Assembly (NCBI GenBank): GCA_944322255.1
Contig: CALUOK010000002.1
Location: 62,001 to 126,000, forward strand
Source of the DNA: Candidatus Methanomethylophilaceae archaeon
Lineage (GTDB): Archaea > Thermoplasmatota > Thermoplasmata > Methanomassiliicoccales > Methanomethylophilaceae
DNA length: 64,000 nt
Direction: 5' to 3'
This document shows, one piece after another, positions 1 to 64,000 of this stretch (position 1 is its first letter; the number at the start of each line of letters is the position of its first letter). The notes below the pieces were generated by a model. The model saw only the letters and a program-made list of their open reading frames with translations. It ran no database searches and was not told the DNA's origin. The position numbers were made by a program, and so were the translations under genes.

Positions 1-608
1 TCGAGGGGCGCGCGGTGCTGACCATGGAGAGCGACGACGTCCCCGACCTCCCGGCCCCGCCCGTGGACGCCCCGTTCAAGGAGGTCCCCGGGGACCTGGG
101 CAGGCTGGTGATGACGGTGGCGTCCGAGATGGACGGCGTGACCGGCTACCCCTGGGGATGCGGCAAGTTCGGCAAGCAGTACGACCCGTTCCCGGAGCTC
201 TGCCCGATGACCGCGGTCTCCGACAGCCCCACATCCATGGGGATCTGCGCGTCCCTGGGGATGGAGACCCATGTGATAGACGACCTGGAGGAGAGGTTCC
301 CCATAGCCCAGGAGGCCCTGGAGCGGGGGAACGTGTTCCTGCACATCGACGAGGTGGACGAGTACAGCCACCAGAAGGACCCGTTCAAGAAGAAGGCGGT
401 CCTGGAGGAGGCCGACCGCCTCATGGAGAAGTACTTCCCCGACGTGGAGAACATAGTCTACTTCGTGGACCACGGCACGTCCTGCGTGACCGGGGAGCAC
501 ATCCTGATGGACGTCCCCATCTGGACCAGCATCGACACCGGTCTCCCGGACGGCTCCATGATCGAGCTCAAGAAAGTGATCCAAACCCTTTCCCAGCACA
601 AACGGTGA
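1..608 (+). CDS. ApgM-like alkaline phosphatase superfamily protein, 3' part
   Basis: The frame is open to the left edge, so the gene starts upstream and only its C-terminal ~200 residues are here. The segment HIDEVDEYSHQKDPFKKK followed by FVDHGTSCVTGEHILMD resembles the D-x-x-x-H and D-H-x-T metal-binding blocks of archaeal cofactor-independent phosphoglycerate mutase (alkaline phosphatase superfamily). The downstream neighbour, 5 bases away, is a cobalamin CobT-like gene, and the rest of the corrinoid pathway follows. A phosphatase role in nucleotide-loop assembly (alpha-ribazole phosphate) is therefore possible, but that is inference. It could equally be an ordinary phosphoglycerate mutase paralogue. 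Confidence 0.6.
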   Translation, partial: EGRAVLTMESDDVPDLPAPPVDAPFKEVPGDLGRLVMTVASEMDGVTGYPWGCGKFGKQYDPFPELCPMTAVSDSPTSMGICASLGMETHVIDDLEERFPIAQEALERGNVFLHIDEVDEYSHQKDPFKKKAVLEEADRLMEKYFPDVENIVYFVDHGTSCVTGEHILMDVPIWTSIDTGLPDGSMIELKKVIQTLSQHKR

Positions 609-613
609 ATCAG

Positions 614-1720
614 ATGGAACTCGAACTCCCGCCCTCCCTGGGCGTATACGGCAACGAGAAGATCGCGAAAGACATCCTCTCCAGGATATGGGGCAAGCGC
701 GGCGTGTTCACCTGCACGGTGGCCAACACCCGCACCTCCACCATACCCGGCGTCTCGGACGCCGGCGACACACCGGAGCTGACCATGTTCACCCCCGCCG
801 CGGATGCGGAGATCCTCATCAGCGGCAAGGTCAGCTGCATGAAGGGGATCCCGATCAACCCCGGAGGCATCCCCACGCCCGCCACCCTGACGAAGGCCGC
901 CCTGGAGCTCTCCAGCATGCCCTACTACATCGTCAACGGCGGATGCGAGGTGATCCCCTACGTCCCCTACTTCGACATGGGCGGCGAATGCGGCGAGAAG
1001 ATCATCACCGGGAAGTCAGTGAAAAACGTCAGGACCGAGTACGAGAAGGGCTACATGCTCGGCGAGATGCTCGCCAGGGCCTACGACTTCGTGGTCATCA
1101 GCGAGAGCGTGGCCGGCGGGACCACCACCGCCCTGGCGGTGCTCATGGCCATGGGCGTCCTGAAGGAGAACCTGGTCAGCAGCAGCTCCCCCAACAACCC
1201 GAAGGAGCTGAAGTCCAAGCTGGTCTCGGAGGCCCTCAAGGCCGCTGGCATAGAGCCCGGCGAGCTGAAGGACGACCCCCTGAGGGCGATCGAGTGCGTC
1301 GGCGACCCCATGATGCCCGCCAACATTGGCATCCTGTGCGGAGCAGCCAAGTCCGTACCCGTCATCGTGGGCGGGGGAACGCAGATGGCAGCAGTCATGG
1401 CCGGCGCCGTGGCCCTACATCCCGAACTCGTGGGCAACTTCTTCCAGGGCACCACCAGATGGCTCATGAACGACCCCAACTCCAGCATGAGCAGGATCAT
1501 GGACTGCATCTCGGACAGCATCCCCATCGTCTACGTCAACGTGGACTACGGCAGCAGCCCCTACGAGGGACTGCAGGCCTACGAGTGGGGGTTCATCAAG
1601 GAGGGCGTCGGCTGCGGCGGAGCCTCCGTGGGAGCCATCATCGAGTCCGCTGGGAGGATAACCCACGAGGACCTCGAGGCCAAGGTGCACGAAATCTACA
1701 AGGGGATCATGGGATTCTGA
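614..1720 (+). CDS. Archaeal CobT-like nicotinate-nucleotide phosphoribosyltransferase family protein (UPF0284)
   Basis: A 368-residue protein of the archaeal family related to nicotinate-nucleotide:dimethylbenzimidazole phosphoribosyltransferase, thought to activate the lower-ligand base of cobamides in the cytoplasm. Recognisable blocks are the Gly-rich VAGGTTTALAVLMAMG near residue 160, GDPMMPANIGILCGAA near 235, and VIVGGGTQMAAVMAGAVAL near 255, which resemble CobT nucleotide-binding loops. ATG 614 is preferred; GTG 605 is in frame just upstream. It follows the ApgM-like gene by 5 bases and probably shares its transcript. The family assignment is good; the exact substrate is inferred from the family and the cob context. 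Confidence 0.8.
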   Translation: MELELPPSLGVYGNEKIAKDILSRIWGKRGVFTCTVANTRTSTIPGVSDAGDTPELTMFTPAADAEILISGKVSCMKGIPINPGGIPTPATLTKAALELSSMPYYIVNGGCEVIPYVPYFDMGGECGEKIITGKSVKNVRTEYEKGYMLGEMLARAYDFVVISESVAGGTTTALAVLMAMGVLKENLVSSSSPNNPKELKSKLVSEALKAAGIEPGELKDDPLRAIECVGDPMMPANIGILCGAAKSVPVIVGGGTQMAAVMAGAVALHPELVGNFFQGTTRWLMNDPNSSMSRIMDCISDSIPIVYVNVDYGSSPYEGLQAYEWGFIKEGVGCGGASVGAIIESAGRITHEDLEAKVHEIYKGIMGF

Positions 1721-1772
1721 ATCCCGGAAAACCGCGGGGCGCACGCCCCGTACCATCACCTTCTCATAACAT

Positions 1773-2141
1773 CTACTCTTCCAGACGGTACAGGTTCCTG
1801 AGGGCCCTGAAGACCTCCGTCGCATCGTCCCCGGTGACCGTGTCCCCCTCCTCGAAGGGATGGTTGGCGTACATGATGTCGTGGGCGGCCATGGTGATGA
1901 GGTGGAAGAGCTCGCCCTTCTCCGTGAACGAGTACATGGGGACCCTCTGGCCGTACTCCCTGAGGCGGAACTTCAGTATCCCGCGAGCGGTGTACCTGTC
2001 GAGAATGGGGCGGATGCGGGCTTTGGACCCGGACAACGGATAGAGGTCAGACTCTATGACCTCCCCCTTGTCGCCGATCTCGTTAAGGATGCGCCTCACG
2101 AGTTCCATCTCGGACACCGTGTCCTTACGCCCGCTTGCCAT
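1773..2141 (-). CDS. Winged-helix DNA-binding protein
   Basis: A 122-residue basic/acidic protein with a winged-helix layout: helices over residues 10-60, then a wing-like segment ending SFTEKGELFHLI, typical of small archaeal regulators. Start ATG 2141 is chosen because a TATA-like stretch (CTATACTTAA on the minus strand, around 2,166-2,176) lies about 25-30 bases upstream, which gives a leaderless transcript. A longer frame to 2,174 would overlap that promoter. It sits between convergent cobalamin genes, so it may control corrinoid synthesis (inference). It is the only gene annotated here that ends in TAG; reading through would add Met-Leu and then reach TGA. Confidence 0.6.
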   Translation of the reverse strand: MASGRKDTVSEMELVRRILNEIGDKGEVIESDLYPLSGSKARIRPILDRYTARGILKFRLREYGQRVPMYSFTEKGELFHLITMAAHDIMYANHPFEEGDTVTGDDATEVFRALRNLYRLEE

Positions 2142-2244
2142 AAATTCGGAGATGGATGTCTTAAGTATAGTCAATTTTGTAGAGAAAATAAGGAGCGATT
2201 CACCTTTTGAGGAATGATTGACGCATTCATCCCATCGTTCTTCG

Positions 2245-2838
2245 TCACTTCCTGAAGTAGCTCCGGGCGAGCTCCAGCTCGTCCAGGGTGTTCACGTTGA
2301 CCGACAGCTCCACCCAGTCGGTCTCGAACAGGTACTCCTGGAGGTAGTCCCCGGCCAGGGTCTTGGGGCGGTTCATTATGCACAGCCCCGACAGGACCCA
2401 CTCCCTGCCGTTGTGCTCCCTGGTGTAGGATGGCGTGATGCCCGTCCTCACCACGGTCTCCTCGTCGACCACGGCTATGGCGGACTCCATCACCCCTGGC
2501 TGGAAGTACTCGATGAACAGGTCCACCACGTCGGTGGTCAGGAGGGGCAGGTCGGAAGGGCAGGTGAGGACGTAGTCCCCATCCAGGACCCTGAAGGCAT
2601 CGTGGAGGTCGTCCATGAAGCTCTCCCCGGAGGTCCTGATGGTCTCGACCCCGAGGCTGTTAAGGAACCTCTCGGTCTCCGGCGTGTTGTCGCTCACGGA
2701 CACCAGGAGACGGTCGATGTTCGGGGACGCGGATATGGCCTCCACCACCCTCTGGACGGTGGGCTTGTCCCCTATGACCTGCATCGGCTTCTCCACGCCG
2801 CACTTCCCCATGCGGGAGCCCTTCCCACCAGCGTTCAC
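2245..2838 (-). CDS. cobY: GTP:adenosylcobinamide-phosphate guanylyltransferase
   Basis: Transfers GMP from GTP to adenosylcobinamide phosphate in cobamide nucleotide-loop assembly; CobY is the archaeal, non-orthologous replacement of bacterial CobU. The N-terminal NAGGKGSRMGKCGVEKP is the sugar-nucleotide-transferase signature loop for GTP, and VLTCPSDLPLLTTDVV carries the acidic metal-binding Asp. The annotated start is GTG 2838, but the frame is open upstream and a CTG codon a few residues earlier would give a more normal N-terminus (MQALVNAGGKG), so the start is uncertain. It lies 16 bases downstream of cobS and is the last gene of the minus-strand cob operon. Confidence 0.88.
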   Translation of the reverse strand: MNAGGKGSRMGKCGVEKPMQVIGDKPTVQRVVEAISASPNIDRLLVSVSDNTPETERFLNSLGVETIRTSGESFMDDLHDAFRVLDGDYVLTCPSDLPLLTTDVVDLFIEYFQPGVMESAIAVVDEETVVRTGITPSYTREHNGREWVLSGLCIMNRPKTLAGDYLQEYLFETDWVELSVNVNTLDELELARSYFRK

Positions 2839-2854
2839 CAGAGCCTGCAGACGA

Positions 2855-3724
2855 TCACCCGAGCCAGCATACGTATGGGAGGATCATGACGAGCATGATG
2901 AACGGCCTGGAGAGCTCGTTAGTCGCGCCCAGGATGTCCCCGTTGACCATCCCGAACACCGAGTTGGCCTTCCTCGCCATGAGGTATCCCGCGATCACGG
3001 ACACCACCGTTCCGAAGACGATGCAGAACAGCACGGAGTCGAGCTCCACGCTGCCCACGGGCATGATGGCGTTGTAGATCATCGATGCGACGAGGACGAC
3101 GACGAGGCTGAGCGCCAGGCTTATGACCGTGGACACGACCAGCGAGTTGGTGGTGGTCATCGACACCTGCCTCCCTGCCATGCCGTGACCGGGCTCGCCG
3201 TAGGCCGCCGCGGCCACCATGGCGTTCTTCACCAGGATCTCCGCGACGGGCGCGAACACCAGGAGCATCAGGCCCGCGGTCCCGTAGACGGCGACGGACA
3301 GGAGGACGACGACAAGGGCCACGCCGATGCCGCCGGCACCGACGAGCGTGTCCTTCAGGGCGCGGACGTGGTCCTCCCTGGTGCCGGACACGATCATCCC
3401 GTCCCCGAAGTCGGTCAGACCGTCGAAGTGGATGAACTTGCTGCCGGCGTACACTATGGCCAGCACCACGACAGCGAAGAGGATCCCGGAGCCGTAGCCC
3501 TGGCTGATGTTGATGTAGTCCATGATGGTCATCACCACGATTATGACCGCGCCGAAGAGGAGACCGACGATCGGGACCAGCCCGAAGTTCCTCTCCATGG
3601 CGTCCATGTCGCCCTGGTCGATGTCCATGTGCCATATGGTGAAGAACGAGACCAGCGCCTTGAGGGCGGATCCCTCCGTGCGACCGTTCTCCGGCGCACC
3701 CGTATCGATGTTGTCGTCACTCAT
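2855..3724 (-). CDS. cobS: Adenosylcobinamide-GDP ribazoletransferase (cobalamin synthase)
   Basis: An integral membrane enzyme joining adenosylcobinamide-GDP to alpha-ribazole (phosphate), the last assembly step of cobamides. The CobS hallmark HFDGLTDFGDGMIVSGTRED near residue 105 holds the conserved acidic cluster; it is followed by several hydrophobic segments over residues ~45-75, 85-105, 125-165 and 195-250. Length (289 aa) is near the usual ~250 with a short hydrophilic N-terminal extension. Its ATG overlaps the end of the upstream cbiZ gene by 8 bases, so translation is probably coupled. Its product works directly after CobY. Confidence 0.92.
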   Translation of the reverse strand: MSDDNIDTGAPENGRTEGSALKALVSFFTIWHMDIDQGDMDAMERNFGLVPIVGLLFGAVIIVVMTIMDYINISQGYGSGILFAVVVLAIVYAGSKFIHFDGLTDFGDGMIVSGTREDHVRALKDTLVGAGGIGVALVVVLLSVAVYGTAGLMLLVFAPVAEILVKNAMVAAAAYGEPGHGMAGRQVSMTTTNSLVVSTVISLALSLVVVLVASMIYNAIMPVGSVELDSVLFCIVFGTVVSVIAGYLMARKANSVFGMVNGDILGATNELSRPFIMLVMILPYVCWLG

Positions 3725-4724
3725 TGCCGATCACCGCTTTCCTTGCTATGGCGGCCACCGCCGCCTCTATCGAATCCGAACATGTTTCCGGCTCCCCGAC
3801 GGTGTCCCCCACCGCCCTCATCAGGAGCCTCCTGAGCTCCGGGCAGCCGTCCTCGGCCATGGAGTCCGCGCGGTCCGACGCGAAGACCACCAGGTCCAGC
3901 ACCGCACGCGTCTCCGGATCGGACAGCACCTCCTCCAGACGCCTGCGGAACAGGTCCTCCGGCATCTCCGCTCCGGACATCGCCATCATGCGACGTACAT
4001 CGTACCCGAGGTTGCGGAGGATCCTGAGAGGCTCCTCTATCACCGGATGCTCGCCCCTCGCCTTCAAGGCCTGGCCGACGGCGCCCCTCACGGCCCTCGC
4101 GGCGGCTATGCCTATATCGGAACCGGTCCCGGTGTACGAGACCCGGTCGCCGCCCACCGGCGAGAACACCGCCATGGAGTCCGAGGTGGTCCCGGTCTCC
4201 CTGTATCCGCGATCCGCCAGTGCGGCAGACTTGGCCTCCACCAGGGGGATGAGCATGTTGACCCTGCCCTCCTCTGTGAGCGGCAGGGGCGAGATCACCG
4301 CTATGTTTATCGTCCCGGCGAGATGGGCCGCCCTGCGGTCGGACACGACCCTGCGCTCCGGGTAGTTGTCCAGGACGTCGCCGGCGACGACCTGGTTACT
4401 GAGCCCAGCCGTGGCGACGGCCTCCACGACCGTGCCGTTGAACCCGGACTCGTTGAGACTGAACACGTGGGACACCTCCGCGGCGGTCATCATGCCCACC
4501 GAGTCCTCCGGCAGGCCCAGGACGTCCCTGACGCGGGCGGCGTCCGATGCGGGGTCGTCGTTGTCGTAGTCGCGGGAGACCTGCATGACGAAGAACGCCC
4601 TGGACACCCTGCTGCCTCCGTTGAGGATGGCGCAGCTCAGGACCTCCATGGGCTCCCTGAACACAACCACGCCGACGCCCATGCCGTCGACCTCGCGGAT
4701 GTACGATGATTCCACGAAGCTCAC
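3717..4724 (-). CDS. cbiZ: Adenosylcobinamide amidohydrolase
   Basis: CbiZ removes the aminopropanol side chain of adenosylcobinamide, giving adenosylcobyric acid, so scavenged incomplete corrinoids can be rebuilt with the cell's own lower ligand. The N-terminal ~215 residues match the CbiZ family (ILNGGSRVSRAFFVMQVSRD near residue 32, LSNQVVAGD and GTINIAVISPLPLTEEGRVN). A C-terminal extension of about 120 helical residues (from ~215) is of unknown role. Start GTG 4724 overlaps the cbiB stop (GTGA), fitting tight coupling; a much longer in-frame extension to 5,645 is only an antisense-free shadow over cbiB. Presence of CbiZ argues for corrinoid salvage. Confidence 0.8.
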   Translation of the reverse strand: MSFVESSYIREVDGMGVGVVVFREPMEVLSCAILNGGSRVSRAFFVMQVSRDYDNDDPASDAARVRDVLGLPEDSVGMMTAAEVSHVFSLNESGFNGTVVEAVATAGLSNQVVAGDVLDNYPERRVVSDRRAAHLAGTINIAVISPLPLTEEGRVNMLIPLVEAKSAALADRGYRETGTTSDSMAVFSPVGGDRVSYTGTGSDIGIAAARAVRGAVGQALKARGEHPVIEEPLRILRNLGYDVRRMMAMSGAEMPEDLFRRRLEEVLSDPETRAVLDLVVFASDRADSMAEDGCPELRRLLMRAVGDTVGEPETCSDSIEAAVAAIARKAVIGNE

Positions 4725-5749
4725 AGCACCGACCCCCAGAACCCGAACACCGTGTCCTCGATCAGGAGCTGAATCTGAATGCCGATGAGTCCGAACAGGA
4801 TGATCCCCACCAGCAGGAGGAAGATCATGGCGGACAGCTCGATGAGGCGGCAGCACCTGCGGACGTCGTCCGTGGTGGGCATGGGGCCGTCGCCCATGAC
4901 GTAAACCCCCTTCTTCTCCATGCTTATGCCCAGCACCGCGGCCGCCGCGGTCATGGACCACCCGCTGTTGGGACTGGGGGTCTTGGTGTGCTCGGCCTTG
5001 GCCGCCGGGACAGACCTCCTCCAGTCCATGCCCAGCATCATTCCCGCCAGGGCGATGAAGTACGGGGACACCCTCGACGTCACGAAACCCAGGACGTCGT
5101 CGAACTTCGCCGGGAAGCGGCCCAGGAGGGCGTACCTGTCGTTGAGGTAGCCCCACATGGCGTCCATCAGGTTGGCGCAGCGGAACATGACCGCTCCCGG
5201 GAGGCCCAGGATCCCGAAGTACAGGACCGGGGAGTAGACGCTGTCCACCAGGTTCTCGGTGACCGTCTCGCAGCAGGAGGACGCGATGTGCTCCGCATCC
5301 ATCCCTTTGGTGTTGCGGCTGACGATCATCTGCACCTTGGACGCCGCGTCCTCCACCCTTCCCGCGTCCAGGTCCTCGCATATGGGGTCGCAGTGCTTCC
5401 TGAACGAGAAGATGGCGAAGGAGATCTTGAACAGCACGGCAGTGACCAGTATCCACGCGACCTCTCCGGCCAGCGGGGACACCGCGGAAGTCAGTCCGTA
5501 GCGGACCAGCGACGTCAGCGCCAGCCCGATCCCCGTGAATATGAGGAATACCAGCAGGTAGGATAGGAAACCGATGGCTACGGCCTTCCTCGACCCCCTG
5601 CAGGCCACATGGCGGTCTATGGCCGCCAGGATGTTGCCCATCCACCTGAGCGGGTGGACGGAGTTGGGCACCTCCCCGATGTACCTGTCTATGGCCAGAG
5701 CGAGAACCACGACCAGGATCGCATCCAGCCAGAGCACCATGGGGATCAC
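4721..5749 (-). CDS. cbiB: Adenosylcobinamide-phosphate synthase
   Basis: A membrane protein that attaches (R)-1-aminopropan-2-ol O-phosphate to adenosylcobyric acid. CbiB hallmarks include HPLRWMGNILAAID near residue 32, then hydrophobic segments around 60-90 and 95-115, the ETVTENLVDSVYSPVLYF block near 160, and SPNSGWSMTAAAAVLGI near 255. The 342-residue length is typical. It overlaps cobD upstream (4 bases) and cbiZ downstream (4 bases), so its substrate supplier (CobD) and the salvage enzyme are made from one transcript. The last ~60 residues carry an extra hydrophobic segment. Confidence 0.92.
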   Translation of the reverse strand: MIPMVLWLDAILVVVLALAIDRYIGEVPNSVHPLRWMGNILAAIDRHVACRGSRKAVAIGFLSYLLVFLIFTGIGLALTSLVRYGLTSAVSPLAGEVAWILVTAVLFKISFAIFSFRKHCDPICEDLDAGRVEDAASKVQMIVSRNTKGMDAEHIASSCCETVTENLVDSVYSPVLYFGILGLPGAVMFRCANLMDAMWGYLNDRYALLGRFPAKFDDVLGFVTSRVSPYFIALAGMMLGMDWRRSVPAAKAEHTKTPSPNSGWSMTAAAAVLGISMEKKGVYVMGDGPMPTTDDVRRCCRLIELSAMIFLLLVGIILFGLIGIQIQLLIEDTVFGFWGSVL

Positions 5750-6858
5750 CCGTTGATGACCGCGTCAGCGGCGGCTATGAACCTGCAGTTGCGCTCGCGG
5801 TCCTTCACGCTGTAGCGGATGTAGTTGGTGAAGCGGTCGCCGAACGAGGCGCAGTCGCGGACGGAGATGCCGTGGGTGATCATCCTCTTGTTGAACTCGG
5901 CGCCGGTCATCCCCAGGGACTCGATCGAGTTGAAGTAGAAGAACGAGTCCGAATCGGCTCCGGTGGGGAATCCGATCTGGGCGAGAGCGGAGTTCATGAT
6001 CTCAGACTCCTCGGCCATGACGGCCGCCGCGTGGTCCACGTAGTCCATCTTGTCCCTCAGCAGGACGGTGGCGACCCTCTGCTCGATCTCGCCCACGTTC
6101 CATGTCATCCTGACCTTGTCCATCTCGGCGATGACGTCCGGGTTGGAGAAACCGAACCCGATCCTTATGCCGGGTATGGCGAAGGACTTGGTGAGCGATG
6201 AGGCGACGATGAGGTTGGAGAAGCGGCTGACCATCCCCGAGAGGGTGATGTCCGCGTATCCTGGGACCAGCTCCAGGAGGGTCTCGTCGAGGAACAGGAG
6301 CGTCCCCTGGTCCTCCAGCTCCCTGGCTATGCGCATGAGCTTGTCCCTGGGCTCCACCCTCCCCGTCGGGTTGTTGGGGTTGCAGATGTAGACCGCCCTG
6401 GCGCCCTCCGCCTCCTGCAGGAGACGGTCCGCGTCGATCCTGAAGTCCTCCTCGGGCTCCAGCATGAACGGGTGGATGTCGGCGCCGACGATCCTGCACT
6501 GCTGGGTGTACTCGGCGAAGGAGGGGTTGGGTATGACGACCTTCGAACCCCTCTCGTAGAACGTGTTCGGAACGTTCCTGATGATGTCGGACGACCCCGC
6601 ACCCACCGAGATGCAGTCGAAACCGACGTTGAAAGTCTTGGATATGACCTCCTTGAGCTCCGTGCAGGCGTCGTCGGGATAGTGCCCGACGTCCCCTATG
6701 GCGGACATGACGATCTCGTCGAGGTCCTCCGGAGGTCCGAAGGGGTTGAGATTGTGGCTGTAGTCCTCGACGTCGTGGAGCTTCCAGGCCTGCCCCCCGT
6801 GGACTGTGCGGGGGAGCTGCGCCAGCTCCGCTCTAGGTGAAATGCGCCCCTTCGTCAT
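5746..6858 (-). CDS. cobD: Threonine-phosphate decarboxylase
   Basis: A PLP-dependent fold-type I aminotransferase-like enzyme that makes (R)-1-aminopropan-2-ol O-phosphate for CbiB; related to histidinol-phosphate aminotransferase (HisC). Visible features are YICNPNNPTGR near residue 165, LFLDETLLELVPG near 197, and SSLTKSFAIPGIRIGFGFS near 230 whose Lys should bind PLP. The placement directly upstream of cbiB favours CobD over HisC. ATG 6858 is chosen because a TATA element at 6,882-6,890 lies ~25-30 bases upstream, so the extra in-frame N-terminal residues to 6,948 are unlikely to be translated. First gene of the five-gene minus-strand operon. Confidence 0.88.
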   Translation of the reverse strand: MTKGRISPRAELAQLPRTVHGGQAWKLHDVEDYSHNLNPFGPPEDLDEIVMSAIGDVGHYPDDACTELKEVISKTFNVGFDCISVGAGSSDIIRNVPNTFYERGSKVVIPNPSFAEYTQQCRIVGADIHPFMLEPEEDFRIDADRLLQEAEGARAVYICNPNNPTGRVEPRDKLMRIARELEDQGTLLFLDETLLELVPGYADITLSGMVSRFSNLIVASSLTKSFAIPGIRIGFGFSNPDVIAEMDKVRMTWNVGEIEQRVATVLLRDKMDYVDHAAAVMAEESEIMNSALAQIGFPTGADSDSFFYFNSIESLGMTGAEFNKRMITHGISVRDCASFGDRFTNYIRYSVKDRERNCRFIAAADAVING

Positions 6859-6881
6859 CGCCCGATGGCATCGGTCTGGTA

Positions 6882-6890
6882 GTATAAATG
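6882..6890 (-). promoter_or_regulatory. TATA element of the cob operon
   Basis: On the minus strand this reads CATTTATAC, an archaeal TATA box. Its distance of 24-32 bases to ATG 6858 predicts transcription starting at or just before the start codon, i.e. a leaderless cobD-cbiB-cbiZ-cobS-cobY mRNA. Confidence 0.55.
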
Positions 6891-7028
6891 CTGTGGGCTG
6901 ATGGTTCCATCCATCAATATTTTGACAGTCTGGCTCTTTAAATAACAATCAACAGCCTCGGTGCAGATGGCGGTTACATCTGCCCGTTGGAATCAGTCAC
7001 AATCCATACGAAAAAATAGGAGCATGAG

Positions 7029-7102
7029 CGGGCCCGTCGGGATTCGAACCCGAGTCTGAGGCTCCGGAGGCCCCCATGCTATCCAAGCTATACTACGGGC
7101 CC
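7029..7102 (-). tRNA. tRNA-Arg (anticodon CCG)
   Basis: A 74-nt cloverleaf on the minus strand. The acceptor stem GGGCCCG pairs with CGGGCCC, the anticodon stem GGGGC/GCCTC encloses loop CTCCGGA with anticodon CCG, and the T arm is CTCGGGTTCGAATCCCGA. No intron is apparent and CCA is not encoded. It decodes the Arg codon CGG. Confidence 0.93.
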
Positions 7103-7136
7103 GTTGGGAATCTGAGGTTTGAGAAGAAGTGATTGT

Positions 7137-7159
7137 GCCGGGGCGGGTTTCGCCCCGGC
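7137..7159 (-). terminator. GC hairpin after the ribosomal/RNAP operon
   Basis: A perfect 8-bp stem (GCCGGGGC / GCCCCGGC) with a 7-base loop lies 56 bases past the stop of the S27Ae gene and before tRNA-Arg on the same strand. It could end the operon transcript or process it away from the tRNA. There is no strong T run, so the terminator role is inferred from position. Confidence 0.45.
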
Positions 7160-7214
7160 GATCCTGAGCCTCCTGGTGAGAGGGTGGAGGCGGATTGAAG
7201 ATGATACTCTCTTC

Positions 7215-7397
7215 TCAGTTCTTCTTGAACTCGGTGTATCCGCAGTTTCCGCAGGACACGCGGTCCTTGTGGGTGGCCATGAAGACACCGGGTCCGCACT
7301 TGGGGCAGACGGGCTTGGTCCTGGTGAGCTTGTCACCGTCGACCTGGTAGGCGTCCTTCTTCGCGACAGATTTCTTGGGTGCGGCTGCTTTTGCCAT
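7215..7397 (-). CDS. rps27ae: 30S ribosomal protein S27Ae
   Basis: A 60-residue zinc-binding protein of the archaeal/eukaryotic small subunit. A Lys/Ala-rich N-terminus is followed by the four-Cys finger CPKCGPGVFMATHKDRVSC and GNCGYTEF. It sits 5 bases after the S24e gene, the conserved archaeal order S24e-S27Ae, and ends the minus-strand operon that begins with rpo7. Length is normal for archaea, which lack the ubiquitin fusion. Confidence 0.95.
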   Translation of the reverse strand: MAKAAAPKKSVAKKDAYQVDGDKLTRTKPVCPKCGPGVFMATHKDRVSCGNCGYTEFKKN

Positions 7398-7402
7398 TCA
7401 AA

Positions 7403-7729
7403 TCACTCCTGGGGTGCGTCCTCGGCGGCGGGCTCCTCGGGCTTGGGGGCCTCGATTCCGTTCCTCTTCAGCAGGTAGTCCCTCTCGAGCTCGAGCGCGG
7501 CCTCCATGCTCTCGTAGACCTTGGCGTATCCCTTGGACATGCCCTTTCCGTAGACGGACTCGATGTTGTCGACGACGACACAGGCCCTCTTGGAATCGGT
7601 CTGCTTCGCGATCTCCTCGGCGACGGCGTTCCTGCCGGGGGTGGACTCTCCGTTGTGGTCGATGGTGAAGTAGACCTCGACCCTTTTGTACAGAGGGTTC
7701 TCTTTCTTCTGGGTTATCTCCATCTTCAT
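7403..7729 (-). CDS. rps24e: 30S ribosomal protein S24e
   Basis: A 108-residue small-subunit protein. The N-terminal MEITQKKENPLYKRVEVYF is the family signature, followed by the basic core GKGMSKGYAKVYESMEAALE. ATG 7729 overlaps the upstream kinase stop by 4 bases (ATG at 7723, two codons later, is the alternative). It has an Ala/Glu/Pro-rich acidic C-terminal tail of about 20 residues. Confidence 0.95.
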   Translation of the reverse strand: MKMEITQKKENPLYKRVEVYFTIDHNGESTPGRNAVAEEIAKQTDSKRACVVVDNIESVYGKGMSKGYAKVYESMEAALELERDYLLKRNGIEAPKPEEPAAEDAPQE

Positions 7730-8229
7730 TCCAGTTCCTCCATTGTGGCCGCGAGTTCCGCGACCCTCTTCCTGACGGCTCCGTCCGTGGTGACTGCCAT
7801 CATGCATCTTCCGGGCATGCCGTAGACCACGACCGTGCCGTCCTCGGCGTACAGGAGACAGGGCAGCAGCGCCAGGTCCTCCTCGCCGTCGACACGTATC
7901 AGGTCGACCTCCCCTCCGATGCCCCTGCGGACGGCATCCGCCATTCCGGCGGTTATCCTCCCCGCGGGGTTCGAGACCACCTCCTTCGCCTCGCCCTCCA
8001 CGAGCCTGGCAAAGTCGGTCATCTCCCTGCGCTCCGTGCTGCCGTCGTATATGGACAGCAGCGGCCTCACGCCGTGCCTTCTGAATGTCAGGGATACCAC
8101 GTCCCCGACGGTGATGTAACGGGTTTGAGCGTTATCGATGTCGAGCTCGGACTCGTCCATCTCCCTCCCGAGGGGCTCCTTGAAGGCCGCCCTCTGGGAC
8201 TCGGGAAGGACGAGATCCCTCTCGAACAT
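7726..8229 (-). CDS. GTP-dependent dephospho-CoA kinase (DUF359 family)
   Basis: A 167-residue member of the archaeal DUF359 family, shown in Thermococcus to phosphorylate dephospho-CoA with GTP as the last step of CoA synthesis. Family blocks seen are ITVGDVVSLTFRRHGVRPLLSIYDG around residues 40-65, VSNPAGRITAGM near 85 and GEEDLALLPCLLYAEDGTVVVYGMPG near 115. It lies between spt4 (4-base gap) and rps24e (overlap), the same gene order as many Euryarchaeota. Function is by family. Confidence 0.85.
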   Translation of the reverse strand: MFERDLVLPESQRAAFKEPLGREMDESELDIDNAQTRYITVGDVVSLTFRRHGVRPLLSIYDGSTERREMTDFARLVEGEAKEVVSNPAGRITAGMADAVRRGIGGEVDLIRVDGEEDLALLPCLLYAEDGTVVVYGMPGRCMMAVTTDGAVRKRVAELAATMEELE

Positions 8230-8233
8230 GGTC

Positions 8234-8428
8234 TCAGCGGACCTTGAGGGCGTATCTGCCGTTGGCTGAGATGCCCATCTTCTTGGCGATCTCGGACTTC
8301 TCGAAGTCGATGACCGCCAGGTAGCCCTGCCACTCTTTCGAGGTCTGTCCGCCGCAGCGGGGGCAGGTGTCGTCCTCCGTGATGAAGCTGCACTGCTTGC
8401 AGGCTTTGAGAACGGGTCCGACCATCAC
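8234..8428 (-). CDS. spt4: Transcription elongation factor Spt4 (RpoE'')
   Basis: A 64-residue zinc-ribbon protein. CKQCSFITEDDTCPRCGG contains the two CxxC knuckles, and the following beta segment YLAVIDFEKSEIAKKMGI is typical of Spt4. It forms a heterodimer with Spt5/NusG on RNA polymerase and raises processivity. Its start overlaps the rpo7 stop (ATG 8428, stop at 8425), as expected for this conserved pair. Confidence 0.93.
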   Translation of the reverse strand: MMVGPVLKACKQCSFITEDDTCPRCGGQTSKEWQGYLAVIDFEKSEIAKKMGISANGRYALKVR

Positions 8429-9003
8429 TCATCGCCTCCCTGCTGCCTCTCGGACTTCTTGTTGTGGTCCTCCTCGAGCCACTGGAGCTTGCCGAGACCG
8501 GGCTGGCGCATGGTCAGACCGATCTTGCTCTCCTGGGGGTTCTTCTCGTTGAGGTCTATGCTCACGACCCTGGCCTTGACGATGTCGCCGACGGCGAGGT
8601 ACCTTCCGGTGTCCTTACCGACGAGCCTCTGGTTGGTCTCGTCGATGTCGACGCGGTCGTCCATGACCTGGCTGATGTGCAGGAGGCCGTCGAGCGGACC
8701 GAACCTGACGAACGCACCGAACTTGAGGATCTCGACAACCTTGCCGATGATGATCTCGTTATCCCTGGGCTTGAATACCACCTGATCGAACTTGACGGTC
8801 TGGTAGACCGCTCCGTCTCCGTGGACGATACGTCCGGGACCGACGGTCCTGACGTTCTTGATCAGCACGGTGAAGTTCTTGTCCTCTCCAAGGCGGCCCT
8901 CGTAGGTCTCCCAGGTGAGGCTGTCGATGACGCTGTCTATGTCATCCTTCAGGTCCTTCGGCGGAATGCGTACGACCTTCTCGACCTCGGTTAGCATATA
9001 CAT
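8425..9003 (-). CDS. rpo7: DNA-directed RNA polymerase subunit Rpo7 (RpoE')
   Basis: A 192-residue stalk subunit (Rpb7 homologue) that binds Rpo4 and emerging RNA. The N-terminal tip domain (1-80; MYMLTEVEKVVRIPP) is followed by an S1/OB fold (about 82-165) containing KFGAFVRFGPLDGLLHISQ and GDIVKARVVSID. The C-terminal ~25 residues are a charged tail. It is the first gene of the operon rpo7-spt4-kinase-rps24e-rps27ae; a TATA-like GTTTAAATAC on the minus strand lies about 40-50 bases upstream. Confidence 0.95.
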   Translation of the reverse strand: MYMLTEVEKVVRIPPKDLKDDIDSVIDSLTWETYEGRLGEDKNFTVLIKNVRTVGPGRIVHGDGAVYQTVKFDQVVFKPRDNEIIIGKVVEILKFGAFVRFGPLDGLLHISQVMDDRVDIDETNQRLVGKDTGRYLAVGDIVKARVVSIDLNEKNPQESKIGLTMRQPGLGKLQWLEEDHNKKSERQQGGDE

Positions 9004-9042
9004 GGTGGGTCCTCTCGAATGTGACCGTCTATAGCCATCTTG

Positions 9043-9085
9043 TATTTAAACGTGACTTGGTGCGGTTATTATAATATTATAAGGG
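9043..9085 (-). promoter_or_regulatory. Promoter region of the rpo7 operon
   Basis: Minus-strand GTTTAAATAC (9,043-9,052) is a good TATA element for rpo7. Farther upstream (9,065-9,081) a very AT-rich patch TTATTATAATATTATAAGG could provide a second promoter. The rest of the 286-base gap before hppA shows no small gene. Confidence 0.45.
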
Positions 9086-9229
9086 GACTGGACCCGCGAC
9101 GAACGTATCCCCCGCGACGGCGGCCGGCCGTTCCCGGGCCCTCCGTCCACGGGATCCGACAGTGCCAGACATCCGGAAACTGACCCCCAGGCACCGTCCC
9201 GGCCTTCCACATCCTCCGAAAATCGACGA

Positions 9230-9240
9230 TTCAATTTATT
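9230..9240 (+). promoter_or_regulatory. TATA-like element of hppA
   Basis: CAATTTATTTAG, about 50 bases before ATG 9290, is the best TATA match upstream of hppA and would give a leader of about 25 bases. Confidence 0.4.
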
Positions 9241-9289
9241 TAGAAGAACCGATACACGTCCCGCTTAAACGCTAAAGGAATCGATAGAA

Positions 9290-11452
<2,163 letters not shown>

Positions 11453-11468
11453 TCGCGATGTGAAAAAC

Positions 11469-11491
11469 GGGATGGGGTCCGCCCCCATCCC
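11469..11491 (+). terminator. Hairpin terminator of hppA
   Basis: A 9-bp perfect stem (GGGATGGGG / CCCCATCCC) with a 5-base loop starts 17 bases after the hppA stop and is followed by TTAATCTCGTTTTC. It lies between convergent genes, so it may serve both. Confidence 0.6.
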
Positions 11492-11537
11492 ACCTTAATC
11501 TCGTTTTCTCGTCTTTCTGTTCATCCGGGGCCTGTCT

Positions 11538-11861
11538 TCATTCGACTTCCCTGAGGAGGGACTCCCTGACCTCGGCGGGCATCTCCTCCACGCCGACGTA
11601 GTCCCTGAGGGCCTGGGCGTAGTCCCCGCCCTTCACCGCGCTGATGAAGGCCATGCCGCGGGCGACCACGGAGAGGTCGTCGTCGGGGAGGCCGAACACC
11701 ATGTCCGGCACCCAGCAGTCCTCGTCATAGATGTACAGCGTCCCGGGGTTGTCCTCGGAGAGGCGCGAGGCCCACATCTCCGCGTCGTTGGGGGATGCGA
11801 ACACGTTCTCTGTGATTTCACCCCTGCCGGTGCAGAAGGCGTACCTGAAGCATATCGCCAT
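11538..11861 (-). CDS. Uncharacterised 107-residue acidic protein
   Basis: Not recognised. It has an aromatic N-terminus (MAICFRYAFCTG) then a soluble, acidic mixed alpha/beta sequence (ASPNDAEMWASRLSEDNPG, YIYDEDCWVPDMVFG) and no membrane segment. The stop is TGA. It lies 40 bases downstream of the Cys-rich gene at 11,901 on the same strand and may share its promoter. Codon use matches the surrounding housekeeping genes, so it is probably a native lineage-specific gene. Confidence 0.6.
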   Translation of the reverse strand: MAICFRYAFCTGRGEITENVFASPNDAEMWASRLSEDNPGTLYIYDEDCWVPDMVFGLPDDDLSVVARGMAFISAVKGGDYAQALRDYVGVEEMPAEVRESLLREVE

Positions 11862-11900
11862 GACGTGCGAACGGACGGATGTCGAGATAACTGATTCGGT

Positions 11901-12365
11901 TCACACGAACGGGGACATCCACAGCCCGTTGCGGGCGGCGACCTCCTCGGCGTCCTCGTCGTACACGGTCTTCCCGCAGACGATGGTGGCCAGACGGTTC
12001 CTGCCGTTGCGGTCCAGGTACCCCGTGCCGAAGGTGACGACCGGGTTGAGGACCTCGGTCCCCGTGGCCTCCGAGGCGTTCCTGGCGCCCATGTCGCAGC
12101 ACAGGGCGACGACCAGGTCGTACTCCTCCTGGGCCTCGGAAGCCATCCTGTCGGCCTTGACCATGTAGCACGGGGCCGAGCTGGAGACGCATCCCACCAC
12201 CTCCACGCCGTCCTCGGCGAGTTTTGCGGCGAGCCTCTCGCCGGCGTCCCTGCCGCCGATGTTGCACATCCTGGCACACGTGTTGCAGGTCCAGACGAGG
12301 ACCCTCCTCCCGCGTACATCCCCCAGAAGCGCTTGGTAATCCCGGTCCCTGGCCATGACAGTCAT
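11901..12365 (-). CDS. Uncharacterised cysteine-rich protein
   Basis: A 154-residue soluble protein with a Cys cluster WTCNTCARMCNIGG near residue 25, then GVEVVGCVSSSAPCYM near 52 and VVALCCDMGARNASE near 85, leaving eight or more Cys in conserved-looking turns. This resembles the Cys-rich domain of MetV/methylene-tetrahydrofolate-reductase-associated proteins, but the match is from memory and weak. Two Met codons (12,365 and 12,356) can start it; a TATA element shared with tmk lies ~25 bases upstream. Metal or FeS binding is likely; function unknown. Confidence 0.6.
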   Translation of the reverse strand: MTVMARDRDYQALLGDVRGRRVLVWTCNTCARMCNIGGRDAGERLAAKLAEDGVEVVGCVSSSAPCYMVKADRMASEAQEEYDLVVALCCDMGARNASEATGTEVLNPVVTFGTGYLDRNGRNRLATIVCGKTVYDEDAEEVAARNGLWMSPFV

Positions 12366-12387
12366 GGTTCCGGGAAGGACGCAACAT

Positions 12388-12398
12388 TCTTAAAAAGG
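12388..12398. promoter_or_regulatory. Bidirectional TATA element between the Cys-rich gene and tmk
   Basis: TCTTAAAAAGG reads as a TATA box on the plus strand (about 20-28 bases before tmk ATG 12417) and, as CTTTTTAAGA, on the minus strand (about 25-30 bases before the 12,365/12,356 starts). Both genes would be nearly leaderless. Confidence 0.45.
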
Positions 12399-12416
12399 GT
12401 CCGAGTGGCACCTCCC

Positions 12417-12968
12417 ATGTTCATAGCCGTGGACGGCCTCGACGGCAGCGGGAAGAGCACCGTCGCGGCCGGGATAGCCGAGGCCCTGACGTCGGACGGG
12501 ATCAGCGTCACCGTCAGGGAGCACCCCGGCGACGGCAGGTGGGGCAGGCTTGCCAGGAGGTTCCTCCTGGGCAGGGGCGCCCCGGCCAAGATGCTCTCGG
12601 CCCTGTTCATGTTCATGGACTTATTCGTCACTGGGATGGCCGTCCGCAGGGGAGGCGACGTCGTCGCCGTCAGATGGACCCTGTCTGCGTTCTACCTCGA
12701 CGGATGGTCCGGCAGGACGGTCCACAGGCTGCTCGTCGCGTTCCTTCCGGAGCCGGACGCCACCATCCTCATGGACGTCGACCCGGCGACCGCTCTCGAA
12801 CGGGTGGGATCCAGGGGCGGCGAGGAGGAGATGTTCGAGAACCTCGAGTCGATGGAGGAGGTCAGGTCCAGGATGCTGGCCTCCGGCGAGCCCCTCATCA
12901 TTGTCGATGCGGGCGGCACCCCGGAGGAGGTCCTGGAGGGGGCTCTGGTCGCCCTCGGCCTGTCATGA
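12417..12968 (+). CDS. tmk: Thymidylate kinase family protein
   Basis: A 183-residue P-loop nucleoside-monophosphate kinase, expected to turn dTMP into dTDP. The N-terminal MFIAVDGLDGSGKSTVAAGI is the Tmk P-loop with the DGLDGSGK signature. VREHPGDGRWGR near residue 37 replaces the usual REPG dTMP-binding loop, and ILMDVDPATALERV near 117 is the typical LID-side strand. The divergent REHPGDG loop leaves open a related nucleoside kinase. ATG 12417 fits the TATA element; longer in-frame versions from 12,333 do not. Its 3' end overlaps the convergent flavoprotein gene by 6 bases. Confidence 0.8.
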   Translation: MFIAVDGLDGSGKSTVAAGIAEALTSDGISVTVREHPGDGRWGRLARRFLLGRGAPAKMLSALFMFMDLFVTGMAVRRGGDVVAVRWTLSAFYLDGWSGRTVHRLLVAFLPEPDATILMDVDPATALERVGSRGGEEEMFENLESMEEVRSRMLASGEPLIIVDAGGTPEEVLEGALVALGLS

Positions 12969-13523
12969 TCGGAACCTGGCACCTATGGCGCGGGCCTCGT
13001 CCAGGACCGTCTGGTCCACCGGCATGTCCTTCGGCATCATCCATGTGCAGTACGCGATCCTGCCGACGGGTTCGCAGAAGAAGTGCTGGACCATGACGTT
13101 ATCCAGGTTCTTGGACACCCTCTCGGCGCTGTCCGCGTCCGCGCTGGCTGTGACGACGACCGCCACCTTCTTGCCCTTCTCCATGATCGTCGTGGCGTTC
13201 ATGTCGAGGAAGCAGTACAGGCGGTCGAAGACGACCTTGAACAGCCCGTTCATCTCGTTGAACTGGATGGAGGTGTCCAGGATGATGCCCTCCGCGTCGC
13301 GGATCGCGTCGATGACCGGCGCGATGTCGTCCTTCAGGACGCATGTGCCGCCGTTGTGCTTGCAGGCCTCGCAGTTCTGGCACTGCCTGATCGAGCGCAG
13401 GTCGTTGAGGTCGAACCTCACGACGTCCTTCCCGGCGGACCTGGCGCCCTCCTCGATCTCGGCGGCGATCCTGTCGCCGAAACCGCCCTTCCTGGGGCTG
13501 GAGACTATTGAGACAACAGTCAT
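12963..13523 (-). CDS. NADPH-dependent FMN reductase / iron-sulfur flavoprotein family
   Basis: A 186-residue flavodoxin-fold protein. SIVSSPRKGGFGDRIAAEI at the N-terminus is the FMN phosphate loop (S-x-R-K-x-G). CQNCEACKHNGGTC near residue 47 is the compact Cys motif that binds a 4Fe-4S cluster in archaeal iron-sulfur flavoproteins. Its role is probably electron transfer or detoxification of O2/peroxide, as in Methanosarcina Isf, which is family-based inference. It is monocistronic and convergent with tmk. Confidence 0.8.
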   Translation of the reverse strand: MTVVSIVSSPRKGGFGDRIAAEIEEGARSAGKDVVRFDLNDLRSIRQCQNCEACKHNGGTCVLKDDIAPVIDAIRDAEGIILDTSIQFNEMNGLFKVVFDRLYCFLDMNATTIMEKGKKVAVVVTASADADSAERVSKNLDNVMVQHFFCEPVGRIAYCTWMMPKDMPVDQTVLDEARAIGARFRS

Positions 13524-13625
13524 GGTATCACTGTGATACTATATTGCGGGGCTGGGCTTAAAACATGCGGCCCACATTTCCCAACCCTGTGTAGGATGGG
13601 GTCGCGGTCCCGCGGCTGTCCCCCT

Positions 13626-13635
13626 AACTTATATG
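13626..13635 (+). promoter_or_regulatory. TATA element of the dhs gene
   Basis: AACTTATATG lies 25-35 bases before GTG 13661 / ATG 13670, the usual spacing for a short or absent leader. Confidence 0.5.
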
Positions 13636-13669
13636 AATGAGTGCCCACTAGCCCGCCTCAGTGACTAAC

Positions 13670-14617
13670 ATGACCGAGAAACTCGAACTCATACCCGTCG
13701 AGGACATCAAAGTGACCAAAGGGATGACCGTGGACCAGATGCTGAGGGCCATGGGCCGCGCGGGCGGATTCACCGCCCAGAAGCTGGCCGACGCCACCGA
13801 CATCGCCGAGGCCATGGTCAAGAAGGAGGGCTGCCTCAGGATCCTGTCCTTCCCCGCCTGCATCATGGCCACCGGAACCCGCGGAGTCATCGTCGACATG
13901 GTCAGGAACAACATGGTGGACCTGATCATCACCACCTGCGGAACCCTGGACCACGACCTGTCCAGGACCTTCGCCCAGTACTACAAGGGCGACTTCATGA
14001 TGGACGACGCCATGCTCAGGGACGAGTACGAGATCAGCAGGCTCGGGAACGTCCTGGTGCCCGACTCCTGCTACGGAGTCGTCCTGGAGGACAACCTCCT
14101 GCCCATGTTCGACGAGATCTTCGCCGAGACCCAGTCCCTCACCACCCACGAGATCATCGACCAGGTGGGAGCCAGACTGGACAACGAGGACTCCCTCCTG
14201 TACCAGTGCCACAAGCACAACGTGCCGATCGTGGTCCCCGGAATCACCGACGGGTCCTTCGGCTGCCAGCTCTGGATGTACTACCAGATGCACAGGAAGC
14301 TGAGGATCGACCTGTTCGGCGACGAACAGATGCTGTCCGAGATGACCAACGACGCCGAGTACACCGGCGCCATCATCATCGGAGGGGGCATCTCCAAGCA
14401 CCACGTCATCTGGTGGAACCAGTTCCGCGGCGGTCTCGACTACTGCATCTACCTCACCACCGCCGAGGAGTACGACGGATCCCTGTCCGGCGCCCGCATC
14501 AGGGAGGCCGTGTCCTGGGGCAAGGTGAAGGAGGACGCCAAGAAGATGACCGTCGAGGGCGACGCCACCATCAGCCTCCCCATCATCTACGCCGGACTGG
14601 CCGAGAGGCTGCTCTGA
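13670..14617 (+). CDS. dys: Deoxyhypusine synthase
   Basis: Transfers an aminobutyl group from spermidine to a Lys of aIF5A, the first step of hypusine formation. A 315-residue protein with the NAD-binding GGFTAQKLADA near residue 32, SFPACIMATGTRGVI near 63, ITTCGTLDHDLSRTF near 88, and the catalytic Lys in IIIGGGISKHHVIWWN near 240. GTG 13661 is in frame three codons upstream and sits where transcription should begin, so either start is possible. The stop directly abuts ATG 14618 of the next gene, so the two are co-transcribed. Confidence 0.93.
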   Translation: MTEKLELIPVEDIKVTKGMTVDQMLRAMGRAGGFTAQKLADATDIAEAMVKKEGCLRILSFPACIMATGTRGVIVDMVRNNMVDLIITTCGTLDHDLSRTFAQYYKGDFMMDDAMLRDEYEISRLGNVLVPDSCYGVVLEDNLLPMFDEIFAETQSLTTHEIIDQVGARLDNEDSLLYQCHKHNVPIVVPGITDGSFGCQLWMYYQMHRKLRIDLFGDEQMLSEMTNDAEYTGAIIIGGGISKHHVIWWNQFRGGLDYCIYLTTAEEYDGSLSGARIREAVSWGKVKEDAKKMTVEGDATISLPIIYAGLAERLL

Positions 14618-15607
14618 ATGCCGAAGATAGCCCTGCTCCCGGGTGACGGCTACGGCCCATCCATCATCGAGGCCGCCGAGAGGACGCTCTCGATGGTGGC
14701 GGACGACATCGAGATCGTCAGAGGGGACATCGGCTTCGCCGCCTACGAGCGCACGGGGGAGTTCCTCCCCTATGAGACCAAGGAGCTGGCCATGGAGTGC
14801 GGCGACGTCATCTGCGGACCGGTCAAGGACTGCAGGGACGAGTCCGGGAAGGCCTTCAACCCCCTGGAGGCGCTGAAAGCCGACCTGGACCTGTACGCCA
14901 TCATCAGGTGCTTCCGCACCCTGGCCGACGACCTCGGGGTCCCCGGCATGGACATCACCCTGTGGGCCAGCAACATGACGATCGGAAGCGACGTGGTGGA
15001 GAGCAGGGACATCGACGGCATAACCATCAGCAAGTACATCCGCTCGTCGTCCTACAGCAGGATGATGGCCCGCGCCCTGACCGATATGGAGCTCAGCGGG
15101 AAGAGGAGGGTGGTCTGCGTCACGCAGGACACCATCTTCCCCGACTCCAGCGCCATGTTCTCCGAGGCCTTCGACTCGCTGTTCGACCCCCAGGTGTTCC
15201 ACGTCGAGCACAGGGACGTCGGTTACTGGGCCTCCAAGCTCGTCAGGAACCCCCTGGAGTTCGACTACATCGTCTGCGCGGACCTGTACAGCAACGTCGC
15301 CGGCGGCATGCTGGCCGGCCTGTCGGGCGGCAACCGCCTCGCCCCCATAGCGTACGTGGGCGAGAACTGCAACCTCTTCGTCCCCGGACTATACAAGACG
15401 TTCGAGGACGTCCCCCGGGGCTACGCCAACCCCACCTCGGCGATAACCTGCGCCGCCATGGCCCTGTTCGACATGGGCCACAGCGAGCAGGCCCTGTCGA
15501 TCATCGAGGCCCTCAGGCAGACCTACGCCGCCGGGGAGAGGACCCCGGACGTGGGCGGGACGCTGTCCACGGCGGAGTTCACGGACAGGGTCGTGTCCCG
15601 TCTCTGA
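14618..15607 (+). CDS. Isocitrate/isopropylmalate dehydrogenase family protein
   Basis: A 329-residue beta-decarboxylating dehydrogenase. The N-terminal LLPGDGYGPSIIEAAER is the family start; the substrate-binding Arg block is altered (AIIRCFRT, WASNMTIGSDVVE), while DYIVCADLYSNVAGGMLAGLSGG carries the metal-binding Asp. The family reaction is NAD(P)-dependent oxidative decarboxylation of 2R,3S-hydroxyacids (isocitrate, isopropylmalate or homoisocitrate). The atypical substrate loop makes the exact substrate uncertain. Its translational link to deoxyhypusine synthase is an unusual pairing. Confidence 0.8.
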   Translation: MPKIALLPGDGYGPSIIEAAERTLSMVADDIEIVRGDIGFAAYERTGEFLPYETKELAMECGDVICGPVKDCRDESGKAFNPLEALKADLDLYAIIRCFRTLADDLGVPGMDITLWASNMTIGSDVVESRDIDGITISKYIRSSSYSRMMARALTDMELSGKRRVVCVTQDTIFPDSSAMFSEAFDSLFDPQVFHVEHRDVGYWASKLVRNPLEFDYIVCADLYSNVAGGMLAGLSGGNRLAPIAYVGENCNLFVPGLYKTFEDVPRGYANPTSAITCAAMALFDMGHSEQALSIIEALRQTYAAGERTPDVGGTLSTAEFTDRVVSRL

Positions 15608-15667
15608 GCCCCGCCCCTCACATCCTTTTTAACGCCTGGGATGCATCCAGTCTCAGGAAGTGTTCAT

Positions 15668-16714
15668 ATGAAGGACGCCGGTCACAGAGCGTGTGTCGAA
15701 GCCGCGCTCAAATTCGAGAAGACGGACAGAACGCCCGTCAACAACTTCGCAGTGGTCACATCCGCCCGCAGCGCCGGTTACAAGGTCGACGAGGCCAGGT
15801 GGAACCCCCAGCTTTCCGCGAAGGTCGCCATCGACTACGCGCTGAAGACGGAGTCCGACTTCGTCAAGCCCATCCTGGACTCCCAGACCCCTTTCAAGGA
15901 CATGGGCATGGAGGTCAGGTTCCCCGAGGACGACTACGGGATGATCCCCGGCCACATCGTGGAGACCGCCGAGGACGTGGACAAGCTCGCCGTCTTCGAC
16001 CCCTACGCGGCCGAGGAGTGCCCCACCTTCGACAAGATGGTCCAGGCCGTCGCCGCCACATCCGAGGCCATCCCCGAGGACCTGCACATCTGCGGGCTGT
16101 CCTGGGGACCGATCACCACCGCCGGGTACACCATGGGAACGGAGAACATGATGTTCGCCATGCTGTTCGACCCGGACATGGTCAAGAAGCTCATCGACAA
16201 GATCACGCCCCTCGTCTCCGGCATGGTGACCCGCCAGATCGACGCCGGCGCCACCGTCATGTGGATGGCCGACCCGACGTCCTCCGGCGACCTGATATCG
16301 CCCAACATGTTCGACGACTTCTCCGGCATCCACATCAAGAAGGTCATAGACGACGTCCACGGCATGAGCGACGTCCCCACCTTCGTGCACATCTGCGGCG
16401 ACACCCTGGGCATCATGAGCCACATCAAGCACACCGGAGCCGACTGCCTCAGCTTCGACCATGCCGTCGACCCCGAGAAGGCCAGGGCCGCCGCCGGCAG
16501 GGACATCGCCCTCATGGGCAACCTGGACCCGGTGCAGCTCCTGATGAGCGGGACCCCGGAGCAGGTTACCGCCGAGTCCTACAAGCTGATCGACGCCATC
16601 GGACAGGACGGCGGGTTCATCCTGGCGCCCGGATGCGAGACCCCCATCTCCAGCCCCGACGAGAACGTCATCGCCATGGGAAGGGCCGGAAGGGAGTACT
16701 GGACAAGGGCGTAA
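15668..16714 (+). CDS. mtbA: Methylcobalamin:coenzyme M methyltransferase (MtbA/MtaA family)
   Basis: Transfers the methyl group from a corrinoid protein to coenzyme M in methylamine- or methanol-fed methanogenesis. A 348-residue UroD-fold protein with zinc ligands visible as His and Cys in FVHICGDTLGIMSHI (near residue 240) and Cys in LAPGCETPISSP (near 320). ATG 15668 has an AGGAAG-type SD and a TATA-like TTTTTAAC about 35-40 bases upstream. Family members MtbA (methylamines) and MtaA (methanol) cannot be separated with certainty here; I favour MtbA. This reaction depends on the cobamides made by the cluster at the left end. Confidence 0.88.
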   Translation: MKDAGHRACVEAALKFEKTDRTPVNNFAVVTSARSAGYKVDEARWNPQLSAKVAIDYALKTESDFVKPILDSQTPFKDMGMEVRFPEDDYGMIPGHIVETAEDVDKLAVFDPYAAEECPTFDKMVQAVAATSEAIPEDLHICGLSWGPITTAGYTMGTENMMFAMLFDPDMVKKLIDKITPLVSGMVTRQIDAGATVMWMADPTSSGDLISPNMFDDFSGIHIKKVIDDVHGMSDVPTFVHICGDTLGIMSHIKHTGADCLSFDHAVDPEKARAAAGRDIALMGNLDPVQLLMSGTPEQVTAESYKLIDAIGQDGGFILAPGCETPISSPDENVIAMGRAGREYWTRA

Positions 16715-16716
16715 AG

Positions 16717-16726
16717 CTTATTAAGG
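16717..16726 (+). promoter_or_regulatory. TATA element of tRNA-Leu
   Basis: GCTTATTAAG lies 24-33 bases before the tRNA 5' end, immediately after the methyltransferase stop, giving the tRNA its own promoter. Confidence 0.55.
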
Positions 16727-16749
16727 GGACATCCATCCCCACCTTTACT

Positions 16750-16836
16750 GCAAGGGTAGTCAAGCATGGCCAACGACGCTAGCTTGAGGGGCTAGTCCTT
16801 AGTGGTCCGCGAGTTCAAATCTCGTCCCTTGCACCA
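16750..16836 (+). tRNA. tRNA-Leu (anticodon GAG)
   Basis: A type II tRNA with a long variable arm. The acceptor GCAAGGG pairs with CCCTTGC, anticodon stem CTAGC/GCTAG encloses TTGAGGG with anticodon GAG, and the T arm is GCGAGTTCAAATCTCGT. The 3' CCA is encoded (16,834-16,836). It marks the border between housekeeping DNA and the accessory region, a classic attachment position, but no second copy of its 3' end is visible within the window. Confidence 0.93.
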
Positions 16837-16880
16837 CTTCATTTTCTTCCGCAGATGGGAACACTGGGATACGGGCTTCA

Positions 16881-17126
16881 CCTAGGAGGCCCCTGCCCGC
16901 ATCGGCGGTCGTTGACGGCATCCGCAGGGTACGCTCTTCGGATTCCGGGCAGATCACGCTGATCGACATCCGCACATGTGACCTGACGTTGTCGCAGGTC
17001 ATGGAGGCCGTTCGCCTGTTCGCGTTCGCCCTCCCCGGCTACGAGATTTTCATGGACGGCGACGCATACGCGGTCGTCGCCCGTGCACGCGCGAACGCAG
17101 TTTCTACGAAGGGGGCTCTGAGCTGA
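16881..17126 (+). pseudogene. Open, coding-like frame without a start codon, just after tRNA-Leu
   Basis: Reading codons in register with 17,124 gives about 80 residues ending at TGA 17,124-17,126, including ITLIDIRTCDLTLSQVMEAV and FAFALPGYEIFMDGDAYAVV, which look like real protein (amphipathic helix then strand pair). The frame is open right into the tRNA but has no ATG, GTG or TTG start before the conserved-looking part. I read it as the 3' remnant of a gene cut when the element inserted, or as a gene with an unrecognised start. No family assigned. Confidence 0.4.
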
Positions 17127-17195
17127 TCGGACGCGCCCTCGCAGCGTTCGAAATCCTCGTATCAGCGTATGCTCTGTCCGGACTTTTTCCCGAAC

Positions 17196-17232
17196 TGAAT
17201 ATAAGGGCTTTCGGTTGCGGTGTTTATATACC
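17196..17232 (+). promoter_or_regulatory. Likely promoter region of the element's long operon
   Basis: Two TATA-like elements occur: AATATAAGGGCTTTCGG (from ~17,198), which resembles the surface-gene promoter module found later in the window, and TGTTTATATACC (17,221-17,232). The first gene starts at 17,354, so the leader would be about 100-130 bases. That leader holds an inverted repeat GTTCGAG...CTCGAAC (17,305-17,326), a possible operator. Confidence 0.45.
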
Positions 17233-17353
17233 CCGCACCCCGGAAAACCTACCATATTCCGGGTTGGTCCGGACGTCTGGCTGCACTCAATTCTGTGGGT
17301 CTGAGTTCGAGTTCGAGCACTCGAACCGGGCCGAACTGTGACAGGTGTTATCC

Positions 17354-18580
17354 ATGTCTCACCGCCGTCCCAAGGGCCTCCGCGAGAACCGCATCCTCGT
17401 CGCCATCTCCATCATCGGATTGGACGAGGGCGGACGTCGCAGGACGCAGAACGAGGTCGCCGCCGACCTCGGATACCCCAAGTCGACGGTGTCCGAATGC
17501 GTCCGTGACTTGTTGAACGGCGAATACATCAGGGAATCGGGCAAGGTCCGCAGGGACAAGCTCTACGCCAGAGGCCCCAAGTGGACCCTGCTCGAATCCC
17601 AGATTTCCGACGAGATCCGCGAGAAGATGCGCAATCTCCGCTCGGTCCGGATTGATAGCCCCCCTATCACCACGCCGGACCGTTCGGGTTCCTCGGACGG
17701 ACAGTCCCGCCCTGTTGAGGTCGGATGGGAGGTACACCTCCCCGGAGACCAGCTCAGGTTCGGTGTTGACCGTGAGGGGAGCATCGACCGCACGGGGGTG
17801 CGTGTCGTCGATGCCGAGACGGGTAGGGAGAGGACCGTGTGGTACACGATCTTCGGCACCAAGTCGTATGAGCTCAACGGGTCGCTGAACTGGTCCACAT
17901 CGTTCGTTCTCGATGGCTACCCCGGAGAGAACCGTTTCACGATGCGTTATCAGAAGACAGCGTCCGGCAAGTGGTTCTACGTCAGCCCTGAGTTCGAGAT
18001 CATCGTCGATACCGAGACCGCCTCTGATGCCGATAAGCTCCGCAGGGCCTTCGTCACGAAGTGCTCCCCGCTCCTGCACTGGCTTCAGAAGTACGCGGGA
18101 TGGATCTTCACGACGGACGAGATGGGGATGTACGATCTCCTGACGAAGATCGACGTCACCCGCGTCCACCGTGCGCTTCGCGGGGAGCTCAACGACGTCT
18201 TCACCGACGTCACGGACGGTGCGTTTGTCGGGAACGGCGAGGTGTGGGCCGACTGCTCCCCAGGATTCACCGAGATGGAGACCAACTCGATCGATTACGT
18301 CGAGGCCGTCATCGACATGGTGGACACCAAGCGCAAGGCGAACTCCGTCTGGGCGGACATGCCCAGGGTCAAGGAGGACATCGCACGCCTGTCTGCTGAG
18401 ATGGACGAGCTCCTGGACATCTCCAGGCGTCTCTACGAGATCAGCGTCAACATCGTCAGGACAGAGACCAACACGATGAAGGTCCTGTCTCGCAGCCAGA
18501 CCACTCTGGACAGCATCCTGTCGCCGGAGGATCCCTCTGATGACAGGAAGCCGAATTTCCCGATGGAGGGATACCAGTGA
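17354..18580 (+). CDS. Winged-helix protein with C-terminal coiled coil
   Basis: A 408-residue protein, first gene of the element. Residues ~5-70 form a MarR/IclR-like winged helix (QNEVAADLGYPKSTVSECV then DLLNGEYIRESGKVRRDKLY). A middle beta-rich domain (~105-230) has no clear match, and residues ~320-395 are a long heptad-rich helix (VKEDIARLSAEMDELLDISR). It could be a master regulator or a replication/partition protein of the element. ATG 17354 is chosen; GTG 17345 is also in frame. No enzyme motif is seen. Confidence 0.65.
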   Translation: MSHRRPKGLRENRILVAISIIGLDEGGRRRTQNEVAADLGYPKSTVSECVRDLLNGEYIRESGKVRRDKLYARGPKWTLLESQISDEIREKMRNLRSVRIDSPPITTPDRSGSSDGQSRPVEVGWEVHLPGDQLRFGVDREGSIDRTGVRVVDAETGRERTVWYTIFGTKSYELNGSLNWSTSFVLDGYPGENRFTMRYQKTASGKWFYVSPEFEIIVDTETASDADKLRRAFVTKCSPLLHWLQKYAGWIFTTDEMGMYDLLTKIDVTRVHRALRGELNDVFTDVTDGAFVGNGEVWADCSPGFTEMETNSIDYVEAVIDMVDTKRKANSVWADMPRVKEDIARLSAEMDELLDISRRLYEISVNIVRTETNTMKVLSRSQTTLDSILSPEDPSDDRKPNFPMEGYQ

Positions 18581-18651
18581 TTTACATCGTCGACGGCGTT
18601 CTGGCCGTCGGATGCGTCCCTTCCGTCGGAACCCCCGAAAGGGGTGAACAG

Positions 18652-18963
18652 ATGGTTGTTTCTAATCAGGTTTTGAAAGAGATTATCAAGGATGCCGAGT
18701 CGAGACTCGGCGAAGTGGGTCCCTCCGGAAAGGAGGACCCGTTGGACAGGATGAAGACCATGTCCGCACTCATTGGCAACAAGGGCGTCGTCCTGGCGAA
18801 GCAGTTCGACTCAGTCGAATCCATCTCTCGCCACGCGAAGGACCTCTACACCGATGAGCTGGACGCATACGAGAGCACACTCAACATGATTCTCAGGGAT
18901 GCGCTCGAAGCGAAGCACGATCTGATGCTTCTGAGACGGAACATCGGGAGGTGCTCCCAGTGA
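18652..18963 (+). CDS. Small helical protein of unknown function
   Basis: A 103-residue mostly helical, charged protein (VSNQVLKEIIKDAESRLGEV; RHAKDLYTDELDAYESTLN). An upstream in-frame GTG at 18,577 overlaps the previous stop, but ATG 18652 has the strong SD-like GAAAGGGGTGAACAG in front and is preferred. No domain recognised. The stop overlaps the next start (GTGA). Confidence 0.55.
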   Translation: MVVSNQVLKEIIKDAESRLGEVGPSGKEDPLDRMKTMSALIGNKGVVLAKQFDSVESISRHAKDLYTDELDAYESTLNMILRDALEAKHDLMLLRRNIGRCSQ

Positions 18964-19289
18964 GACCGTTCATCACGACGGAGCTGACGGATTCGATAAT
19001 GTCCGTCTTCGTATCCTTCGACAGGGAGATTCCGCTCTCGCAGCTCGAAGACCTCGGATGGAGGATGGATCCTGATGGCTGGCTGATCCTGGAGATCACC
19101 GATACGGTCTCTCTCCAGGCGTGTCCGAATGGTGAGGACGTGGATATGGAGGTCTGGGTCGACGACTGGACCTTCGGTTCGGTTAAGGGCATACACGTGG
19201 TCGAGGGACACCGCTTCCTCGTCATCGATGTCGACGACGGTTCCAGCCTGGTCTACCCGATCGTTCAGGACGGGGTGATGCTCTCATGA
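18960..19289 (+). CDS. Unknown acidic protein
   Basis: A 109-residue acidic, beta-rich protein (WLILEITDTVSLQACPNGED; FLVIDVDDGSSLVYPIVQDG). Starts with GTG in the GTGA overlap with the preceding stop and overlaps the next gene by 4 bases, so translation is coupled on both sides. Nothing identifies a function; no membrane segment or Cys cluster. Confidence 0.55.
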   Translation: MRPFITTELTDSIMSVFVSFDREIPLSQLEDLGWRMDPDGWLILEITDTVSLQACPNGEDVDMEVWVDDWTFGSVKGIHVVEGHRFLVIDVDDGSSLVYPIVQDGVMLS

Positions 19290-19696
19290 CCTCCAGGAGA
19301 TCGTACGAGACGCGCAACCGTGTATGCGATATGCTTCTCAAGGTCGCAGGACCGTATGCCCCCTCGCATGTAATCATCCTCTACTACAACCGGCTCGAAC
19401 AGAGGTTCGTCCGTGCTGTGGAGGGCATCTCGAACTTCGACACGCTCCGCCTGGTTCTGTGGGAGGACGACATGCCGGATGTGATGCGCATCGACGGCGT
19501 GTTCAACGAGGAGGGATACAGGTACGTCTGCTCTCGCATCAAATCCTCTGAGATCACACCGCAGGAGCTCTCTGATCTGAAGAAGGCGAAGGCGGCCTAT
19601 GAGATTCTGAACGAGATGCGCAAGCTTGTCAACGCCGCCAAGAAGGGGGACGCTGTCAAGGTGAACCGCATCCTGAACAAGGGGGCGACAGTATGA
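19286..19696 (+). CDS. Unknown protein with helical C-terminus
   Basis: A 136-residue basic protein: an alpha/beta N-terminal half (PYAPSHVIILYYNRLEQRFV, LVLWEDDMPDVMRIDG) and a Lys-rich helical C-terminus (ELSDLKKAKAAYEILNEMRK). It precedes and overlaps the serine recombinase gene by 4 bases, so it could be an accessory factor of recombination; that is only positional inference. Confidence 0.55.
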   Translation: MTSRRSYETRNRVCDMLLKVAGPYAPSHVIILYYNRLEQRFVRAVEGISNFDTLRLVLWEDDMPDVMRIDGVFNEEGYRYVCSRIKSSEITPQELSDLKKAKAAYEILNEMRKLVNAAKKGDAVKVNRILNKGATV

Positions 19697-20487
19697 CCGA
19701 CTCCCCCTATGATGGAGACACTGCCATCCTCTATGCGCGTGTGTCCACCGACGACCATGACCAGGACCCGCAGACGCAGGTTCGCAACATGACGAAGTGG
19801 TGCGAAGCCAACGGTGTGGAGATTCTGGAGACGTTCGTGGAGGAGAGGTCCGCAAAGGACACCAACCGCCCAGGACTTCAGGCGGCTCTCGGATACCTGA
19901 CCTTGAACAAGGTCGGGATCCTGCTCGCATGGTCTGAGTCCCGCCTCTCCCGTGACACCGACGATATGGCGAAGATTGTGGCGATCTGCAAGACCAACCG
20001 TGTTCGCATCCGCTACGTTTCAGCCGATGGAATCAACCCGGAGGAAGGCACGGGGAAGGTGATGAACTTCCTCAACACCTGGCAGGCGGAGGAAGAGAGG
20101 AAGAAACTCTCCCTCAACACGAAGCAGGGTTTGGAATCAGCGAGGTTGAAGGGGAAGCATTGTGGAAGGATGCTCGCCTTCTGCTTCACGCACCGCGTCA
20201 AGGAATGCGAGAAGATGATTGTGGTGGACGCGAAGAAGCCCACTGTCATCATGTCCATCGAAGATGTCATGGAGTTCGCAAGACAGGGGTATTCCGTTGC
20301 TGGTGTTGCCAAGAAGTTCGCCCATGTCGCGCCGAACACACTCCGTAAGGCGTTGATGGAAGAGGGAAGGTTGGAGGAGTTCGTTTCCCTGTGCGAGAAG
20401 GCTCGTTCGGGCGTTCAACAAAGGGGTGGAGCAACAAAGGGTGCTAGCACCCCCGAAAACAGTTCAACAAAGGGGGTGGGCGAATGA
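19693..20487 (+). CDS. Serine recombinase (resolvase/invertase family)
   Basis: A 264-residue site-specific recombinase. The catalytic domain begins LYARVSTDDHDQDPQTQ with nucleophile Ser18 and Arg16; LAWSESRLSRDTDDMAKIV near residue 77 supplies the active-site Arg residues; the E-helix region NFLNTWQAEEERKKLSLNTK follows. A helix-turn-helix C-terminal domain is apparent (GYSVAGVAKKFAHVAPNTLR). Length suits a small resolvase/invertase rather than a large serine integrase, so it more likely resolves dimers, inverts DNA or serves transposition than inserts the element. Its 3' end contains the first copies of a 14-bp repeat that may be its site or an operator. Confidence 0.88.
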   Translation: MTDSPYDGDTAILYARVSTDDHDQDPQTQVRNMTKWCEANGVEILETFVEERSAKDTNRPGLQAALGYLTLNKVGILLAWSESRLSRDTDDMAKIVAICKTNRVRIRYVSADGINPEEGTGKVMNFLNTWQAEEERKKLSLNTKQGLESARLKGKHCGRMLAFCFTHRVKECEKMIVVDAKKPTVIMSIEDVMEFARQGYSVAGVAKKFAHVAPNTLRKALMEEGRLEEFVSLCEKARSGVQQRGGATKGASTPENSSTKGVGE

Positions 20488-20541
20488 GTTCAACAGACGA
20501 ACGGTTGTTGAACTATGATACACCCTTTGTTGAACAAAGGG
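20413..20541 (+). repeat. GTTCAACAAAGGGG repeat cluster (operator or recombination site)
   Basis: Copies: GTTCAACAAAGGGG at 20,413-20,426; a variant GCAACAAAGGG at 20,431-20,441; GTTCAACAAAGGGGG at 20,462-20,476; GTTCAACA at 20,488; inverted GTTGAAC near 20,505; and a perfect 9+1+9 palindrome CCCTTTGTTGAACAAAGGG at 20,523-20,541. They span the end of the recombinase gene and the start of the ribbon-helix-helix gene, which is the usual place for an autoregulatory operator or a res site. Confidence 0.7.
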
Positions 20542-20948
20542 GACCCACATTGGATGTTCCGAACGCTCCAAAGGCTCGGAAAATCACCGCGACGATTCCA
20601 GAATCCATCAACATGCGCATTCGTGCCATCTCTAAGGCGGAAAGGCGCAACCTCAAGGTAGTCATCACCAAGTGCATCGAGGACTACCTCGAAGGTGGGG
20701 AGGATGACACTAGACCGTACATCCCACTCCCACTGTATCATGAGAAGACTGTCAAGCTCTCTCAGGAGTTCGATGTAGAGGTCGCGGATGCGATCAGGGA
20801 GCGTGCGGAGAACGAAGGCCGCTCTGTGAGCATGGTCTTCACCAAGGCTCTCCATGAGTACATCATCAGAAGTCCGGACGACCCTGTTAGAGTCGAACCG
20901 AAACTCGAACCGAGTTCCGAACTCGAACCGAACGGAGGTGATCTCTGA
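20484..20948 (+). CDS. Tandem ribbon-helix-helix DNA-binding protein
   Basis: A 154-residue protein with two probable RHH units: KITATIPESINMRIRAISKA (about 33-75) and KTVKLSQEFDVEVADAIRER (about 85-125), each a basic strand followed by two helices. A Pro/Glu tail with repeated LEP follows. Its first codons overlie the GTTCAACAAAGGGG repeats, so it likely binds there to control itself and the recombinase (inference). The gene overlaps its neighbours by 4 and 1 bases. Confidence 0.7.
   Translation: MSSTDERLLNYDTPFVEQRGPTLDVPNAPKARKITATIPESINMRIRAISKAERRNLKVVITKCIEDYLEGGEDDTRPYIPLPLYHEKTVKLSQEFDVEVADAIRERAENEGRSVSMVFTKALHEYIIRSPDDPVRVEPKLEPSSELEPNGGDL
20891..20932 (+). repeat. CTCGAACCGA short tandem repeats
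   Basis: Three near copies of (C/G)TCGAACCGA (about 20,891, 20,903 and 20,921) with an interposed GTTCCGA lie just before the second ribbon-helix-helix gene. They encode the repeated Glu-Pro tail of the first, and share CTCGAAC with the inverted repeat in the operon leader at 17,305-17,326. Confidence 0.45.
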
Positions 20949-21271
20949 TGAGTGAGTCTCAGACCTCCGTCATCTGCGACTACAACGAGGGTCGCTCGGA
21001 CTCGAAGATCACCATAAGGCTGGATCAAGAGCTGAAGAATGCGGTTGAGCAGACGGCGGTCTTCGCAGACATCACGACCTCGGAACTCATTCGTAGAGCG
21101 ATCGAGAAGGAGACGGGATACAGGAGCGGAGCATGGTTCGATCTTCCGCAGGACATCTCCAGTCGTATCGACAGGGAGGTGGATCTGGGGCTGTTCTCCG
21201 ACAAGAACGAGGCGGTTCGCTACTACATCCGCCTCGGCGTGATGTTCTCCACCAAGGGGGCGGTCGAATGA
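20948..21271 (+). CDS. Ribbon-helix-helix regulator
   Basis: A 107-residue CopG/Arc-like protein. The first unit is SKITIRLDQELKNAVEQTAV then ITTSELIRRAIEKETG; a second similar unit is FDLPQDISSRIDREVDLGLF then KNEAVRYYIRLGVMF. It follows the other RHH gene with a 1-base overlap (TGATG). Candidate operator DNA is the CTCGAAC repeat immediately upstream. Confidence 0.7.
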   Translation: MSESQTSVICDYNEGRSDSKITIRLDQELKNAVEQTAVFADITTSELIRRAIEKETGYRSGAWFDLPQDISSRIDREVDLGLFSDKNEAVRYYIRLGVMFSTKGAVE

Positions 21272-21780
21272 CCACCTACATTCTCAGAGCGGATGACAGG
21301 GAATGGCAGCTCTCAAGCAGATTGGCACGCGAGATCAGGATCGAGGCATTCAACATCTTGTTCCGCGAGGAAATCTTGCAGGGAACCGTCTGGTCTCAGA
21401 GCGTGAGCCGGAAGAATGGCATGAGAGCTCTGTGGGTGATCGACATCTCCTACAAGTCATTCTCCAAGGCCGTCCCGACGCCCACTGACCCCCCGATCGA
21501 GTGGAAGAAGCTGACGCATGCGATGGCCTGTGACGCCTGGGACGATGGCATAGTCATCGACAAGGAGCTCTTCGAGGAGGACAACATCAGGAAGATCCTG
21601 GACGAAGAGTTCGACTGGTGTGATGTCGACAGGGAGTCCAGATGTGTTAGGTGGGTCAAGCCTACGGTCGGTCCGAACGAGTTCGACTCGGACTTCTGCT
21701 ACTATGCATACGGGAAGAAGGTTCAGGGCTCATTCCCCGTCTGGTGGTTCGATTACAAGTTGAAGAAGGTGGCAGCGTGA
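21268..21780 (+). CDS. Unknown protein, 170 residues
   Basis: Soluble, rich in aromatic and acidic residues (FDWCDVDRESRCVRWVKP; SFPVWWFDYKLKK). No domain recognised. ATG 21268 overlaps the previous stop by 4 bases, and its own TGA overlaps GTG 21777 before the cytosine methyltransferase; the pairing suggests, but does not show, a role linked to that enzyme. Confidence 0.55.
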   Translation: MTTYILRADDREWQLSSRLAREIRIEAFNILFREEILQGTVWSQSVSRKNGMRALWVIDISYKSFSKAVPTPTDPPIEWKKLTHAMACDAWDDGIVIDKELFEEDNIRKILDEEFDWCDVDRESRCVRWVKPTVGPNEFDSDFCYYAYGKKVQGSFPVWWFDYKLKKVAA

Positions 21781-21782
21781 AG

Positions 21783-23021
21783 ATGCCCACCGAACTTGAA
21801 CCACTGAAGGTGGTCGAGCTCTTCGCCGGTATCGGCTCTCAGAGGATGGCCCTGCGTCTGTTGGGAATCCCCCATGAGGTCGTGGCCATCTCGGAGATCA
21901 ACCCCAAGGCCATCGAATCCTATGAGGCGATTCACGGACCGACACTCAACCTGGGCGACGTCCGCGACATCGAGCATCTGCCCGCGTGCGATCTGCTGAC
22001 ATACAGTTTCCCGTGCACGGACATCTCTATCGCCGGAAGGCAGGAGGGCATGACAGAGGGAAGCGGTACACGTTCCTCCCTTCTGTGGGAGGTCGGAAGG
22101 CTGCTGGCCGACATGGTCGACCGTGACATCCCTCCGTTCGCACTGCTGATGGAGAACGTCGATGCGGTCACGAACAACACGTTCATGCCTGTCCTCAATC
22201 GCTGGATCTCCAGGTTGGCTGATCTCGGATACACATCCAGCTACAAGGTCCTGAACGCATGTGACTTCGTCATCCCACAGCACAGACGCAGGTGCTTCAT
22301 GGTGTCCGCCAGGAACCAGATGTCGTTCGAGTTCCCGATCGGGGAGCCGACCGACCTCTGCCTCGGCGACATGATGGATTGCGATGTCCCCGAATCCTAT
22401 TTCCTCTCGGATGAGAAGGTCGCGGGATTCACGCCATTGCCCGCCAAGGCCGATTCCAGGGGAATCGTCATAGACGGCGACCTGAACGACCCGAAGAACC
22501 TGGAGATATGGAATCGCGTCTATTCCCCGCTGGGCTTGTCACCGACCTTGACCGCCCTTTCGGGTGGAGGAACCGTTCCCAGAGTTCACGTGATTGGCAT
22601 TGGGGGGGGGGGAGTCTACCTCCTCGTCGCCTGGACATCGCCGGAAGGATTCCCAGCGGTCGCAAACAGGACGGGGATGTTCACAGCATTCGCGGTGTTT
22701 GTCCTGCTCTCAGGGTCGGCGGGGATCCGCCTCTCGTCCTGGACACCAGGAGGTGTAAGCATGTCCATTGAAATTGATGGACAGGGCATCCGCATCCGCT
22801 ACCTCACCGAGAGGGAGTGCTGGAGGCTCATGGGACAGCCTGACTGGGCCTTCGACCGTGCGAGCGGTGCCGGAGTCTCCAGGACGCAGCTCTACCGCCA
22901 GGCGGGGAACGCCATCGTCGTGACCGTGCTGATGGCGATCTTCTACGGTATGTACATCGCGCAGACATGGTGCAGGAGACCCACGCTGGACAGCTTCTTC
23001 GGAGGTGTCGCGGATGTCTGA
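21783..23021 (+). CDS. C5-cytosine DNA methyltransferase with internal G11 tract
   Basis: Transfers methyl from SAM to cytosine C5. Motif I VVELFAGIGSQRMALRLLG, catalytic PC in YSFPCTDISIAGRQEG (motif IV), ENVDAV (motif VI) and QHRRRCFMVSAR (motif VIII) are intact, and RYLTERECWRLMGQPDW plus YRQAGNAIVV (motifs IX-X) occur near the C-terminus. A run of 11 G (22,602-22,612) lies in the target-recognition region. As sequenced the frame stays open, but the ~50 residues after the tract are hydrophobic and unlike a methyltransferase. In the +1 frame the sequence becomes the convincing LDIAGRIPSGRKQDGDVHSI and GVCPALRVGGDPPLVLD, ending at 22,771. The tract probably switches the protein between two forms. 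GTG 21777 is an alternative start. Confidence 0.85.
   Translation: MPTELEPLKVVELFAGIGSQRMALRLLGIPHEVVAISEINPKAIESYEAIHGPTLNLGDVRDIEHLPACDLLTYSFPCTDISIAGRQEGMTEGSGTRSSLLWEVGRLLADMVDRDIPPFALLMENVDAVTNNTFMPVLNRWISRLADLGYTSSYKVLNACDFVIPQHRRRCFMVSARNQMSFEFPIGEPTDLCLGDMMDCDVPESYFLSDEKVAGFTPLPAKADSRGIVIDGDLNDPKNLEIWNRVYSPLGLSPTLTALSGGGTVPRVHVIGIGGGGVYLLVAWTSPEGFPAVANRTGMFTAFAVFVLLSGSAGIRLSSWTPGGVSMSIEIDGQGIRIRYLTERECWRLMGQPDWAFDRASGAGVSRTQLYRQAGNAIVVTVLMAIFYGMYIAQTWCRRPTLDSFFGGVADV
22602..22612 (+). repeat. G11 homopolymer, probable phase-variation tract
   Basis: Eleven consecutive G inside the cytosine methyltransferase gene. Such tracts change length by slippage and drive phase variation in bacteria. 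Insertion of one G (or loss of two) would connect the N-terminal part with the downstream frame that reads through a second PALRVGGDPP block. Confidence 0.7.
22761..23021 (+). CDS. Possible separately translated C-terminal part of the cytosine methyltransferase
   Basis: ATG 22761 has a good SD (CCAGGAGGTGTAAGC) and starts an 86-residue segment with the C-terminal motifs RYLTERECWRLMGQ and YRQAGNAIVV. It overlaps the stop (22,769-22,771) of the alternative upstream frame, the arrangement of a translationally coupled split methyltransferase such as the alpha/beta type. In the present G11 state the same residues also form the end of the continuous frame. Confidence 0.4.
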   Translation: MSIEIDGQGIRIRYLTERECWRLMGQPDWAFDRASGAGVSRTQLYRQAGNAIVVTVLMAIFYGMYIAQTWCRRPTLDSFFGGVADV

Positions 23022-23352
23022 GTACCTCTACAGATGTGCCGTTTGCGGGGATGTCCGGAAGGTTTGCAATCTTGACGACAATCCTCCGAAGCACCTCGAA
23101 TGCTACTGTGCTTCGTGTGCGGAACGCGAGTGCAAGCCGACCCGTCACATCCGCATCCCGGATACGAGGCACCAGATGAGATTCGGTGATGTTGAGCTGA
23201 CGGTCTACCACACCCAATCCGAAGACGCGACCCTGGTGATCGACACCAGTTCATCGGACGGTGGCATCCTCTTGATTCTGGATCAGGAGTCTGCCATCCG
23301 TCTGGCCGCGTTCATCGACTACGAGATGTTCGGACAGGAGGGGTTCGAATGA
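23014..23352 (+). CDS. Zinc-ribbon protein
   Basis: A 112-residue protein whose N-terminus YRCAVCGDVRKVC plus CYCASCAERECKP forms a four-to-six Cys zinc ribbon, followed by an acidic beta-rich domain (DVELTVYHTQSEDATLVID). Overlaps the methyltransferase end by 8 bases and the next gene by 4. DNA or protein binding is likely; no specific role. Confidence 0.6.
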   Translation: MSEYLYRCAVCGDVRKVCNLDDNPPKHLECYCASCAERECKPTRHIRIPDTRHQMRFGDVELTVYHTQSEDATLVIDTSSSDGGILLILDQESAIRLAAFIDYEMFGQEGFE

Positions 23353-24161
23353 GCTCCTGGATGCCGTGCGTGGAATGTCCGTGCTACTATGCTCCCACAT
23401 CCGATTGCTACCGTAGACCGGACGAGGTCATCCATGTGGATGACCCGACCGTATGTCCTGAGTGGTGTCCCCAGTGTGACCGCGATCGCTTCCCCGGACA
23501 CCGGTATGGAAAGTTCCCATACTACAGGAAGACATGCAGGGGATGTTACTACGACAGGGAGAATCCCGCTCTCATACCCCCATCATGTCAGCACTACAAC
23601 GCCAGACCTCTGAACGCCGACAGCGGGGAATGCCCGTATTATGTGAGGGACGGACCGAACGACGGGAATCGCGTGCCGATCAACAACGACGAGATTGCGG
23701 TCGTGACCAAGAGGTTCGCGGAGCTCATCTGTCGTGGAATCAACGACCATGACCTTTCGTTCTGGGACGTGGACACGTGCATGCACCTCTATTCCATCGG
23801 ATCGTGTGGCGGTTGCCATCGCTTCAACATCGTTCGGAGCAAGAAGGGCGTTTTCACCGTCCGTCTGGAACAGACGAGGGTTGGCAAGAACGCTTGGCCC
23901 TATCGCATGGAATGTGTTGTGGACCACGCCGAGATCGTGGACGAATACGGCTACCTTTTCCTTTACAACGGTGACAACAGGCACTACAACCAGGGATGCG
24001 TGGCGATTCGCATCGTCGACGCTGAACCTGTACCCGTTGACGCTGTGGATGAGGACGAGGAGGAATGCTGCCCTGTCGAAGACTCCGTCCAGACAGCAGT
24101 TCCGGAATCGACCCCAGAGGATGCGTACAGGTTCACATCGTTGGGGGAGTGGTTCTCGTGA
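23349..24161 (+). CDS. Large cysteine-rich protein
   Basis: A 270-residue protein with about 20 Cys, mostly in the first 110 residues (CVECPCYYAPTSDCYR, CPEWCPQCDRDRF, CRGCYYDRENP) and CMHLYSIGSCGGCHRF near residue 145, suggesting several zinc sites. The C-terminus is acidic (DAVDEDEEECCPVEDS). Unknown function; coupled by overlap to both neighbours. Confidence 0.55.
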   Translation: MSSWMPCVECPCYYAPTSDCYRRPDEVIHVDDPTVCPEWCPQCDRDRFPGHRYGKFPYYRKTCRGCYYDRENPALIPPSCQHYNARPLNADSGECPYYVRDGPNDGNRVPINNDEIAVVTKRFAELICRGINDHDLSFWDVDTCMHLYSIGSCGGCHRFNIVRSKKGVFTVRLEQTRVGKNAWPYRMECVVDHAEIVDEYGYLFLYNGDNRHYNQGCVAIRIVDAEPVPVDAVDEDEEECCPVEDSVQTAVPESTPEDAYRFTSLGEWFS

Positions 24162-24268
24162 CGGGAGCTCTGCTCATCGACGTGGATTCCACGATCCCCA
24201 ACATGGCGTTGATGCACATCAGCGCGTGGAGGAAATCCCTGGGAATCAGGAAGGGGGGATCGTTCTGA
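24158..24268 (+). CDS. Radical-SAM-like N-terminal fragment (36 residues)
   Basis: GTG 24158 overlaps the preceding stop and gives TGALLIDVDSTIPNMALM followed by HISAWRKSLGIRKGGSF. This strongly resembles the N-terminal strand-loop of phage and archaeal radical SAM proteins (LLIDVDSKIPNLALMKIS), yet the frame ends after 36 residues with no CxxxCxxC. A G6 run precedes the stop; one extra G would fuse it to the following winged-helix frame. It is either a truncated relic or a short conserved peptide. Confidence 0.45.
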   Translation: MTGALLIDVDSTIPNMALMHISAWRKSLGIRKGGSF

Positions 24269-24495
24269 ACCAGATCGATGTTCTCGCGGTCCTCAGCGGT
24301 GGACCCAAGACCGCGTCCGAGATTCTGGACATACTGGAGCCTGAGACCACCACATCTCAGCACAAGGGAAGACTTCAGAGCGTCCAGGAGAAGCTTCGCT
24401 CTCTCAGGAAGTGGGAACTGGTCGAGATCGTAGGCAAGAAGGACTCCAGCAAGCTGTGGGCTCTGACATCGAAGGGCAGGGAGGGGTTGGAATGA
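24226..24495 (+). CDS. Small winged-helix protein, uncertain start
   Basis: The coding-like part is LNQIDVLAVLSGGPKTASEI then a recognition-helix region and KLWALTSKGREGLE, a standard winged-helix layout of about 77 residues. No ATG is in frame. GTG 24226, within the preceding fragment, gives 89 residues; CTG 24265 is another possibility. Likely a DNA-binding regulator. Overlaps the next gene by 4 bases. Confidence 0.5.
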   Translation: MEEIPGNQEGGIVLNQIDVLAVLSGGPKTASEILDILEPETTTSQHKGRLQSVQEKLRSLRKWELVEIVGKKDSSKLWALTSKGREGLE

Positions 24496-24704
24496 CCATC
24501 TACCTAGCTGATGTCACCATTCACATAGGAGGATTCCTGGTAGACGGTGATACTCCCGAAGAGGCCATCAGTGCAATCCAAGAGGCCATCGAGGGATTTG
24601 GATTCAATTCTCTTGACTCCGACACCGTTGAAACAGAAGTCACCCGTCTGAACGAATACAGAGATGAGTTGGACGGTTCCGAATACATTCTGGAGGGGAA
24701 CTGA
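24492..24704 (+). CDS. Unknown acidic 70-residue protein
   Basis: A small acidic protein (ADVTIHIGGFLVDGDTPEEA; DTVETEVTRLNEYRDELDG) with a beta-alpha pattern resembling HicB-like or SHOCT-size folds but with no certain match. Preceded by GGAGGGGTTGG as SD; the TGA is followed directly by the next ATG. Confidence 0.5.
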   Translation: MTIYLADVTIHIGGFLVDGDTPEEAISAIQEAIEGFGFNSLDSDTVETEVTRLNEYRDELDGSEYILEGN

Positions 24705-25058
24705 ATGAGTTCATTTCCCCAGCTATGCCAATTGGGATTCAAGTGTCCTCATCTCGGAATCAGTGAAGATTGGGACGACATCTGCATCCACCCCTATACC
24801 AACGACAACTGCCCGGAGGACGAATGTTTCTGCGAGATGGACGCGATGTGCGGTTGTCCCCTCATCGAATGTGGTTCTGAATTGGAGAAGATCATCTTCG
24901 TATTTCACCACAAGAGAGCGGAGTTCAACGAGTTCATCGAAATCCAGGACAAGCGTCTGGAACGCGAAGGACGTCGCAGCCCGTATTTTGCCGAGTTCAA
25001 AGAGCGGGTGGTCGCAAGAGCACTTCTAGATTACTGGAGGATGTGCGATGACCTCTGA
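24705..25058 (+). CDS. Cysteine-rich protein
   Basis: A 117-residue protein with nine Cys in the first 65 residues (CQLGFKCPHLG, DNCPEDECFCEMDAMCGCPL), then a charged helical C-terminus (FNEFIEIQDKRLEREGRRS). The Cys spacing suggests zinc or FeS binding. Overlaps the adenine/cytosine-N4-type methyltransferase start by 11 bases. Confidence 0.55.
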   Translation: MSSFPQLCQLGFKCPHLGISEDWDDICIHPYTNDNCPEDECFCEMDAMCGCPLIECGSELEKIIFVFHHKRAEFNEFIEIQDKRLEREGRRSPYFAEFKERVVARALLDYWRMCDDL

Positions 25059-25837
25059 TTGGATCGATACGATCTACTGCGAGGATTGTCGCACAGGGAT
25101 GGGACGCATCCCGGATGGAAGTATCGGATTGGTGGTGATGGATCCGCCCTATCGCATCGAAACTGTGGGAGGCGGGGCATTTGGTCCAGCCAACCGTAGC
25201 TATCACGCCGAGTTGGAACCACTCTCTGATGGGATAGAAAAGTCTGTTCTGGACATCATCTGCCGTAAGCTCTCTGCCATCAACATCTATGTCTGGTGCA
25301 ACAAGCGTCAGCTTAGGCAGTACATCGACTATTTCGAGGACAGAGGTTGTACAACCGAGTGTATCACATGGCATAAGACCAACCCTGTTCCCACGTGCAA
25401 TAACAAGTATCTGAGCGACACGGAGTATCTTCTGTTCTTCCGTGAGCCTGGAGTGAAGTTGTACGGATCCTACAGCACCAAGCGGAAGTGGTATGTCTCT
25501 TCTTACAACAAAGCCGATAAGGAGAGATTCGGCCACCCGACAGTCAAGCCATTGGAGATTATTCGCAACATAGTTGGCAATTCTGCGCCGAGGGGGGGGG
25601 GAGACAGTGATTCTTGATCCCTTCATCGGAACAGGAACAACTGCCGTAGCAGCCGTAGAACTCGGAATGCACTATGTTGGATTCGAAATCGAGCCAAAAT
25701 ATGTGGCCGTAGCAAACCAACGCATTGCTTCCGCGAATCCACACGCTCATTCTACACAGACCTCACTGTTCGAGCTTTCAGCGGATGCTCTCGGCAGCAC
25801 AAACAACTCTCAAACTTCAAAGGAGGATACTCAATGA
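25048..25837 (+). CDS. Phase-variable N6-adenine/N4-cytosine DNA methyltransferase, off in this sequence
   Basis: The first frame (25,048-25,617) carries motif IV VVMDPPYRIETVG near residue 32 and the downstream HPTVKPLEIIRNIVGN that precedes motif I in beta-class enzymes. After a G10 run (25,592-25,601) it hits a stop within 8 codons. The required SAM-binding motif I, VILDPFIGTGTTAVAA, and the rest (HYVGFEIEPKYVAVANQRI) continue in the next frame to 25,837. Loss of one G (G9) or gain of two would give a complete enzyme of ~262 residues. The enzyme as sequenced lacks motif I and should be inactive. A sequencing error in the homopolymer is the alternative. Confidence 0.85.
25592..25601 (+). 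repeat. G10 homopolymer, probable phase-variation tract
   Basis: Ten G at the exact junction where the two methyltransferase frames part. Together with the G11 tract these are the two longest mononucleotide runs I found in the window, and both are in methyltransferase genes. Confidence 0.75.
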
Positions 25838-26169
25838 AAACGATTGATGAATCGACTGGAAATGTGATCGAAGAGCTCGTCGAGAGTAGGACCTCCGACG
25901 AGTGCGGACTGGAGAATCTGCCCCGGATGTACAGGGACGCGGGCGTGACGTGCGCCGACGACGTCATTGCCGAGACCAACCTGGTTTCCGGCATAGCCAT
26001 CTCGATGTATGCGAGTCTGGGTGAGCTCAAGCACGTGGCAGAGGAGATGGACTCCGAGTTCGGAGAGTCACTCCTGGAGTGGCATGCGAAGGCCGAGAGC
26101 CTGATGTCGGAGCTGTCTGAGATCGTCCTCGGAGAGGCCGACAGCATCGACGGGGGTGATTGGGAATGA
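25834..26169 (+). CDS. Unknown helical acidic protein
   Basis: A 111-residue protein, acidic and helical (NLVSGIAISMYASLGELKHV; LLEWHAKAESLMSELSEIV). Start overlaps the end of the second methyltransferase frame by 4 bases, its end overlaps the PCNA gene. It may act with either neighbour; no family recognised. Confidence 0.55.
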   Translation: MKTIDESTGNVIEELVESRTSDECGLENLPRMYRDAGVTCADDVIAETNLVSGIAISMYASLGELKHVAEEMDSEFGESLLEWHAKAESLMSELSEIVLGEADSIDGGDWE

Positions 26170-26912
26170 TGCATGCCATCATCTCCAAATCGATCCTTCA
26201 GCGCGTTGTAACCCACACCGGCATCGTCACAGATAAGCTGAACATGACATGTCTGGACGATGGCTGGAAGATTTCGATCACAGACCCGGCGAAAGTCGCC
26301 ATGATGAACATCATGGTGTGGACTAACGCCATGGACAGCTACGAGGTTCAGGTAGCGAACGAGGATGAGAGGGAGATCATATTCGATCTCGAAAAACTCG
26401 CCAGTGCTCTGTCCATCTTCCCGGACGGTCAGCCTGTTGAAATCACGTTCTCAGACGGTGTCGTGAGACTCGACTGCGGAAGGATGCATCGTGCCATCAG
26501 GAATGAGGTCAGGGTTGAAGGGGAACCTAGGATGAAGATTCCGGAGGTGAATCTGAGGTGCAGCATCCCTCTGGACACCACCGAAATCTACAAGATGATC
26601 TCCAAGAGCGGTGGCATCACCGATCATCTGACCATCTCATGTGGTCCGAACGGGCTGTCGATCACACTTTCCTCCGAGGTTGACAACGTCTCCTATGAGA
26701 ACGACGATGAAGAGGTCAGATCGCCTGATGGAGAGACCTACACCTCGATGTTCCCGCTGGACTACTTCGTGAGGGCATTGTCGGGATTCAAGGGTCCTGT
26801 CATCCTGGAGATCGACAATGATTACCCGCTGAAGATGTTCAGCAACGACCCGTTTCCCTCCACGTATCTGCTGGCTCCTAGAGTGGAGAGAGACGACATC
26901 GGAGGTGCATGA
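26166..26912 (+). CDS. PCNA-like DNA sliding clamp
   Basis: A 248-residue divergent PCNA. The C-terminal block YFVRALSGFKGPVILEIDND then PLKMFSNDPFPSTYLLAPRVE matches the PCNA ending (LAPRIE). The N-terminal half shows the first clamp domain (KLNMTCLDDGWKISITDPAK; EKLASALSIFPDGQPVEITF) and residues ~125-245 the second. It is probably an element-encoded processivity factor alongside the host clamp. Neighbouring exonuclease, dUTPase and GINS-like genes support DNA replication of the element. ATG 26166 is chosen; ATG 26169 is the next codon. Confidence 0.82.
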   Translation: MMHAIISKSILQRVVTHTGIVTDKLNMTCLDDGWKISITDPAKVAMMNIMVWTNAMDSYEVQVANEDEREIIFDLEKLASALSIFPDGQPVEITFSDGVVRLDCGRMHRAIRNEVRVEGEPRMKIPEVNLRCSIPLDTTEIYKMISKSGGITDHLTISCGPNGLSITLSSEVDNVSYENDDEEVRSPDGETYTSMFPLDYFVRALSGFKGPVILEIDNDYPLKMFSNDPFPSTYLLAPRVERDDIGGA

Positions 26913-27427
26913 GCATGATTACCCTCGATGAGGTGCTGGATCGCATCCGCTCCGGCACGGATCCGAAGGAGCTCGCCTCCGAGATCGGGGTGTCTGAGAG
27001 GACGTTCAGGAACCGCGCGTCGAAGGCGGGACGTCTCCAGGAGTACAAGGCCGTCGTCGCATCCTATCGCGCATCCGAGGCATCGAAAATCGATCTGGAT
27101 GCGCTCATGGCTCTGGCCGACCAGGGAATGTCCCTGAACGCGGCATGCGTCAAGGTAGGATGCTCCAGAACTACCGCCACGGACCGTCTGACATCCGAGA
27201 ACCGCCTGGCCGAGTTCTATGTGAGGTCCCAGGAGGCCCGCAACGGGAGAACGATTCCCGTCGTCTCATCCCAGGAATATCACAGCGGACCCAGGGAGAC
27301 CCTGATCTCCGCCATCCCGAAACTCCCTCCGGAGACGAAGGAGGCGTTCATGGGAGCCATCAGAGCCGTGGACTCGATGATCTCGGATGCGGACAGACTG
27401 TCCAGACTTTGCGGGGGGAGAGCATGA
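26909..27427 (+). CDS. Protein with two helix-turn-helix units
   Basis: A 172-residue protein with two HTH-like stretches, DPKELASEIGVSERTFRNRA (about 17-36) and SLNAACVKVGCSRTTATDRL (about 75-94), followed by a helical C-terminus. This resembles Hin/terminase-small-subunit style HTHs. It could be a regulator or a DNA-recognition subunit; no terminase large subunit is visible in the window. Overlaps both neighbours by 4 bases. Confidence 0.6.
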   Translation: MSMITLDEVLDRIRSGTDPKELASEIGVSERTFRNRASKAGRLQEYKAVVASYRASEASKIDLDALMALADQGMSLNAACVKVGCSRTTATDRLTSENRLAEFYVRSQEARNGRTIPVVSSQEYHSGPRETLISAIPKLPPETKEAFMGAIRAVDSMISDADRLSRLCGGRA

Positions 27428-27822
27428 AGGTCATCCTTCTGCGCGGTTACAGCAACTTCTACCTGGTTTCCGAGGAGACCAGCGAAGGAGAGGTCTTCAG
27501 AGTCTACAAGAGATTCGCCAAGACCTCGAAGAAGCCCGCATTCGAATCGAAGGTCTATAACGAGGCCCTCGGAAGACTGATCGAGCTCCAGGAGGAGATT
27601 ACCACCCTGACACCTCCTGAAGGGTTCCATTGCGTAGTCCTTCGCAGGGAGGGCAGCTTCGAGGTCATGCGCACGGTCGGACGCCGGAACTCCGAGCTCG
27701 TTTGGGTGTACATTATCAAGGACACCAAGAACGAGACGATAACTGACTACTCGCGGAGCTACAATGTCATCTGCCAGAAGATGCACATCCGTGCGACAGA
27801 GGAGGCGGTAGCATGTCCATGA
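27424..27822 (+). CDS. Unknown basic protein, 132 residues
   Basis: Mixed alpha/beta, basic (VYKRFAKTSKKPAFESKVYN; EVMRTVGRRNSELVWVYIIK). ATG 27424 overlaps the previous stop. No recognised domain; predicted cytosolic. Basic character would suit nucleic-acid binding. Confidence 0.5.
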   Translation: MKVILLRGYSNFYLVSEETSEGEVFRVYKRFAKTSKKPAFESKVYNEALGRLIELQEEITTLTPPEGFHCVVLRREGSFEVMRTVGRRNSELVWVYIIKDTKNETITDYSRSYNVICQKMHIRATEEAVACP

Positions 27823-28214
27823 CCGTCACCTCCATCGAAGCATACTACAGCATCAAGAAGTGCTCGGCTCAGAAGTGCTTGGAGGTCCGTCAGTACGTCG
27901 AAGCGAATCCCGGTTCGACGAATGAGGACATCGCCGCCGCCCTGAACATGAAAATCCAGTCCGTGACACCGAGGACACGCGAGCTGAAGGTCAACGGACT
28001 GCTATGGATCACGGGCAAGGGGAAGACCGCATCCGGTCGCAACGGATATGCCATGAGCTCGGCGACATGCCCCAACTGCATGTCCACGAAGCTGGAGGTC
28101 TCCCGCGAGGGAGAGGGCATGTTCGGCTACTATTGCTACACATGCGGACACAGGTTCAGGGCGCGTCTGAGCGAGAACTCCGAGCTGGAGGAGGTGATTG
28201 ATGATGTCCAGTGA
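27813..28214 (+). CDS. Winged-helix plus zinc-ribbon protein
   Basis: A 133-residue protein. Residues ~20-70 form a winged helix (CLEVRQYVEANPGSTNEDIA then QSVTPRTRELKVNGLLW), and residues ~85-120 a zinc ribbon (CPNCMSTKLEVSRE, YYCYTCGHRF). The combination resembles archaeal transcription factors of the TFE/TFIIS-like kind, but no specific match is claimed. Confidence 0.6.
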   Translation: MSMTVTSIEAYYSIKKCSAQKCLEVRQYVEANPGSTNEDIAAALNMKIQSVTPRTRELKVNGLLWITGKGKTASGRNGYAMSSATCPNCMSTKLEVSREGEGMFGYYCYTCGHRFRARLSENSELEEVIDDVQ

Positions 28215-28599
28215 CGACCTCATCACCAACAGGACCTACCTCCTGACGGCCAGGGCGAAGGCGGTGATGGACAACACCGCCATCATGCTCCCCGGCTACT
28301 GCAAGACGGAGGTCATCAACACCGCCATCTTCCTTCTGGGACTGGAAATCAGCAAGCGTCGGTCGGAGAAGGGCCTCACCGTGAAGGAGGCGTTCGAATC
28401 CATCCACTGCGACCTCAGACAGATGGGATATGACGAGATCATCTCCAACCTGGTTCCGGACCGCAGGTCCCAGACGCACCTGGATGCATTCCTGGACTGC
28501 ATCGATGACGATGCCGATGCGAAGGAGATCATCATCGGGCTGATGGGCATCCACGACGAAGGTGGCGACGCCCCCGATTCGAAGGAGGCGGGCGAATGA
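28201..28599 (+). CDS. Unknown helical protein
   Basis: A 132-residue helical protein (INTAIFLLGLEISKRRSEKG; HLDAFLDCIDDDADAKEIII). GAGGTGATTG serves as SD for ATG 28201. No signature residues. It overlaps its neighbours by 14 and 4 bases. Confidence 0.5.
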   Translation: MMSSDDLITNRTYLLTARAKAVMDNTAIMLPGYCKTEVINTAIFLLGLEISKRRSEKGLTVKEAFESIHCDLRQMGYDEIISNLVPDRRSQTHLDAFLDCIDDDADAKEIIIGLMGIHDEGGDAPDSKEAGE

Positions 28600-28949
28600 A
28601 GGGCGGACGCATGCTCAGGAGACGCCTGGACATGAAGGGCGAGGGCAGGGTCGACCCCATCGCGGTCGACCCACCCCAGAAGAGCATCAAGCATCAGATC
28701 AAGCACCCGAAGAAGAAGGCGTTCGACTACCGCGTTATAATGTGCGACGGGGTCGCGTACTTCGTCGTATCTGCCGACACCACACCTGAGAAGGCTGCCA
28801 GGATGTACAGTCAGGTCCGTCCGGCAGCCGATCTCGTCGATAACTACGAACGCGGATTCTGCCGCTTCAACGTGGTTTCCCAGGAATATGAGCTGTGCGA
28901 GAACGGACCGGGAGCATTCCCGGTCCACATCTGGATCATGGAGGAGTGA
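28596..28949 (+). CDS. Unknown basic protein
   Basis: A 117-residue protein with a Lys/Arg-rich N-terminal half (IKHQIKHPKKKAFDYRVIMC) and an alpha/beta C-terminal half (YFVVSADTTPEKAARMYSQV). The basic N-terminus could bind nucleic acid. No family recognised. Overlaps both neighbouring genes. Confidence 0.5.
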   Translation: MKGGRMLRRRLDMKGEGRVDPIAVDPPQKSIKHQIKHPKKKAFDYRVIMCDGVAYFVVSADTTPEKAARMYSQVRPAADLVDNYERGFCRFNVVSQEYELCENGPGAFPVHIWIMEE

Positions 28950-29308
28950 TGATGGTCGAGAGATTCACCATCCCCAGATTCAGATGCGAGCACTGCTCCC
29001 AGGTGTTCCAGACCCTCCATGATGCCACCGAGCACGAGGTGATCTGTCGCGAGAACAGGTTCCGGATCCCCCATCTGATTGGAAGATGGGTAGAAGGCGA
29101 CGGGGTTGTGGGCATGGCCACGCAGACCCGCAAGGCGGATTCCTTCATCGGAATCTCCACCCCTTTCACACCCGTCGTCGTATGGGTGTCTCCGCTGAAG
29201 GTCAGGGAGATAACCCTGGAGGATGCCAAGGCTAGATTGTCCGGTCAGTTGGAGGCCAAGGTCAGAGGATTCGAGCTCAAGGCGGATGACTACAGGAGGG
29301 ATGCCTGA
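28949..29308 (+). CDS. C2HC zinc-finger protein
   Basis: A 119-residue protein whose N-terminus RCEHCSQVFQTLHDATEHEV followed by IC has the spacing C-x2-C-x12-H-x4-C of a classical finger, as found in many archaeal virus proteins. The rest is beta-rich then helical (ITLEDAKARLSGQLEAKVRG). Likely a DNA-binding regulator. Confidence 0.6.
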   Translation: MMVERFTIPRFRCEHCSQVFQTLHDATEHEVICRENRFRIPHLIGRWVEGDGVVGMATQTRKADSFIGISTPFTPVVVWVSPLKVREITLEDAKARLSGQLEAKVRGFELKADDYRRDA

Positions 29309-29604
29309 TGCTTCCGACGAAGGGCGGAGTCTATCGTCTTAGATCGGAGGTCAGGACGCACTTCATCATTCGCAACAAGCACCTGATTCCCGTCTACGAA
29401 GGGCCGTTCACGCTCATGGAGAGAGCGGTGTATGAAGGATGGTCAGATGGCCTGGACTGTCGCTGCTCGGCGTGCAAGAGGCACGTCAGCAGAGGGTATG
29501 TGTTCAGAGATGAGTGGAATGGACGCATCGATGTGTTCGGACGCTGTTGCCTCCGCAAGCACGTCCGCGTCGTTCTCCTGGAACCCACGGAGGGAGTGCA
29601 GTGA
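29308..29604 (+). CDS. Cys-containing basic protein
   Basis: A 98-residue protein with CRCSACKRHVSRGYVF near residue 52 and FGRCCLRKHVRV near 78, a possible zinc site. The N-terminal half is beta-rich and basic. Function unknown. Overlaps adjacent genes by 1 and 4 bases. Confidence 0.5.
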   Translation: MLPTKGGVYRLRSEVRTHFIIRNKHLIPVYEGPFTLMERAVYEGWSDGLDCRCSACKRHVSRGYVFRDEWNGRIDVFGRCCLRKHVRVVLLEPTEGVQ

Positions 29605-30482
29605 GCGTTACCTTCGTCGTCAAGAGGGACGTGAAGCTGAGGCATTGCTGTGAGTGTGCGTGCATCGTCGCGTCCAACAGCCACAATCCGGCTCCCAGCG
29701 GATACAGACCTGAGACATACTGGTGCAGGAAGAGGCAGAAGGGTATCGAGGATCCCGGAGATCACATCGCCTGTAGCGAGTTCATCGACGCGAGAGAAAC
29801 GGGGGATATGTTCAGATTCCCAGGAGATCGTAGATGCACGGAGTGTCTGGAGTTCTCTCGTTATGAGAAGTCGGGCATTGTCGACGGCATCCTGAGAACG
29901 ATATGCATCAACGAATGCGACAGGAGCAGTGGCATGGAGATTCACTTCCCGAACATGCTCCGTGCATGCGATGAGGACCTGGATGACGATGAGCCTGAGA
30001 CCCAGACGTTCAGGGTGACGTTTGTAGCCTATCAGACCGTCGAGGTCGAAGCCGAAAGCATCCGTGAAGCCAAGAGATTGGCCTGGGACGAGTGCTTCCT
30101 CGAAGATGCCGAGATTGAAAGTATCGAGGAGGTCGAACGAATGACCGCCGATGCGTGCAGGGTCCCGACCCTCTCGGACATCCAGACCATGATGGAGTCT
30201 GTCGGCTCGATGAGGATGCAGGACGTGGATCCCGACGGGATGTGCAACTACATCATCATACGTTTCTCGCCACAGACCCCGTTGCGTATCAGATTCAGGG
30301 CTCTGAATCTGGTATCGTCTCGCATCGATGCACCGATGAGCATCCTCTACGGGGGGAATTGCATCGTGGCATGGAACGTATCGAAGGCTCAGTACGTCTC
30401 CCTCGGATGCAATCTGGCCGAATTCGTCTCGCAGGACGGCATCGTGGACATCGAATGGCGTGGAGCGGGGGCGGTCGAATGA
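29601..30482 (+). CDS. Cys-rich protein with acidic linker
   Basis: A 293-residue protein starting with GTG in a GTGA overlap. Residues 1-110 contain ten Cys (CCECACIVASNSH, CTECLEFSRYEKSG) suggesting two zinc sites; an acidic linker (CDEDLDDDEPETQ) leads to a small alpha/beta domain (FRVTFVAYQTVEVEAESIRE) like the DpnD/PcfM or DUF-type modules of mobile elements. No catalytic motif. Confidence 0.5.
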   Translation: MSVTFVVKRDVKLRHCCECACIVASNSHNPAPSGYRPETYWCRKRQKGIEDPGDHIACSEFIDARETGDMFRFPGDRRCTECLEFSRYEKSGIVDGILRTICINECDRSSGMEIHFPNMLRACDEDLDDDEPETQTFRVTFVAYQTVEVEAESIREAKRLAWDECFLEDAEIESIEEVERMTADACRVPTLSDIQTMMESVGSMRMQDVDPDGMCNYIIIRFSPQTPLRIRFRALNLVSSRIDAPMSILYGGNCIVAWNVSKAQYVSLGCNLAEFVSQDGIVDIEWRGAGAVE

Positions 30483-30607
30483 GGGACGAATGCCGCGACT
30501 GCGTGCATCAGAGCTCCATCTCCGGATGTGTACATCCGTATGGGTGGAGATACGACTACGAGGACATCCCCGAACACTGCCCCTACTGCCAGGAGGAGCA
30601 CCGATGA
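30479..30607 (+). CDS. 42-residue zinc-binding peptide
   Basis: MRDECRDCVHQSSISGCVHP ends with CPYCQEEHR: two CxxC knuckles within 42 residues. Coupled by overlap on both sides (ATGA). One of several zinc-ribbon microproteins in the element. Confidence 0.5.
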   Translation: MRDECRDCVHQSSISGCVHPYGWRYDYEDIPEHCPYCQEEHR

Positions 30608-30801
30608 CCGACCTGCGTACAATCGGCAGACGTCTGCGCGGTTGCTCCGATTGCCATTCGCATGACATCATCATGCTGTCCACGCACAAGGACGGTGTGG
30701 ACGACAGCAGGATCATCTGCATGAGGTGTGGTCATGAGGTGAGATCGGAGCACGCCTGGGTCGCAGCTCGCATCTGGGGGATGGTGGGGGTGCACTCATG
30801 A
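30604..30801 (+). CDS. Small zinc-ribbon protein (Lar-like)
   Basis: A 65-residue protein with CSDCHSHDIIMLS and CMRCGHEVRSEHAWVAARIW. The layout, with the second knuckle followed by a Trp-containing helix, is like restriction-alleviation (Lar) type zinc ribbons of phages, a suggestion only. Confidence 0.5.
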   Translation: MTDLRTIGRRLRGCSDCHSHDIIMLSTHKDGVDDSRIICMRCGHEVRSEHAWVAARIWGMVGVHS

Positions 30802-31043
30802 TCTCCGTCGAGGGTTGGGACGGCCTGGCACGCAGGTTCCCTCTGGAGGTTTCTCTGCGTGATGACATCCTGGCATTCATCGGTGAGCATCCGGGTTGCG
30901 GATTCAACGCGATCTGCAACCACTTCCGCCATGCAGACGCAATCGGACTGATGGACGTGCTGTTCCGTCTCAGGGAGGATGGGGATGTCGTGACGGACGG
31001 ACCGCATCCGGTCGAATCACACTATCTGAGGGAGGTTGTATGA
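30798..31043 (+). CDS. Small winged-helix protein
   Basis: An 81-residue protein; RDDILAFIGEHPGCGFNAIC then MDVLFRLREDGDVVTDGP follow a winged-helix pattern with a short wing. Probably a regulator. Overlaps the exonuclease start by 4 bases. Confidence 0.55.
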   Translation: MISVEGWDGLARRFPLEVSLRDDILAFIGEHPGCGFNAICNHFRHADAIGLMDVLFRLREDGDVVTDGPHPVESHYLREVV

Positions 31044-31789
31044 TGCCACAGGTGTCATGCATGGATGCCCGCAGAATGGCATACGCCGACCCGTGCGATG
31101 TCCTTGTCATCGACACGGAGACCACCGGGCTGGACTCTAGCAGGGACAAGCTGCTGTCCATCGCCATCATCGATGGCGTTGGCCGCACCTTGTTCCATAG
31201 TCTGATCCACCCATACGGACGGAAGAACTGGCCAGAGGCAGAGAAGATCAATCATATCACAACGAGGATGGTGCGCGATGCCCCCTCGGTGTATGAGATT
31301 CGTGACAGGGTGAACGGCATCCTCTCCCATGCCAGGCTGTTCATCGGATACAACGTCAGCTTCGATCTCGATTTCCTGAGAGCCGCAGGGTTCGAGGTCC
31401 CCGATACCGACTGGTGCGACGTCATGGATGATTTCGTACCGATATACGACAGCATCAACCACACCGGAGGAAGGTGGCAGAAGCTCACCACATGTGCGAC
31501 GTTCTTCGGATACAGATTCGTCCCGCATGATGCCCTGGAGGATGCGAAGGCCACTCTGTACTGCTGTATGGCGATTGCCCACCAGCAGAGGATGGGCCAA
31601 GAACAGATTGCCCCTGAACTGGGCCAGAACAAACCTGACAGGCAGTCGAAGAACCCTCGCACTGCCGCCAAACCCCTTGATTTCTACAGATCCACAAAGG
31701 GTCGGAGGTGTTCGGATATGACATCGGATGAGATGAGAAAGGAGCCTTGCCGTGCGATAGAACACAAAGTCCAGGAGGAGTCCTCATGA
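31040..31789 (+). CDS. DnaQ-like 3'-5' exonuclease
   Basis: A 249-residue DEDDh exonuclease. Exo I is VLVIDTETTGLDSSRDKLLS (catalytic Asp and Glu), Exo II YNVSFDLDFLRAAGF, Exo III HDALEDAKATLYCC with the His and Asp. The ~60-residue C-terminal tail is Lys/Arg-rich. It probably proofreads or processes DNA during element replication; no polymerase gene is present in the window, so it would work with a host enzyme. ATG 31040 or 31043. Confidence 0.85.
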   Translation: MMPQVSCMDARRMAYADPCDVLVIDTETTGLDSSRDKLLSIAIIDGVGRTLFHSLIHPYGRKNWPEAEKINHITTRMVRDAPSVYEIRDRVNGILSHARLFIGYNVSFDLDFLRAAGFEVPDTDWCDVMDDFVPIYDSINHTGGRWQKLTTCATFFGYRFVPHDALEDAKATLYCCMAIAHQQRMGQEQIAPELGQNKPDRQSKNPRTAAKPLDFYRSTKGRRCSDMTSDEMRKEPCRAIEHKVQEESS

Positions 31790-32208
31790 TCGCTCCTGAT
31801 GGACTCATGCCCAGACGTGCCACCGTAGGCTCGGCAGGGTATGATTTCCTCGCTCCGAAAACGATCCACCTGATTCCGGGACGGTGGGTCGAGATCGATA
31901 CAGGCGTCTGCCTGACGGATGAGGACTTTCCTGCGGGACATTGGTTCATGATGCTGGTGCCCCGGAGCGGACTGGGATTCCGCTATGGTGTGAAGCTATC
32001 CAACACCGTCGGAATCATCGACATGGACTATCGCCAGAGCATCCGCGCGAAGATCACCAGTGACGTCGAATGCATCATCGATGTGGGCGAGGCGTTCATG
32101 CAGGGCATTCTCGTCCCGTTCGGAACGCTCTGTGGCGAGATTGCTCCGACTTCGAGACGTGAAGGGGGATTCGGATCCACCGACAGGAGGTGGACGGCAT
32201 GCCCATGA
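31786..32208 (+). CDS. dUTPase / dCTP deaminase family protein
   Basis: A 140-residue trimeric dUTPase-fold protein, limiting dUTP and supplying dUMP. Motif 1 is RRATVGSAGYDFLAP, motif 2 PRSGLGFRYGVKLSN, motif 3 VGIIDMDYRQSIRAKI, and motif 5 REGGFGSTDRR near the C-terminus, so all substrate-binding motifs are present. dUTPases are common in viruses and mobile replicons. Overlaps the exonuclease end by 4 bases. Confidence 0.85.
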   Translation: MIAPDGLMPRRATVGSAGYDFLAPKTIHLIPGRWVEIDTGVCLTDEDFPAGHWFMMLVPRSGLGFRYGVKLSNTVGIIDMDYRQSIRAKITSDVECIIDVGEAFMQGILVPFGTLCGEIAPTSRREGGFGSTDRRWTACP

Positions 32209-32831
32209 CCCCGTTTGAGCTGAAGATGACTCCTGAGACCAAGTGCAAGTGCCTGATCTGCGGGGAGGAGCACATATTTGGCGACTTCGACGAGCACGGT
32301 GCCGTTGCAATCTTCATCGATAAAAACGGTCCAAGACCCGTATGTGTCTGCAACTCGGACAGGTGCATGGGAACGGTCACACTGCTCGGAGGACAGGTCA
32401 GACAGAGGACCGTCGGAAAGGTCCCATCATTCTCCATCACTCCATCTGGAGACGGGAAGTATGTGTCCTTGTCTGTCGGGGACATGGGGATGAACATCCC
32501 GTCGGGACTGTTCATCAACATGTTCATGGACTTGACCACGAAGCTCATCCCCAGATTGAAACCAGAGCCGGGGTCCGTGAAGATGCCGACAATGCCGAAT
32601 CTCCCACCGACGGTCAAAGCCACGGTTTTGGATTCCATCGGCGATTGGAATCCTCAGAACAACACCGACCTGAATACATGCCCGTGTTGCAATTTCAGGG
32701 ATTTGTACACGTTCGAGGACGGACCCGAAGATGTGACCGTACAGTGCAATGTCTGTGGCAGATACGGCCACGGTCGGACGAAAGCAGACGCGATGGCTGA
32801 TCTGGCCTCGAAAAAGGAGGTGTCCCCATGA
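32199..32831 (+). CDS. Zinc-binding protein, 210 residues
   Basis: Two Cys sites: CKCLICGEEHIFG plus CVCNSDRCMG in the first 60 residues and CPCCNFRDLYTFED plus CNVCGRYGHGRTKAD near the C-terminus, the latter like Lar/zinc-ribbon domains. A Pro-rich linker joins them. ATG 32199 is chosen because AGGAGG lies 9 bases upstream. Function unknown. Confidence 0.55.
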   Translation: MPMTPFELKMTPETKCKCLICGEEHIFGDFDEHGAVAIFIDKNGPRPVCVCNSDRCMGTVTLLGGQVRQRTVGKVPSFSITPSGDGKYVSLSVGDMGMNIPSGLFINMFMDLTTKLIPRLKPEPGSVKMPTMPNLPPTVKATVLDSIGDWNPQNNTDLNTCPCCNFRDLYTFEDGPEDVTVQCNVCGRYGHGRTKADAMADLASKKEVSP

Positions 32832-33607
32832 CGATGACCTTCGAAGAACTCAGAGAAATCTGGGAGAGGGAGTTCAGAAATCAGCGGATTCCATCGCCTG
32901 TGGAACCCACACTCTACGATGACATGAGGATCCTCTGTGAAAGGCTGCAATCCGAGTTCGTTGAAGCGGAACATAATCAGCTCGAATCCGTGTTGGACTC
33001 TGAACTCAAGCTCGCGAAGGCGAAGCGCATGGTCGAGGAGATTACCCGTATGAGGATTGCCAAGATCATGAGACTGTCTCTGGATCAGGCGATTGTAGGG
33101 CGGAGATTCGCACACCTCGATGAGCTTCCGCAGGAGGAACTCAGGATATTCGAGAGCATCGAAGGCGACATCGAATTGCTGACCGAGAAACTCGGAATAA
33201 GGGAGATTGTGGACGACATCCTCGATGAGATCGCTGATGAGCTGGATGGGATGACATACCCCCCATACATCTCCGACGACATCCGGAAGAAGGCGAAGGA
33301 CAACAACATCCAGATTGTCTATGGATGCAGTGATGATCTCATCGAGTTCGACGGCGCATTCTTCGATGAACTCGGAGCGTGGATTCCGAAGGATGGTGAT
33401 TCTCGCAGGTATGTCAGCTCCAAGGGAAGGGTCATCGATGCTGTCTGGTGTGAGGATGGCAAAACATCCTGGACATACAGAACGGACATCCGCCACAGGA
33501 CATTCCGCATCTTCGACGAAGAGGATGAGGATGATGACACACCCTACTGCATTGGAATCATCTTCAGAGCGGTCTCCGGTGAGATTTGGTCGGAGGAAGA
33601 GCGATGA
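32828..33607 (+). CDS. GINS-like protein with unusual C-terminal domain
   Basis: A 259-residue protein. The N-terminal ~120 residues look like the helical A domain of archaeal Gins51/Gins15: TFEELREIWEREFRNQRIPS, then VEEITRMRIAKIMRLSLDQ and LDELPQEELRIFESIEGDIE, matching the R-x-x-KI and late E-rich helix pattern. The C-terminal ~110 residues (VYGCSDDLIEFDG, WTYRTDIRHRTFRIFDEEDE) do not resemble the normal GINS B domain. With the element's PCNA it may tie the host CMG helicase to element replication (inference). Confidence 0.5.
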   Translation: MTMTFEELREIWEREFRNQRIPSPVEPTLYDDMRILCERLQSEFVEAEHNQLESVLDSELKLAKAKRMVEEITRMRIAKIMRLSLDQAIVGRRFAHLDELPQEELRIFESIEGDIELLTEKLGIREIVDDILDEIADELDGMTYPPYISDDIRKKAKDNNIQIVYGCSDDLIEFDGAFFDELGAWIPKDGDSRRYVSSKGRVIDAVWCEDGKTSWTYRTDIRHRTFRIFDEEDEDDDTPYCIGIIFRAVSGEIWSEEER

Positions 33608-34245
33608 GGCTCTACACCTCAACTGGGACTGTCAAGGTCCGTGACCAATGCAACGAGTATGGTGTCGGGCTCCTGATGGTCGATAAATGGCGCAACCCCG
33701 ACCAATGGCCGTTCTTCGCCGTGGACAACGGATGCTATGCAGCCCATTCCAGACAGGAGGAGTGGGACCCCAAATCGTTCCTCGGAATCCTGGCCAGACT
33801 GAGCCGTGAATCCCGCATTCCAGACTTCGTCGTGATTCCAGACAGGGTGTCCGATCCCACCAGCCTGGGATTCTCCGAGGCATGGATCCACGCTCTGAAG
33901 ACGACGTACCCCTGGTTCCCTTATTATCTGGCGGTTCAGGATGGGATGACCGAGGAATCGGTCAGACAGTTCATCGAGGCCAACGGAATCTCAGGGATCT
34001 TCGTCGGCGGATCTATGGACTGGAAGCTCAGAACCATGGGACAGTGGGCGAAATTGGCCCACCGCCTCGGTCTCCAGTGTCATGTGGGACGTGTCGGACC
34101 GGTCAGCCGTATGTTGTTGGCTGAGTACAGCGGAGCCGATTCCATCGATTCGACGACATGGGTCCAGCGTAAGGATGCTCTCCCGAAGTACATCCGTGCA
34201 TACCGTGAGCAAACATCCCTGCCATCGGAGGAGGTGGCCGAATGA
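33604..34245 (+). CDS. Putative tRNA-guanine-transglycosylase-like (DpdA-type) protein
   Basis: A 213-residue protein. FAVDNGCYAAHSRQEEWDPK, DFVVIPDRVSDPTSLGFSEA, YYLAVQDGMTEESVRQFIE and IFVGGSMDWKLRTMGQWAKL, ending HVGRVGPVSR and GADSIDSTTW, match my recollection of phage proteins of the TGT/DpdA superfamily that place 7-deazaguanines in DNA. Asp residues in the first two blocks would be nucleophile and base. No queuosine-precursor synthesis genes are seen here, so substrate and target (DNA or tRNA) are open. Confidence 0.5.
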   Translation: MRLYTSTGTVKVRDQCNEYGVGLLMVDKWRNPDQWPFFAVDNGCYAAHSRQEEWDPKSFLGILARLSRESRIPDFVVIPDRVSDPTSLGFSEAWIHALKTTYPWFPYYLAVQDGMTEESVRQFIEANGISGIFVGGSMDWKLRTMGQWAKLAHRLGLQCHVGRVGPVSRMLLAEYSGADSIDSTTWVQRKDALPKYIRAYREQTSLPSEEVAE

Positions 34246-34553
34246 CATGGGGGGTCGAAACCCAACGTAGTGAGCTCGGCGAGAAGATCGTCATCCATGC
34301 CCCTGGGATGGATTACGACCTGGACCCGTCGACTGCCATGGATTTGGTCCATCGGATGATTGTCGCAGTGTCTCAGGCCCAACATGGAGCGGGGAGATGC
34401 GGAACATGTGGTGGAACGACCGTGCTGATCCGTAAATATGGAAGAGAGGAACTCTACAGGATCCAATGTGCTGGGTGCGGGAACCGCTCCGAGTACATGA
34501 CGGTGGAGCAGCTCAAGGCGATCGGGTGCATGCCTGTGGGGATGAAACCATGA
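34242..34553 (+). CDS. Zinc-ribbon protein
   Basis: A 103-residue protein with an N-terminal helical part and a C-terminal ribbon CGTCGGTTVLIRKYG and CAGCGNRSEYMTVEQL. Similar in style to several neighbours. Overlaps the transglycosylase-like gene by 4 bases; possible partner or nucleic-acid-binding subunit, by position only. Confidence 0.5.
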   Translation: MTWGVETQRSELGEKIVIHAPGMDYDLDPSTAMDLVHRMIVAVSQAQHGAGRCGTCGGTTVLIRKYGREELYRIQCAGCGNRSEYMTVEQLKAIGCMPVGMKP

Positions 34554-34873
34554 GCGGAGGTGCTCTGACGGACATGGAGTACGACCTTTTCCGTCTGGAT
34601 GACTGGGCTAAGAAGATCGATGGGGAGAATCCTCTGCTGGCCGAACAGATGCATGACCTGTACAACCTCCTGCACGTGTATGACGAGTACATGTCTGGAG
34701 ACGGCGACGAGGAATCCGTCGAGAGTGCATGGACGGAGTATCGCTCCAAATGGCTGAACATCTCATCTGAACAACTTGAAGGCCACATCTTCGAAAACAT
34801 CAGAAAAGAGGTGGAGTCCTACATCGAATCGTTCAGACTGGGACACGGCAGGAAACAGGGGTGGCAGAAATGA
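34550..34873 (+). CDS. Unknown helical acidic protein
   Basis: A 107-residue helical, acidic protein (EYDLFRLDDWAKKIDGENPL; HIFENIRKEVESYIESFRLG). No domain recognised. Short gene in the coupled array. Confidence 0.5.
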   Translation: MSGGALTDMEYDLFRLDDWAKKIDGENPLLAEQMHDLYNLLHVYDEYMSGDGDEESVESAWTEYRSKWLNISSEQLEGHIFENIRKEVESYIESFRLGHGRKQGWQK

Positions 34874-35112
34874 TGATGCCACTCGCCGGCAGGAAGACGT
34901 CGGAACCTGTGAAGCCTGTGAAATGTGGCCCCATCTGTGTGACAACCGAGATCACTCCGAATGGCGGACTGCCAATGATCGTCCTTCCTGGACTGGTCAG
35001 GGCCGTTCTTAGCCGGAAGGAAGCAGAGAGCATCCGTGATGGAATCGGCAGGATGCTCACGGACGAGTCCGTGGTTTGGGCCGAGGAGGTTGATTGGAGG
35101 TCGGTATTATGA
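34870..35112 (+). CDS. Unknown 80-residue protein
   Basis: The sequence PVKCGPICVTTEITPNGGLP then LSRKEAESIRDGIGRMLTD gives a short strand-rich part and one helix. No family recognised. ATGATGATG at 34,870 offers three possible starts one codon apart. Confidence 0.45.
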   Translation: MMMPLAGRKTSEPVKPVKCGPICVTTEITPNGGLPMIVLPGLVRAVLSRKEAESIRDGIGRMLTDESVVWAEEVDWRSVL

Positions 35113-35249
35113 TGGCTCAGATGGCCGGCTGGCTGATCGGAGGAATCATTGCCCTCCCGTTTCACACGATGTGTGGAATCGTCATGGCAGCCACGGGTGA
35201 ACGGAAACAACTTGGAAACCGCTTGATCGAAGAGGAGGAGCAATCATGA
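35109..35249 (+). CDS. Small membrane protein, 46 residues
   Basis: Starting ATG 35109, the first ~30 residues (MAGWLIGGIIALPFHTMCGI) form one hydrophobic membrane segment followed by a charged tail ending LIEEEEQS. It overlaps both neighbours (ATGA at 35,246). Possibly a small holin-like or regulatory membrane peptide; not recognised. Confidence 0.45.
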   Translation: MMAQMAGWLIGGIIALPFHTMCGIVMAATGERKQLGNRLIEEEEQS

Positions 35250-35431
35250 TGGGAATCGGAACGGAGATGATGCGCATCGAGGAGATGCGGATGGAATGCA
35301 GGATGACGGCCAGCAGTCTGGTCGGTCTGACCAGGTCGCTGGGAGACAGGTGCGGAGGGGTGGATCCTTCAGTCACCGATGAGCTCAGCGACATCGAGGC
35401 CAGACTTGAAAGACTCATGGAGGGGTTCTGA
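35246..35431 (+). CDS. Unknown Met/Glu-rich 61-residue protein
   Basis: A helical peptide (MRIEEMRMECRMTASSLVGL; ELSDIEARLERLMEGF) likely forming a coiled coil. No family. Overlap ATGA upstream; the downstream ATG shares the last stop base. Confidence 0.45.
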   Translation: MMGIGTEMMRIEEMRMECRMTASSLVGLTRSLGDRCGGVDPSVTDELSDIEARLERLMEGF

Positions 35432-35985
35432 TGCCCGTGTCCATCATGTCCTCCCAGCTCTTCATGAACGCATTCAACACGGGAGACTTCACCGGATGGC
35501 CTGAATTCGTGAAGTTCGATGACGGAACCCAGGGCTCCATCCTCCCTCTGTCCGTCAAGGGGACCACTCGCAACGTCTACTCCATCATTGCCAAGTCGGA
35601 CGACCCCGAATCCAGGTGTGTCTTCCTGCTCGAAGTGAAGCAGATGAGGGATGAGCTCCAGCACCTACAGAACAGGTTCCCGATCAAGGATGCCTTCTTC
35701 AACGACGAGGCTGGCCAAGAGCGTCTGGGTATCGAGATCGATTATGGCGAGCACATCGTGATCGACGCTGTCGCACGTCCGGCGATGAAATTGGAGGGCA
35801 TGGAACCTCCTGACCAGGGCCCGAACGAGGAGGATTGTGACGACCCCCCGATGGATGCATACGAGGGGACGTCGTTCCTGTCAAGAATGGCCGAGAAGAC
35901 GAAATTGAGGAGGTTGAGCAGAGAGAACACCAGACATGCGAGGGAGAACATGCCGCCCCAGGATAGAACGCGGATCAAGCTGTGA
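35431..35985 (+). CDS. Unknown protein, last gene of the long operon
   Basis: A 184-residue protein with a mixed N-terminal domain (FVKFDDGTQGSILPLSVKGT; FLLEVKQMRDELQHLQNRFP), an acidic Pro-rich linker, and a basic C-terminus (RRLSRENTRHARENMPPQ). Not recognised. It ends the uninterrupted set of overlapping genes that began at 17,354; a repeat-and-hairpin region follows. Confidence 0.5.
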   Translation: MPVSIMSSQLFMNAFNTGDFTGWPEFVKFDDGTQGSILPLSVKGTTRNVYSIIAKSDDPESRCVFLLEVKQMRDELQHLQNRFPIKDAFFNDEAGQERLGIEIDYGEHIVIDAVARPAMKLEGMEPPDQGPNEEDCDDPPMDAYEGTSFLSRMAEKTKLRRLSRENTRHARENMPPQDRTRIKL

Positions 35986-36084
35986 TGACATCCGATGCGT
36001 ACATTACATATCGGGACATCACTGCTATCGATCAATCTCAGGAGCGGTCATCAGCCTCGTGACCGCTCCGCAAACCCCAACATC

Positions 36085-36298
36085 GTACAGTTAAGACGAG
36101 TTCCTGCATTCTCTATTGTGGTCCCCGACCCAAAGAGACCGCCACGGGGCGGAAGCCCTGTGGCTTACACCACTATAATGTGGTACAGTTATGGCATGTT
36201 CTGACATTTCTGTAGTGGATACATCTGCTCCAGCCTGGCGGGATTGGCAGTCCCGCCAGTGCCAGCATGTTGTACAGTTAAGTCAAGTTCGGACAATT
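36085..36298 (+). repeat. Three GTACAGTTA repeats alternating with hairpins
   Basis: GTACAGTTA occurs at 36,085, 36,183 and 36,272, each followed by a related ~18-base tail containing GTTC and CA. Between them lie two strong stems: GCCACGGGGC / GCCCTGTGGC (36,141-36,164) and CTGGCGGGA / TCCCGCCAG (36,235-36,259). The whole non-coding stretch 35,986-36,447 contains no convincing gene. It could hold operon terminators, an origin with iterons, or structured RNA. Confidence 0.55.
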
Positions 36299-36447
36299 AC
36301 CTAGATAATGGCCCGGCGTACCGTATTCCTCTCGGTACAACAGCGACACCCTCCCCGGGCCGAGGGGATTCTCCATTCTGTAACCACATCGAACATCGTG
36401 TCTCCGACTGGTCATTACCTGTCGGGTGAGGTTTATCACACCGATCC

Positions 36448-36558
36448 ATGTATCTGTCCCCCATGACGTGTCCGTTCTGCGGGGGCGATGTCCCTGAGTT
36501 CTGTCCATTCGCGCTCTGTCCTTGCTGTGGACAGCCCTTGGAATCCAAACAAAACTGA
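36448..36558 (+). CDS. Zinc-ribbon microprotein
   Basis: ATG 36448 (or 36463) encodes 36 (or 31) residues with CPFCGGDVPEFCPFALCPCC, six Cys in knuckle spacing, ending LESKQN. It is preceded by an AT-rich GTTTATCAC. Too short for ordinary gene finding, but the Cys pattern is convincing for a zinc ribbon. Confidence 0.5.
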   Translation: MYLSPMTCPFCGGDVPEFCPFALCPCCGQPLESKQN

Positions 36559-36585
36559 GTCGCATGCAATTATCACGTGATGTTT

Positions 36586-36632
36586 GGTGATATTGGCTGT
36601 GACAGTATGGTGATATTACCGTGATATTACCG
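36586..36632 (+). repeat. GTGATATTACC direct repeats before a small gene
   Basis: GGTGATATTGG (36,586-36,596), GGTGATATTACC (36,609-36,620) and GTGATATTACCG (36,621-36,632) are head-to-tail, followed by the TATA box AACAATATATAAATCC (from ~36,651). This looks like an operator for the gene at 36,687. Confidence 0.5.
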
Positions 36633-36686
36633 TTTGAGAACGATTTTAACGAACAATATATAAATCCAGATGCCAGATTTTGAGAC

Positions 36687-36893
36687 ATGGCATCGAAGGA
36701 CATCGTCATCGAAGGAACGGAAATAGCCATAGGAGACAGGAGGCGTCCAGTGGCCGATATTGTGGCCATCGTATCCACGGCATCGGGCATCTCGGTGACG
36801 TTCCGTGACGGCTCCGTGGATCTCGGCGATGCGCCCGTCGCCGACTTCTTCGCCATTCGTGACCGTTGCCCCTGGGCGACGGCATCGATCTGA
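36687..36893 (+). CDS. Small beta-rich protein
   Basis: A 68-residue protein (DIVIEGTEIAIGDRRRPVAD; ISVTFRDGSVDLGDAPVADF) that looks all-beta, possibly an SH3-like or AbrB-like fold. The TATA box ATATATAAATCC ends about 20-25 bases upstream of ATG 36687, so the mRNA is probably leaderless. The GTGATATT repeats upstream suggest control. Confidence 0.5.
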   Translation: MASKDIVIEGTEIAIGDRRRPVADIVAIVSTASGISVTFRDGSVDLGDAPVADFFAIRDRCPWATASI

Positions 36894-37209
36894 CGGTCCG
36901 AGGGTCGGAGACCGCTAGACGACAGAATACATTTTCCACAATCCGTCATATTGGCAACCGCTTTTTCACACGATTCTGAAAGCGACTGGTACTGGACTGC
37001 CTTTCATTGCGTTCTTCGTTTTACAGTCCGTTTCCGAAATCCGACACCACATCAATCCGTTCAAGTGCAGTATATAAGGACTTTCGATTCCTTGTGTTTC
37101 ACGGAACCTCGTGTACTCGTATGCGTGATTTTCTATCGGTTAAATTTCGCATCGCAGAATCTCATCCACCCGTGTTTCGCACAAATCGCGGCACGGCGGG
37201 ACTGATTTT
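36894..37209 (+). other. Intergenic region with surface-operon promoter
   Basis: No gene is seen. It contains the promoter module at 37,067-37,098 and a leader of about 110 bases before the first surface-protein gene; the leader has no clear open frame. Confidence 0.5.
37067..37098 (+). promoter_or_regulatory. Surface-gene promoter module, copy 1
   Basis: GCAG then TATATAAGGACTTTC then GATTCCTTGTGTT. The TATA box starts at 37,071 and conservation with three other copies (49,020; 53,402; 62,204) extends ~20 bases past it, to the expected transcription start. It should drive the 37,210-46,996 operon including the retroelement. Confidence 0.8.
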
Positions 37210-38865
37210 ATGAACGCAACAAAAACGGCCGTAAACAGGGCATTCGCCATCATCGCAGTGATGGCACTCATGCTCTGTTCCTTCGCCGCGATCTTCGCGA
37301 CGGAGTCGGAGGCTGCCGATTACAGCAGTCTCCAGCAGTCCGGCACGGATGTGGACCAGGTATACACACTGGACATTTCCACCGGACAGCAGTTTGAGTA
37401 TCAGAACATCGCAACCAATCTCGACGGATACGGATCCATCTCCTACACCTGGACCGGAACTGCCGCCGATGAGACCGGCACCAACGGAATCAAATGGGAC
37501 GAGCGCGCGAAGACCCTCTCCGGAACCTTCACCTCTGCTGGAAACAAGACTGGAGTCCTCACTGCGACCTGGACATCCCCCGACAGCACCGGAGTCACCC
37601 AGAAGGCGACCCAGACCATCAACTTCAACGTCACCTCTGCCATCGAGATCGCCACTTCCGTCACTGGGTACGCCCAGGTCGGATCTGATTCCGATGACAC
37701 CACGATGACCATCACCTTCACCGGTGGAGGCAACAACATCCAGATGACTGGTGGCACCCAGAGTGGCGTACCTTTCGCTGCCACCCTCAGCGGTAACACC
37801 ATCACCATCAAGCCCACCGATACCCTCACATCCACTCATGTCCAGAGCAGCCCCTACGAGCTCAACCTGACCGTGGCCAACCAGGACACCCAGGACCAGG
37901 ACAGCGTCGAGGTCCTCATCTACGTGTTCGATAAGATCGGCATTACCAACCCTCAGACCCACTTCTACACCTACGAGGGCGATGTCGCATCCTCTATCAT
38001 CGTCAACGGAATCGACGTCTCCATCAACTACGGGACCGACAACTCCGACGATACCACCGTCACCGACAAGACCGTAGTCTTCTCCCCCAACTCTGGCAAC
38101 GTCATCTCTGGAGACCTTGACGCCAACAACCACCTGACCGTCAACGTCACCAACGGATTCACCGACGCCGGGGACCTGACCGACGGACAGAACAGCAAGG
38201 ACTACACCGCCAGCGTCACCGTGAACGGATCCATCCCCTCCAGCACCGGAGGAACCGGACCCACCACCAGCACCGCCAGCGTCGACTTCGTCGTTACCGT
38301 CTACAAGTCCTTCCAGTTCACCTCCGCTCCCGCCGTTACCGACATCACCGTTACCAATGTCGGAACCAACTCCAACACCGTCCTCCTGTCCTCCTACATC
38401 TCCGGAGCCAACAGCGTCGTGTTCGAGTGGGGAGACGGATACCAGACCACACCTATGACCAACGCTGAGGTGTCCGCCAACTACACCTCCAGCCACACCT
38501 ACGCCGCACCCGGAACCTACCTCGTCACCATCTACGCCACCAACGACCAGGGAACCACGACCTCCAAGGTCATGTACAGCGTCGGAGAGGATGCAGGAAC
38601 CGGAACCGATGAGCCTGAGCAGCCTGCCGAGGGAGACGGAGAGGGAGAGCAGTCCTTCTTCGACGAGCACGGATACCTGTTCATCGTCTTCATCGTACTC
38701 GCTGCTGTGTGCGTGTTCGCTTACGTCGGACCCTTCCACATCCAGCACCCCCTCGTCATCATCGCAGCCGTCATCTGTGCGATCCTCGCCGTCCTGACGT
38801 TCGTCTACGTCGACTTCGGCGGAATCGCTGATGCCATCGGAGACCTGTTCAACAGCGAGGAGTGA
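37210..38865 (+). CDS. Secreted PKD-domain surface protein with two-helix C-terminal anchor
   Basis: A 551-residue protein: signal peptide (NRAFAIIAVMALMLCSFAAI) to about residue 36, Ig-like beta domains through ~420, a PKD domain near 420-465 (VVFEWGDGYQTT ... TYAAPGTYLVTIYATND), an acidic linker (EPEQPAEGDGEGEQ) and two C-terminal membrane helices (FIVFIVLAAVCVFAYVGPF; LVIIAAVICAILAVLTFVYV). Thr/Ser/Asn-rich, so likely glycosylated. It is paralogous in layout to 44,402-45,922; both are followed by a transglutaminase-like gene. Confidence 0.75.
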   Translation: MNATKTAVNRAFAIIAVMALMLCSFAAIFATESEAADYSSLQQSGTDVDQVYTLDISTGQQFEYQNIATNLDGYGSISYTWTGTAADETGTNGIKWDERAKTLSGTFTSAGNKTGVLTATWTSPDSTGVTQKATQTINFNVTSAIEIATSVTGYAQVGSDSDDTTMTITFTGGGNNIQMTGGTQSGVPFAATLSGNTITIKPTDTLTSTHVQSSPYELNLTVANQDTQDQDSVEVLIYVFDKIGITNPQTHFYTYEGDVASSIIVNGIDVSINYGTDNSDDTTVTDKTVVFSPNSGNVISGDLDANNHLTVNVTNGFTDAGDLTDGQNSKDYTASVTVNGSIPSSTGGTGPTTSTASVDFVVTVYKSFQFTSAPAVTDITVTNVGTNSNTVLLSSYISGANSVVFEWGDGYQTTPMTNAEVSANYTSSHTYAAPGTYLVTIYATNDQGTTTSKVMYSVGEDAGTGTDEPEQPAEGDGEGEQSFFDEHGYLFIVFIVLAAVCVFAYVGPFHIQHPLVIIAAVICAILAVLTFVYVDFGGIADAIGDLFNSEE

Positions 38866-38889
38866 TCGCCGAGAGCTACCGGATAAACT

Positions 38890-38908
38890 GGGTCGGGTCA
38901 ACCGACCC
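38890..38908 (+). other. Hairpin between the surface protein and transglutaminase-like genes
   Basis: GGGTCGG / CCGACCC with a 5-base loop, 25 bases after the stop. It could protect or partly terminate the mRNA, setting the ratio of the two products. Confidence 0.4.
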
Positions 38909-38958
38909 TCCCTTTCCGGGAGTGCATCGGGTTTCTCAAGTCACTCTGAGGTGATGAT

Positions 38959-40536
38959 ATGAACAAGCCATTGGCGGTCGTCATCGCTGTTATCGCCGTC
39001 GCTGTTATCGCCGTGCTCGCCATTAGCGGGCTGGGCTCCGACAACGGCGAGACAGACACGCCCGGTGAGACCACGGACACCATGGGAACGATCTCCGTGG
39101 GTCCGTTCGTCAACAACATCGACATGGGTTCTCTCGAACCCGTGTCCGGATCATACGACATCTCCGATCCGGACAACCCGACCATAACATACCGTGCGGT
39201 TGCCAAACAGGGATTCCAGTTCCTCTGCTGGACGGATTCCGAGGGCAACTACATCACCGACAACCCGTCGATGACCTTCCCTGCCGACAGGGACAGGGAT
39301 TCGGTTGCCGTGTTCATCGAGGGCGGAACCAGGTCCGTGGAGATTCTGTGGTACGTCCCGGTGTTCGGAGAGAACGGCGTGACGTTCGGGGATGAACCTG
39401 AGATGATGAATATCTCGATCTCATCCTTCGACTGGTGCGCATCCATCGAGGATGGGGCCATCCAGAGGATGTCCACCGTGAGGTCCCCGTCCCCCGCAGC
39501 TCTGCTGACCGATGATGGCGTCATCGCCGACATCGTGAGTGAGCTGGACAGGTACACCGTCGGACTGACCAACCTCCAGAAGGCCATGGTCGTCCTGGCG
39601 TTCGTCCAGGATGCCATCGACTACGAGACGGACAAGAACCTCTACAACCAGGAGGAGTTCTGGGCCACGCCCATGGAGTCGCTGTTCCTCGGATACGGCG
39701 ACTGCGAGGACGGGGCGATACTGTTCGTGTCCATCGCATCCGCGATGGGAATCGACTGTGGGTTCGTCACGTTCGCGTCCGATCGTGCCGGAACCGAGGG
39801 CTCCGGACACATGTCCATCGCCATCGCCCTGAATGACGGCGAGGACATCACCGGCGGGAACGTCGCCACGTTCGTCGTTGACGGCATCACATACGCCTAC
39901 GGCGAGACCGCAGTGGACCCTGTGACAATCGACAACGTCCACCCGATGTTCGGTGTCCTGGGGAGCTCCTATGCCATCACCGATGGGACCTGGACCCATG
40001 TGGTCTACTCCGACGGAGTGTTCACCGCAGAGTCCACGCTCTCCATCGGGAACGGCGACAGGCCCACGGGACACGTCATCTACGGAACCGACTTCACCAA
40101 CCCTCCCGCGATCCACATCAGGGTTGGGGATGGGTTCAGCTACACGCCTGGAACCACCCTTCCCGCTGATTTCGTCGTCTCCGGCGATGGACTCGTCGGG
40201 AACGGAGGGTTCCTGGCATGGGATTCCGAGACTGGGACCCTGAGTGGCATCGCCTCCGACGTGGGAACGTTCACCGTCCTCATCACGGCGACGTCCACTG
40301 AGGGTCCCGTCCAGACCGCTGTCCAGACCGTCACTCTGATTGTGGAGGCTTCCGACGGTGTCGGGAGCTCCGACCACCATCTGATCTACGGAGACGGCGT
40401 CTGGAACGTGGAATCCACCGCACCTGAAGACACTGATACGGAGATCGGCGACGGAGAACAGGACGACACGATGCTCTACATCGTCCTCGGACTGGTTACT
40501 GTCGCTCTCATCATCATAGCCTGGAGGGTCATCTGA
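38959..40536 (+). CDS. Membrane-anchored transglutaminase-like protein with Ig-like domain
   Basis: A 525-residue protein. N-terminal membrane segment (VVIAVIAVAVIAVLAISGLG), then a transglutaminase/cysteine-protease-like core: LTNLQKAMVVLAFVQDAIDY, catalytic-type Cys249 in FLGYGDCEDGAILFVSIAS, His284 in GHMSIAIALND, and an Asp in the following strand. A putative Ig-type domain (FSYTPGTTLPADFVVSGDG) follows and a C-terminal helix (MLYIVLGLVTVALIIIAW) ends it. It may cross-link or process surface proteins, such as its upstream neighbour (inference). Paralogous to 45,935-46,996. Confidence 0.7.
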   Translation: MNKPLAVVIAVIAVAVIAVLAISGLGSDNGETDTPGETTDTMGTISVGPFVNNIDMGSLEPVSGSYDISDPDNPTITYRAVAKQGFQFLCWTDSEGNYITDNPSMTFPADRDRDSVAVFIEGGTRSVEILWYVPVFGENGVTFGDEPEMMNISISSFDWCASIEDGAIQRMSTVRSPSPAALLTDDGVIADIVSELDRYTVGLTNLQKAMVVLAFVQDAIDYETDKNLYNQEEFWATPMESLFLGYGDCEDGAILFVSIASAMGIDCGFVTFASDRAGTEGSGHMSIAIALNDGEDITGGNVATFVVDGITYAYGETAVDPVTIDNVHPMFGVLGSSYAITDGTWTHVVYSDGVFTAESTLSIGNGDRPTGHVIYGTDFTNPPAIHIRVGDGFSYTPGTTLPADFVVSGDGLVGNGGFLAWDSETGTLSGIASDVGTFTVLITATSTEGPVQTAVQTVTLIVEASDGVGSSDHHLIYGDGVWNVESTAPEDTDTEIGDGEQDDTMLYIVLGLVTVALIIIAWRVI

Positions 40537-40687
40537 TGATCCTCTGCGACGTGTATCCTGTTCATCCATGCGTCATTGGCAGCGCGAGCGGTGCACGTCG
40601 CTACATCACTGTCCAAGAACCCGAAGATGGGTTCAAGGATGGGCCCATTCACATTTCGCTCCCCTATAGGATCGTTGGCGTCGTCTA

Positions 40688-40801
40688 TGTCGGTGGCAAC
40701 TCGAACTCGAATTCTTCGAACGCTCCGAACTATGGATTGTCCTATGCTAATTGCAACAACGATTTGTCGAACTCGAACTCGAACATAGGGGGTCGCCTGG
40801 C
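40688..40801 (+). repeat. Diversity-generating retroelement template repeat (TR)
   Basis: 114 bases that match 43,180-43,293 except at 15 positions, every one an A here. Of 28 template A, 15 are changed and none of the 86 other bases is. The codons are mostly AAC/AAT separated by TCG, and AAC can never mutate to a stop. The last 19 bases (ACATAGGGGGTCGCCTGGC) are identical and probably act as the initiation-of-mutagenic-homology end. It lies in the 407-base non-coding gap before the reverse transcriptase. Confidence 0.95.
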
Positions 40802-40943
40802 GATTGTTCTCGAAGACCGTCCCGGTCTCACATCTATCACAGTGATTCGGGCCCCGCGTGAATGCGAAATACAAGAAAAATCCAAACCTGGGCTAGTAGC
40901 GTTGTTAGTGACCGTCCGGGTAGAGAACAAAGGCTATGGTTCT

Positions 40944-42029
40944 ATGCCCAATCGTATCGGTGAACTCAAAGCAAAGATAACTTCGATGGATAACCTCGAA
41001 TCTGCTGCTGACATAGCATGCAAATCTCGTAAAGACAAGCTGGAAGTAGCCAGGTTCGAGGCCGACCGTAAGAATAAGTTAGAACTGCTCCAGAAACAGG
41101 CCCGCAGTGGAACCATTCCGGTTCCAGAGTACAGGTTCTTCACAAGGGTAGAACGTGGAAAGGTTCGCGACATTGCCGATCTTCCATTGTATCCGCACAG
41201 GATATGGCATCAGGCATTGGCACAGGTCCTGGAACCACTCCTGGATTCCAGGATGATCTATCAGTCGTTCGCATCTCGTGTGGATCACGGAACTCAGAAG
41301 GCGGTCGTGCTTGCATGGAACTATGTTCAGCACGAGAAAATCAAATATTGTCTGTCTCTGGACATCAAGAAATGTTATGAATCTACAGACAAAGAGGTTC
41401 TGAAGAGGACGCTCAGACATTACTTGAAGGATGATTGGCTCCTCCTCATGCTAGACCACATCATCGACGAATATCCCCGTCCAGGGATTTCCATCGGTGA
41501 CAGACTCTCACCGCTGTTTTGCAATCTGATGCTGACACCTCCGGATCATTACGCCAAGGAGACGCTTCACTGCCACTGCTATATCGGCTATGCCGACAAC
41601 AGATTTGTTTTCGGCAATTCGAAACAATGGCTGAAGAAGATTGAGGTTGAACTCGAAGCCCAGTTTAACGCCATCGGCTACACGATCAAACCGAACTGGG
41701 TGATTGCGGACCTCAGAACTGAAGGTGTGGATTTCCTCGGATACAGGATGTTCAAGACCCACATCCTTCTGAGAAGGAGAACCAAAATCAGACTCAGAAG
41801 AGCGATGAATGAGATTAGGAAGAAGCTGGAGTCGGGGCAGTTCCCCGACGATCACGACCGTGGGGTATTGGGTTCCTATTTCGGGGTCCTGAAGTGGTGC
41901 AACGGCTACAACCTGTTCCGTCGCTACATCTGGCCTGTCAAGCGGATGCTGGACGATTACGACCGCTGGCTCGACGGTGCCAGGGCATACCGCGCGTTCG
42001 TGAATCTCAATTCTGAGGTGTACTTATGA
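40944..42029 (+). CDS. Reverse transcriptase of a diversity-generating retroelement
   Basis: A 361-residue RT copying the template RNA with adenine-specific errors. Palm motif A is LSLDIKKCYESTD (Asp140); motif 4 is ISIGDRLSPLFCNLML; the active-site box is GYADNRFVFGNS (216-219), i.e. YADN rather than YADD; GVDFLGYRMFKTHILL is motif 7-like. SFASRVDHGTQKAV near residue 110 resembles the finger motif of DGR and group II RTs. ATG 40944 is chosen because the frame upstream runs through the template repeat, and starting there gives a normal RT length. The stop overlaps the target gene start (ATGA). No separate Avd accessory gene is visible; the N-terminal ~50 residues are a charged helix. Confidence 0.92.
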   Translation: MPNRIGELKAKITSMDNLESAADIACKSRKDKLEVARFEADRKNKLELLQKQARSGTIPVPEYRFFTRVERGKVRDIADLPLYPHRIWHQALAQVLEPLLDSRMIYQSFASRVDHGTQKAVVLAWNYVQHEKIKYCLSLDIKKCYESTDKEVLKRTLRHYLKDDWLLLMLDHIIDEYPRPGISIGDRLSPLFCNLMLTPPDHYAKETLHCHCYIGYADNRFVFGNSKQWLKKIEVELEAQFNAIGYTIKPNWVIADLRTEGVDFLGYRMFKTHILLRRRTKIRLRRAMNEIRKKLESGQFPDDHDRGVLGSYFGVLKWCNGYNLFRRYIWPVKRMLDDYDRWLDGARAYRAFVNLNSEVYL

Positions 42030-44347
42030 ACAAAATGAACAGCCGTCGCAAGATGATGGCCGCGTTCGCGGTGTTCCTGTCCCTCGCCGTGCTCTTCGCT
42101 CCGATGGCGATGGTCGACGAGGAGGCTGACGCCGCCTATGGTGAGACCTACACCTACACGATCTCATCCAACGGCACCATCTCCGGCTACAACCCCATCG
42201 GCACTTCGTCGTCGAGTGGGAGCTATACGAGTGTGAACGGCACGAACAGCGGTTCGTGGGCCTTCAACGATGAGGGCTATGGCCCGTTCAACTCGTTCTA
42301 CGCGGCATTCGATCCCGCACAGAACAACAAGATGATAGGCCATCTGGATCCGGATGACCTGACCAAGCTGGTGGATGGGACCAGCATCGCCGGACAGGAC
42401 TACAATATCATGTGGTGCCTTCCGACGGTCTACTGGAAGACCAGCGGTACGAGTCTCGTTCTCACCAACGACCCGAACGCAGGCGGAACCGCCTACGCGC
42501 ACACCATCAACGGACACGTCTACAGCTACATCGGAATCGGAGTCTACGAGGCTTCGAAGCAGACGATCGGCGGGCAGACGATCCTCACATCCTTCACCGA
42601 TTCCACGCCCACCGTCAACCAGACCAGAGCCACGTTCCGTGACCAGGCCAACAACCAACTCGTCAACACCGACGGCAACGGCAACAACGGCTATGCGATG
42701 CTCTGGAACTTCTACCAGTGGGAGCTCTACAAGTATTGCGCCCTCGCGGTCATGGGTTCCTGGAACTCCCAGGCGGTTGCAGGTAACGGAAACGTCTACG
42801 GCGGAGACTACACCCACACAACTGGAGATCATGACAAGTCCGGACCGTATGCCGGAACCAAGGGAAGCAGTACCACATACTACAAGGACCCTGTTAAGGT
42901 CTTCATAGAGAGTGCCTGGGGCGGAGCCTACGACTTCGTGGATGGAGTTGTTGTCAGTGCGAAGGAATACTACATCGACCAGTCGGCTGTACCCACCGAT
43001 AAGACATCGGGAACATACATCACCAATCCCAGCGGAACACTACCAGGAAGCAGCGGATATGGATCCAATCCATCGACGGAGGCAGCGATATGGGGAATGC
43101 CGACCGCAACAGGTGGCTCAGCTTCGTCTGGGCTTTACGACTATGTCTATTCCGATAGTGGAAGCAATTACGTCGTCGTTGTCGGTGGCCGCTCGTACTC
43201 GACTTCTTCGGTCGCTCCGTACTATGGGTTGTCCTTTGCTAATTGCTACTACGCTTTGTCGTACTCGCACTCGTACATAGGGGGTCGCCTGGCCTTTGTT
43301 TTCGACGCCGATCCGGCGTCGGGCAACACCGTGACCTATGACCACAGTGCCCTTACCAGCGCAGGTGGTAACGCGAGCGGCCTTGCCGCGAGCGTGCTCG
43401 TCCCCATCGACGAGTCCTACCAGCTCCCCAACCTGGGAACCGTGGGAGAGTTCACTCACATCGGATGGGAGGTCAACGGAGTCACCCAGCCCGTTAACTA
43501 CACCATAACGCCGACCGATAACATGACGGTCAAATCGTTGTGGCGTCACAACTCAACCATCACCTTCGACCACAGTGCACTTGAGGACTACCACCAGTCT
43601 GCCAGCGGACTGGCGACCAGCTCCGGCGCACAGCCTGACGGAACCCCGTACACCCTGCCCAGCATGGGTGTGATCGGCGGTTACACACACTCTGGATGGT
43701 ACATCGACGGTGTGTTCTACGCTGTCGGTGCTCAGTACACCCCATCCGGCAACGTGACCGCCTACTCCGTCTGGCAGCAGCCGATGATAACCATGACGTT
43801 CGTTGTCGAGGGCGAGACCTACGCCACGCTGAAGGTCCCTGGAGGATCCAGCGGAATCGTGTTCACGCCTGTCATGGTCGACGGCGCGTTCGAGGGATGG
43901 TTCTACGATCCCGGCTTCGACACCAAGTACGATGCGACTCAGGCGTTGGACTCCAACACGACCCTGTACGCCAAGGGCGTCCCGCCCCTGGAGTTCACCT
44001 CCGTGCCTACGGCCAACGCCAGCATCACTGCGGTCAACGGCATCGCCGACCTGTACTACTTCGACGCCACCGACAGCACCGGAAAGTACAGCGTGCACTG
44101 GGATTTCGGAGATGGCAATACCAGCGACGATGTCCTGGCCTACAACTCGTACAGCGAGCCCGGAGTCTACACCGTCACGCTGACCGTCACCAACGCCGAC
44201 GGGGTCTACGCCGTGCAGACCTACACCGTTGACACCACAGAACCCGCAGAGGACGATGGGGACGACGGGAACAGGGACATCCTGCTCTACGTCGCCATCG
44301 CGATCATCATCGCGGTCGGAGGAATCGTCGTAAGACGCTTCCTCTGA
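42026..44347 (+). CDS. Retroelement target: hypervariable C-type-lectin-like surface protein
   Basis: A 773-residue membrane-anchored protein. Signal peptide (AAFAVFLSLAVLFAPMAMVD), then a lectin-like domain to ~425 whose end VVVGGRSYSTSSVAPYYGLS ... YIGGRLAFVFD (386-428) is the variable repeat, fitting the GG-x-GGRLAF ending of CLec/FGE-like DGR targets. Then two InlB-type repeats (about 430-595), a third partial one, a PKD domain near 685 (VHWDFGDGNTSDDV) and a C-terminal helix (ILLYVAIAIIIAVGGIVV). It displays a variable ligand-binding face outside the cell. The target gene lies downstream of the RT in one operon, the reverse of the common order. Confidence 0.9.
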   Translation: MNKMNSRRKMMAAFAVFLSLAVLFAPMAMVDEEADAAYGETYTYTISSNGTISGYNPIGTSSSSGSYTSVNGTNSGSWAFNDEGYGPFNSFYAAFDPAQNNKMIGHLDPDDLTKLVDGTSIAGQDYNIMWCLPTVYWKTSGTSLVLTNDPNAGGTAYAHTINGHVYSYIGIGVYEASKQTIGGQTILTSFTDSTPTVNQTRATFRDQANNQLVNTDGNGNNGYAMLWNFYQWELYKYCALAVMGSWNSQAVAGNGNVYGGDYTHTTGDHDKSGPYAGTKGSSTTYYKDPVKVFIESAWGGAYDFVDGVVVSAKEYYIDQSAVPTDKTSGTYITNPSGTLPGSSGYGSNPSTEAAIWGMPTATGGSASSGLYDYVYSDSGSNYVVVVGGRSYSTSSVAPYYGLSFANCYYALSYSHSYIGGRLAFVFDADPASGNTVTYDHSALTSAGGNASGLAASVLVPIDESYQLPNLGTVGEFTHIGWEVNGVTQPVNYTITPTDNMTVKSLWRHNSTITFDHSALEDYHQSASGLATSSGAQPDGTPYTLPSMGVIGGYTHSGWYIDGVFYAVGAQYTPSGNVTAYSVWQQPMITMTFVVEGETYATLKVPGGSSGIVFTPVMVDGAFEGWFYDPGFDTKYDATQALDSNTTLYAKGVPPLEFTSVPTANASITAVNGIADLYYFDATDSTGKYSVHWDFGDGNTSDDVLAYNSYSEPGVYTVTLTVTNADGVYAVQTYTVDTTEPAEDDGDDGNRDILLYVAIAIIIAVGGIVVRRFL
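43180..43293 (+). repeat. Variable repeat (VR) of the retroelement
   Basis: Aligned to 40,688-40,801 at an offset of 2,492. Changes are A to T (9), A to C (3) or A to G (3), giving codons such as AAC to TAC (six), CAC, CGC and GTC. Flanks diverge immediately outside (for example CTTTGTT versus GATTGTT after the shared end), defining the copied segment. Confidence 0.95.
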
Positions 44348-44358
44348 CGTCCCGAAAC

Positions 44359-44378
44359 GGGGTCCCGCGAGGGACCCC
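44359..44378 (+). other. Strong hairpin after the target gene
   Basis: GGGGTCCC / GGGACCCC with GCGA tetraloop, 12 bases past the stop. In several DGRs a hairpin follows the VR region; here it is outside the gene, ~1.1 kb from the VR, so a terminator/attenuator role is likelier. Confidence 0.45.
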
Positions 44379-44401
44379 ATCAACCGGGACGGGAGGTGAA
44401 A

Positions 44402-45922
44402 ATGAACGGAAATGCAAGCAGGATGGTCTCCGTGATGGCAGTCGTCGCGCTGGTGCTCTGCTCCGGAGCGATCGTCTTCTCCCCCGATGCCGACGCGGTC
44501 GACTCCGAGGGGGAGGTCTACACCCTGGAGATGAGGACCGGGCAGACGTGCATCTACGTGCCGACCACCAACCTGGACTCCGAGATCACCGTCACGGGAT
44601 CCGAAGGGGTCACATGGGACGCTGAGAAGGGGACCATGAATGCGACGTTCGGCTCCATCGACACATCGGGCGACCTAAACGCTGTCGTCAAGGCTGTGTG
44701 GACGTCCACCGTGGACCCGACCGTCACCCAGTCCGCCGAGCAGACGATCATCTTCAAAATCTACGGCCATGTGACCATCGACGGATACTACGAGAGCAGC
44801 GTGTCCAAAGGGGTCATCGGCGGACAGACGGCTGGAACGGTCGTCTATTCCCCGACCATCTCTCAGGCCACGTCCGGGACCGAGACCGTCGTGACATGCG
44901 ACATCCCTGAGAACGACTACATCGGATGGGACGCCGAGAACAGGCGCGTCGTGATCGTCGAGGACATTCCGGAGGACGTCGATGCGTTCTCCGTCTCCTT
45001 CGACATCGTCGCCACCAACAGCTCCCTCTCCGAGGGCAGCTCCCTGGCAGATGAGACCGCCACCGTGCATGTGACCGTCGGATTCGGGCAGGACCTCACC
45101 ATCACGTCCCCCGACATCATCGAGACCTACGTCGGATGCGACGACGCGGGCAGAAACACATACGTCGTCCAGACCAACTACGATGATGCCAAGTTCGTGT
45201 CCGTCACGGGCATCCAGATCGGACAGGTCGTCCCCTCCGTTGCGGGACTCGTCGCCTCCAAGGGCGACGGGACGGTGACGTTCGACCCCGACGCGGTCGA
45301 GTTCCCCGACAGACCCGTGAGGCCCTACTACCAGGACTACTCATTCAGCGTCACCGTTTCCGGAACATCCGCCGACGGGACCGAGGTCCAGGACTCGAAG
45401 ATCGTCACCCTCCGCGTATGGGCGGGACTGAACTACATCACCATGCCCAGCATGGAGGATGTCATCGTCCAGCCCGATGAGGGGAACAAGCTGAGCGTCA
45501 CCGTCTCCGCCCTGATCGGCGGGGCCGACGGCATCTCCTTCGACTGGGGCGACGGTTCCGACGTCTCCGACCAGAAGACCAGGGACGACACCACCGCTAG
45601 GTACAGCGCATCCCACGACTACGAGCTGGAGAACGACTACCTGATAACGGTCAGCGCATACAACTCCAGCGGGGAGAACGTCGTCTACATCATGTACGAC
45701 ACGACCACGGGGCAGTCCTATGAGACCGACCCGCCGACGCCCGGACAGCCGGAGGGACCCTCTGGCGACGAGGGATACGACCTCTGGTGGCTCCCAATCC
45801 TCTTCGGGGTGCTGGCGGTCGTCTTCGCTGTCGCGTTCGCCGTGAGGCCCGGAAACTACGCTCTCGTGGCTCTCGCCGCGATATGCGCCCTGGCAGCGGT
45901 GGCGTCCTATTTCCTGATGTGA
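44402..45922 (+). CDS. Secreted PKD-domain surface protein, paralogue
   Basis: A 506-residue protein with signal peptide (MVSVMAVVALVLCSGAIVFS), Ig-like domains, PKD near residue 375 (ISFDWGDGSDVSDQ), a Pro/Gly linker and two C-terminal membrane helices (WWLPILFGVLAVVFAVAFAV; YALVALAAICALAAVASYFL). The N-terminal module (YTLEMRTGQTCIYVPTTNL) mirrors that of 37,210 (YTLDISTGQQFEYQNIATNL), so the two are duplicates. ATG 44402 with SD GGGAGGTGAAA; GTG 44396 is also in frame. Confidence 0.75.
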   Translation: MNGNASRMVSVMAVVALVLCSGAIVFSPDADAVDSEGEVYTLEMRTGQTCIYVPTTNLDSEITVTGSEGVTWDAEKGTMNATFGSIDTSGDLNAVVKAVWTSTVDPTVTQSAEQTIIFKIYGHVTIDGYYESSVSKGVIGGQTAGTVVYSPTISQATSGTETVVTCDIPENDYIGWDAENRRVVIVEDIPEDVDAFSVSFDIVATNSSLSEGSSLADETATVHVTVGFGQDLTITSPDIIETYVGCDDAGRNTYVVQTNYDDAKFVSVTGIQIGQVVPSVAGLVASKGDGTVTFDPDAVEFPDRPVRPYYQDYSFSVTVSGTSADGTEVQDSKIVTLRVWAGLNYITMPSMEDVIVQPDEGNKLSVTVSALIGGADGISFDWGDGSDVSDQKTRDDTTARYSASHDYELENDYLITVSAYNSSGENVVYIMYDTTTGQSYETDPPTPGQPEGPSGDEGYDLWWLPILFGVLAVVFAVAFAVRPGNYALVALAAICALAAVASYFLM

Positions 45923-45934
45923 GGTGATAGAAGG

Positions 45935-46996
45935 ATGAACAGGATTCTGATCGCCGTCGCCGTCGCGGTCCTCGCCGTCATCGGAGGGTACGGCGTCGTG
46001 TCCAATCTGGGGGACGGGGAGGGAGCGGGCTCAGGGGTGTCCGGCACGGACACCACGCCGCCTGAGTCCAGCGACCCCGTCCTGGGACACGTCGAGGTGG
46101 TCGCCGAGTACGGCAGCGAGATCGTTGTGAGGGCCGTCCCCGCCGACGGTGCGTCGTTCTACGGATGGTTCTCCGGTGATGCGATGGTCTCGGACCGCAT
46201 GTTCGAGACGTTCGACATAGGAGCGGTGGACGGCGTCCAGGCCGTCTTCAACGAGGGTTTCACGAAATCCGTCGAGTACGCATGGGAGATACCCATGTTC
46301 GCCTCCGACGGCTCCCTGTCCGGCATGACCAGGCATGAGGTCGTCTCCATCAGCCTGTGGAGCGGGGACTACTGGTCCACCGTCCAGGACGATGGAAGGC
46401 TCAGGCATGCCACCTATGCGGATCCGATGCCCGTGTTCATGCTCTCCGACAGCGATGCAGTCGATCAGGTCGTGGAGTACCTGGAACCTCTCGTCGATGG
46501 AATGACGAACCTCCAGAAGGCGACGGTTCTGGCCTACTTCGTGCAGGACGTCATCGACTACGAGTCCGACTCGTCCCAATATGGAGTGACCGAGTTCTGG
46601 GCGACTCCCGACGAGACGCTCTACACCGGGCACGGGGACTGCGAGGACACCGCCACGCTCTACGTCAACATCGGAGCCCGCATGGGTCTGGATGTTGGGT
46701 TCGTGGCCTTCGAGGACGCGAGGATGGGACACATGTCTGCGGCGGTCGCCCTGGATGACGGGGAGACCGCTCACGGCAACGCCGTCTTCGAGGTCGACGG
46801 GGTCCGCTACGCCTACGTGGAGACGGCCATCGACAACGCCCACAGCGATGTCGGGCAGCTCTCGTCCGCGTACCGCATAACCGACGGCAACTGGACGCGC
46901 GTGACGTATGATTCCGAATCTGGGGAGTACATCGGGGACAGCACCGTACCGATCGGCACGGGGACCGTCACCGGGGCTCCGATGATCTACGGATGA
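45935..46996 (+). CDS. Membrane-anchored transglutaminase-like protein, paralogue
   Basis: A 353-residue protein: N-terminal membrane helix (LIAVAVAVLAVIGGYGVVSN), an InlB-like segment (SEIVVRAVPADGASFYGWFS), then the transglutaminase-like core with MTNLQKATVLAYFVQDVIDY, Cys236 in GHGDCEDTATLYVNIGARMG and GHMSAAVALDD. It lacks the Ig-like domain and C-terminal helix of its paralogue at 38,959. Probably acts on the surface protein encoded 12 bases upstream (inference). Last gene of the retroelement operon. Confidence 0.7.
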   Translation: MNRILIAVAVAVLAVIGGYGVVSNLGDGEGAGSGVSGTDTTPPESSDPVLGHVEVVAEYGSEIVVRAVPADGASFYGWFSGDAMVSDRMFETFDIGAVDGVQAVFNEGFTKSVEYAWEIPMFASDGSLSGMTRHEVVSISLWSGDYWSTVQDDGRLRHATYADPMPVFMLSDSDAVDQVVEYLEPLVDGMTNLQKATVLAYFVQDVIDYESDSSQYGVTEFWATPDETLYTGHGDCEDTATLYVNIGARMGLDVGFVAFEDARMGHMSAAVALDDGETAHGNAVFEVDGVRYAYVETAIDNAHSDVGQLSSAYRITDGNWTRVTYDSESGEYIGDSTVPIGTGTVTGAPMIYG

Positions 46997-47004
46997 AACG
47001 GATC

Positions 47005-47032
47005 TGAGAACCTGAATGGCAAACGGTTTCGG
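47005..47032 (+). repeat. AACCTGAA...AAACGGTTT motif, copy 1
   Basis: GAGAACCTGAATGGCAAACG followed by GTTTCGG occurs 10-35 bases after the stop of the transglutaminase-like gene. A second copy, GAAACCTGAAAAGTAAACGG then TTTAACC, lies at the same place after 59,198. Position suggests a shared 3'-end processing or termination signal. Confidence 0.45.
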
Positions 47033-47048
47033 GATGTCGGGGTGGGGT

Positions 47049-47648
47049 TCACCTCGACATCCTTTTCCTGATGGTCTCCACCAGCGAGTGAACCATCGTG
47101 CTGGGATTGTGTTTGTAGCACCCTTCGACGTTGCATTCGTCGTCCGGAAGCAGTTTCCTGGCGTTCTTCACGGCCTTGTCGACCATGGCATCGTCGAAAT
47201 CGAACCCCCTGGCCTTGTCGTACCTGCCTCCGAGCTTGTGCTTCATGTCGTCAACGAGCTCAGCCGGCGTGTAGGGGTGGGACGGGAGCTGGTAGTGCGA
47301 GAGCAACCAGACCTCGAACGACGGGTTGGACAGAAACAGGCTGTATCCCCTCTTCTTGCACTCCGCGTCCATGCGAACGACCTCGTCCAGGGTGAACCTG
47401 CCGTCCAGGTCCATGACTATCGCGACCAGATCGCCCTTGCGCGGGTCGACTCCCTCTCTCTTGGCGTACTCGGACACCTTGCGGATGATGACGCTCGGCC
47501 CGTTCTTGCCCATGGACCACGTGCGTATCCCCGCAGACTTGCACAGGTAGGACAGACGGTCGAAGTACGCTCCCTCGGATTCCCCGTCGCCCACCATCAG
47601 GACAACTCCGTGTTTGTTCGGGACGGCTTTGCCCCTGTTGCGGGTCAT
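47049..47648 (-). CDS. RloB/AbiLii-like protein
   Basis: A 199-residue RloB-domain protein with a Toprim-like core: VVLMVGDGESEGAYFDRLSY (Glu) and LVAIVMDLDGRFTLDEV (DxD). A basic C-terminal helix ends it. Together with the ATPase it overlaps (ATGA) this forms the AbiL-type pair of defence systems, where the RloB subunit is the likely nuclease/effector (family-based inference). Confidence 0.78.
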   Translation of the reverse strand: MTRNRGKAVPNKHGVVLMVGDGESEGAYFDRLSYLCKSAGIRTWSMGKNGPSVIIRKVSEYAKREGVDPRKGDLVAIVMDLDGRFTLDEVVRMDAECKKRGYSLFLSNPSFEVWLLSHYQLPSHPYTPAELVDDMKHKLGGRYDKARGFDFDDAMVDKAVKNARKLLPDDECNVEGCYKHNPSTMVHSLVETIRKRMSR

Positions 47649-48892
47649 GGCAGAACCCCGCGATGGAGGACGACGGGCATCGCGTCGTACCTGCCGTTCA
47701 GATACGCCTTGAGTACGTCGGTGTCCTTCCTCACGCCCTCGAAGTCGGACAGGCAGTACAGCTCGGACGAGCCGTTGTCGCGGTTCTTGTTCACGAACCA
47801 TATCTGATCCCTGCGGAGGAGCTCGTCGATGTCCATCAGGCCGAGGTCGTGGGTGTTCGCTATGAGCTGCGCACCGCTCCCGTTGTTGTAGGATGCGAAC
47901 ATCTGCACCACCCAGCGGGTGAGGCGGGAGTGGAGATGGCCGCCCAGCTCGTCGATGACCAGGACGCCGCCGTTCCTGATGACTGGGATCAGCATGCCCA
48001 TCAGACCGAACATGCACCTGGTCCCGGACGACTCGGAGTCTATCTGTATCGTCCTGCCCTCGTCGTCCGCATCCTTGAACCCGTGCTTCACGTAGACGTC
48101 CATCGCGGAGATGGAGTCGGAGCCCATCCTGAGATCCTCGTAGACGTTCGGAGGCAGGACGTTCTTCACGTCTGCCAGCGCGATCTGCCTCTCCTTGTAG
48201 GAGAAGTCGTCGATACCCAGGTCGGCGGTCTGGAGGGCGCGTATCAGCATCGCCCTCATCTCAGGGTCCTCGTCGCACATACGGCACGTGTCCTCAATGA
48301 GAACGTCCGAATCCGAGGCGGCGAACACCATGCCCGTGATGGCGTCGCGGACCCTGGAGCAGTCCTGATCCTTGCCGATGGATGCCATCGTCAGATACGT
48401 CGTGTCGGAGGCGGTCAGGTCCGCGACCTTCTTCTTGGCCTTCGGGAACGAGGCGGGACCGTCCCTCTCGAATATCTTGGCGCGACGGCTGTTCGGATAG
48501 TAGTGGAGGGATTCCGCCACGATCTCCCTGTCCGTGTACTCTACGCGGTAGTCGTAGCGGATCCCGTCGATGAGCAGACGTATGCCCAGACGGACGGGGG
48601 CATCACGGCACTCATTCGATACCTTGTATGGGACGTATGCGCGGTCCAGGGTGTCGTCACCGCCTCTGGACGACACGACCCTGTTGAGGGCCAGAAGGCC
48701 GTCGACCAGGAACGACTTGCCTGCCGCGTTCGGACCGAAGATGATGGCGGATGACAGGAGGTCGTCCCTCCCGTCGTCCGAGCGGATGACGTTCTCCGGA
48801 TGCTCGGAGAGCTTCGTCGCCTCCAGGCTCAGGGTCACGTCGTCTCTGAACGGACCGAAGTTCCCCAGCGTGTAATCTATTATCACGTGCAT
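47645..48892 (-). CDS. AAA family ATPase, RloA/AbiLi-like
   Basis: A 415-residue ABC/SMC-like ATPase of the AAA_21 kind. Walker A is IIFGPNAAGKSFLVDGLLAL near residue 50, Walker B GGVLVIDELGGHLHSRLTRW near 315, with the following LIANTHDLGLMDIDELLRRD. It senses or drives the RloB partner in abortive-infection-like defence (inference). SD GGAGGAATG-like DNA precedes ATG 48892, and a perfect palindrome lies 17 bases upstream. It is oriented against all surrounding genes, as expected for a cargo defence module. Confidence 0.8.
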   Translation of the reverse strand: MHVIIDYTLGNFGPFRDDVTLSLEATKLSEHPENVIRSDDGRDDLLSSAIIFGPNAAGKSFLVDGLLALNRVVSSRGGDDTLDRAYVPYKVSNECRDAPVRLGIRLLIDGIRYDYRVEYTDREIVAESLHYYPNSRRAKIFERDGPASFPKAKKKVADLTASDTTYLTMASIGKDQDCSRVRDAITGMVFAASDSDVLIEDTCRMCDEDPEMRAMLIRALQTADLGIDDFSYKERQIALADVKNVLPPNVYEDLRMGSDSISAMDVYVKHGFKDADDEGRTIQIDSESSGTRCMFGLMGMLIPVIRNGGVLVIDELGGHLHSRLTRWVVQMFASYNNGSGAQLIANTHDLGLMDIDELLRRDQIWFVNKNRDNGSSELYCLSDFEGVRKDTDVLKAYLNGRYDAMPVVLHRGVLP

Positions 48893-48908
48893 TCCTCCGA
48901 TTATGGTT

Positions 48909-48921
48909 GAGAATAATTCTC
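48909..48921. promoter_or_regulatory. Palindrome upstream of the AbiL-like pair
   Basis: GAGAATAATTCTC is a perfect 6+1+6 inverted repeat between the ATPase start and a TATA-like CTTTATC on the minus strand, well placed for a repressor operator. No dedicated repressor gene is adjacent. Confidence 0.45.
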
Positions 48922-49015
48922 GTTAAAGATAAAGTTTTGTGAAAATTTCTCATGGATTAGACTTTCATCGAAATTATTTTCTTTGTATCGTGGGGACATC
49001 TCGAATCTTCGTCAT

Positions 49016-49047
49016 TCGGTATATAAGGACTTTCGATTCCTTGTGTT
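49016..49047 (+). promoter_or_regulatory. Surface-gene promoter module, copy 2
   Basis: TATATAAGGACTTTC (from 49,020) then GATTCCTTGTGTT and ACAAGCCTTTCGCC. The CTTGTGTTACAAG part is a 5-bp inverted repeat at the predicted transcription start. Similarity to the copy at 62,204 runs on for about 45 bases. It drives the giant InlB-repeat gene. Confidence 0.8.
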
Positions 49048-49202
49048 ACAAGCCTTTCGCCAGCTCATAACCTTCGACGCTCTCGATTGTTCGCATACCG
49101 TCCGGACCTCCTTCGGACGGCTTCTGCGCAGGAGAGTAATTATGCACGAGAATGAGAGAGAACACACATTCCGCATCGTCGGGATGAAAGGGGGCGTTCG
49201 CC

Positions 49203-52200
49203 ATGGATGAGCATCGCAGGATGCTCCTCTCGGCTCTCGCCGTCCTCGCGTTCCTGGTCTCCGCGTTGTCGGTCGGCATCGTCCTGATCGACGATGCGGA
49301 CGCCGCAGGGACATGGGATGGGGGGAACCCAAGCGGGAGTTCCGCCGCCAATCCTTACGATTCGGTCGACATCGACATATCGGGTACGAATGTGCCTGTT
49401 CTGAGCGATGTCTATGTCGCCGTCGGAGCCAGCGTCAGCATCACCGGATGCACGGACAGTTGGTCCCACGGCAGCTCGAACTATACCTACAACTTCACCA
49501 GCGTCACGTCCGGGTACGGGCTGTCGGTCAGCACATCCGGAGACACCTCCGTTTCCGGAACGATCAGCAAGGCGGGGAACATAACCGTCTCCTACCATTA
49601 CGTTCAGGGCGGTACATACCCGAAGGATGAGACCAGATCGTTCGTCATCCACGCCGTCGAACCCGATGATAGCGGTGTCCAGTCCATCAAGATAACGGGA
49701 TCCATCTCCAGCGGATCGATCTCCACCGGCGGTTCGATTACCCTTACCGCCACCACATCCCCTTCGACGGCGGACAACCGCCATGTGAGCTGGAGCATCA
49801 GTTCCGGTTCTCAGTACGGTGAGATCACCAGCACCAGAGATACCTCTACAGGTGGTACGTGTGTCGTCAAGGGCAGTGAGCCCGGAAGGATCGTGGTGCT
49901 CTGCGAATCCGAGGACGGATACGCCTCCGAGACCTTCGTCGTCACCGTGACCGCCAGGTTGGTCACGTCCATCGCGGTCTATCAGGGATTCGCCGACGGC
50001 GAGGACCTGATCGTTACAGCCGATGCGTCACCTTCTAGTGCGTACAACACGAACATCACATGGTCCGTGGTCAAGGGCAGCAGCCTGGTCACTCTGTCGT
50101 CCAGCTCCGAGTACACATCCGACGGCGAGATCAGGATGTCCCCCACCCACTCCGGCGGAGGGGAGGTCACGCTCCGCGCGACCGCCGCCGACGGTTCGGG
50201 GGTCTACAAGGACCGCACATTCTACGTCGGATGCGCGTCCTTCGATGCCAACGGAGGCTCCAACGCCCCCTCCGACGTCTACAGGATAAGCAGCACGAAC
50301 AACATGATGGGCTACCTTCCCGACAAGGAACCCATCAGGTCCGGTTATGCCTTCATGGGCTGGTGCACGGACAAGGACGGAAGCGGGATGATCTACAACG
50401 CAGGAGGATACGCCTCGCTGAGGGACGGCACCACGTACTACGCGATATGGGGCCACGAGACCAAGATCACCTTCAACGTCCTGTACGGAACGGGAGGTCC
50501 GTCCAACGAGACCGTCATCGTCATGGATGGCGAGACCGACTGGTTCTACATCCCCAACGGCGACGGCGACATCCCGACCCGTCCCGGATACACCTTCCTC
50601 GGATGGTCCGACAGCTCCAACGCCTCCACCGCCAAGTACGAGCCCGGAAGCAGGTTCGAGATCGAAGGCGGGGAGACCTACGACCTCTACGACGTCTGGA
50701 CGATCACCGAGAACGAGTACCACCTGGCCTACGACGCCAACGGGGGAATCAACCCTCCGACGACCCAGAACGGGACCAACTACGGCACCGAGAACGAGTA
50801 CACGTTCGTCGTGACCTCCTCCGAACCCACCCGCGAGAGCCACAGGTTCCTCGGATGGTCCACCACGTCCACGGGCGGTGTGGAGTACGAGGCTGGAGAT
50901 ACCATCACAGTCCCCATCGGGACCAAGACCCTGTACGCCGTCTGGCAGGAGATCCACGTCTTCAAGATCGCCTACGATGCGAACGGAGGCACGGGAGCTC
51001 CCACTCCGACACCCGACACCTGGGAGACCACTGGGGACAGCATCCAGATCATCGTGTCCAGCGTCAAGCCGACATGGGACGAGTTCCACAGGTTCCTGGG
51101 ATGGTCGACAAACCCCGAAGCCACGACCGCGGACATCCTCTCCGGCTCCAGCTACACCCTGACCCAGACGGGGACGACGACCCTGTACGCGGTATGGGAG
51201 GAGATCGAGGGCAACGTGTTCACGCTCCACTTCGACCTCCAGGGCGGTCTCGTCGGGCCGGAGGACGTCGTGTCCGTCACCGTCCGTGACGAGACGACCG
51301 TCTCCATCCCCGCTGACGTCCCGACCTGGGACGAGTACCGCCTGTTCCTCGGATGGGCGGTCGAAGCCGATTCGGACACCGTCACATACCAGCCGGGAGC
51401 CCAGATCACCCTGAGCGAGTCCGACACCACTCTGTACGCCGTCTGGCAGAGGCTCCCGATGCCCTGGACGCTCCACTTCGAGCTCGGAGGAGGCTCATGG
51501 GGTTCCGTCGACCAGATGGGGACCTCCGCAGAGGAGACGTTCACCTTCACCATCCCCGATGTCGTCCCCACCCTGGACGGATTCGGGTTCCGTGGTTGGG
51601 CCGTCACCGACGGGGGTTCCGCCGAGTATCAGCCCGGAAATGCCTTCATCGCCACCGAGCAGAACACCACCCTGTACGCCGTGTGGGAGGAGCTGGACCT
51701 GTTCACCCTCCACTTCGATGTCGGCGACGGTTCTCCCGTGGAGAGCCTGACCGTCTACTCCCTGGATTCGTGCAGGTTCGTGATCCCCAGCACCATCCCG
51801 ACTCTGGACGGATACCTGTTCCAGGGATGGGCCACGGTCGAGGGCGGAGCCGTCGACTGCCAGCCCGGACAGACCATCACCGTGACCAGCCAGAGCACAA
51901 CCGTCCATGCGGTGTGGATCGAGAGGCCGGAGTTCGTGGAGTTCACGCTCAGCTTCGATGTCGGAGAGGGTTCCGGAGGGCCTTCGACCATCCGCGCCAC
52001 GACGTCCGAGCTCAGCCACGAGTTCACCATCCCGTCCGCCGTCCCCACTCTGGACGGCCACGGGTTCCTCGGATGGTCCCTGAGCGTCGGAGGGGACGTG
52101 GACTATCAGCCTGGAGACAGGATCACCGTGTCCACCCCCGCCACGACCCTCCATGCGGTCTGGATCGATGAGTCGCAGCTCAACACGTTCACCCTGAGAT

Positions 52201-53321
52201 TCAGCATCGGGGATGGCGTCGGGGACTTCGAGCCGATGACCGCCAGCGGTGTCGACAGCACCCACACGTTCGTCATCCCGTCCGATTCCCCCACCAGGAG
52301 CGGGTTCGTCTTCATGGGCTGGGCCGTGCCGTCCAACCCGTCCGAGGTCGTCTACGCTCCCGGAGACAGGATCACCGTCTCCACCGCGACATTCACCCTG
52401 TACGCCGTGTGGCAGCCTGAGAGCATAGTGTTCACCCTGTCATTCGATGCTGGAGACGGAGCCAGCGGAGCTCCCGCGACGCTGACCTCCATGAGCACCG
52501 GGTCCGTGCACACGTTCACCATCCCGTCCGACGAGCCGTCCCTGGACGGCTACAGGTTCATGGGATGGTCCGCCACATACGGCGGTTCGGCGGACTACCA
52601 GCCCGGAGACATCTACGTGTCCGGTGTGAGGGACGCCACCCTGTATGCGGTCTGGAAGCTCGTGAACGACGGCGCGATCCACATATCCAACGCCCCCGCC
52701 GACAGGACCGATGTGAACTCGCAGTTCACCTACGAGGTCACGATCGATGCGGACGTCCCGTTCACCGTCGCCATCGGCGGAACAGCCGCCGACTGGCTCA
52801 GCGTGAACGGTCACACCATTCGTGGCACGCCTCTGATCCCCGGAACGTACACGCTGGTCGTCACCGTCACCGACGGGGAGGATTACAAGCCCTCCTCCGA
52901 GACGTTCACCATCCGTGTGATGGAGTCGGACATGGAGTACCGTGTCGAGTTCGTCACGTCGGGAGGCTCCGAGGTCGAGGACCAGTGGATCCAGTCCGGT
53001 GGGACCGCCACCGCACCCGCCGATCCCGTCAGGGACGGCTTCAGGTTCGTCGGATGGTACACCCAGGACGGAGCGAAGTACGACTTCACCCAGGCTGTCG
53101 GAGCGGACATGACGCTCAGGGCGGCATGGGTCTCCGACGGTTCTTCCGGAGCCGACGGCGACGGGGATGGCGATGGAGAGGGCATGACGGTGTCCGCGTG
53201 GATGATCGTCGGCGTTCTCACCGCAGTCCTCGCGGTCGCCGCTGTCTGCACGAAGAACCCGATTGTCGCGGTCCTCGCCGTCGTGTCGGCGGTCGCCACC
53301 GTCGGACTGTACCTTCTGTAA
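49203..53321 (+). CDS. Giant InlB-repeat surface protein
   Basis: A 1,372-residue secreted protein. Signal peptide (MLLSALAVLAFLVSALSVGI) to ~40; two Big_2-like Ig domains (about 145-345); ten tandem InlB/Listeria-Bacteroides repeats of ~75 residues (about 345-1160), each ending in a GW-x-x ... TLYAVW block; an Ig-like domain (~1165-1245); an eleventh canonical repeat; and two C-terminal membrane helices (WMIVGVLTAVLAVAAVCTKN; VAVLAVVSAVATVGLYL). Probably an adhesin or cell-surface stalk. Monocistronic behind its own promoter module. Confidence 0.8.
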   Translation: MDEHRRMLLSALAVLAFLVSALSVGIVLIDDADAAGTWDGGNPSGSSAANPYDSVDIDISGTNVPVLSDVYVAVGASVSITGCTDSWSHGSSNYTYNFTSVTSGYGLSVSTSGDTSVSGTISKAGNITVSYHYVQGGTYPKDETRSFVIHAVEPDDSGVQSIKITGSISSGSISTGGSITLTATTSPSTADNRHVSWSISSGSQYGEITSTRDTSTGGTCVVKGSEPGRIVVLCESEDGYASETFVVTVTARLVTSIAVYQGFADGEDLIVTADASPSSAYNTNITWSVVKGSSLVTLSSSSEYTSDGEIRMSPTHSGGGEVTLRATAADGSGVYKDRTFYVGCASFDANGGSNAPSDVYRISSTNNMMGYLPDKEPIRSGYAFMGWCTDKDGSGMIYNAGGYASLRDGTTYYAIWGHETKITFNVLYGTGGPSNETVIVMDGETDWFYIPNGDGDIPTRPGYTFLGWSDSSNASTAKYEPGSRFEIEGGETYDLYDVWTITENEYHLAYDANGGINPPTTQNGTNYGTENEYTFVVTSSEPTRESHRFLGWSTTSTGGVEYEAGDTITVPIGTKTLYAVWQEIHVFKIAYDANGGTGAPTPTPDTWETTGDSIQIIVSSVKPTWDEFHRFLGWSTNPEATTADILSGSSYTLTQTGTTTLYAVWEEIEGNVFTLHFDLQGGLVGPEDVVSVTVRDETTVSIPADVPTWDEYRLFLGWAVEADSDTVTYQPGAQITLSESDTTLYAVWQRLPMPWTLHFELGGGSWGSVDQMGTSAEETFTFTIPDVVPTLDGFGFRGWAVTDGGSAEYQPGNAFIATEQNTTLYAVWEELDLFTLHFDVGDGSPVESLTVYSLDSCRFVIPSTIPTLDGYLFQGWATVEGGAVDCQPGQTITVTSQSTTVHAVWIERPEFVEFTLSFDVGEGSGGPSTIRATTSELSHEFTIPSAVPTLDGHGFLGWSLSVGGDVDYQPGDRITVSTPATTLHAVWIDESQLNTFTLRFSIGDGVGDFEPMTASGVDSTHTFVIPSDSPTRSGFVFMGWAVPSNPSEVVYAPGDRITVSTATFTLYAVWQPESIVFTLSFDAGDGASGAPATLTSMSTGSVHTFTIPSDEPSLDGYRFMGWSATYGGSADYQPGDIYVSGVRDATLYAVWKLVNDGAIHISNAPADRTDVNSQFTYEVTIDADVPFTVAIGGTAADWLSVNGHTIRGTPLIPGTYTLVVTVTDGEDYKPSSETFTIRVMESDMEYRVEFVTSGGSEVEDQWIQSGGTATAPADPVRDGFRFVGWYTQDGAKYDFTQAVGADMTLRAAWVSDGSSGADGDGDGDGEGMTVSAWMIVGVLTAVLAVAAVCTKNPIVAVLAVVSAVATVGLYLL

Positions 53322-53397
53322 ACATCTTCGAGGGGATTCGTCCCCTCAACCCTTCGTTCTGATGCCTGTTCTCAGGGAGGATGTCTGTTCGCATCAG

Positions 53398-53429
53398 TCA
53401 GTATATAAGCACTTTCGATTCCTTGTGTT
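53398..53429 (+). promoter_or_regulatory. Surface-gene promoter module, copy 3
   Basis: TATATAAGCACTTTC (from 53,402) then GATTCCTTGTGTT and CCAAGCCC. It shares the C at the fourth post-TATA position with copy 4. The leader to ATG 53571 is about 140 bases. Confidence 0.8.
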
Positions 53430-53570
53430 CCAAGCCCAGAAGCTTTGTCCTCGGCTAAATGGACAGCCATCGCTCGGTTCATCGTCTGGCCACGCGCCGG
53501 ACCTGAGACGGGTTCCGTCGTGAACAAATCTCCAAGACCGCGACGGAAGCCCTGTTTTGGAGTGATACGA

Positions 53571-56500
53571 ATGAACCTTGAGAAAAACGCAACCGGAAGG
53601 GTGCGTTGGCATGGCCTTATGGCGATGCTGGCCGTGATTGCGGTCGTATCCATGGCTGTGGTGGCTGTCGGATTGGATGAATCCGACGGTTCCACGTATG
53701 GCTCTGAACCAGAGCCGTATGGCTATGTCAACATCATCCCTTCAGAGGTTTCGGACAATTCGACGTTCTACATCGTCAAAGGCGGGACGCTGTGGATCGG
53801 ATTCGATCTCGATGAGAGTGATTTCATCGAGAGCGAGCTGATCGGCGCGGGACTGTCATTCGATGCCGAGAAGGGAGAAGCGACCGGAACGATAACGAAT
53901 AGCTGCACTCTCAACGTCGACGGCAAACGCCTGAACATCGTGGCCGTCTCGCCCGCGTATGGTACGGATGTCTCCGATTATCCGACCTATCAGGCGAGCT
54001 ACCGCGAGGACTATGAACTGGACATGGTGAGACATGTCGGGGACAGCGTCAACGAACGCTTCGAGATCACGTTCAAGTACAACTACGACTACACAATCTC
54101 CACCGACCAGGAATACGAGTTCAACCAGGCCGGAATATCGTTCGATGTGGACAGCGAGTCTAACGGCTGGACCTCTACGTACTATCTCACCGTTACCGGA
54201 ACAGTCCGCGAGATAATGTCGTTCGACTACAGGGTGTCTCTCATCCAGATGGACGTCGAGTCGCACTACATCCACTACGTCTATCTGACGGGTCATGTGG
54301 AGTTCTACTATACCATCACATTCCATCCTGACGGTGGAACCCTTCAGAGTGTAAACAGTCAACCCATCCCCGATAGGTACTATTCTCTGGATCAGAGCAT
54401 TGAGCTCCCGGACCTCATAGCGTCTGAGGGAAGGCAGTTTGATGGATGGTATACCGATTTGTCTGGCGGAGCCTTTGTAGGCGATGCAGGAGATCACCCA
54501 TTCGACATCTATACGCCGAATGGAGACCTGGATCTTTATCCGCACTATTCTGAGTTGGTCAACCCTGTTGTAGACATCACCATCAGCGGTTCTAGCAACA
54601 TAGGAGTTGGAGAACAGACAACTCTGAGAGCAGAATCGAAATTGCTTCACAACGATGAGGACGGCAATCGTCGTGTCGTATGGGACATCATCAGTGGCGA
54701 ACAGTACGTCAGAATTGGCGTTCCGGTAGACACTGAGACTGGTGGCACGATTACCGTCTCAGGACAGGCTGTTGGTACTGCGGTCATCAGAGCAATGGCC
54801 GACGCTGGCGTATCTGGGGATCAAAGGGTACAGGACACATTCACGATCTCGGTCACAGAATCGTCATCTGTTGAGATGAATAGCTTCACGCTGATCTACG
54901 ATCCAGTAAATGACAATGTTACGGGAATGCCACCTTCGTTCAGTGACAGATCCACTGAACCGTATTATGTCACACAGGTTGCAGCAATGGAGCCCAAATC
55001 CGATGGATATGCATTCCTCGGATGGTCGTACTATAGCAGTACACCTCATGTTGATCTACAGCCTGGGGACCAGATCAGCCTGCCTCCTGGAACAACATAC
55101 CTATATGCAGTATGGGAAAAAATCGAAACAATGTGGACATTGTCCTTCGATCCTAACGGAGGAACTGGCGGTCCACCACAGATTTCTGAATATGAAACGG
55201 GGCAGAGCCACATATTTAGGGTCCCTGGTGCTCAGTACAATCCAGATCCCCCAGATGCCTCGAAGGAGTTCGGGGGATGGTCTGAAAAACCTAACTCACC
55301 AATCGTGGCTGTATATCCTGGAGGTACATTCTATACAACGACACAGAACACAATCCTGTATGCCATCTGGAACGATGTTTCAGAACAGAATGTATTCATC
55401 CTTCACTACGATGCTAATCGTGGTACTGGAGCTCCCAGCGACAGTCAGCCCGAATACAGTAACGAAAATACGAAGATACTCACAATATCCCCAAACACCC
55501 CAACACGTCCAGGCTATACATTTATGGGGTGGTCGCTCAACCCATATTGGAATGAGGGTGATGACTACTATCCTTCCAATGGATCGATACTGGTCTATCC
55601 AGGAACTACAACATTGTATGCCATCTGGTCTCAGACCAATTTCACAATAACATTCAATGCAAACAATGGAACCGGTGGGCCAGATGTTGTTGTGGCGTCT
55701 GGCTCTGGAGCAGCTCAGGTAATGATTCCGACAGGCCCAGACCCCATTCGTGATGGATACACCTTCCTTGGATGGTCGACCGATCCGAATGGCCCTGTTG
55801 ATTCAAACTATGCCAAAGGAAAAATCATTACCATAGACCAGAACATAATTTTGTATGCAGTCTGGTCAAAAGACAGTCAGTCGGGTGGAGATGATGAAGA
55901 ACCAGAGGAAATCGACTATGAGTTCCACTTTATCGTCGGAGAAGGCGTTGAAAACGCACCTGAAGATGTGACAGTCAAAGGTGACGAGAATGGTGTAAAC
56001 TTCCAGATTCCTGATAACATCCTAAAACTAGATGGATTGACATTCCTTGGATGGAGTAATGTAGAGAACTCGGACTCAGCAGCTTGGTTTGCTGGTGAGA
56101 CGTATTCTTTCACCTATCGTGTCAACTACTTCTATCCCGTATGGGAGAAAGGAGTAGATACATGGTCCCTGAGTTTTCACCCGAACGGCGGGATTGGCAC
56201 TCCACCAACCCAGTATGCGACCGTTGAAGACGAAACTCATGAATTCACAATACCCGCAGAGCCTAGACCAACAAAATCAGGATGTACATTCCTCGGATGG
56301 GATGAGGATCCTGATGTCAACCGCCCCTCTATTCCTGTGACAGACTCCGACAGACCGTACACTGCTACAAAACAGGATACAGTTCTGTATGCAATTTGGG
56401 CAGAAGGCAACGAAGATTCGTTCACGTTATCATTCGACGCAAATGGGGGATCTGATGCCCCTGCATCAATATCTGGACAGGATGTCGGATCGCATAGGTT

Positions 56501-57227
56501 CACTATTCCACTTCAGTATCCGAATATGGATGGCCAGATATTCGCTGGCTGGTCTGATTCTCCCACCGGAGGAATAGTTGCATACGTCGGCGGGACCTAT
56601 GTCGCCAGCTCCCAGGATGTGACGCTGTATGCGGTCTGGGTTGCAGACGATGGGACATCCAAGAACTTCACCGTGTTCTACCAGCCATACGAGGGTGCCG
56701 ACCCTGTTACGAAGCTGGTGGCCAGCAATGGAAACAGTGCTGTGCACACGCTGATGACCGAGGACGATGAGGACTTTGTTTCCCGTGTCGGATACAAATT
56801 CGTCGGATGGTCGGAAACAGAGGGTGGCAAGGTAATCGAGGGAGGATCGTACTCCACCGAAGCCATGAATGTGGTTCTCTATGCCGTCTGGTCCTCCACT
56901 TCCGCGACGTTCCCGGAGGCCACCTTCGAGTACACTGTCGACGGACTGACCGTATCGTTCGATGCCTCTATGGCTCCCAACGCCCTCACATGGTTTTGGG
57001 ATCTCGGAGACGGAACGAAGGTCGGACTCAAATCTTTCGAGCACACATTCCCCGGTGCTGGAACCTATCTGGTGTCGTTGACCGTCACCAACGGTGGACA
57101 GCAGGATGTGAAGAAGGTCTACATCACAGTGGAGGACAGTGGACCTTCAATCTGGATTTATGTGGCGATAATCGCGATCGTTGCGATCATGGCTGTCGCC
57201 GTGCTCCATTACAAAGGGGTGATCTGA
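53571..57227 (+). CDS. InlB-repeat and PKD surface protein
   Basis: A 1,218-residue protein. Signal peptide (HGLMAMLAVIAVVSMAVVAV), a unique N-terminal domain to ~240, one InlB-like repeat, a Big_2 domain (~345-440), eight further InlB repeats (~445-1110), a PKD domain (FWDLGDGTKVGLKSFEHTFP) and one C-terminal helix (IWIYVAIIAIVAIMAVAVLH). The central repeats (about 54,550-56,600) are visibly more AT-rich in codon choice than the ends, suggesting imported repeats. ATG 53571 fits the leader; the frame upstream is untranslated. Confidence 0.8.
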   Translation: MNLEKNATGRVRWHGLMAMLAVIAVVSMAVVAVGLDESDGSTYGSEPEPYGYVNIIPSEVSDNSTFYIVKGGTLWIGFDLDESDFIESELIGAGLSFDAEKGEATGTITNSCTLNVDGKRLNIVAVSPAYGTDVSDYPTYQASYREDYELDMVRHVGDSVNERFEITFKYNYDYTISTDQEYEFNQAGISFDVDSESNGWTSTYYLTVTGTVREIMSFDYRVSLIQMDVESHYIHYVYLTGHVEFYYTITFHPDGGTLQSVNSQPIPDRYYSLDQSIELPDLIASEGRQFDGWYTDLSGGAFVGDAGDHPFDIYTPNGDLDLYPHYSELVNPVVDITISGSSNIGVGEQTTLRAESKLLHNDEDGNRRVVWDIISGEQYVRIGVPVDTETGGTITVSGQAVGTAVIRAMADAGVSGDQRVQDTFTISVTESSSVEMNSFTLIYDPVNDNVTGMPPSFSDRSTEPYYVTQVAAMEPKSDGYAFLGWSYYSSTPHVDLQPGDQISLPPGTTYLYAVWEKIETMWTLSFDPNGGTGGPPQISEYETGQSHIFRVPGAQYNPDPPDASKEFGGWSEKPNSPIVAVYPGGTFYTTTQNTILYAIWNDVSEQNVFILHYDANRGTGAPSDSQPEYSNENTKILTISPNTPTRPGYTFMGWSLNPYWNEGDDYYPSNGSILVYPGTTTLYAIWSQTNFTITFNANNGTGGPDVVVASGSGAAQVMIPTGPDPIRDGYTFLGWSTDPNGPVDSNYAKGKIITIDQNIILYAVWSKDSQSGGDDEEPEEIDYEFHFIVGEGVENAPEDVTVKGDENGVNFQIPDNILKLDGLTFLGWSNVENSDSAAWFAGETYSFTYRVNYFYPVWEKGVDTWSLSFHPNGGIGTPPTQYATVEDETHEFTIPAEPRPTKSGCTFLGWDEDPDVNRPSIPVTDSDRPYTATKQDTVLYAIWAEGNEDSFTLSFDANGGSDAPASISGQDVGSHRFTIPLQYPNMDGQIFAGWSDSPTGGIVAYVGGTYVASSQDVTLYAVWVADDGTSKNFTVFYQPYEGADPVTKLVASNGNSAVHTLMTEDDEDFVSRVGYKFVGWSETEGGKVIEGGSYSTEAMNVVLYAVWSSTSATFPEATFEYTVDGLTVSFDASMAPNALTWFWDLGDGTKVGLKSFEHTFPGAGTYLVSLTVTNGGQQDVKKVYITVEDSGPSIWIYVAIIAIVAIMAVAVLHYKGVI

Positions 57228-59198
57228 ATGGATAGACCTGGAATGAAGGTCTTCGCGTTCCTGACCGTCGCCCTGATGCTCACGATCGCCGTGGCATCGC
57301 CGGTGATGGCCGAGAACCCGGAACCTTATGACTACACGACGTACTCCGATGACCCGGAATACGGATTCGCATGGATCCCGTTCATTCTGGGGATCGTGCT
57401 CGTATCTACGATATGGGCCATCACAGAAGCCAGTGCACCTGACTCTCCAGCAGGAGATCAGCAGGACATATACAAGCAACTCAGAGACATCTACGGCGAG
57501 GAATGGATGAACAATATGGATGTGTCACTCAGCTACATCACATCCATCATGCCCGCAGACACTACCCTCTGGGCATTCACCTCTGCCTATTGGGACAGAG
57601 CGGCGGAGCTCGTCGTCGCCGAACAGTGGAAGGAGGGGGACGACTACGACCCCAATGCCACACTCGAATGGTCCCTGATGAGGAACAACGTCAACAACTA
57701 CATCTACGACTGGCAGGCGACTGTCGACAGGGCGTACAACAACATCGTCGGAATGAGGCAGCACCTCACAGGAGATTGCTACGGAAACATGACGATGTCC
57801 GTCGATATGGGCAATGGAGTGAGCATCACTGCACCCACCAGCGCATCAGATCAGTTCTACATGGACATGTGTCAGTATGTTTCGAATGCCACTCGTGGAC
57901 AGTATGTCTACATCGACACCGATGCCACCGACGGAACCAGTGCATACAACGCCCAGACGTCCGGAACCCTGTATAACTTCGCCAATGTCGAACTGAAACT
58001 GACAAAGATTTCTCTTGCCAGCGATGATCCTGGAGGCAGTGTCATCACGGTTCCTGCCAAATCAAGTGTTGTTGTGACCAACAGCCCATCTGGACTGTAC
58101 AGGATAGACAGTTCCACAGCGACATTCGCAGGACCACTGACCAAGGCCGCCGAAGATGACACATACCATGCCGCAGATGTTGGAGGGGCAATCGTGTTCA
58201 ATGACGATGGGGACCTGTATCTCTGCACCCCCAATGGAATGAATGTGAATGTCCTCTCGTCTAGTGGCAGCTCATGGTCGTCATCCACACTTCGTTTCCA
58301 CATGCACTTCGACGGAAGAGACCATACTGATACGTACTCTGTGCTATGCGATGGATCTGATTACAACGTCGTTAAAACATGGGATGACATGATCCAGCAG
58401 ATCAACGATGTCATAGACGGAGCCGCCACCGCTGGAGAGACGATCTGGGGAATATTCGATGTTGCCCAGGAGTCTTCAGCCTTCATTTCTCCGTCGTCTC
58501 TGACTCAGAGCATCCAGGGGATGAACCTGTCCGCAGAGGAGGAACAGGCGATTACAATCCAGGGCATGATGAAGCTCGCCGACTATTGGAACAACAATGA
58601 AGGCGAGCTCACCAGCTATGAGTTCATCCGCAACACGGAATCCGTCGATCTCATCGTCTACGGCGACATCTACTACAACGGCCAGTTGTGGATGGAGAAC
58701 GCCGTCTTCACTCCGTACATGACGGTATCTCAGTCGCAGACCCTCACCACCGGAGAGGAGTGTGAATGGGGAGGTCCCGGATTCGCGATGGTATGGGCGC
58801 AGGAGGAGAACTTCTACGCATGGAATGGAGAGACCAACACCAACACACAGGCGTTGGTCAATCTGGATTCCACATACAGCATCGATGTGAAGGTCATCGA
58901 GAAGGGTGGAGAGGAGATCGAGACCATCACTCTGACACCCACCCTGATCCTCAGACAGACGACCGATCCCGCAGATCCGTCTGGACCTGTGGACCCGGTT
59001 CAGGTCCTCGATGGTTCCATGCTCATCATGATAATCATCATCGAACTCGGAATCATCCTATTCCTGCTGGGACTGAACTTCGACCAGCCGGTGATCGGAC
59101 TCGTCGCAGCACTCATAACCATCGCTGTTGGCCTGATATTCTCGGACACGATAGCATCGATAGCATTGGGAACATTCAGTTGGGGCAATCTGTTCTAA
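57228..59198 (+). CDS. Large secreted/membrane protein of unknown type
   Basis: A 656-residue protein starting directly after the previous stop, with AAAGGGGTGATC as SD. Signal peptide (VFAFLTVALMLTIAVASPVM), a second hydrophobic stretch (FAWIPFILGIVLVSTIWAI), a long helical region (~80-190), a beta-rich Ser/Thr-rich region, and two C-terminal membrane helices (LIMIIIIELGIILFLLGLNF; IGLVAALITIAVGLIFSDTI). No known domain. Coupled to the InlB/PKD protein, it is probably a partner in the same surface structure. Confidence 0.6.
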   Translation: MDRPGMKVFAFLTVALMLTIAVASPVMAENPEPYDYTTYSDDPEYGFAWIPFILGIVLVSTIWAITEASAPDSPAGDQQDIYKQLRDIYGEEWMNNMDVSLSYITSIMPADTTLWAFTSAYWDRAAELVVAEQWKEGDDYDPNATLEWSLMRNNVNNYIYDWQATVDRAYNNIVGMRQHLTGDCYGNMTMSVDMGNGVSITAPTSASDQFYMDMCQYVSNATRGQYVYIDTDATDGTSAYNAQTSGTLYNFANVELKLTKISLASDDPGGSVITVPAKSSVVVTNSPSGLYRIDSSTATFAGPLTKAAEDDTYHAADVGGAIVFNDDGDLYLCTPNGMNVNVLSSSGSSWSSSTLRFHMHFDGRDHTDTYSVLCDGSDYNVVKTWDDMIQQINDVIDGAATAGETIWGIFDVAQESSAFISPSSLTQSIQGMNLSAEEEQAITIQGMMKLADYWNNNEGELTSYEFIRNTESVDLIVYGDIYYNGQLWMENAVFTPYMTVSQSQTLTTGEECEWGGPGFAMVWAQEENFYAWNGETNTNTQALVNLDSTYSIDVKVIEKGGEEIETITLTPTLILRQTTDPADPSGPVDPVQVLDGSMLIMIIIIELGIILFLLGLNFDQPVIGLVAALITIAVGLIFSDTIASIALGTFSWGNLF

Positions 59199-59208
59199 CG
59201 AAACCATA

Positions 59209-59236
59209 GAAACCTGAAAAGTAAACGGTTTAACCG
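59209..59236 (+). repeat. AACCTGAA...AAACGGTTT motif, copy 2
   Basis: GAAACCTGAAAAGTAAACGG then TTTAACCG, 10 bases after the preceding stop; GGTTTAACC inside is palindromic. See copy 1 at 47,005. Confidence 0.45.
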
Positions 59237-59265
59237 TCCGGGCCATAGGTCCAGACGGCATTTAT

Positions 59266-60261
59266 TTAATTCATCACAAACACAGCCCTGATGGTCGTGT
59301 CACCGCGAATCGTGTAAGTCATCTCTGAACTCAGATATGACTGCCCATTGATCTCCCAGTGGTCAAAAGAATAGCCAGGTTTAGCTACTGCTTGAATGTG
59401 AACGTCTTCTCCGTACTCAAACACTCCTGAAATAATGCCTGTCAGTGATCCCATCGAAGAATCATACTCGACATCCACATCACATTGTTCAACAGAGAAT
59501 ACAGCAACAACTTCGGTATATTCTGTCAAAGTGATTGTAATTGAGCTGTACATGTAATCGCTACGCTCTCCATTGATGACCCAATGATCAAACACATACC
59601 CATCATTGGCCTTGGCATCTATGGAGACGTCCTCCATATAGTACATGTATCCACCACTAGGTGTTACACTCCCTTTTTCAGGACTATCAGCACTAGCGAC
59701 GAATGACACTCTGCCACCAAATTCAGCCACGTAGGTTTCACTGTAAGTCACAACAAATGTATAGCTACGCTCTTCCCAGAATGGATTATAACCATCGCTG
59801 GTATCCCAACTTGGAAACCATCCTGCAAAAACACAACCTTCTTTTGGCGTAGCAGTCAATGTGCACATGTCACCCTCCATATACAGACCAGTACCAGTGA
59901 CATCCCCATATCTGGAATCATACTCGACTGATATGGAAAGCAACAATCTGAAAGAAGGAGTCAGGACCACATCAGAATCCGCAGTGAATGTGTATCTCTC
60001 GTCATCGGAGACCATCTCGGTCCCGACGAACCATCCCTTGAAGCCATATCCGTTGGCTGGTGTGGCTGTCACGGTGACTTTCTCTCCGGCGTCATAGACG
60101 CCCTCCCCCGTGGCGTTCCCCGTCTCTGAATCGTAGGACAGGGACACGGTGTACGTCGCATCCGCCTGATCCCCGTCGTTCATCATCCAGTAGGCAACAC
60201 CCGCCACTGCGACGATGACGACGAGAGCGACGACGCCGATCGCGATGTTCTTGTTGTTCAT
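59266..60261 (-). CDS. Membrane-anchored protein with divergent InlB repeats
   Basis: A 331-residue protein: N-terminal anchor (NIAIGVVALVVIVAVAGVAY) then four ~75-residue divergent InlB (Flg_new_2-type) repeats, e.g. GEKVTVTATPANGYGFKGWF, GDMCTLTATPKEGCVFAGWF and EDVSIDAKANDGYVFDHWVI. ATG 60261 is chosen because GGAGGG lies 9 bases upstream; M at 60,282 is an alternative. Codon use is AT-richer than neighbours in its second half. Likely exposed on the outer face of the membrane. Confidence 0.7.
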   Translation of the reverse strand: MNNKNIAIGVVALVVIVAVAGVAYWMMNDGDQADATYTVSLSYDSETGNATGEGVYDAGEKVTVTATPANGYGFKGWFVGTEMVSDDERYTFTADSDVVLTPSFRLLLSISVEYDSRYGDVTGTGLYMEGDMCTLTATPKEGCVFAGWFPSWDTSDGYNPFWEERSYTFVVTYSETYVAEFGGRVSFVASADSPEKGSVTPSGGYMYYMEDVSIDAKANDGYVFDHWVINGERSDYMYSSITITLTEYTEVVAVFSVEQCDVDVEYDSSMGSLTGIISGVFEYGEDVHIQAVAKPGYSFDHWEINGQSYLSSEMTYTIRGDTTIRAVFVMN

Positions 60262-60377
60262 AATGAACCCTCCGGCCATCATGTACGGCTTTCCGATTCA
60301 TCTAATTTGGCGTTCGCCAAACGTCACATTGCACATGAGATGAAAATCCATTTTGACACATGCAACATGACACACGT

Positions 60378-60650
60378 ATGCACGGCTCCGAGCTACTGTC
60401 CACAGCACACGCGGTGGAGGTAATCCTCATGCTCGGAGAATCGAATTGCAAGATGTCCGACTTCCTGAAGGTCACATCGAACTTCTACACCATCGAGAAG
60501 CTGTTGGCGAAGCTGGAGGATTCTGGGGTCGTCCGCACGATCGATGTCGACCGCACTCGTGGGACGTGGTTCACGCTGACTCCGACTGGCAGGATCGTCG
60601 CGGAGCATCTGAAGATTGCGTGTGACACGATCGATGAAAAGATGCGATGA
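60378..60650 (+). CDS. Winged-helix regulator
   Basis: A 90-residue protein: STAHAVEVILMLGESNCKMS, then NFYTIEKLLAKLEDSGVVRT and TWFTLTPTGRIVAEHL, a typical winged helix with wing. Divergent from the InlB-repeat gene at 59,266, whose promoter it may control. ATG 60378 chosen; an upstream in-frame TTG/ATG-like start at 60,360 seems less likely. Confidence 0.65.
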   Translation: MHGSELLSTAHAVEVILMLGESNCKMSDFLKVTSNFYTIEKLLAKLEDSGVVRTIDVDRTRGTWFTLTPTGRIVAEHLKIACDTIDEKMR

Positions 60651-60802
60651 CGTGTCCCGTCGCGAATTTCTAAGTATTAAACCCTATTGATTCTTCTATA
60701 CGCTAGCCAGATGTCCAACGGAAGGGTAGCCAGACATTCTCGGAGCGACCGCACCTTATCAAATATTGGATGATGCATACAACATGATGGGAGGTCGGGA
60801 CC

Positions 60803-61243
60803 ATGACGTACAGTGCGAAGAGCATCGCTAGCACTTTGGTAAAGTTGTCCACCGAGCATAAGCTCTGGATCTCCAACCTCAAACTCCAGAAACTTCTGTA
60901 CTTCTCTTGGTTGGAATACTATAGGAGAACGAATGGGGAGCATCTTTTCGATGATGAGATACAGGCTTGGAAATATGGGCCTGTGGTTCCATCGGTTTAT
61001 TACGACTACTGGTGCAATGCAGCTAACACGCTTTTTGTTCCAAAGCGCACGGAGGAAACTGTAGACGATAAGACGCAGGAGTTCCTTCTAGATATGCTTA
61101 GAAAGTACAACAACAAGAGCGTTGGCTACATGATCGAACTTTCTCACAAGACAAACCCCTGGGCTAATAACTATGAGATCAGGGCCAAGAATCCAATTCC
61201 CATGAAGGACATGGAGGAAGAGGCATCACACTCATCGATCTGA
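60803..61243 (+). CDS. Panacea-domain (DUF4065) antitoxin
   Basis: A 146-residue protein with the Panacea/SocA-like core KLWISNLKLQKLLYFSWLEY and DDEIQAWKYGPVVPSVYYDY. In PanAT systems this domain is a universal antitoxin for very different toxins, including membrane proteins. The following gene encodes a coiled-coil membrane protein, which fits such a toxin. Preceded by GGGAGGTCGGGACC as SD. Confidence 0.82.
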   Translation: MTYSAKSIASTLVKLSTEHKLWISNLKLQKLLYFSWLEYYRRTNGEHLFDDEIQAWKYGPVVPSVYYDYWCNAANTLFVPKRTEETVDDKTQEFLLDMLRKYNNKSVGYMIELSHKTNPWANNYEIRAKNPIPMKDMEEEASHSSI

Positions 61244-61317
61244 GTCCGGCGGACATCTCCAATCGTTCCAACGAGATTAGTCGCATCCTCTTCGAACTGA
61301 GTCAGGACAATCTGAGT

Positions 61318-62142
61318 GTGGGTTCATCCGAGTTCGGTGATGAAAAGAGTCTTGCGAACTACTCCAGACAATTTCAGGAGATTTATTCGGACGGATACAG
61401 ACAGCGTTATTCAGAGATCCTGGATATGCTGATCGACATAGATGCCTATGGAGACGATGATACAGAAGGATATTCTGATGAGGATGAGGATTGTCTGGAA
61501 GTTCTGAGTATAAATCTGGCAACTCTCAAAGAATTTGTCAGAACAAACATTGAGGAATATGGAGAATCAACGTTCTTCGGAATCGCAAAACTTTCGGATC
61601 ATGTGGACATCGAGATTCACAGGTATCGTGACAAGAAAGACATGTACTACGAGTTGTCTAAAAACGATGACAATGTCGTAGCTTTGTATGAAAAAATCGA
61701 AGATTTGGACTCAAAGCTATCCATTAGCTTAAACGATCTTGATGAAACTCATAGAGCGGCAGAGAAGTTGCAGATGCAGATGGTAGCGATTCTCGGAATA
61801 TTTGCTGCCATTGTGATGGCGTTCTCCGGAGGTTTAGACATCCTGGGCGGAGCCATCTCGATTTCTGGAGATTCGGACATCTTCAGAGTTGTTTTCACTG
61901 TACTCCTATGTGGAATTATCCTGTTCAACATCTTCGCGTTCCTGATGTACATGATAATGGCCATAATACACACCCAGAACACACGGCCATTTCGTCCCAT
62001 CTCAAAGAACGTCAGGCGTAAGATCAGATTATCCCGGTGGTTAAATCACTTCGTCGGAAGCAGGTTCATCATAGCTTTCAACATCGCTTTAATCTTAGCA
62101 ATGGCCATCGACGCGATATGCATGATTTTCATCGTGCGATGA
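61318..62142 (+). CDS. Coiled-coil membrane protein, probable toxin partner of Panacea
   Basis: A protein of at least 274 residues: an acidic helical N-terminus, a coiled coil (ALYEKIEDLDSKLSISLNDL) and three membrane segments (MVAILGIFAAIVMAFSGGLD; VFTVLLCGIILFNIFAFLMY; IIAFNIALILAMAIDAICMI). The GTG start at 61,318 is arbitrary. The frame stays open and protein-like upstream (ITLIDLSPADISNRSNEISR) to inside the Panacea gene, without ATG; CTG 61240 overlapping the antitoxin stop is a candidate. Membrane disruption is the expected toxic activity (inference from PanAT systems). Confidence 0.6.
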   Translation: MGSSEFGDEKSLANYSRQFQEIYSDGYRQRYSEILDMLIDIDAYGDDDTEGYSDEDEDCLEVLSINLATLKEFVRTNIEEYGESTFFGIAKLSDHVDIEIHRYRDKKDMYYELSKNDDNVVALYEKIEDLDSKLSISLNDLDETHRAAEKLQMQMVAILGIFAAIVMAFSGGLDILGGAISISGDSDIFRVVFTVLLCGIILFNIFAFLMYMIMAIIHTQNTRPFRPISKNVRRKIRLSRWLNHFVGSRFIIAFNIALILAMAIDAICMIFIVR

Positions 62143-62200
62143 AGCGACATTCAGCCCATCTTTGATTCATCTTATAGGTACTGGACATTTTGTTCAATAT

Positions 62201-62232
62201 CAGTATTTAAGCACTTTCGATTCCTTGTGTTA
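62201..62232 (+). promoter_or_regulatory. Surface-gene promoter module, copy 4
   Basis: TATTTAAGCACTTTC (from 62,204) then GATTCCTTGTGTT and ACAAGCTTTTCGCC. One base of the TATA box differs from the other copies. It drives the adhesin-like gene at the right end. Confidence 0.78.
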
Positions 62233-62343
62233 CAAGCTTTTCGCCCGTTCATAAGCGTTCCATCCGAATACCACGTACCCGCCACTTTGTCGCGGGAGAA
62301 AGACGTGCATGGGCGATCTCCGAACCATGTGCGTCATTCGGAG

Positions 62344-64000
62344 ATGGAAGAAATGACCAATATAGGCAAAATCGTGGCCGTAGTGCTGGTGATAACCTGC
62401 ACGGTCGCCGTCATGTCCATTCCAGTGGTTGACGCCGATGATGCGGTCGAACCTGTCCAGATCGATGCCGTGGACTTCCTGGCATTGACCGAGGATGGCA
62501 GGATAACACTGGAATCCGACTTTGTATTGACAACCGCACTGGAGATTTCCGATGAGCTCGTGATCGACCTCAACGGCCACACGATCGTCAACGGGACCTC
62601 CGCACACACCATCGCCGTCCTTGAGGGCGGGAACCTCACCGTCATCGACTCCGTCGGATCCGGAGAGGTCGACAACACCGTGAACGGGAAGGCCGCCCTC
62701 GCGGTCTGGCCCGGAGCGATCACATACCTCTACGGAGGAATCTTCGACAGGTCCGCCGAGACGGGAGAGAGCATCGACGTCTCTGGAGACAACTCCTGGT
62801 ACACCGTCAAGAACCAGGGGACTCTGACCATCGACGGAGCCGAGATCAGGAACAGCGGTTCCTTCTCCAGTTGCATCAACAACGGATGGTACGACGGCTC
62901 CGCCGAGATCGCCGGTGCCAACGACCTCACCGCCTACGCGGGTGTGAACGCCAAGCTGTATATCTTCAGCGGAACCGTTGACGGAGGAATCAACTCCGTC
63001 AAGAACGACGACGCAGGGGAGCTCTACATCTCCGGCGGAACCTTCACCAACACCACCCAGGCGACCATCCTCAACTGGAACATCACCGAGATCAGCGGAG
63101 GATACTTCGAGTCCGGGAAGTCCGTCCTCATGAACGGATGGTCCAACGACACCATCGACAAGGGACAGATCACCGTCACGGGCGGAGTGTTCATCGCCGG
63201 AAGCGGTGGTTTCTGCGCCACATACTTCGACATCAGCAACAAGGGCAACGCCGTCTACGACATCACCGGAGGACTGTTCTCCCAGCTCGCGAACTCTCTG
63301 GTCACCGACGGATGCGCCAAGTACAACTACGCCGACATGTACCTCGTTTCCGTAGATGACGTCGAGGATGCCCAGATCGTCATCGCCGACATCCCCTTCG
63401 CCAGCGTCTCCGACGCTCTCGCTCTCATCAATGTCGCCGGGGACTTCGCCGTGGCCGAGGGAGACACCCTGATCCTCATCGACGACCTCACCGACACGGG
63501 TGATGTCGCACTGATCGTCCCGGAGGGGGAGGGGATGACCATCAACCTGAACGGACACCGCATCGTCCTTGGTGACATCACTGTGAACGGTGCTCTGAAC
63601 ATCGCCGATTCGGAGGGAGAGGGTTCCCTCGTGACATCCAACATCGACATCATCGGAGGGTCCGTCGCCGGAAGCGGTGTCATCGCAGGTGCCGAGGGCA
63701 TCGTGAACCTCATCGACATCATCGGCTCCGGATGCGTCTCCGGTGTCACCCTGGACGTTTCCGACGTCGCCTCCAACGGAGGGGCCATCGACATCCAGGT
63801 TGGACTCACAGGCTCCGCAGTCATCAACGGAGTGACCGTCCTCATCGACGCCGCCGACGCTGTTGCAGACCGTGGAATATACGTCAACCAGATGTCCGAG
63901 ACAGGGTCCGTCGTCATCGGCAACGTGACCTTCGACTTCAGCGGCAATGATGCATGCCCGATCAACGCGGACGTGTATGCCGAGACCGACCTGGCCATCT
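62344..64000 (+). CDS. Adhesin-like parallel beta-helix protein, 5' part
   Basis: Open from ATG 62344 (ATG 62353 also possible) to the window end, at least 552 residues. Signal peptide (IGKIVAVVLVITCTVAVMSI), then repeated LTIDGAEIRNSGSF-, LYISGGTFTNTTQ- and ITVTGGVFIAGSGG-type turns with regular G/N/I spacing, the pattern of right-handed parallel beta-helices (pectate-lyase/adhesin-like proteins of gut methanogens). DLNGHTIVNGTSAHTI and NLNGHRIVLGDITVNG show a repeated motif. Its end and anchor lie outside the window. Confidence 0.75.
   Translation, partial: MEEMTNIGKIVAVVLVITCTVAVMSIPVVDADDAVEPVQIDAVDFLALTEDGRITLESDFVLTTALEISDELVIDLNGHTIVNGTSAHTIAVLEGGNLTVIDSVGSGEVDNTVNGKAALAVWPGAITYLYGGIFDRSAETGESIDVSGDNSWYTVKNQGTLTIDGAEIRNSGSFSSCINNGWYDGSAEIAGANDLTAYAGVNAKLYIFSGTVDGGINSVKNDDAGELYISGGTFTNTTQATILNWNITEISGGYFESGKSVLMNGWSNDTIDKGQITVTGGVFIAGSGGFCATYFDISNKGNAVYDITGGLFSQLANSLVTDGCAKYNYADMYLVSVDDVEDAQIVIADIPFASVSDALALINVAGDFAVAEGDTLILIDDLTDTGDVALIVPEGEGMTINLNGHRIVLGDITVNGALNIADSEGEGSLVTSNIDIIGGSVAGSGVIAGAEGIVNLIDIIGSGCVSGVTLDVSDVASNGGAIDIQVGLTGSAVINGVTVLIDAADAVADRGIYVNQMSETGSVVIGNVTFDFSGNDACPINADVYAETDLAI

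Follow-up and report, generated by a model that had tools for sequence, protein, structure and literature searches.

Does a methanogenic archaeon carry a diversity-generating retroelement (DGR) that rewrites part of a cell-surface protein, and can such an element run on a reverse transcriptase (RT) with an altered active site? Both questions are raised by a locus in the window, the 64,000-nucleotide stretch of DNA analysed here; its coordinates are used throughout, and the cassette and operon features lie on its + strand. The initial annotation had reported two gap-free 114-base segments whose differences all fall on adenines of one copy, and this was confirmed. The template repeat (TR; 40688..40801, with 28 A) and the variable repeat (VR; 43180..43293, corresponding to target residues 385-423) align ungapped over 114 bases with 15 differences, 15/15 at a TR adenine (8 A>T, 4 A>C and 3 A>G) and 0/86 at non-A positions. 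For segment ends that were picked to fit, with the first mismatches falling at the expected DGR boundary, the probability that 15 randomly placed differences over 114 positions all fall on the 28 As is 1.8e-11. The VR sits in frame within a coding gene and is directly followed by an imperfect repeat (43294..43302; TR GATTGTTCTCGA, VR CTTTGTTTTCGA) resembling the IMH/IMH* pair of BPP-1. A search of the window and its flanks gave no further VR, and the genome yielded no third significant TR/VR copy except a short piece of the TR of a second DGR, which lies on another contig. Repeats inside surface-protein genes are common here, so an ordinary duplicated segment, diverged by mutation and selection, might be considered. 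However, the confinement of every difference to A, and the recurrence of the A-only pattern at 15 further loci adjoining a DGR-type RT, leave this explanation with a negligible probability.

The RT gene claimed to lie between the two repeats is indeed there (40944..42029, 361 aa), with its best start at ATG 40944, homologous to the starts of other DGR RTs; no gene separates TR, RT and target. The closest solved structure by sequence is the BPP-1 DGR RT (bRT), and the structural model (pLDDT 92.4) has 8ub7 as the top solved structure in the fold comparison (TM 0.80/0.86). In a tree of 82 RTs, the window RT forms a group (100/98) with those of two other species, next to five more TR-RT-target loci. 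Its best phage match, the vir215 RT, comes from a Methanomassiliicoccales virus that has an A-only TR/VR pair too; public records already contain, in vir215, a related viral DGR RT of the same order. A scan of viral contigs with the window RT as sole query gave no close relative, and a match to phrog_1423 represents a broad RT family and has little weight for DGR assignment. By sequence, tree and predicted fold, the enzyme is of the DGR type. Motif 4 reads IGDRLSP (Pro190, 41511-41513) and not the DGR-typical [IVL]GxxxSQ, yet all loci of the same clade (clade A, below) carry SP in this motif and show A-only footprints. A group II intron RT was considered and rejected: TIGR04416 scores 83.6 bits against a cut-off of 300, and motif 4 begins with I and is not QGxxxSP. 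No Avd-like gene was found nearby; a genome search with PF05635 was silent, as it also was in controls.

The RT frame is open from 40536 to 42029, through the TR. In three species, its first ATG overlaps the stop codon of the upstream gene, and indels in the TR-containing frame keep the reading frame. Despite this, we do not claim that the TR is translated together with the RT, since the substitution pattern is unlike that of a coding region. The extension upstream of the RT (40536..40943), open in the three species, shows little amino-acid constraint: differences by codon position are 7, 7 and 11 over 62 codons, and dN/dS upstream of ATG 40944 outside the TR is 0.45-0.97, versus 0.13-0.18 in the RT. 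The even spread over codon positions and these dN/dS values make RNA more likely than protein as the product of this part. The spacer between TR and RT (40802..40943) changes slowly at the base level, without codon-position bias (dS 0.25 in the spacer region versus 0.90 in the RT), and probably belongs to the TR RNA instead of encoding protein. The stability of its predicted fold is not above that of shuffled sequences (z -0.57), and an Rfam search of the window returned tRNA only.

The target gene (42026..44347) encodes a 773-aa secreted, anchored surface protein with the VR in its middle. Its N terminus resembles a signal segment, a hydrophobic anchor lies at the C terminus, and the protein carries Flg_new and PKD domains. 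These features, together with the gene content of the operon, support the earlier proposal that the VR lies inside a surface protein of a surface-protein operon. The N-terminal 430 aa, which precede the Flg_new and PKD domains, are 31-34% identical to tail-type DGR targets. We do not claim a C-type lectin fold for the target, because its model (pLDDT 41.6) is too poor for a fold search and its profile has no match in the PDB or Pfam. The operon has six genes: a secreted PKD-like surface protein (37210..38865), an anchored transglutaminase-like protein (38959..40536, whose stop codon is the one overlapped by the TR-containing frame), TR-RT, the target, a secreted PKD-type surface protein (44396..45922) and a second transglutaminase-like protein (45935..46996). 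The last two genes are paralogues of the first two, the pair being a diverged copy. The same operon is found in genome G026 (locus L029) and on two contigs of genome G028 (L014 and L250) at 54-93% identity, and in all three genomes a giant Flg_new protein comes after it. Directly 3' of the operon in the window lies a 1372-aa protein with ten Flg_new repeats (49203-53321) that is conserved in the sister species.

A perfect 8-bp hairpin, CGACGCCG-ATC-CGGCGTCG (43303..43321), lies 3' of the VR within the target coding sequence and is kept in the sister species. BPP-1 requires such a hairpin region after its VR (PMC3240598). Most VRs in our survey have a perfect short hairpin at their 3' side, and stems elsewhere still pair with other bases (GACGGCCG/CGGCCGTC, GGCCGCCG/CGGCGGCC, GGGCCG/CGGCCC and GGCGCG/CGCGCC). 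In G027, a genome without a DGR RT, an orphan target homologue (L249:16264-18156; 52% identical) has lost the hairpin.

Upstream of the operon, a block of lower G+C (window 17345-36000) contains resolvase, C5 and N6/N4 DNA methylase, PCNA-like and polymerase-exonuclease-like genes, and part of it is syntenic beside the same operon in G026. The cassette could thus be part of an adjacent integrated mobile element, with the target serving that element, in attachment or entry, and not the cell; the relatedness of the target's N-terminal part to tail proteins of proviral DGRs points the same way. However, no capsid, portal or terminase was found in the block, and the operon encodes membrane-anchored surface proteins of the PKD, transglutaminase-like and Flg_new types and is followed by more surface-protein genes. 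Moreover, the RT-less G027 retains its target homologue near PKD and transglutaminase-like genes. We consider service to a mobile element possible but rather doubtful, and continue with a target that serves the cell.

How unusual is such a cassette among related archaea? A genome of the same genus, encoding an RT 81% identical to that of the window, is classified as Candidatus Methanomethylophilaceae, order Methanomassiliicoccales, in agreement with the order first suspected. A scan for A-only TR/VR pairs found eleven further loci first and four more after widening, in 9/31 genomes of the genus, with A-only runs of 64-146 bases and 10-28 A changes. Since the scan demands that there be no non-A mismatch, the zero non-A count is by construction; the result draws its meaning from how long the runs are and from the lack of any hit when about 25 related non-DGR RT loci were scanned in the same way. 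Clade A (the window, L014, L029, L030, L031, L032, L046 and L047) has the order TR-RT-target, an IGxRxSP motif 4 and large surface proteins with an internal VR as targets. Clade B has the order target-TR-RT, mostly SQ in motif 4 and tail-like targets, and in L033, L034 and vir215 (L045) a tail-chaperone-like gene lies 3' of the RT. The N-terminal domains of clade A and clade B targets are 31-34% identical, so the cassettes of cells and viruses have a common origin. L031 and L032 (in G009 and G011) have identical TRs and RT genes 99% identical in DNA, with targets about 15% different and differing VRs, a pattern of cassette transfer or recombination.

The window genome also holds a second DGR, L038, on contig C1 of G000 (TR 9450-9579, VR 9746-9875 and RT 8213-9313, all on the - strand). 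It has 17 A-only differences over 130 bases and a provirus-like order, and its RT reads YLDN and LGNVTSH in motifs C and 4; a viral-contig scan with this RT as sole query gave no close relative. DGRs related to that of the window are thus common in the genus, with tail-gene versions sitting in its proviruses, and for this reason we regard the kind of system as known. That the cassette itself is a real, cellular archaeal DGR of this kind we consider highly likely. The YADN motif described below, the SP in place of SQ, the second DGR and the vir215 precedent were all absent from the initial annotation.

The window cassette resembles the BPP-1 DGR (bRT, 8ub7) in RT fold and sequence, in its A-only TR-to-VR changes and in the imperfect 3' repeat and hairpin after the VR. 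It differs in gene order (TR-RT-target versus target-avd-TR-RT), in motif C (YADN versus YMDD) and motif 4 (SP versus SQ), in that no avd was found in the window, and in its target, a cell-surface protein with the VR mid-protein. With vir215 (NC_092586) and the proviral DGRs of the same genus (L033-L036), it shares the order of archaea, the A-only footprint, a related target domain and an RT 33-38% identical, but these elements have the order VR-TR-RT, YMDD and SQ motifs and a tail-gene target with a tail-chaperone-like gene after it. Closest in layout are L030, L031, L032, L046 and L047 from the same archaeal family, which share the TR-RT-target order, an IGNRxSP motif 4, an internal VR in a large surface protein and, in most, the same type of hairpin; unlike the window RT, theirs have YMDD, YIDD or FMDD as motif C and Phe or Tyr at position 144. 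In archaea, DGRs have been described before, from an ANME virus and from intraterrestrial archaea (Paul et al. 2015, PMC4372165), though apparently not in methanogen surface operons.

What sets the window RT apart is its active site. Asp140 (41361-41363) and Asp218 (41595-41597) are present, but residue 219, normally Asp, is Asn (41598-41600), so that motif C reads YADN and holds one Asp where YxDD-type RTs have two. YADN is also found in L014 and L029, and YLDN in L038. The place of the second motif C Asp is held by Asp in 77/77 other DGR RTs, and among 180 distinct RTs from viral contigs and relatives, every other RT retains it. The Asn codons are AAC, AAC and AAT in the window, L014 and L029, and AAC in L038; the first three come from separate assemblies, which makes a sequencing error unlikely. 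Both Asn lineages also have Cys at position 144 (41373-41375 in the window), which is Tyr or Phe in 77/77 other DGR RTs; elsewhere in the whole RT set, Cys144 is confined to RTs that have group II intron motifs. In the tree, L038 falls with the YMDD RTs L034/L036 (98/82), whose C-terminal end it shares. The RTs closest to it have identities of 43% and 42%, and its long branch makes its placement less sure. An AU test rejected a single clade of the four Asn RTs (p-AU 0.0008), for a group defined after the motif had been seen and with about 340 columns screened. Judged from these sequences, the Asn change arose twice, each time with Cys144, a combination present in no other DGR RT surveyed. Three viral DGR RTs (L114, L181 and L182) have NMDD in place of YMDD.

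Are the Asn enzymes active? Mutation of the motif to SMAA abolishes the activity of the BPP-1 RT (PMC3240598), and the HIV-1 RT double mutant D185N+D186N is inactive (PMC5498913), although neither equals a single D-to-N change in a DGR RT. In line with these lethal mutations, the window cassette could be a recent fossil, in which Asp219Asn killed the RT and the footprint is older than the change; L038, with its further odd residues (LGNVTSH) and long branch, would suit such a history. However, Asn is common to three species whose RTs are 59-81% identical, each with its own A-only TR/VR pair of 114-123 bases, as the comparison of VRs in related genomes proposed earlier has brought out. Between the window and L029, the TRs have 16 differences at which neither carries an A, and at 16/16 of these the VR of either locus agrees with its own TR; the VR likewise follows its own TR at 17/17 positions for L014/L029 and 2/2 for window/L014. 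This agreement is partly by construction, because the A-only segments were found by demanding no non-A mismatch, and the weight lies in the persistence of long A-only runs despite TR divergence. Since all three species have Asn, the simplest history is that the VR was rewritten from the TR after the Asn change.

Selection on the genes agrees with this. The RTs are under strong purifying selection (dN/dS 0.126, 0.178 and 0.172), while dN/dS in the target is 0.064 before the VR versus 1.41 within it (39 codons). The share of TR As that are changed is 58% with Asn RTs and 63% with Asp RTs. A different error spectrum was considered and not upheld: the counts of changes to C/G/T, 14/25/30 for Asn and 41/101/59 for Asp RTs, do not differ significantly (chi-square p 0.07). 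Purifying selection on the RT and TR/VR matching after speciation argue that the Asn enzymes are active and not dead, and since the change also arose twice with the same partner change, we regard a fossil as improbable. A second alternative is that the Asn RT has no activity or serves a structural role, the TR being copied in trans by a different RT of the cell. G028 does have a YMDD DGR RT as well (L036), but a search of the window genome (96% complete) gave no YxDD DGR RT: its two DGR RTs are YADN and YLDN, and the strongest of its other RTs shows the motifs of group II introns. In G026, the YADN enzyme is the only DGR RT. In addition, a non-catalytic RT would not need the conserved Asp140 and Asp218, so that copying in trans appears very improbable.

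The DGR reading first proposed is borne out by the A-only footprint, the DGR type of the RT, the boundary pattern and the hairpin downstream of the VR, and by TR/VR pairs that have diverged together in the sister species. In the mechanism we envisage, the RT would make a cDNA copy of the TR RNA, erring at A, and this cDNA would replace the VR in the downstream surface-protein gene, helped by the 3' match and the hairpin after the VR, so that a single patch is altered on an anchored surface protein that probably binds a ligand. The RT would work with Asn219 for the second motif C Asp, keeping Asp140 and Asp218 as metal ligands, and the Tyr/Phe144-to-Cys change near the active site may be linked to Asn219. 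What was observed is the anatomy and homology of the cassette, its A-only footprint, the selection on its genes and, across three species, TR/VR divergence that matches; from this we infer that the Asn enzyme is catalytic, that a cDNA step takes place and that the target binds. This whole explanation, a cellular DGR that diversifies a surface protein with an Asn219 RT, is very probably correct. We favour with moderate confidence the broader proposal that DGR RTs twice evolved a working Asn active site tied to Cys144 and still make adenine-mutagenised cDNA. The DGR kind being known, the novelty lies in the motif C change and its Cys144 partner in RTs that look active. No report of YxDN DGR RTs, or of DGRs in Methanomethylophilaceae, was found in the open-access literature searched.

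Some RNA-virus polymerases have a GDN motif, which is loosely comparable to YxDN. YxDD is treated as fixed in reverse transcriptases, and its mutants serve as dead controls; if our proposal is true, the YxDN enzymes would represent an alternative catalytic set-up for an RT. Natural, apparently active YxDN enzymes, with the VR as an in-genome record of their products, offer a way to examine how the second Asp contributes to speed and to adenine infidelity. More broadly, within one methanogen order, viral and cellular DGRs of common origin would diversify tail and surface proteins side by side.
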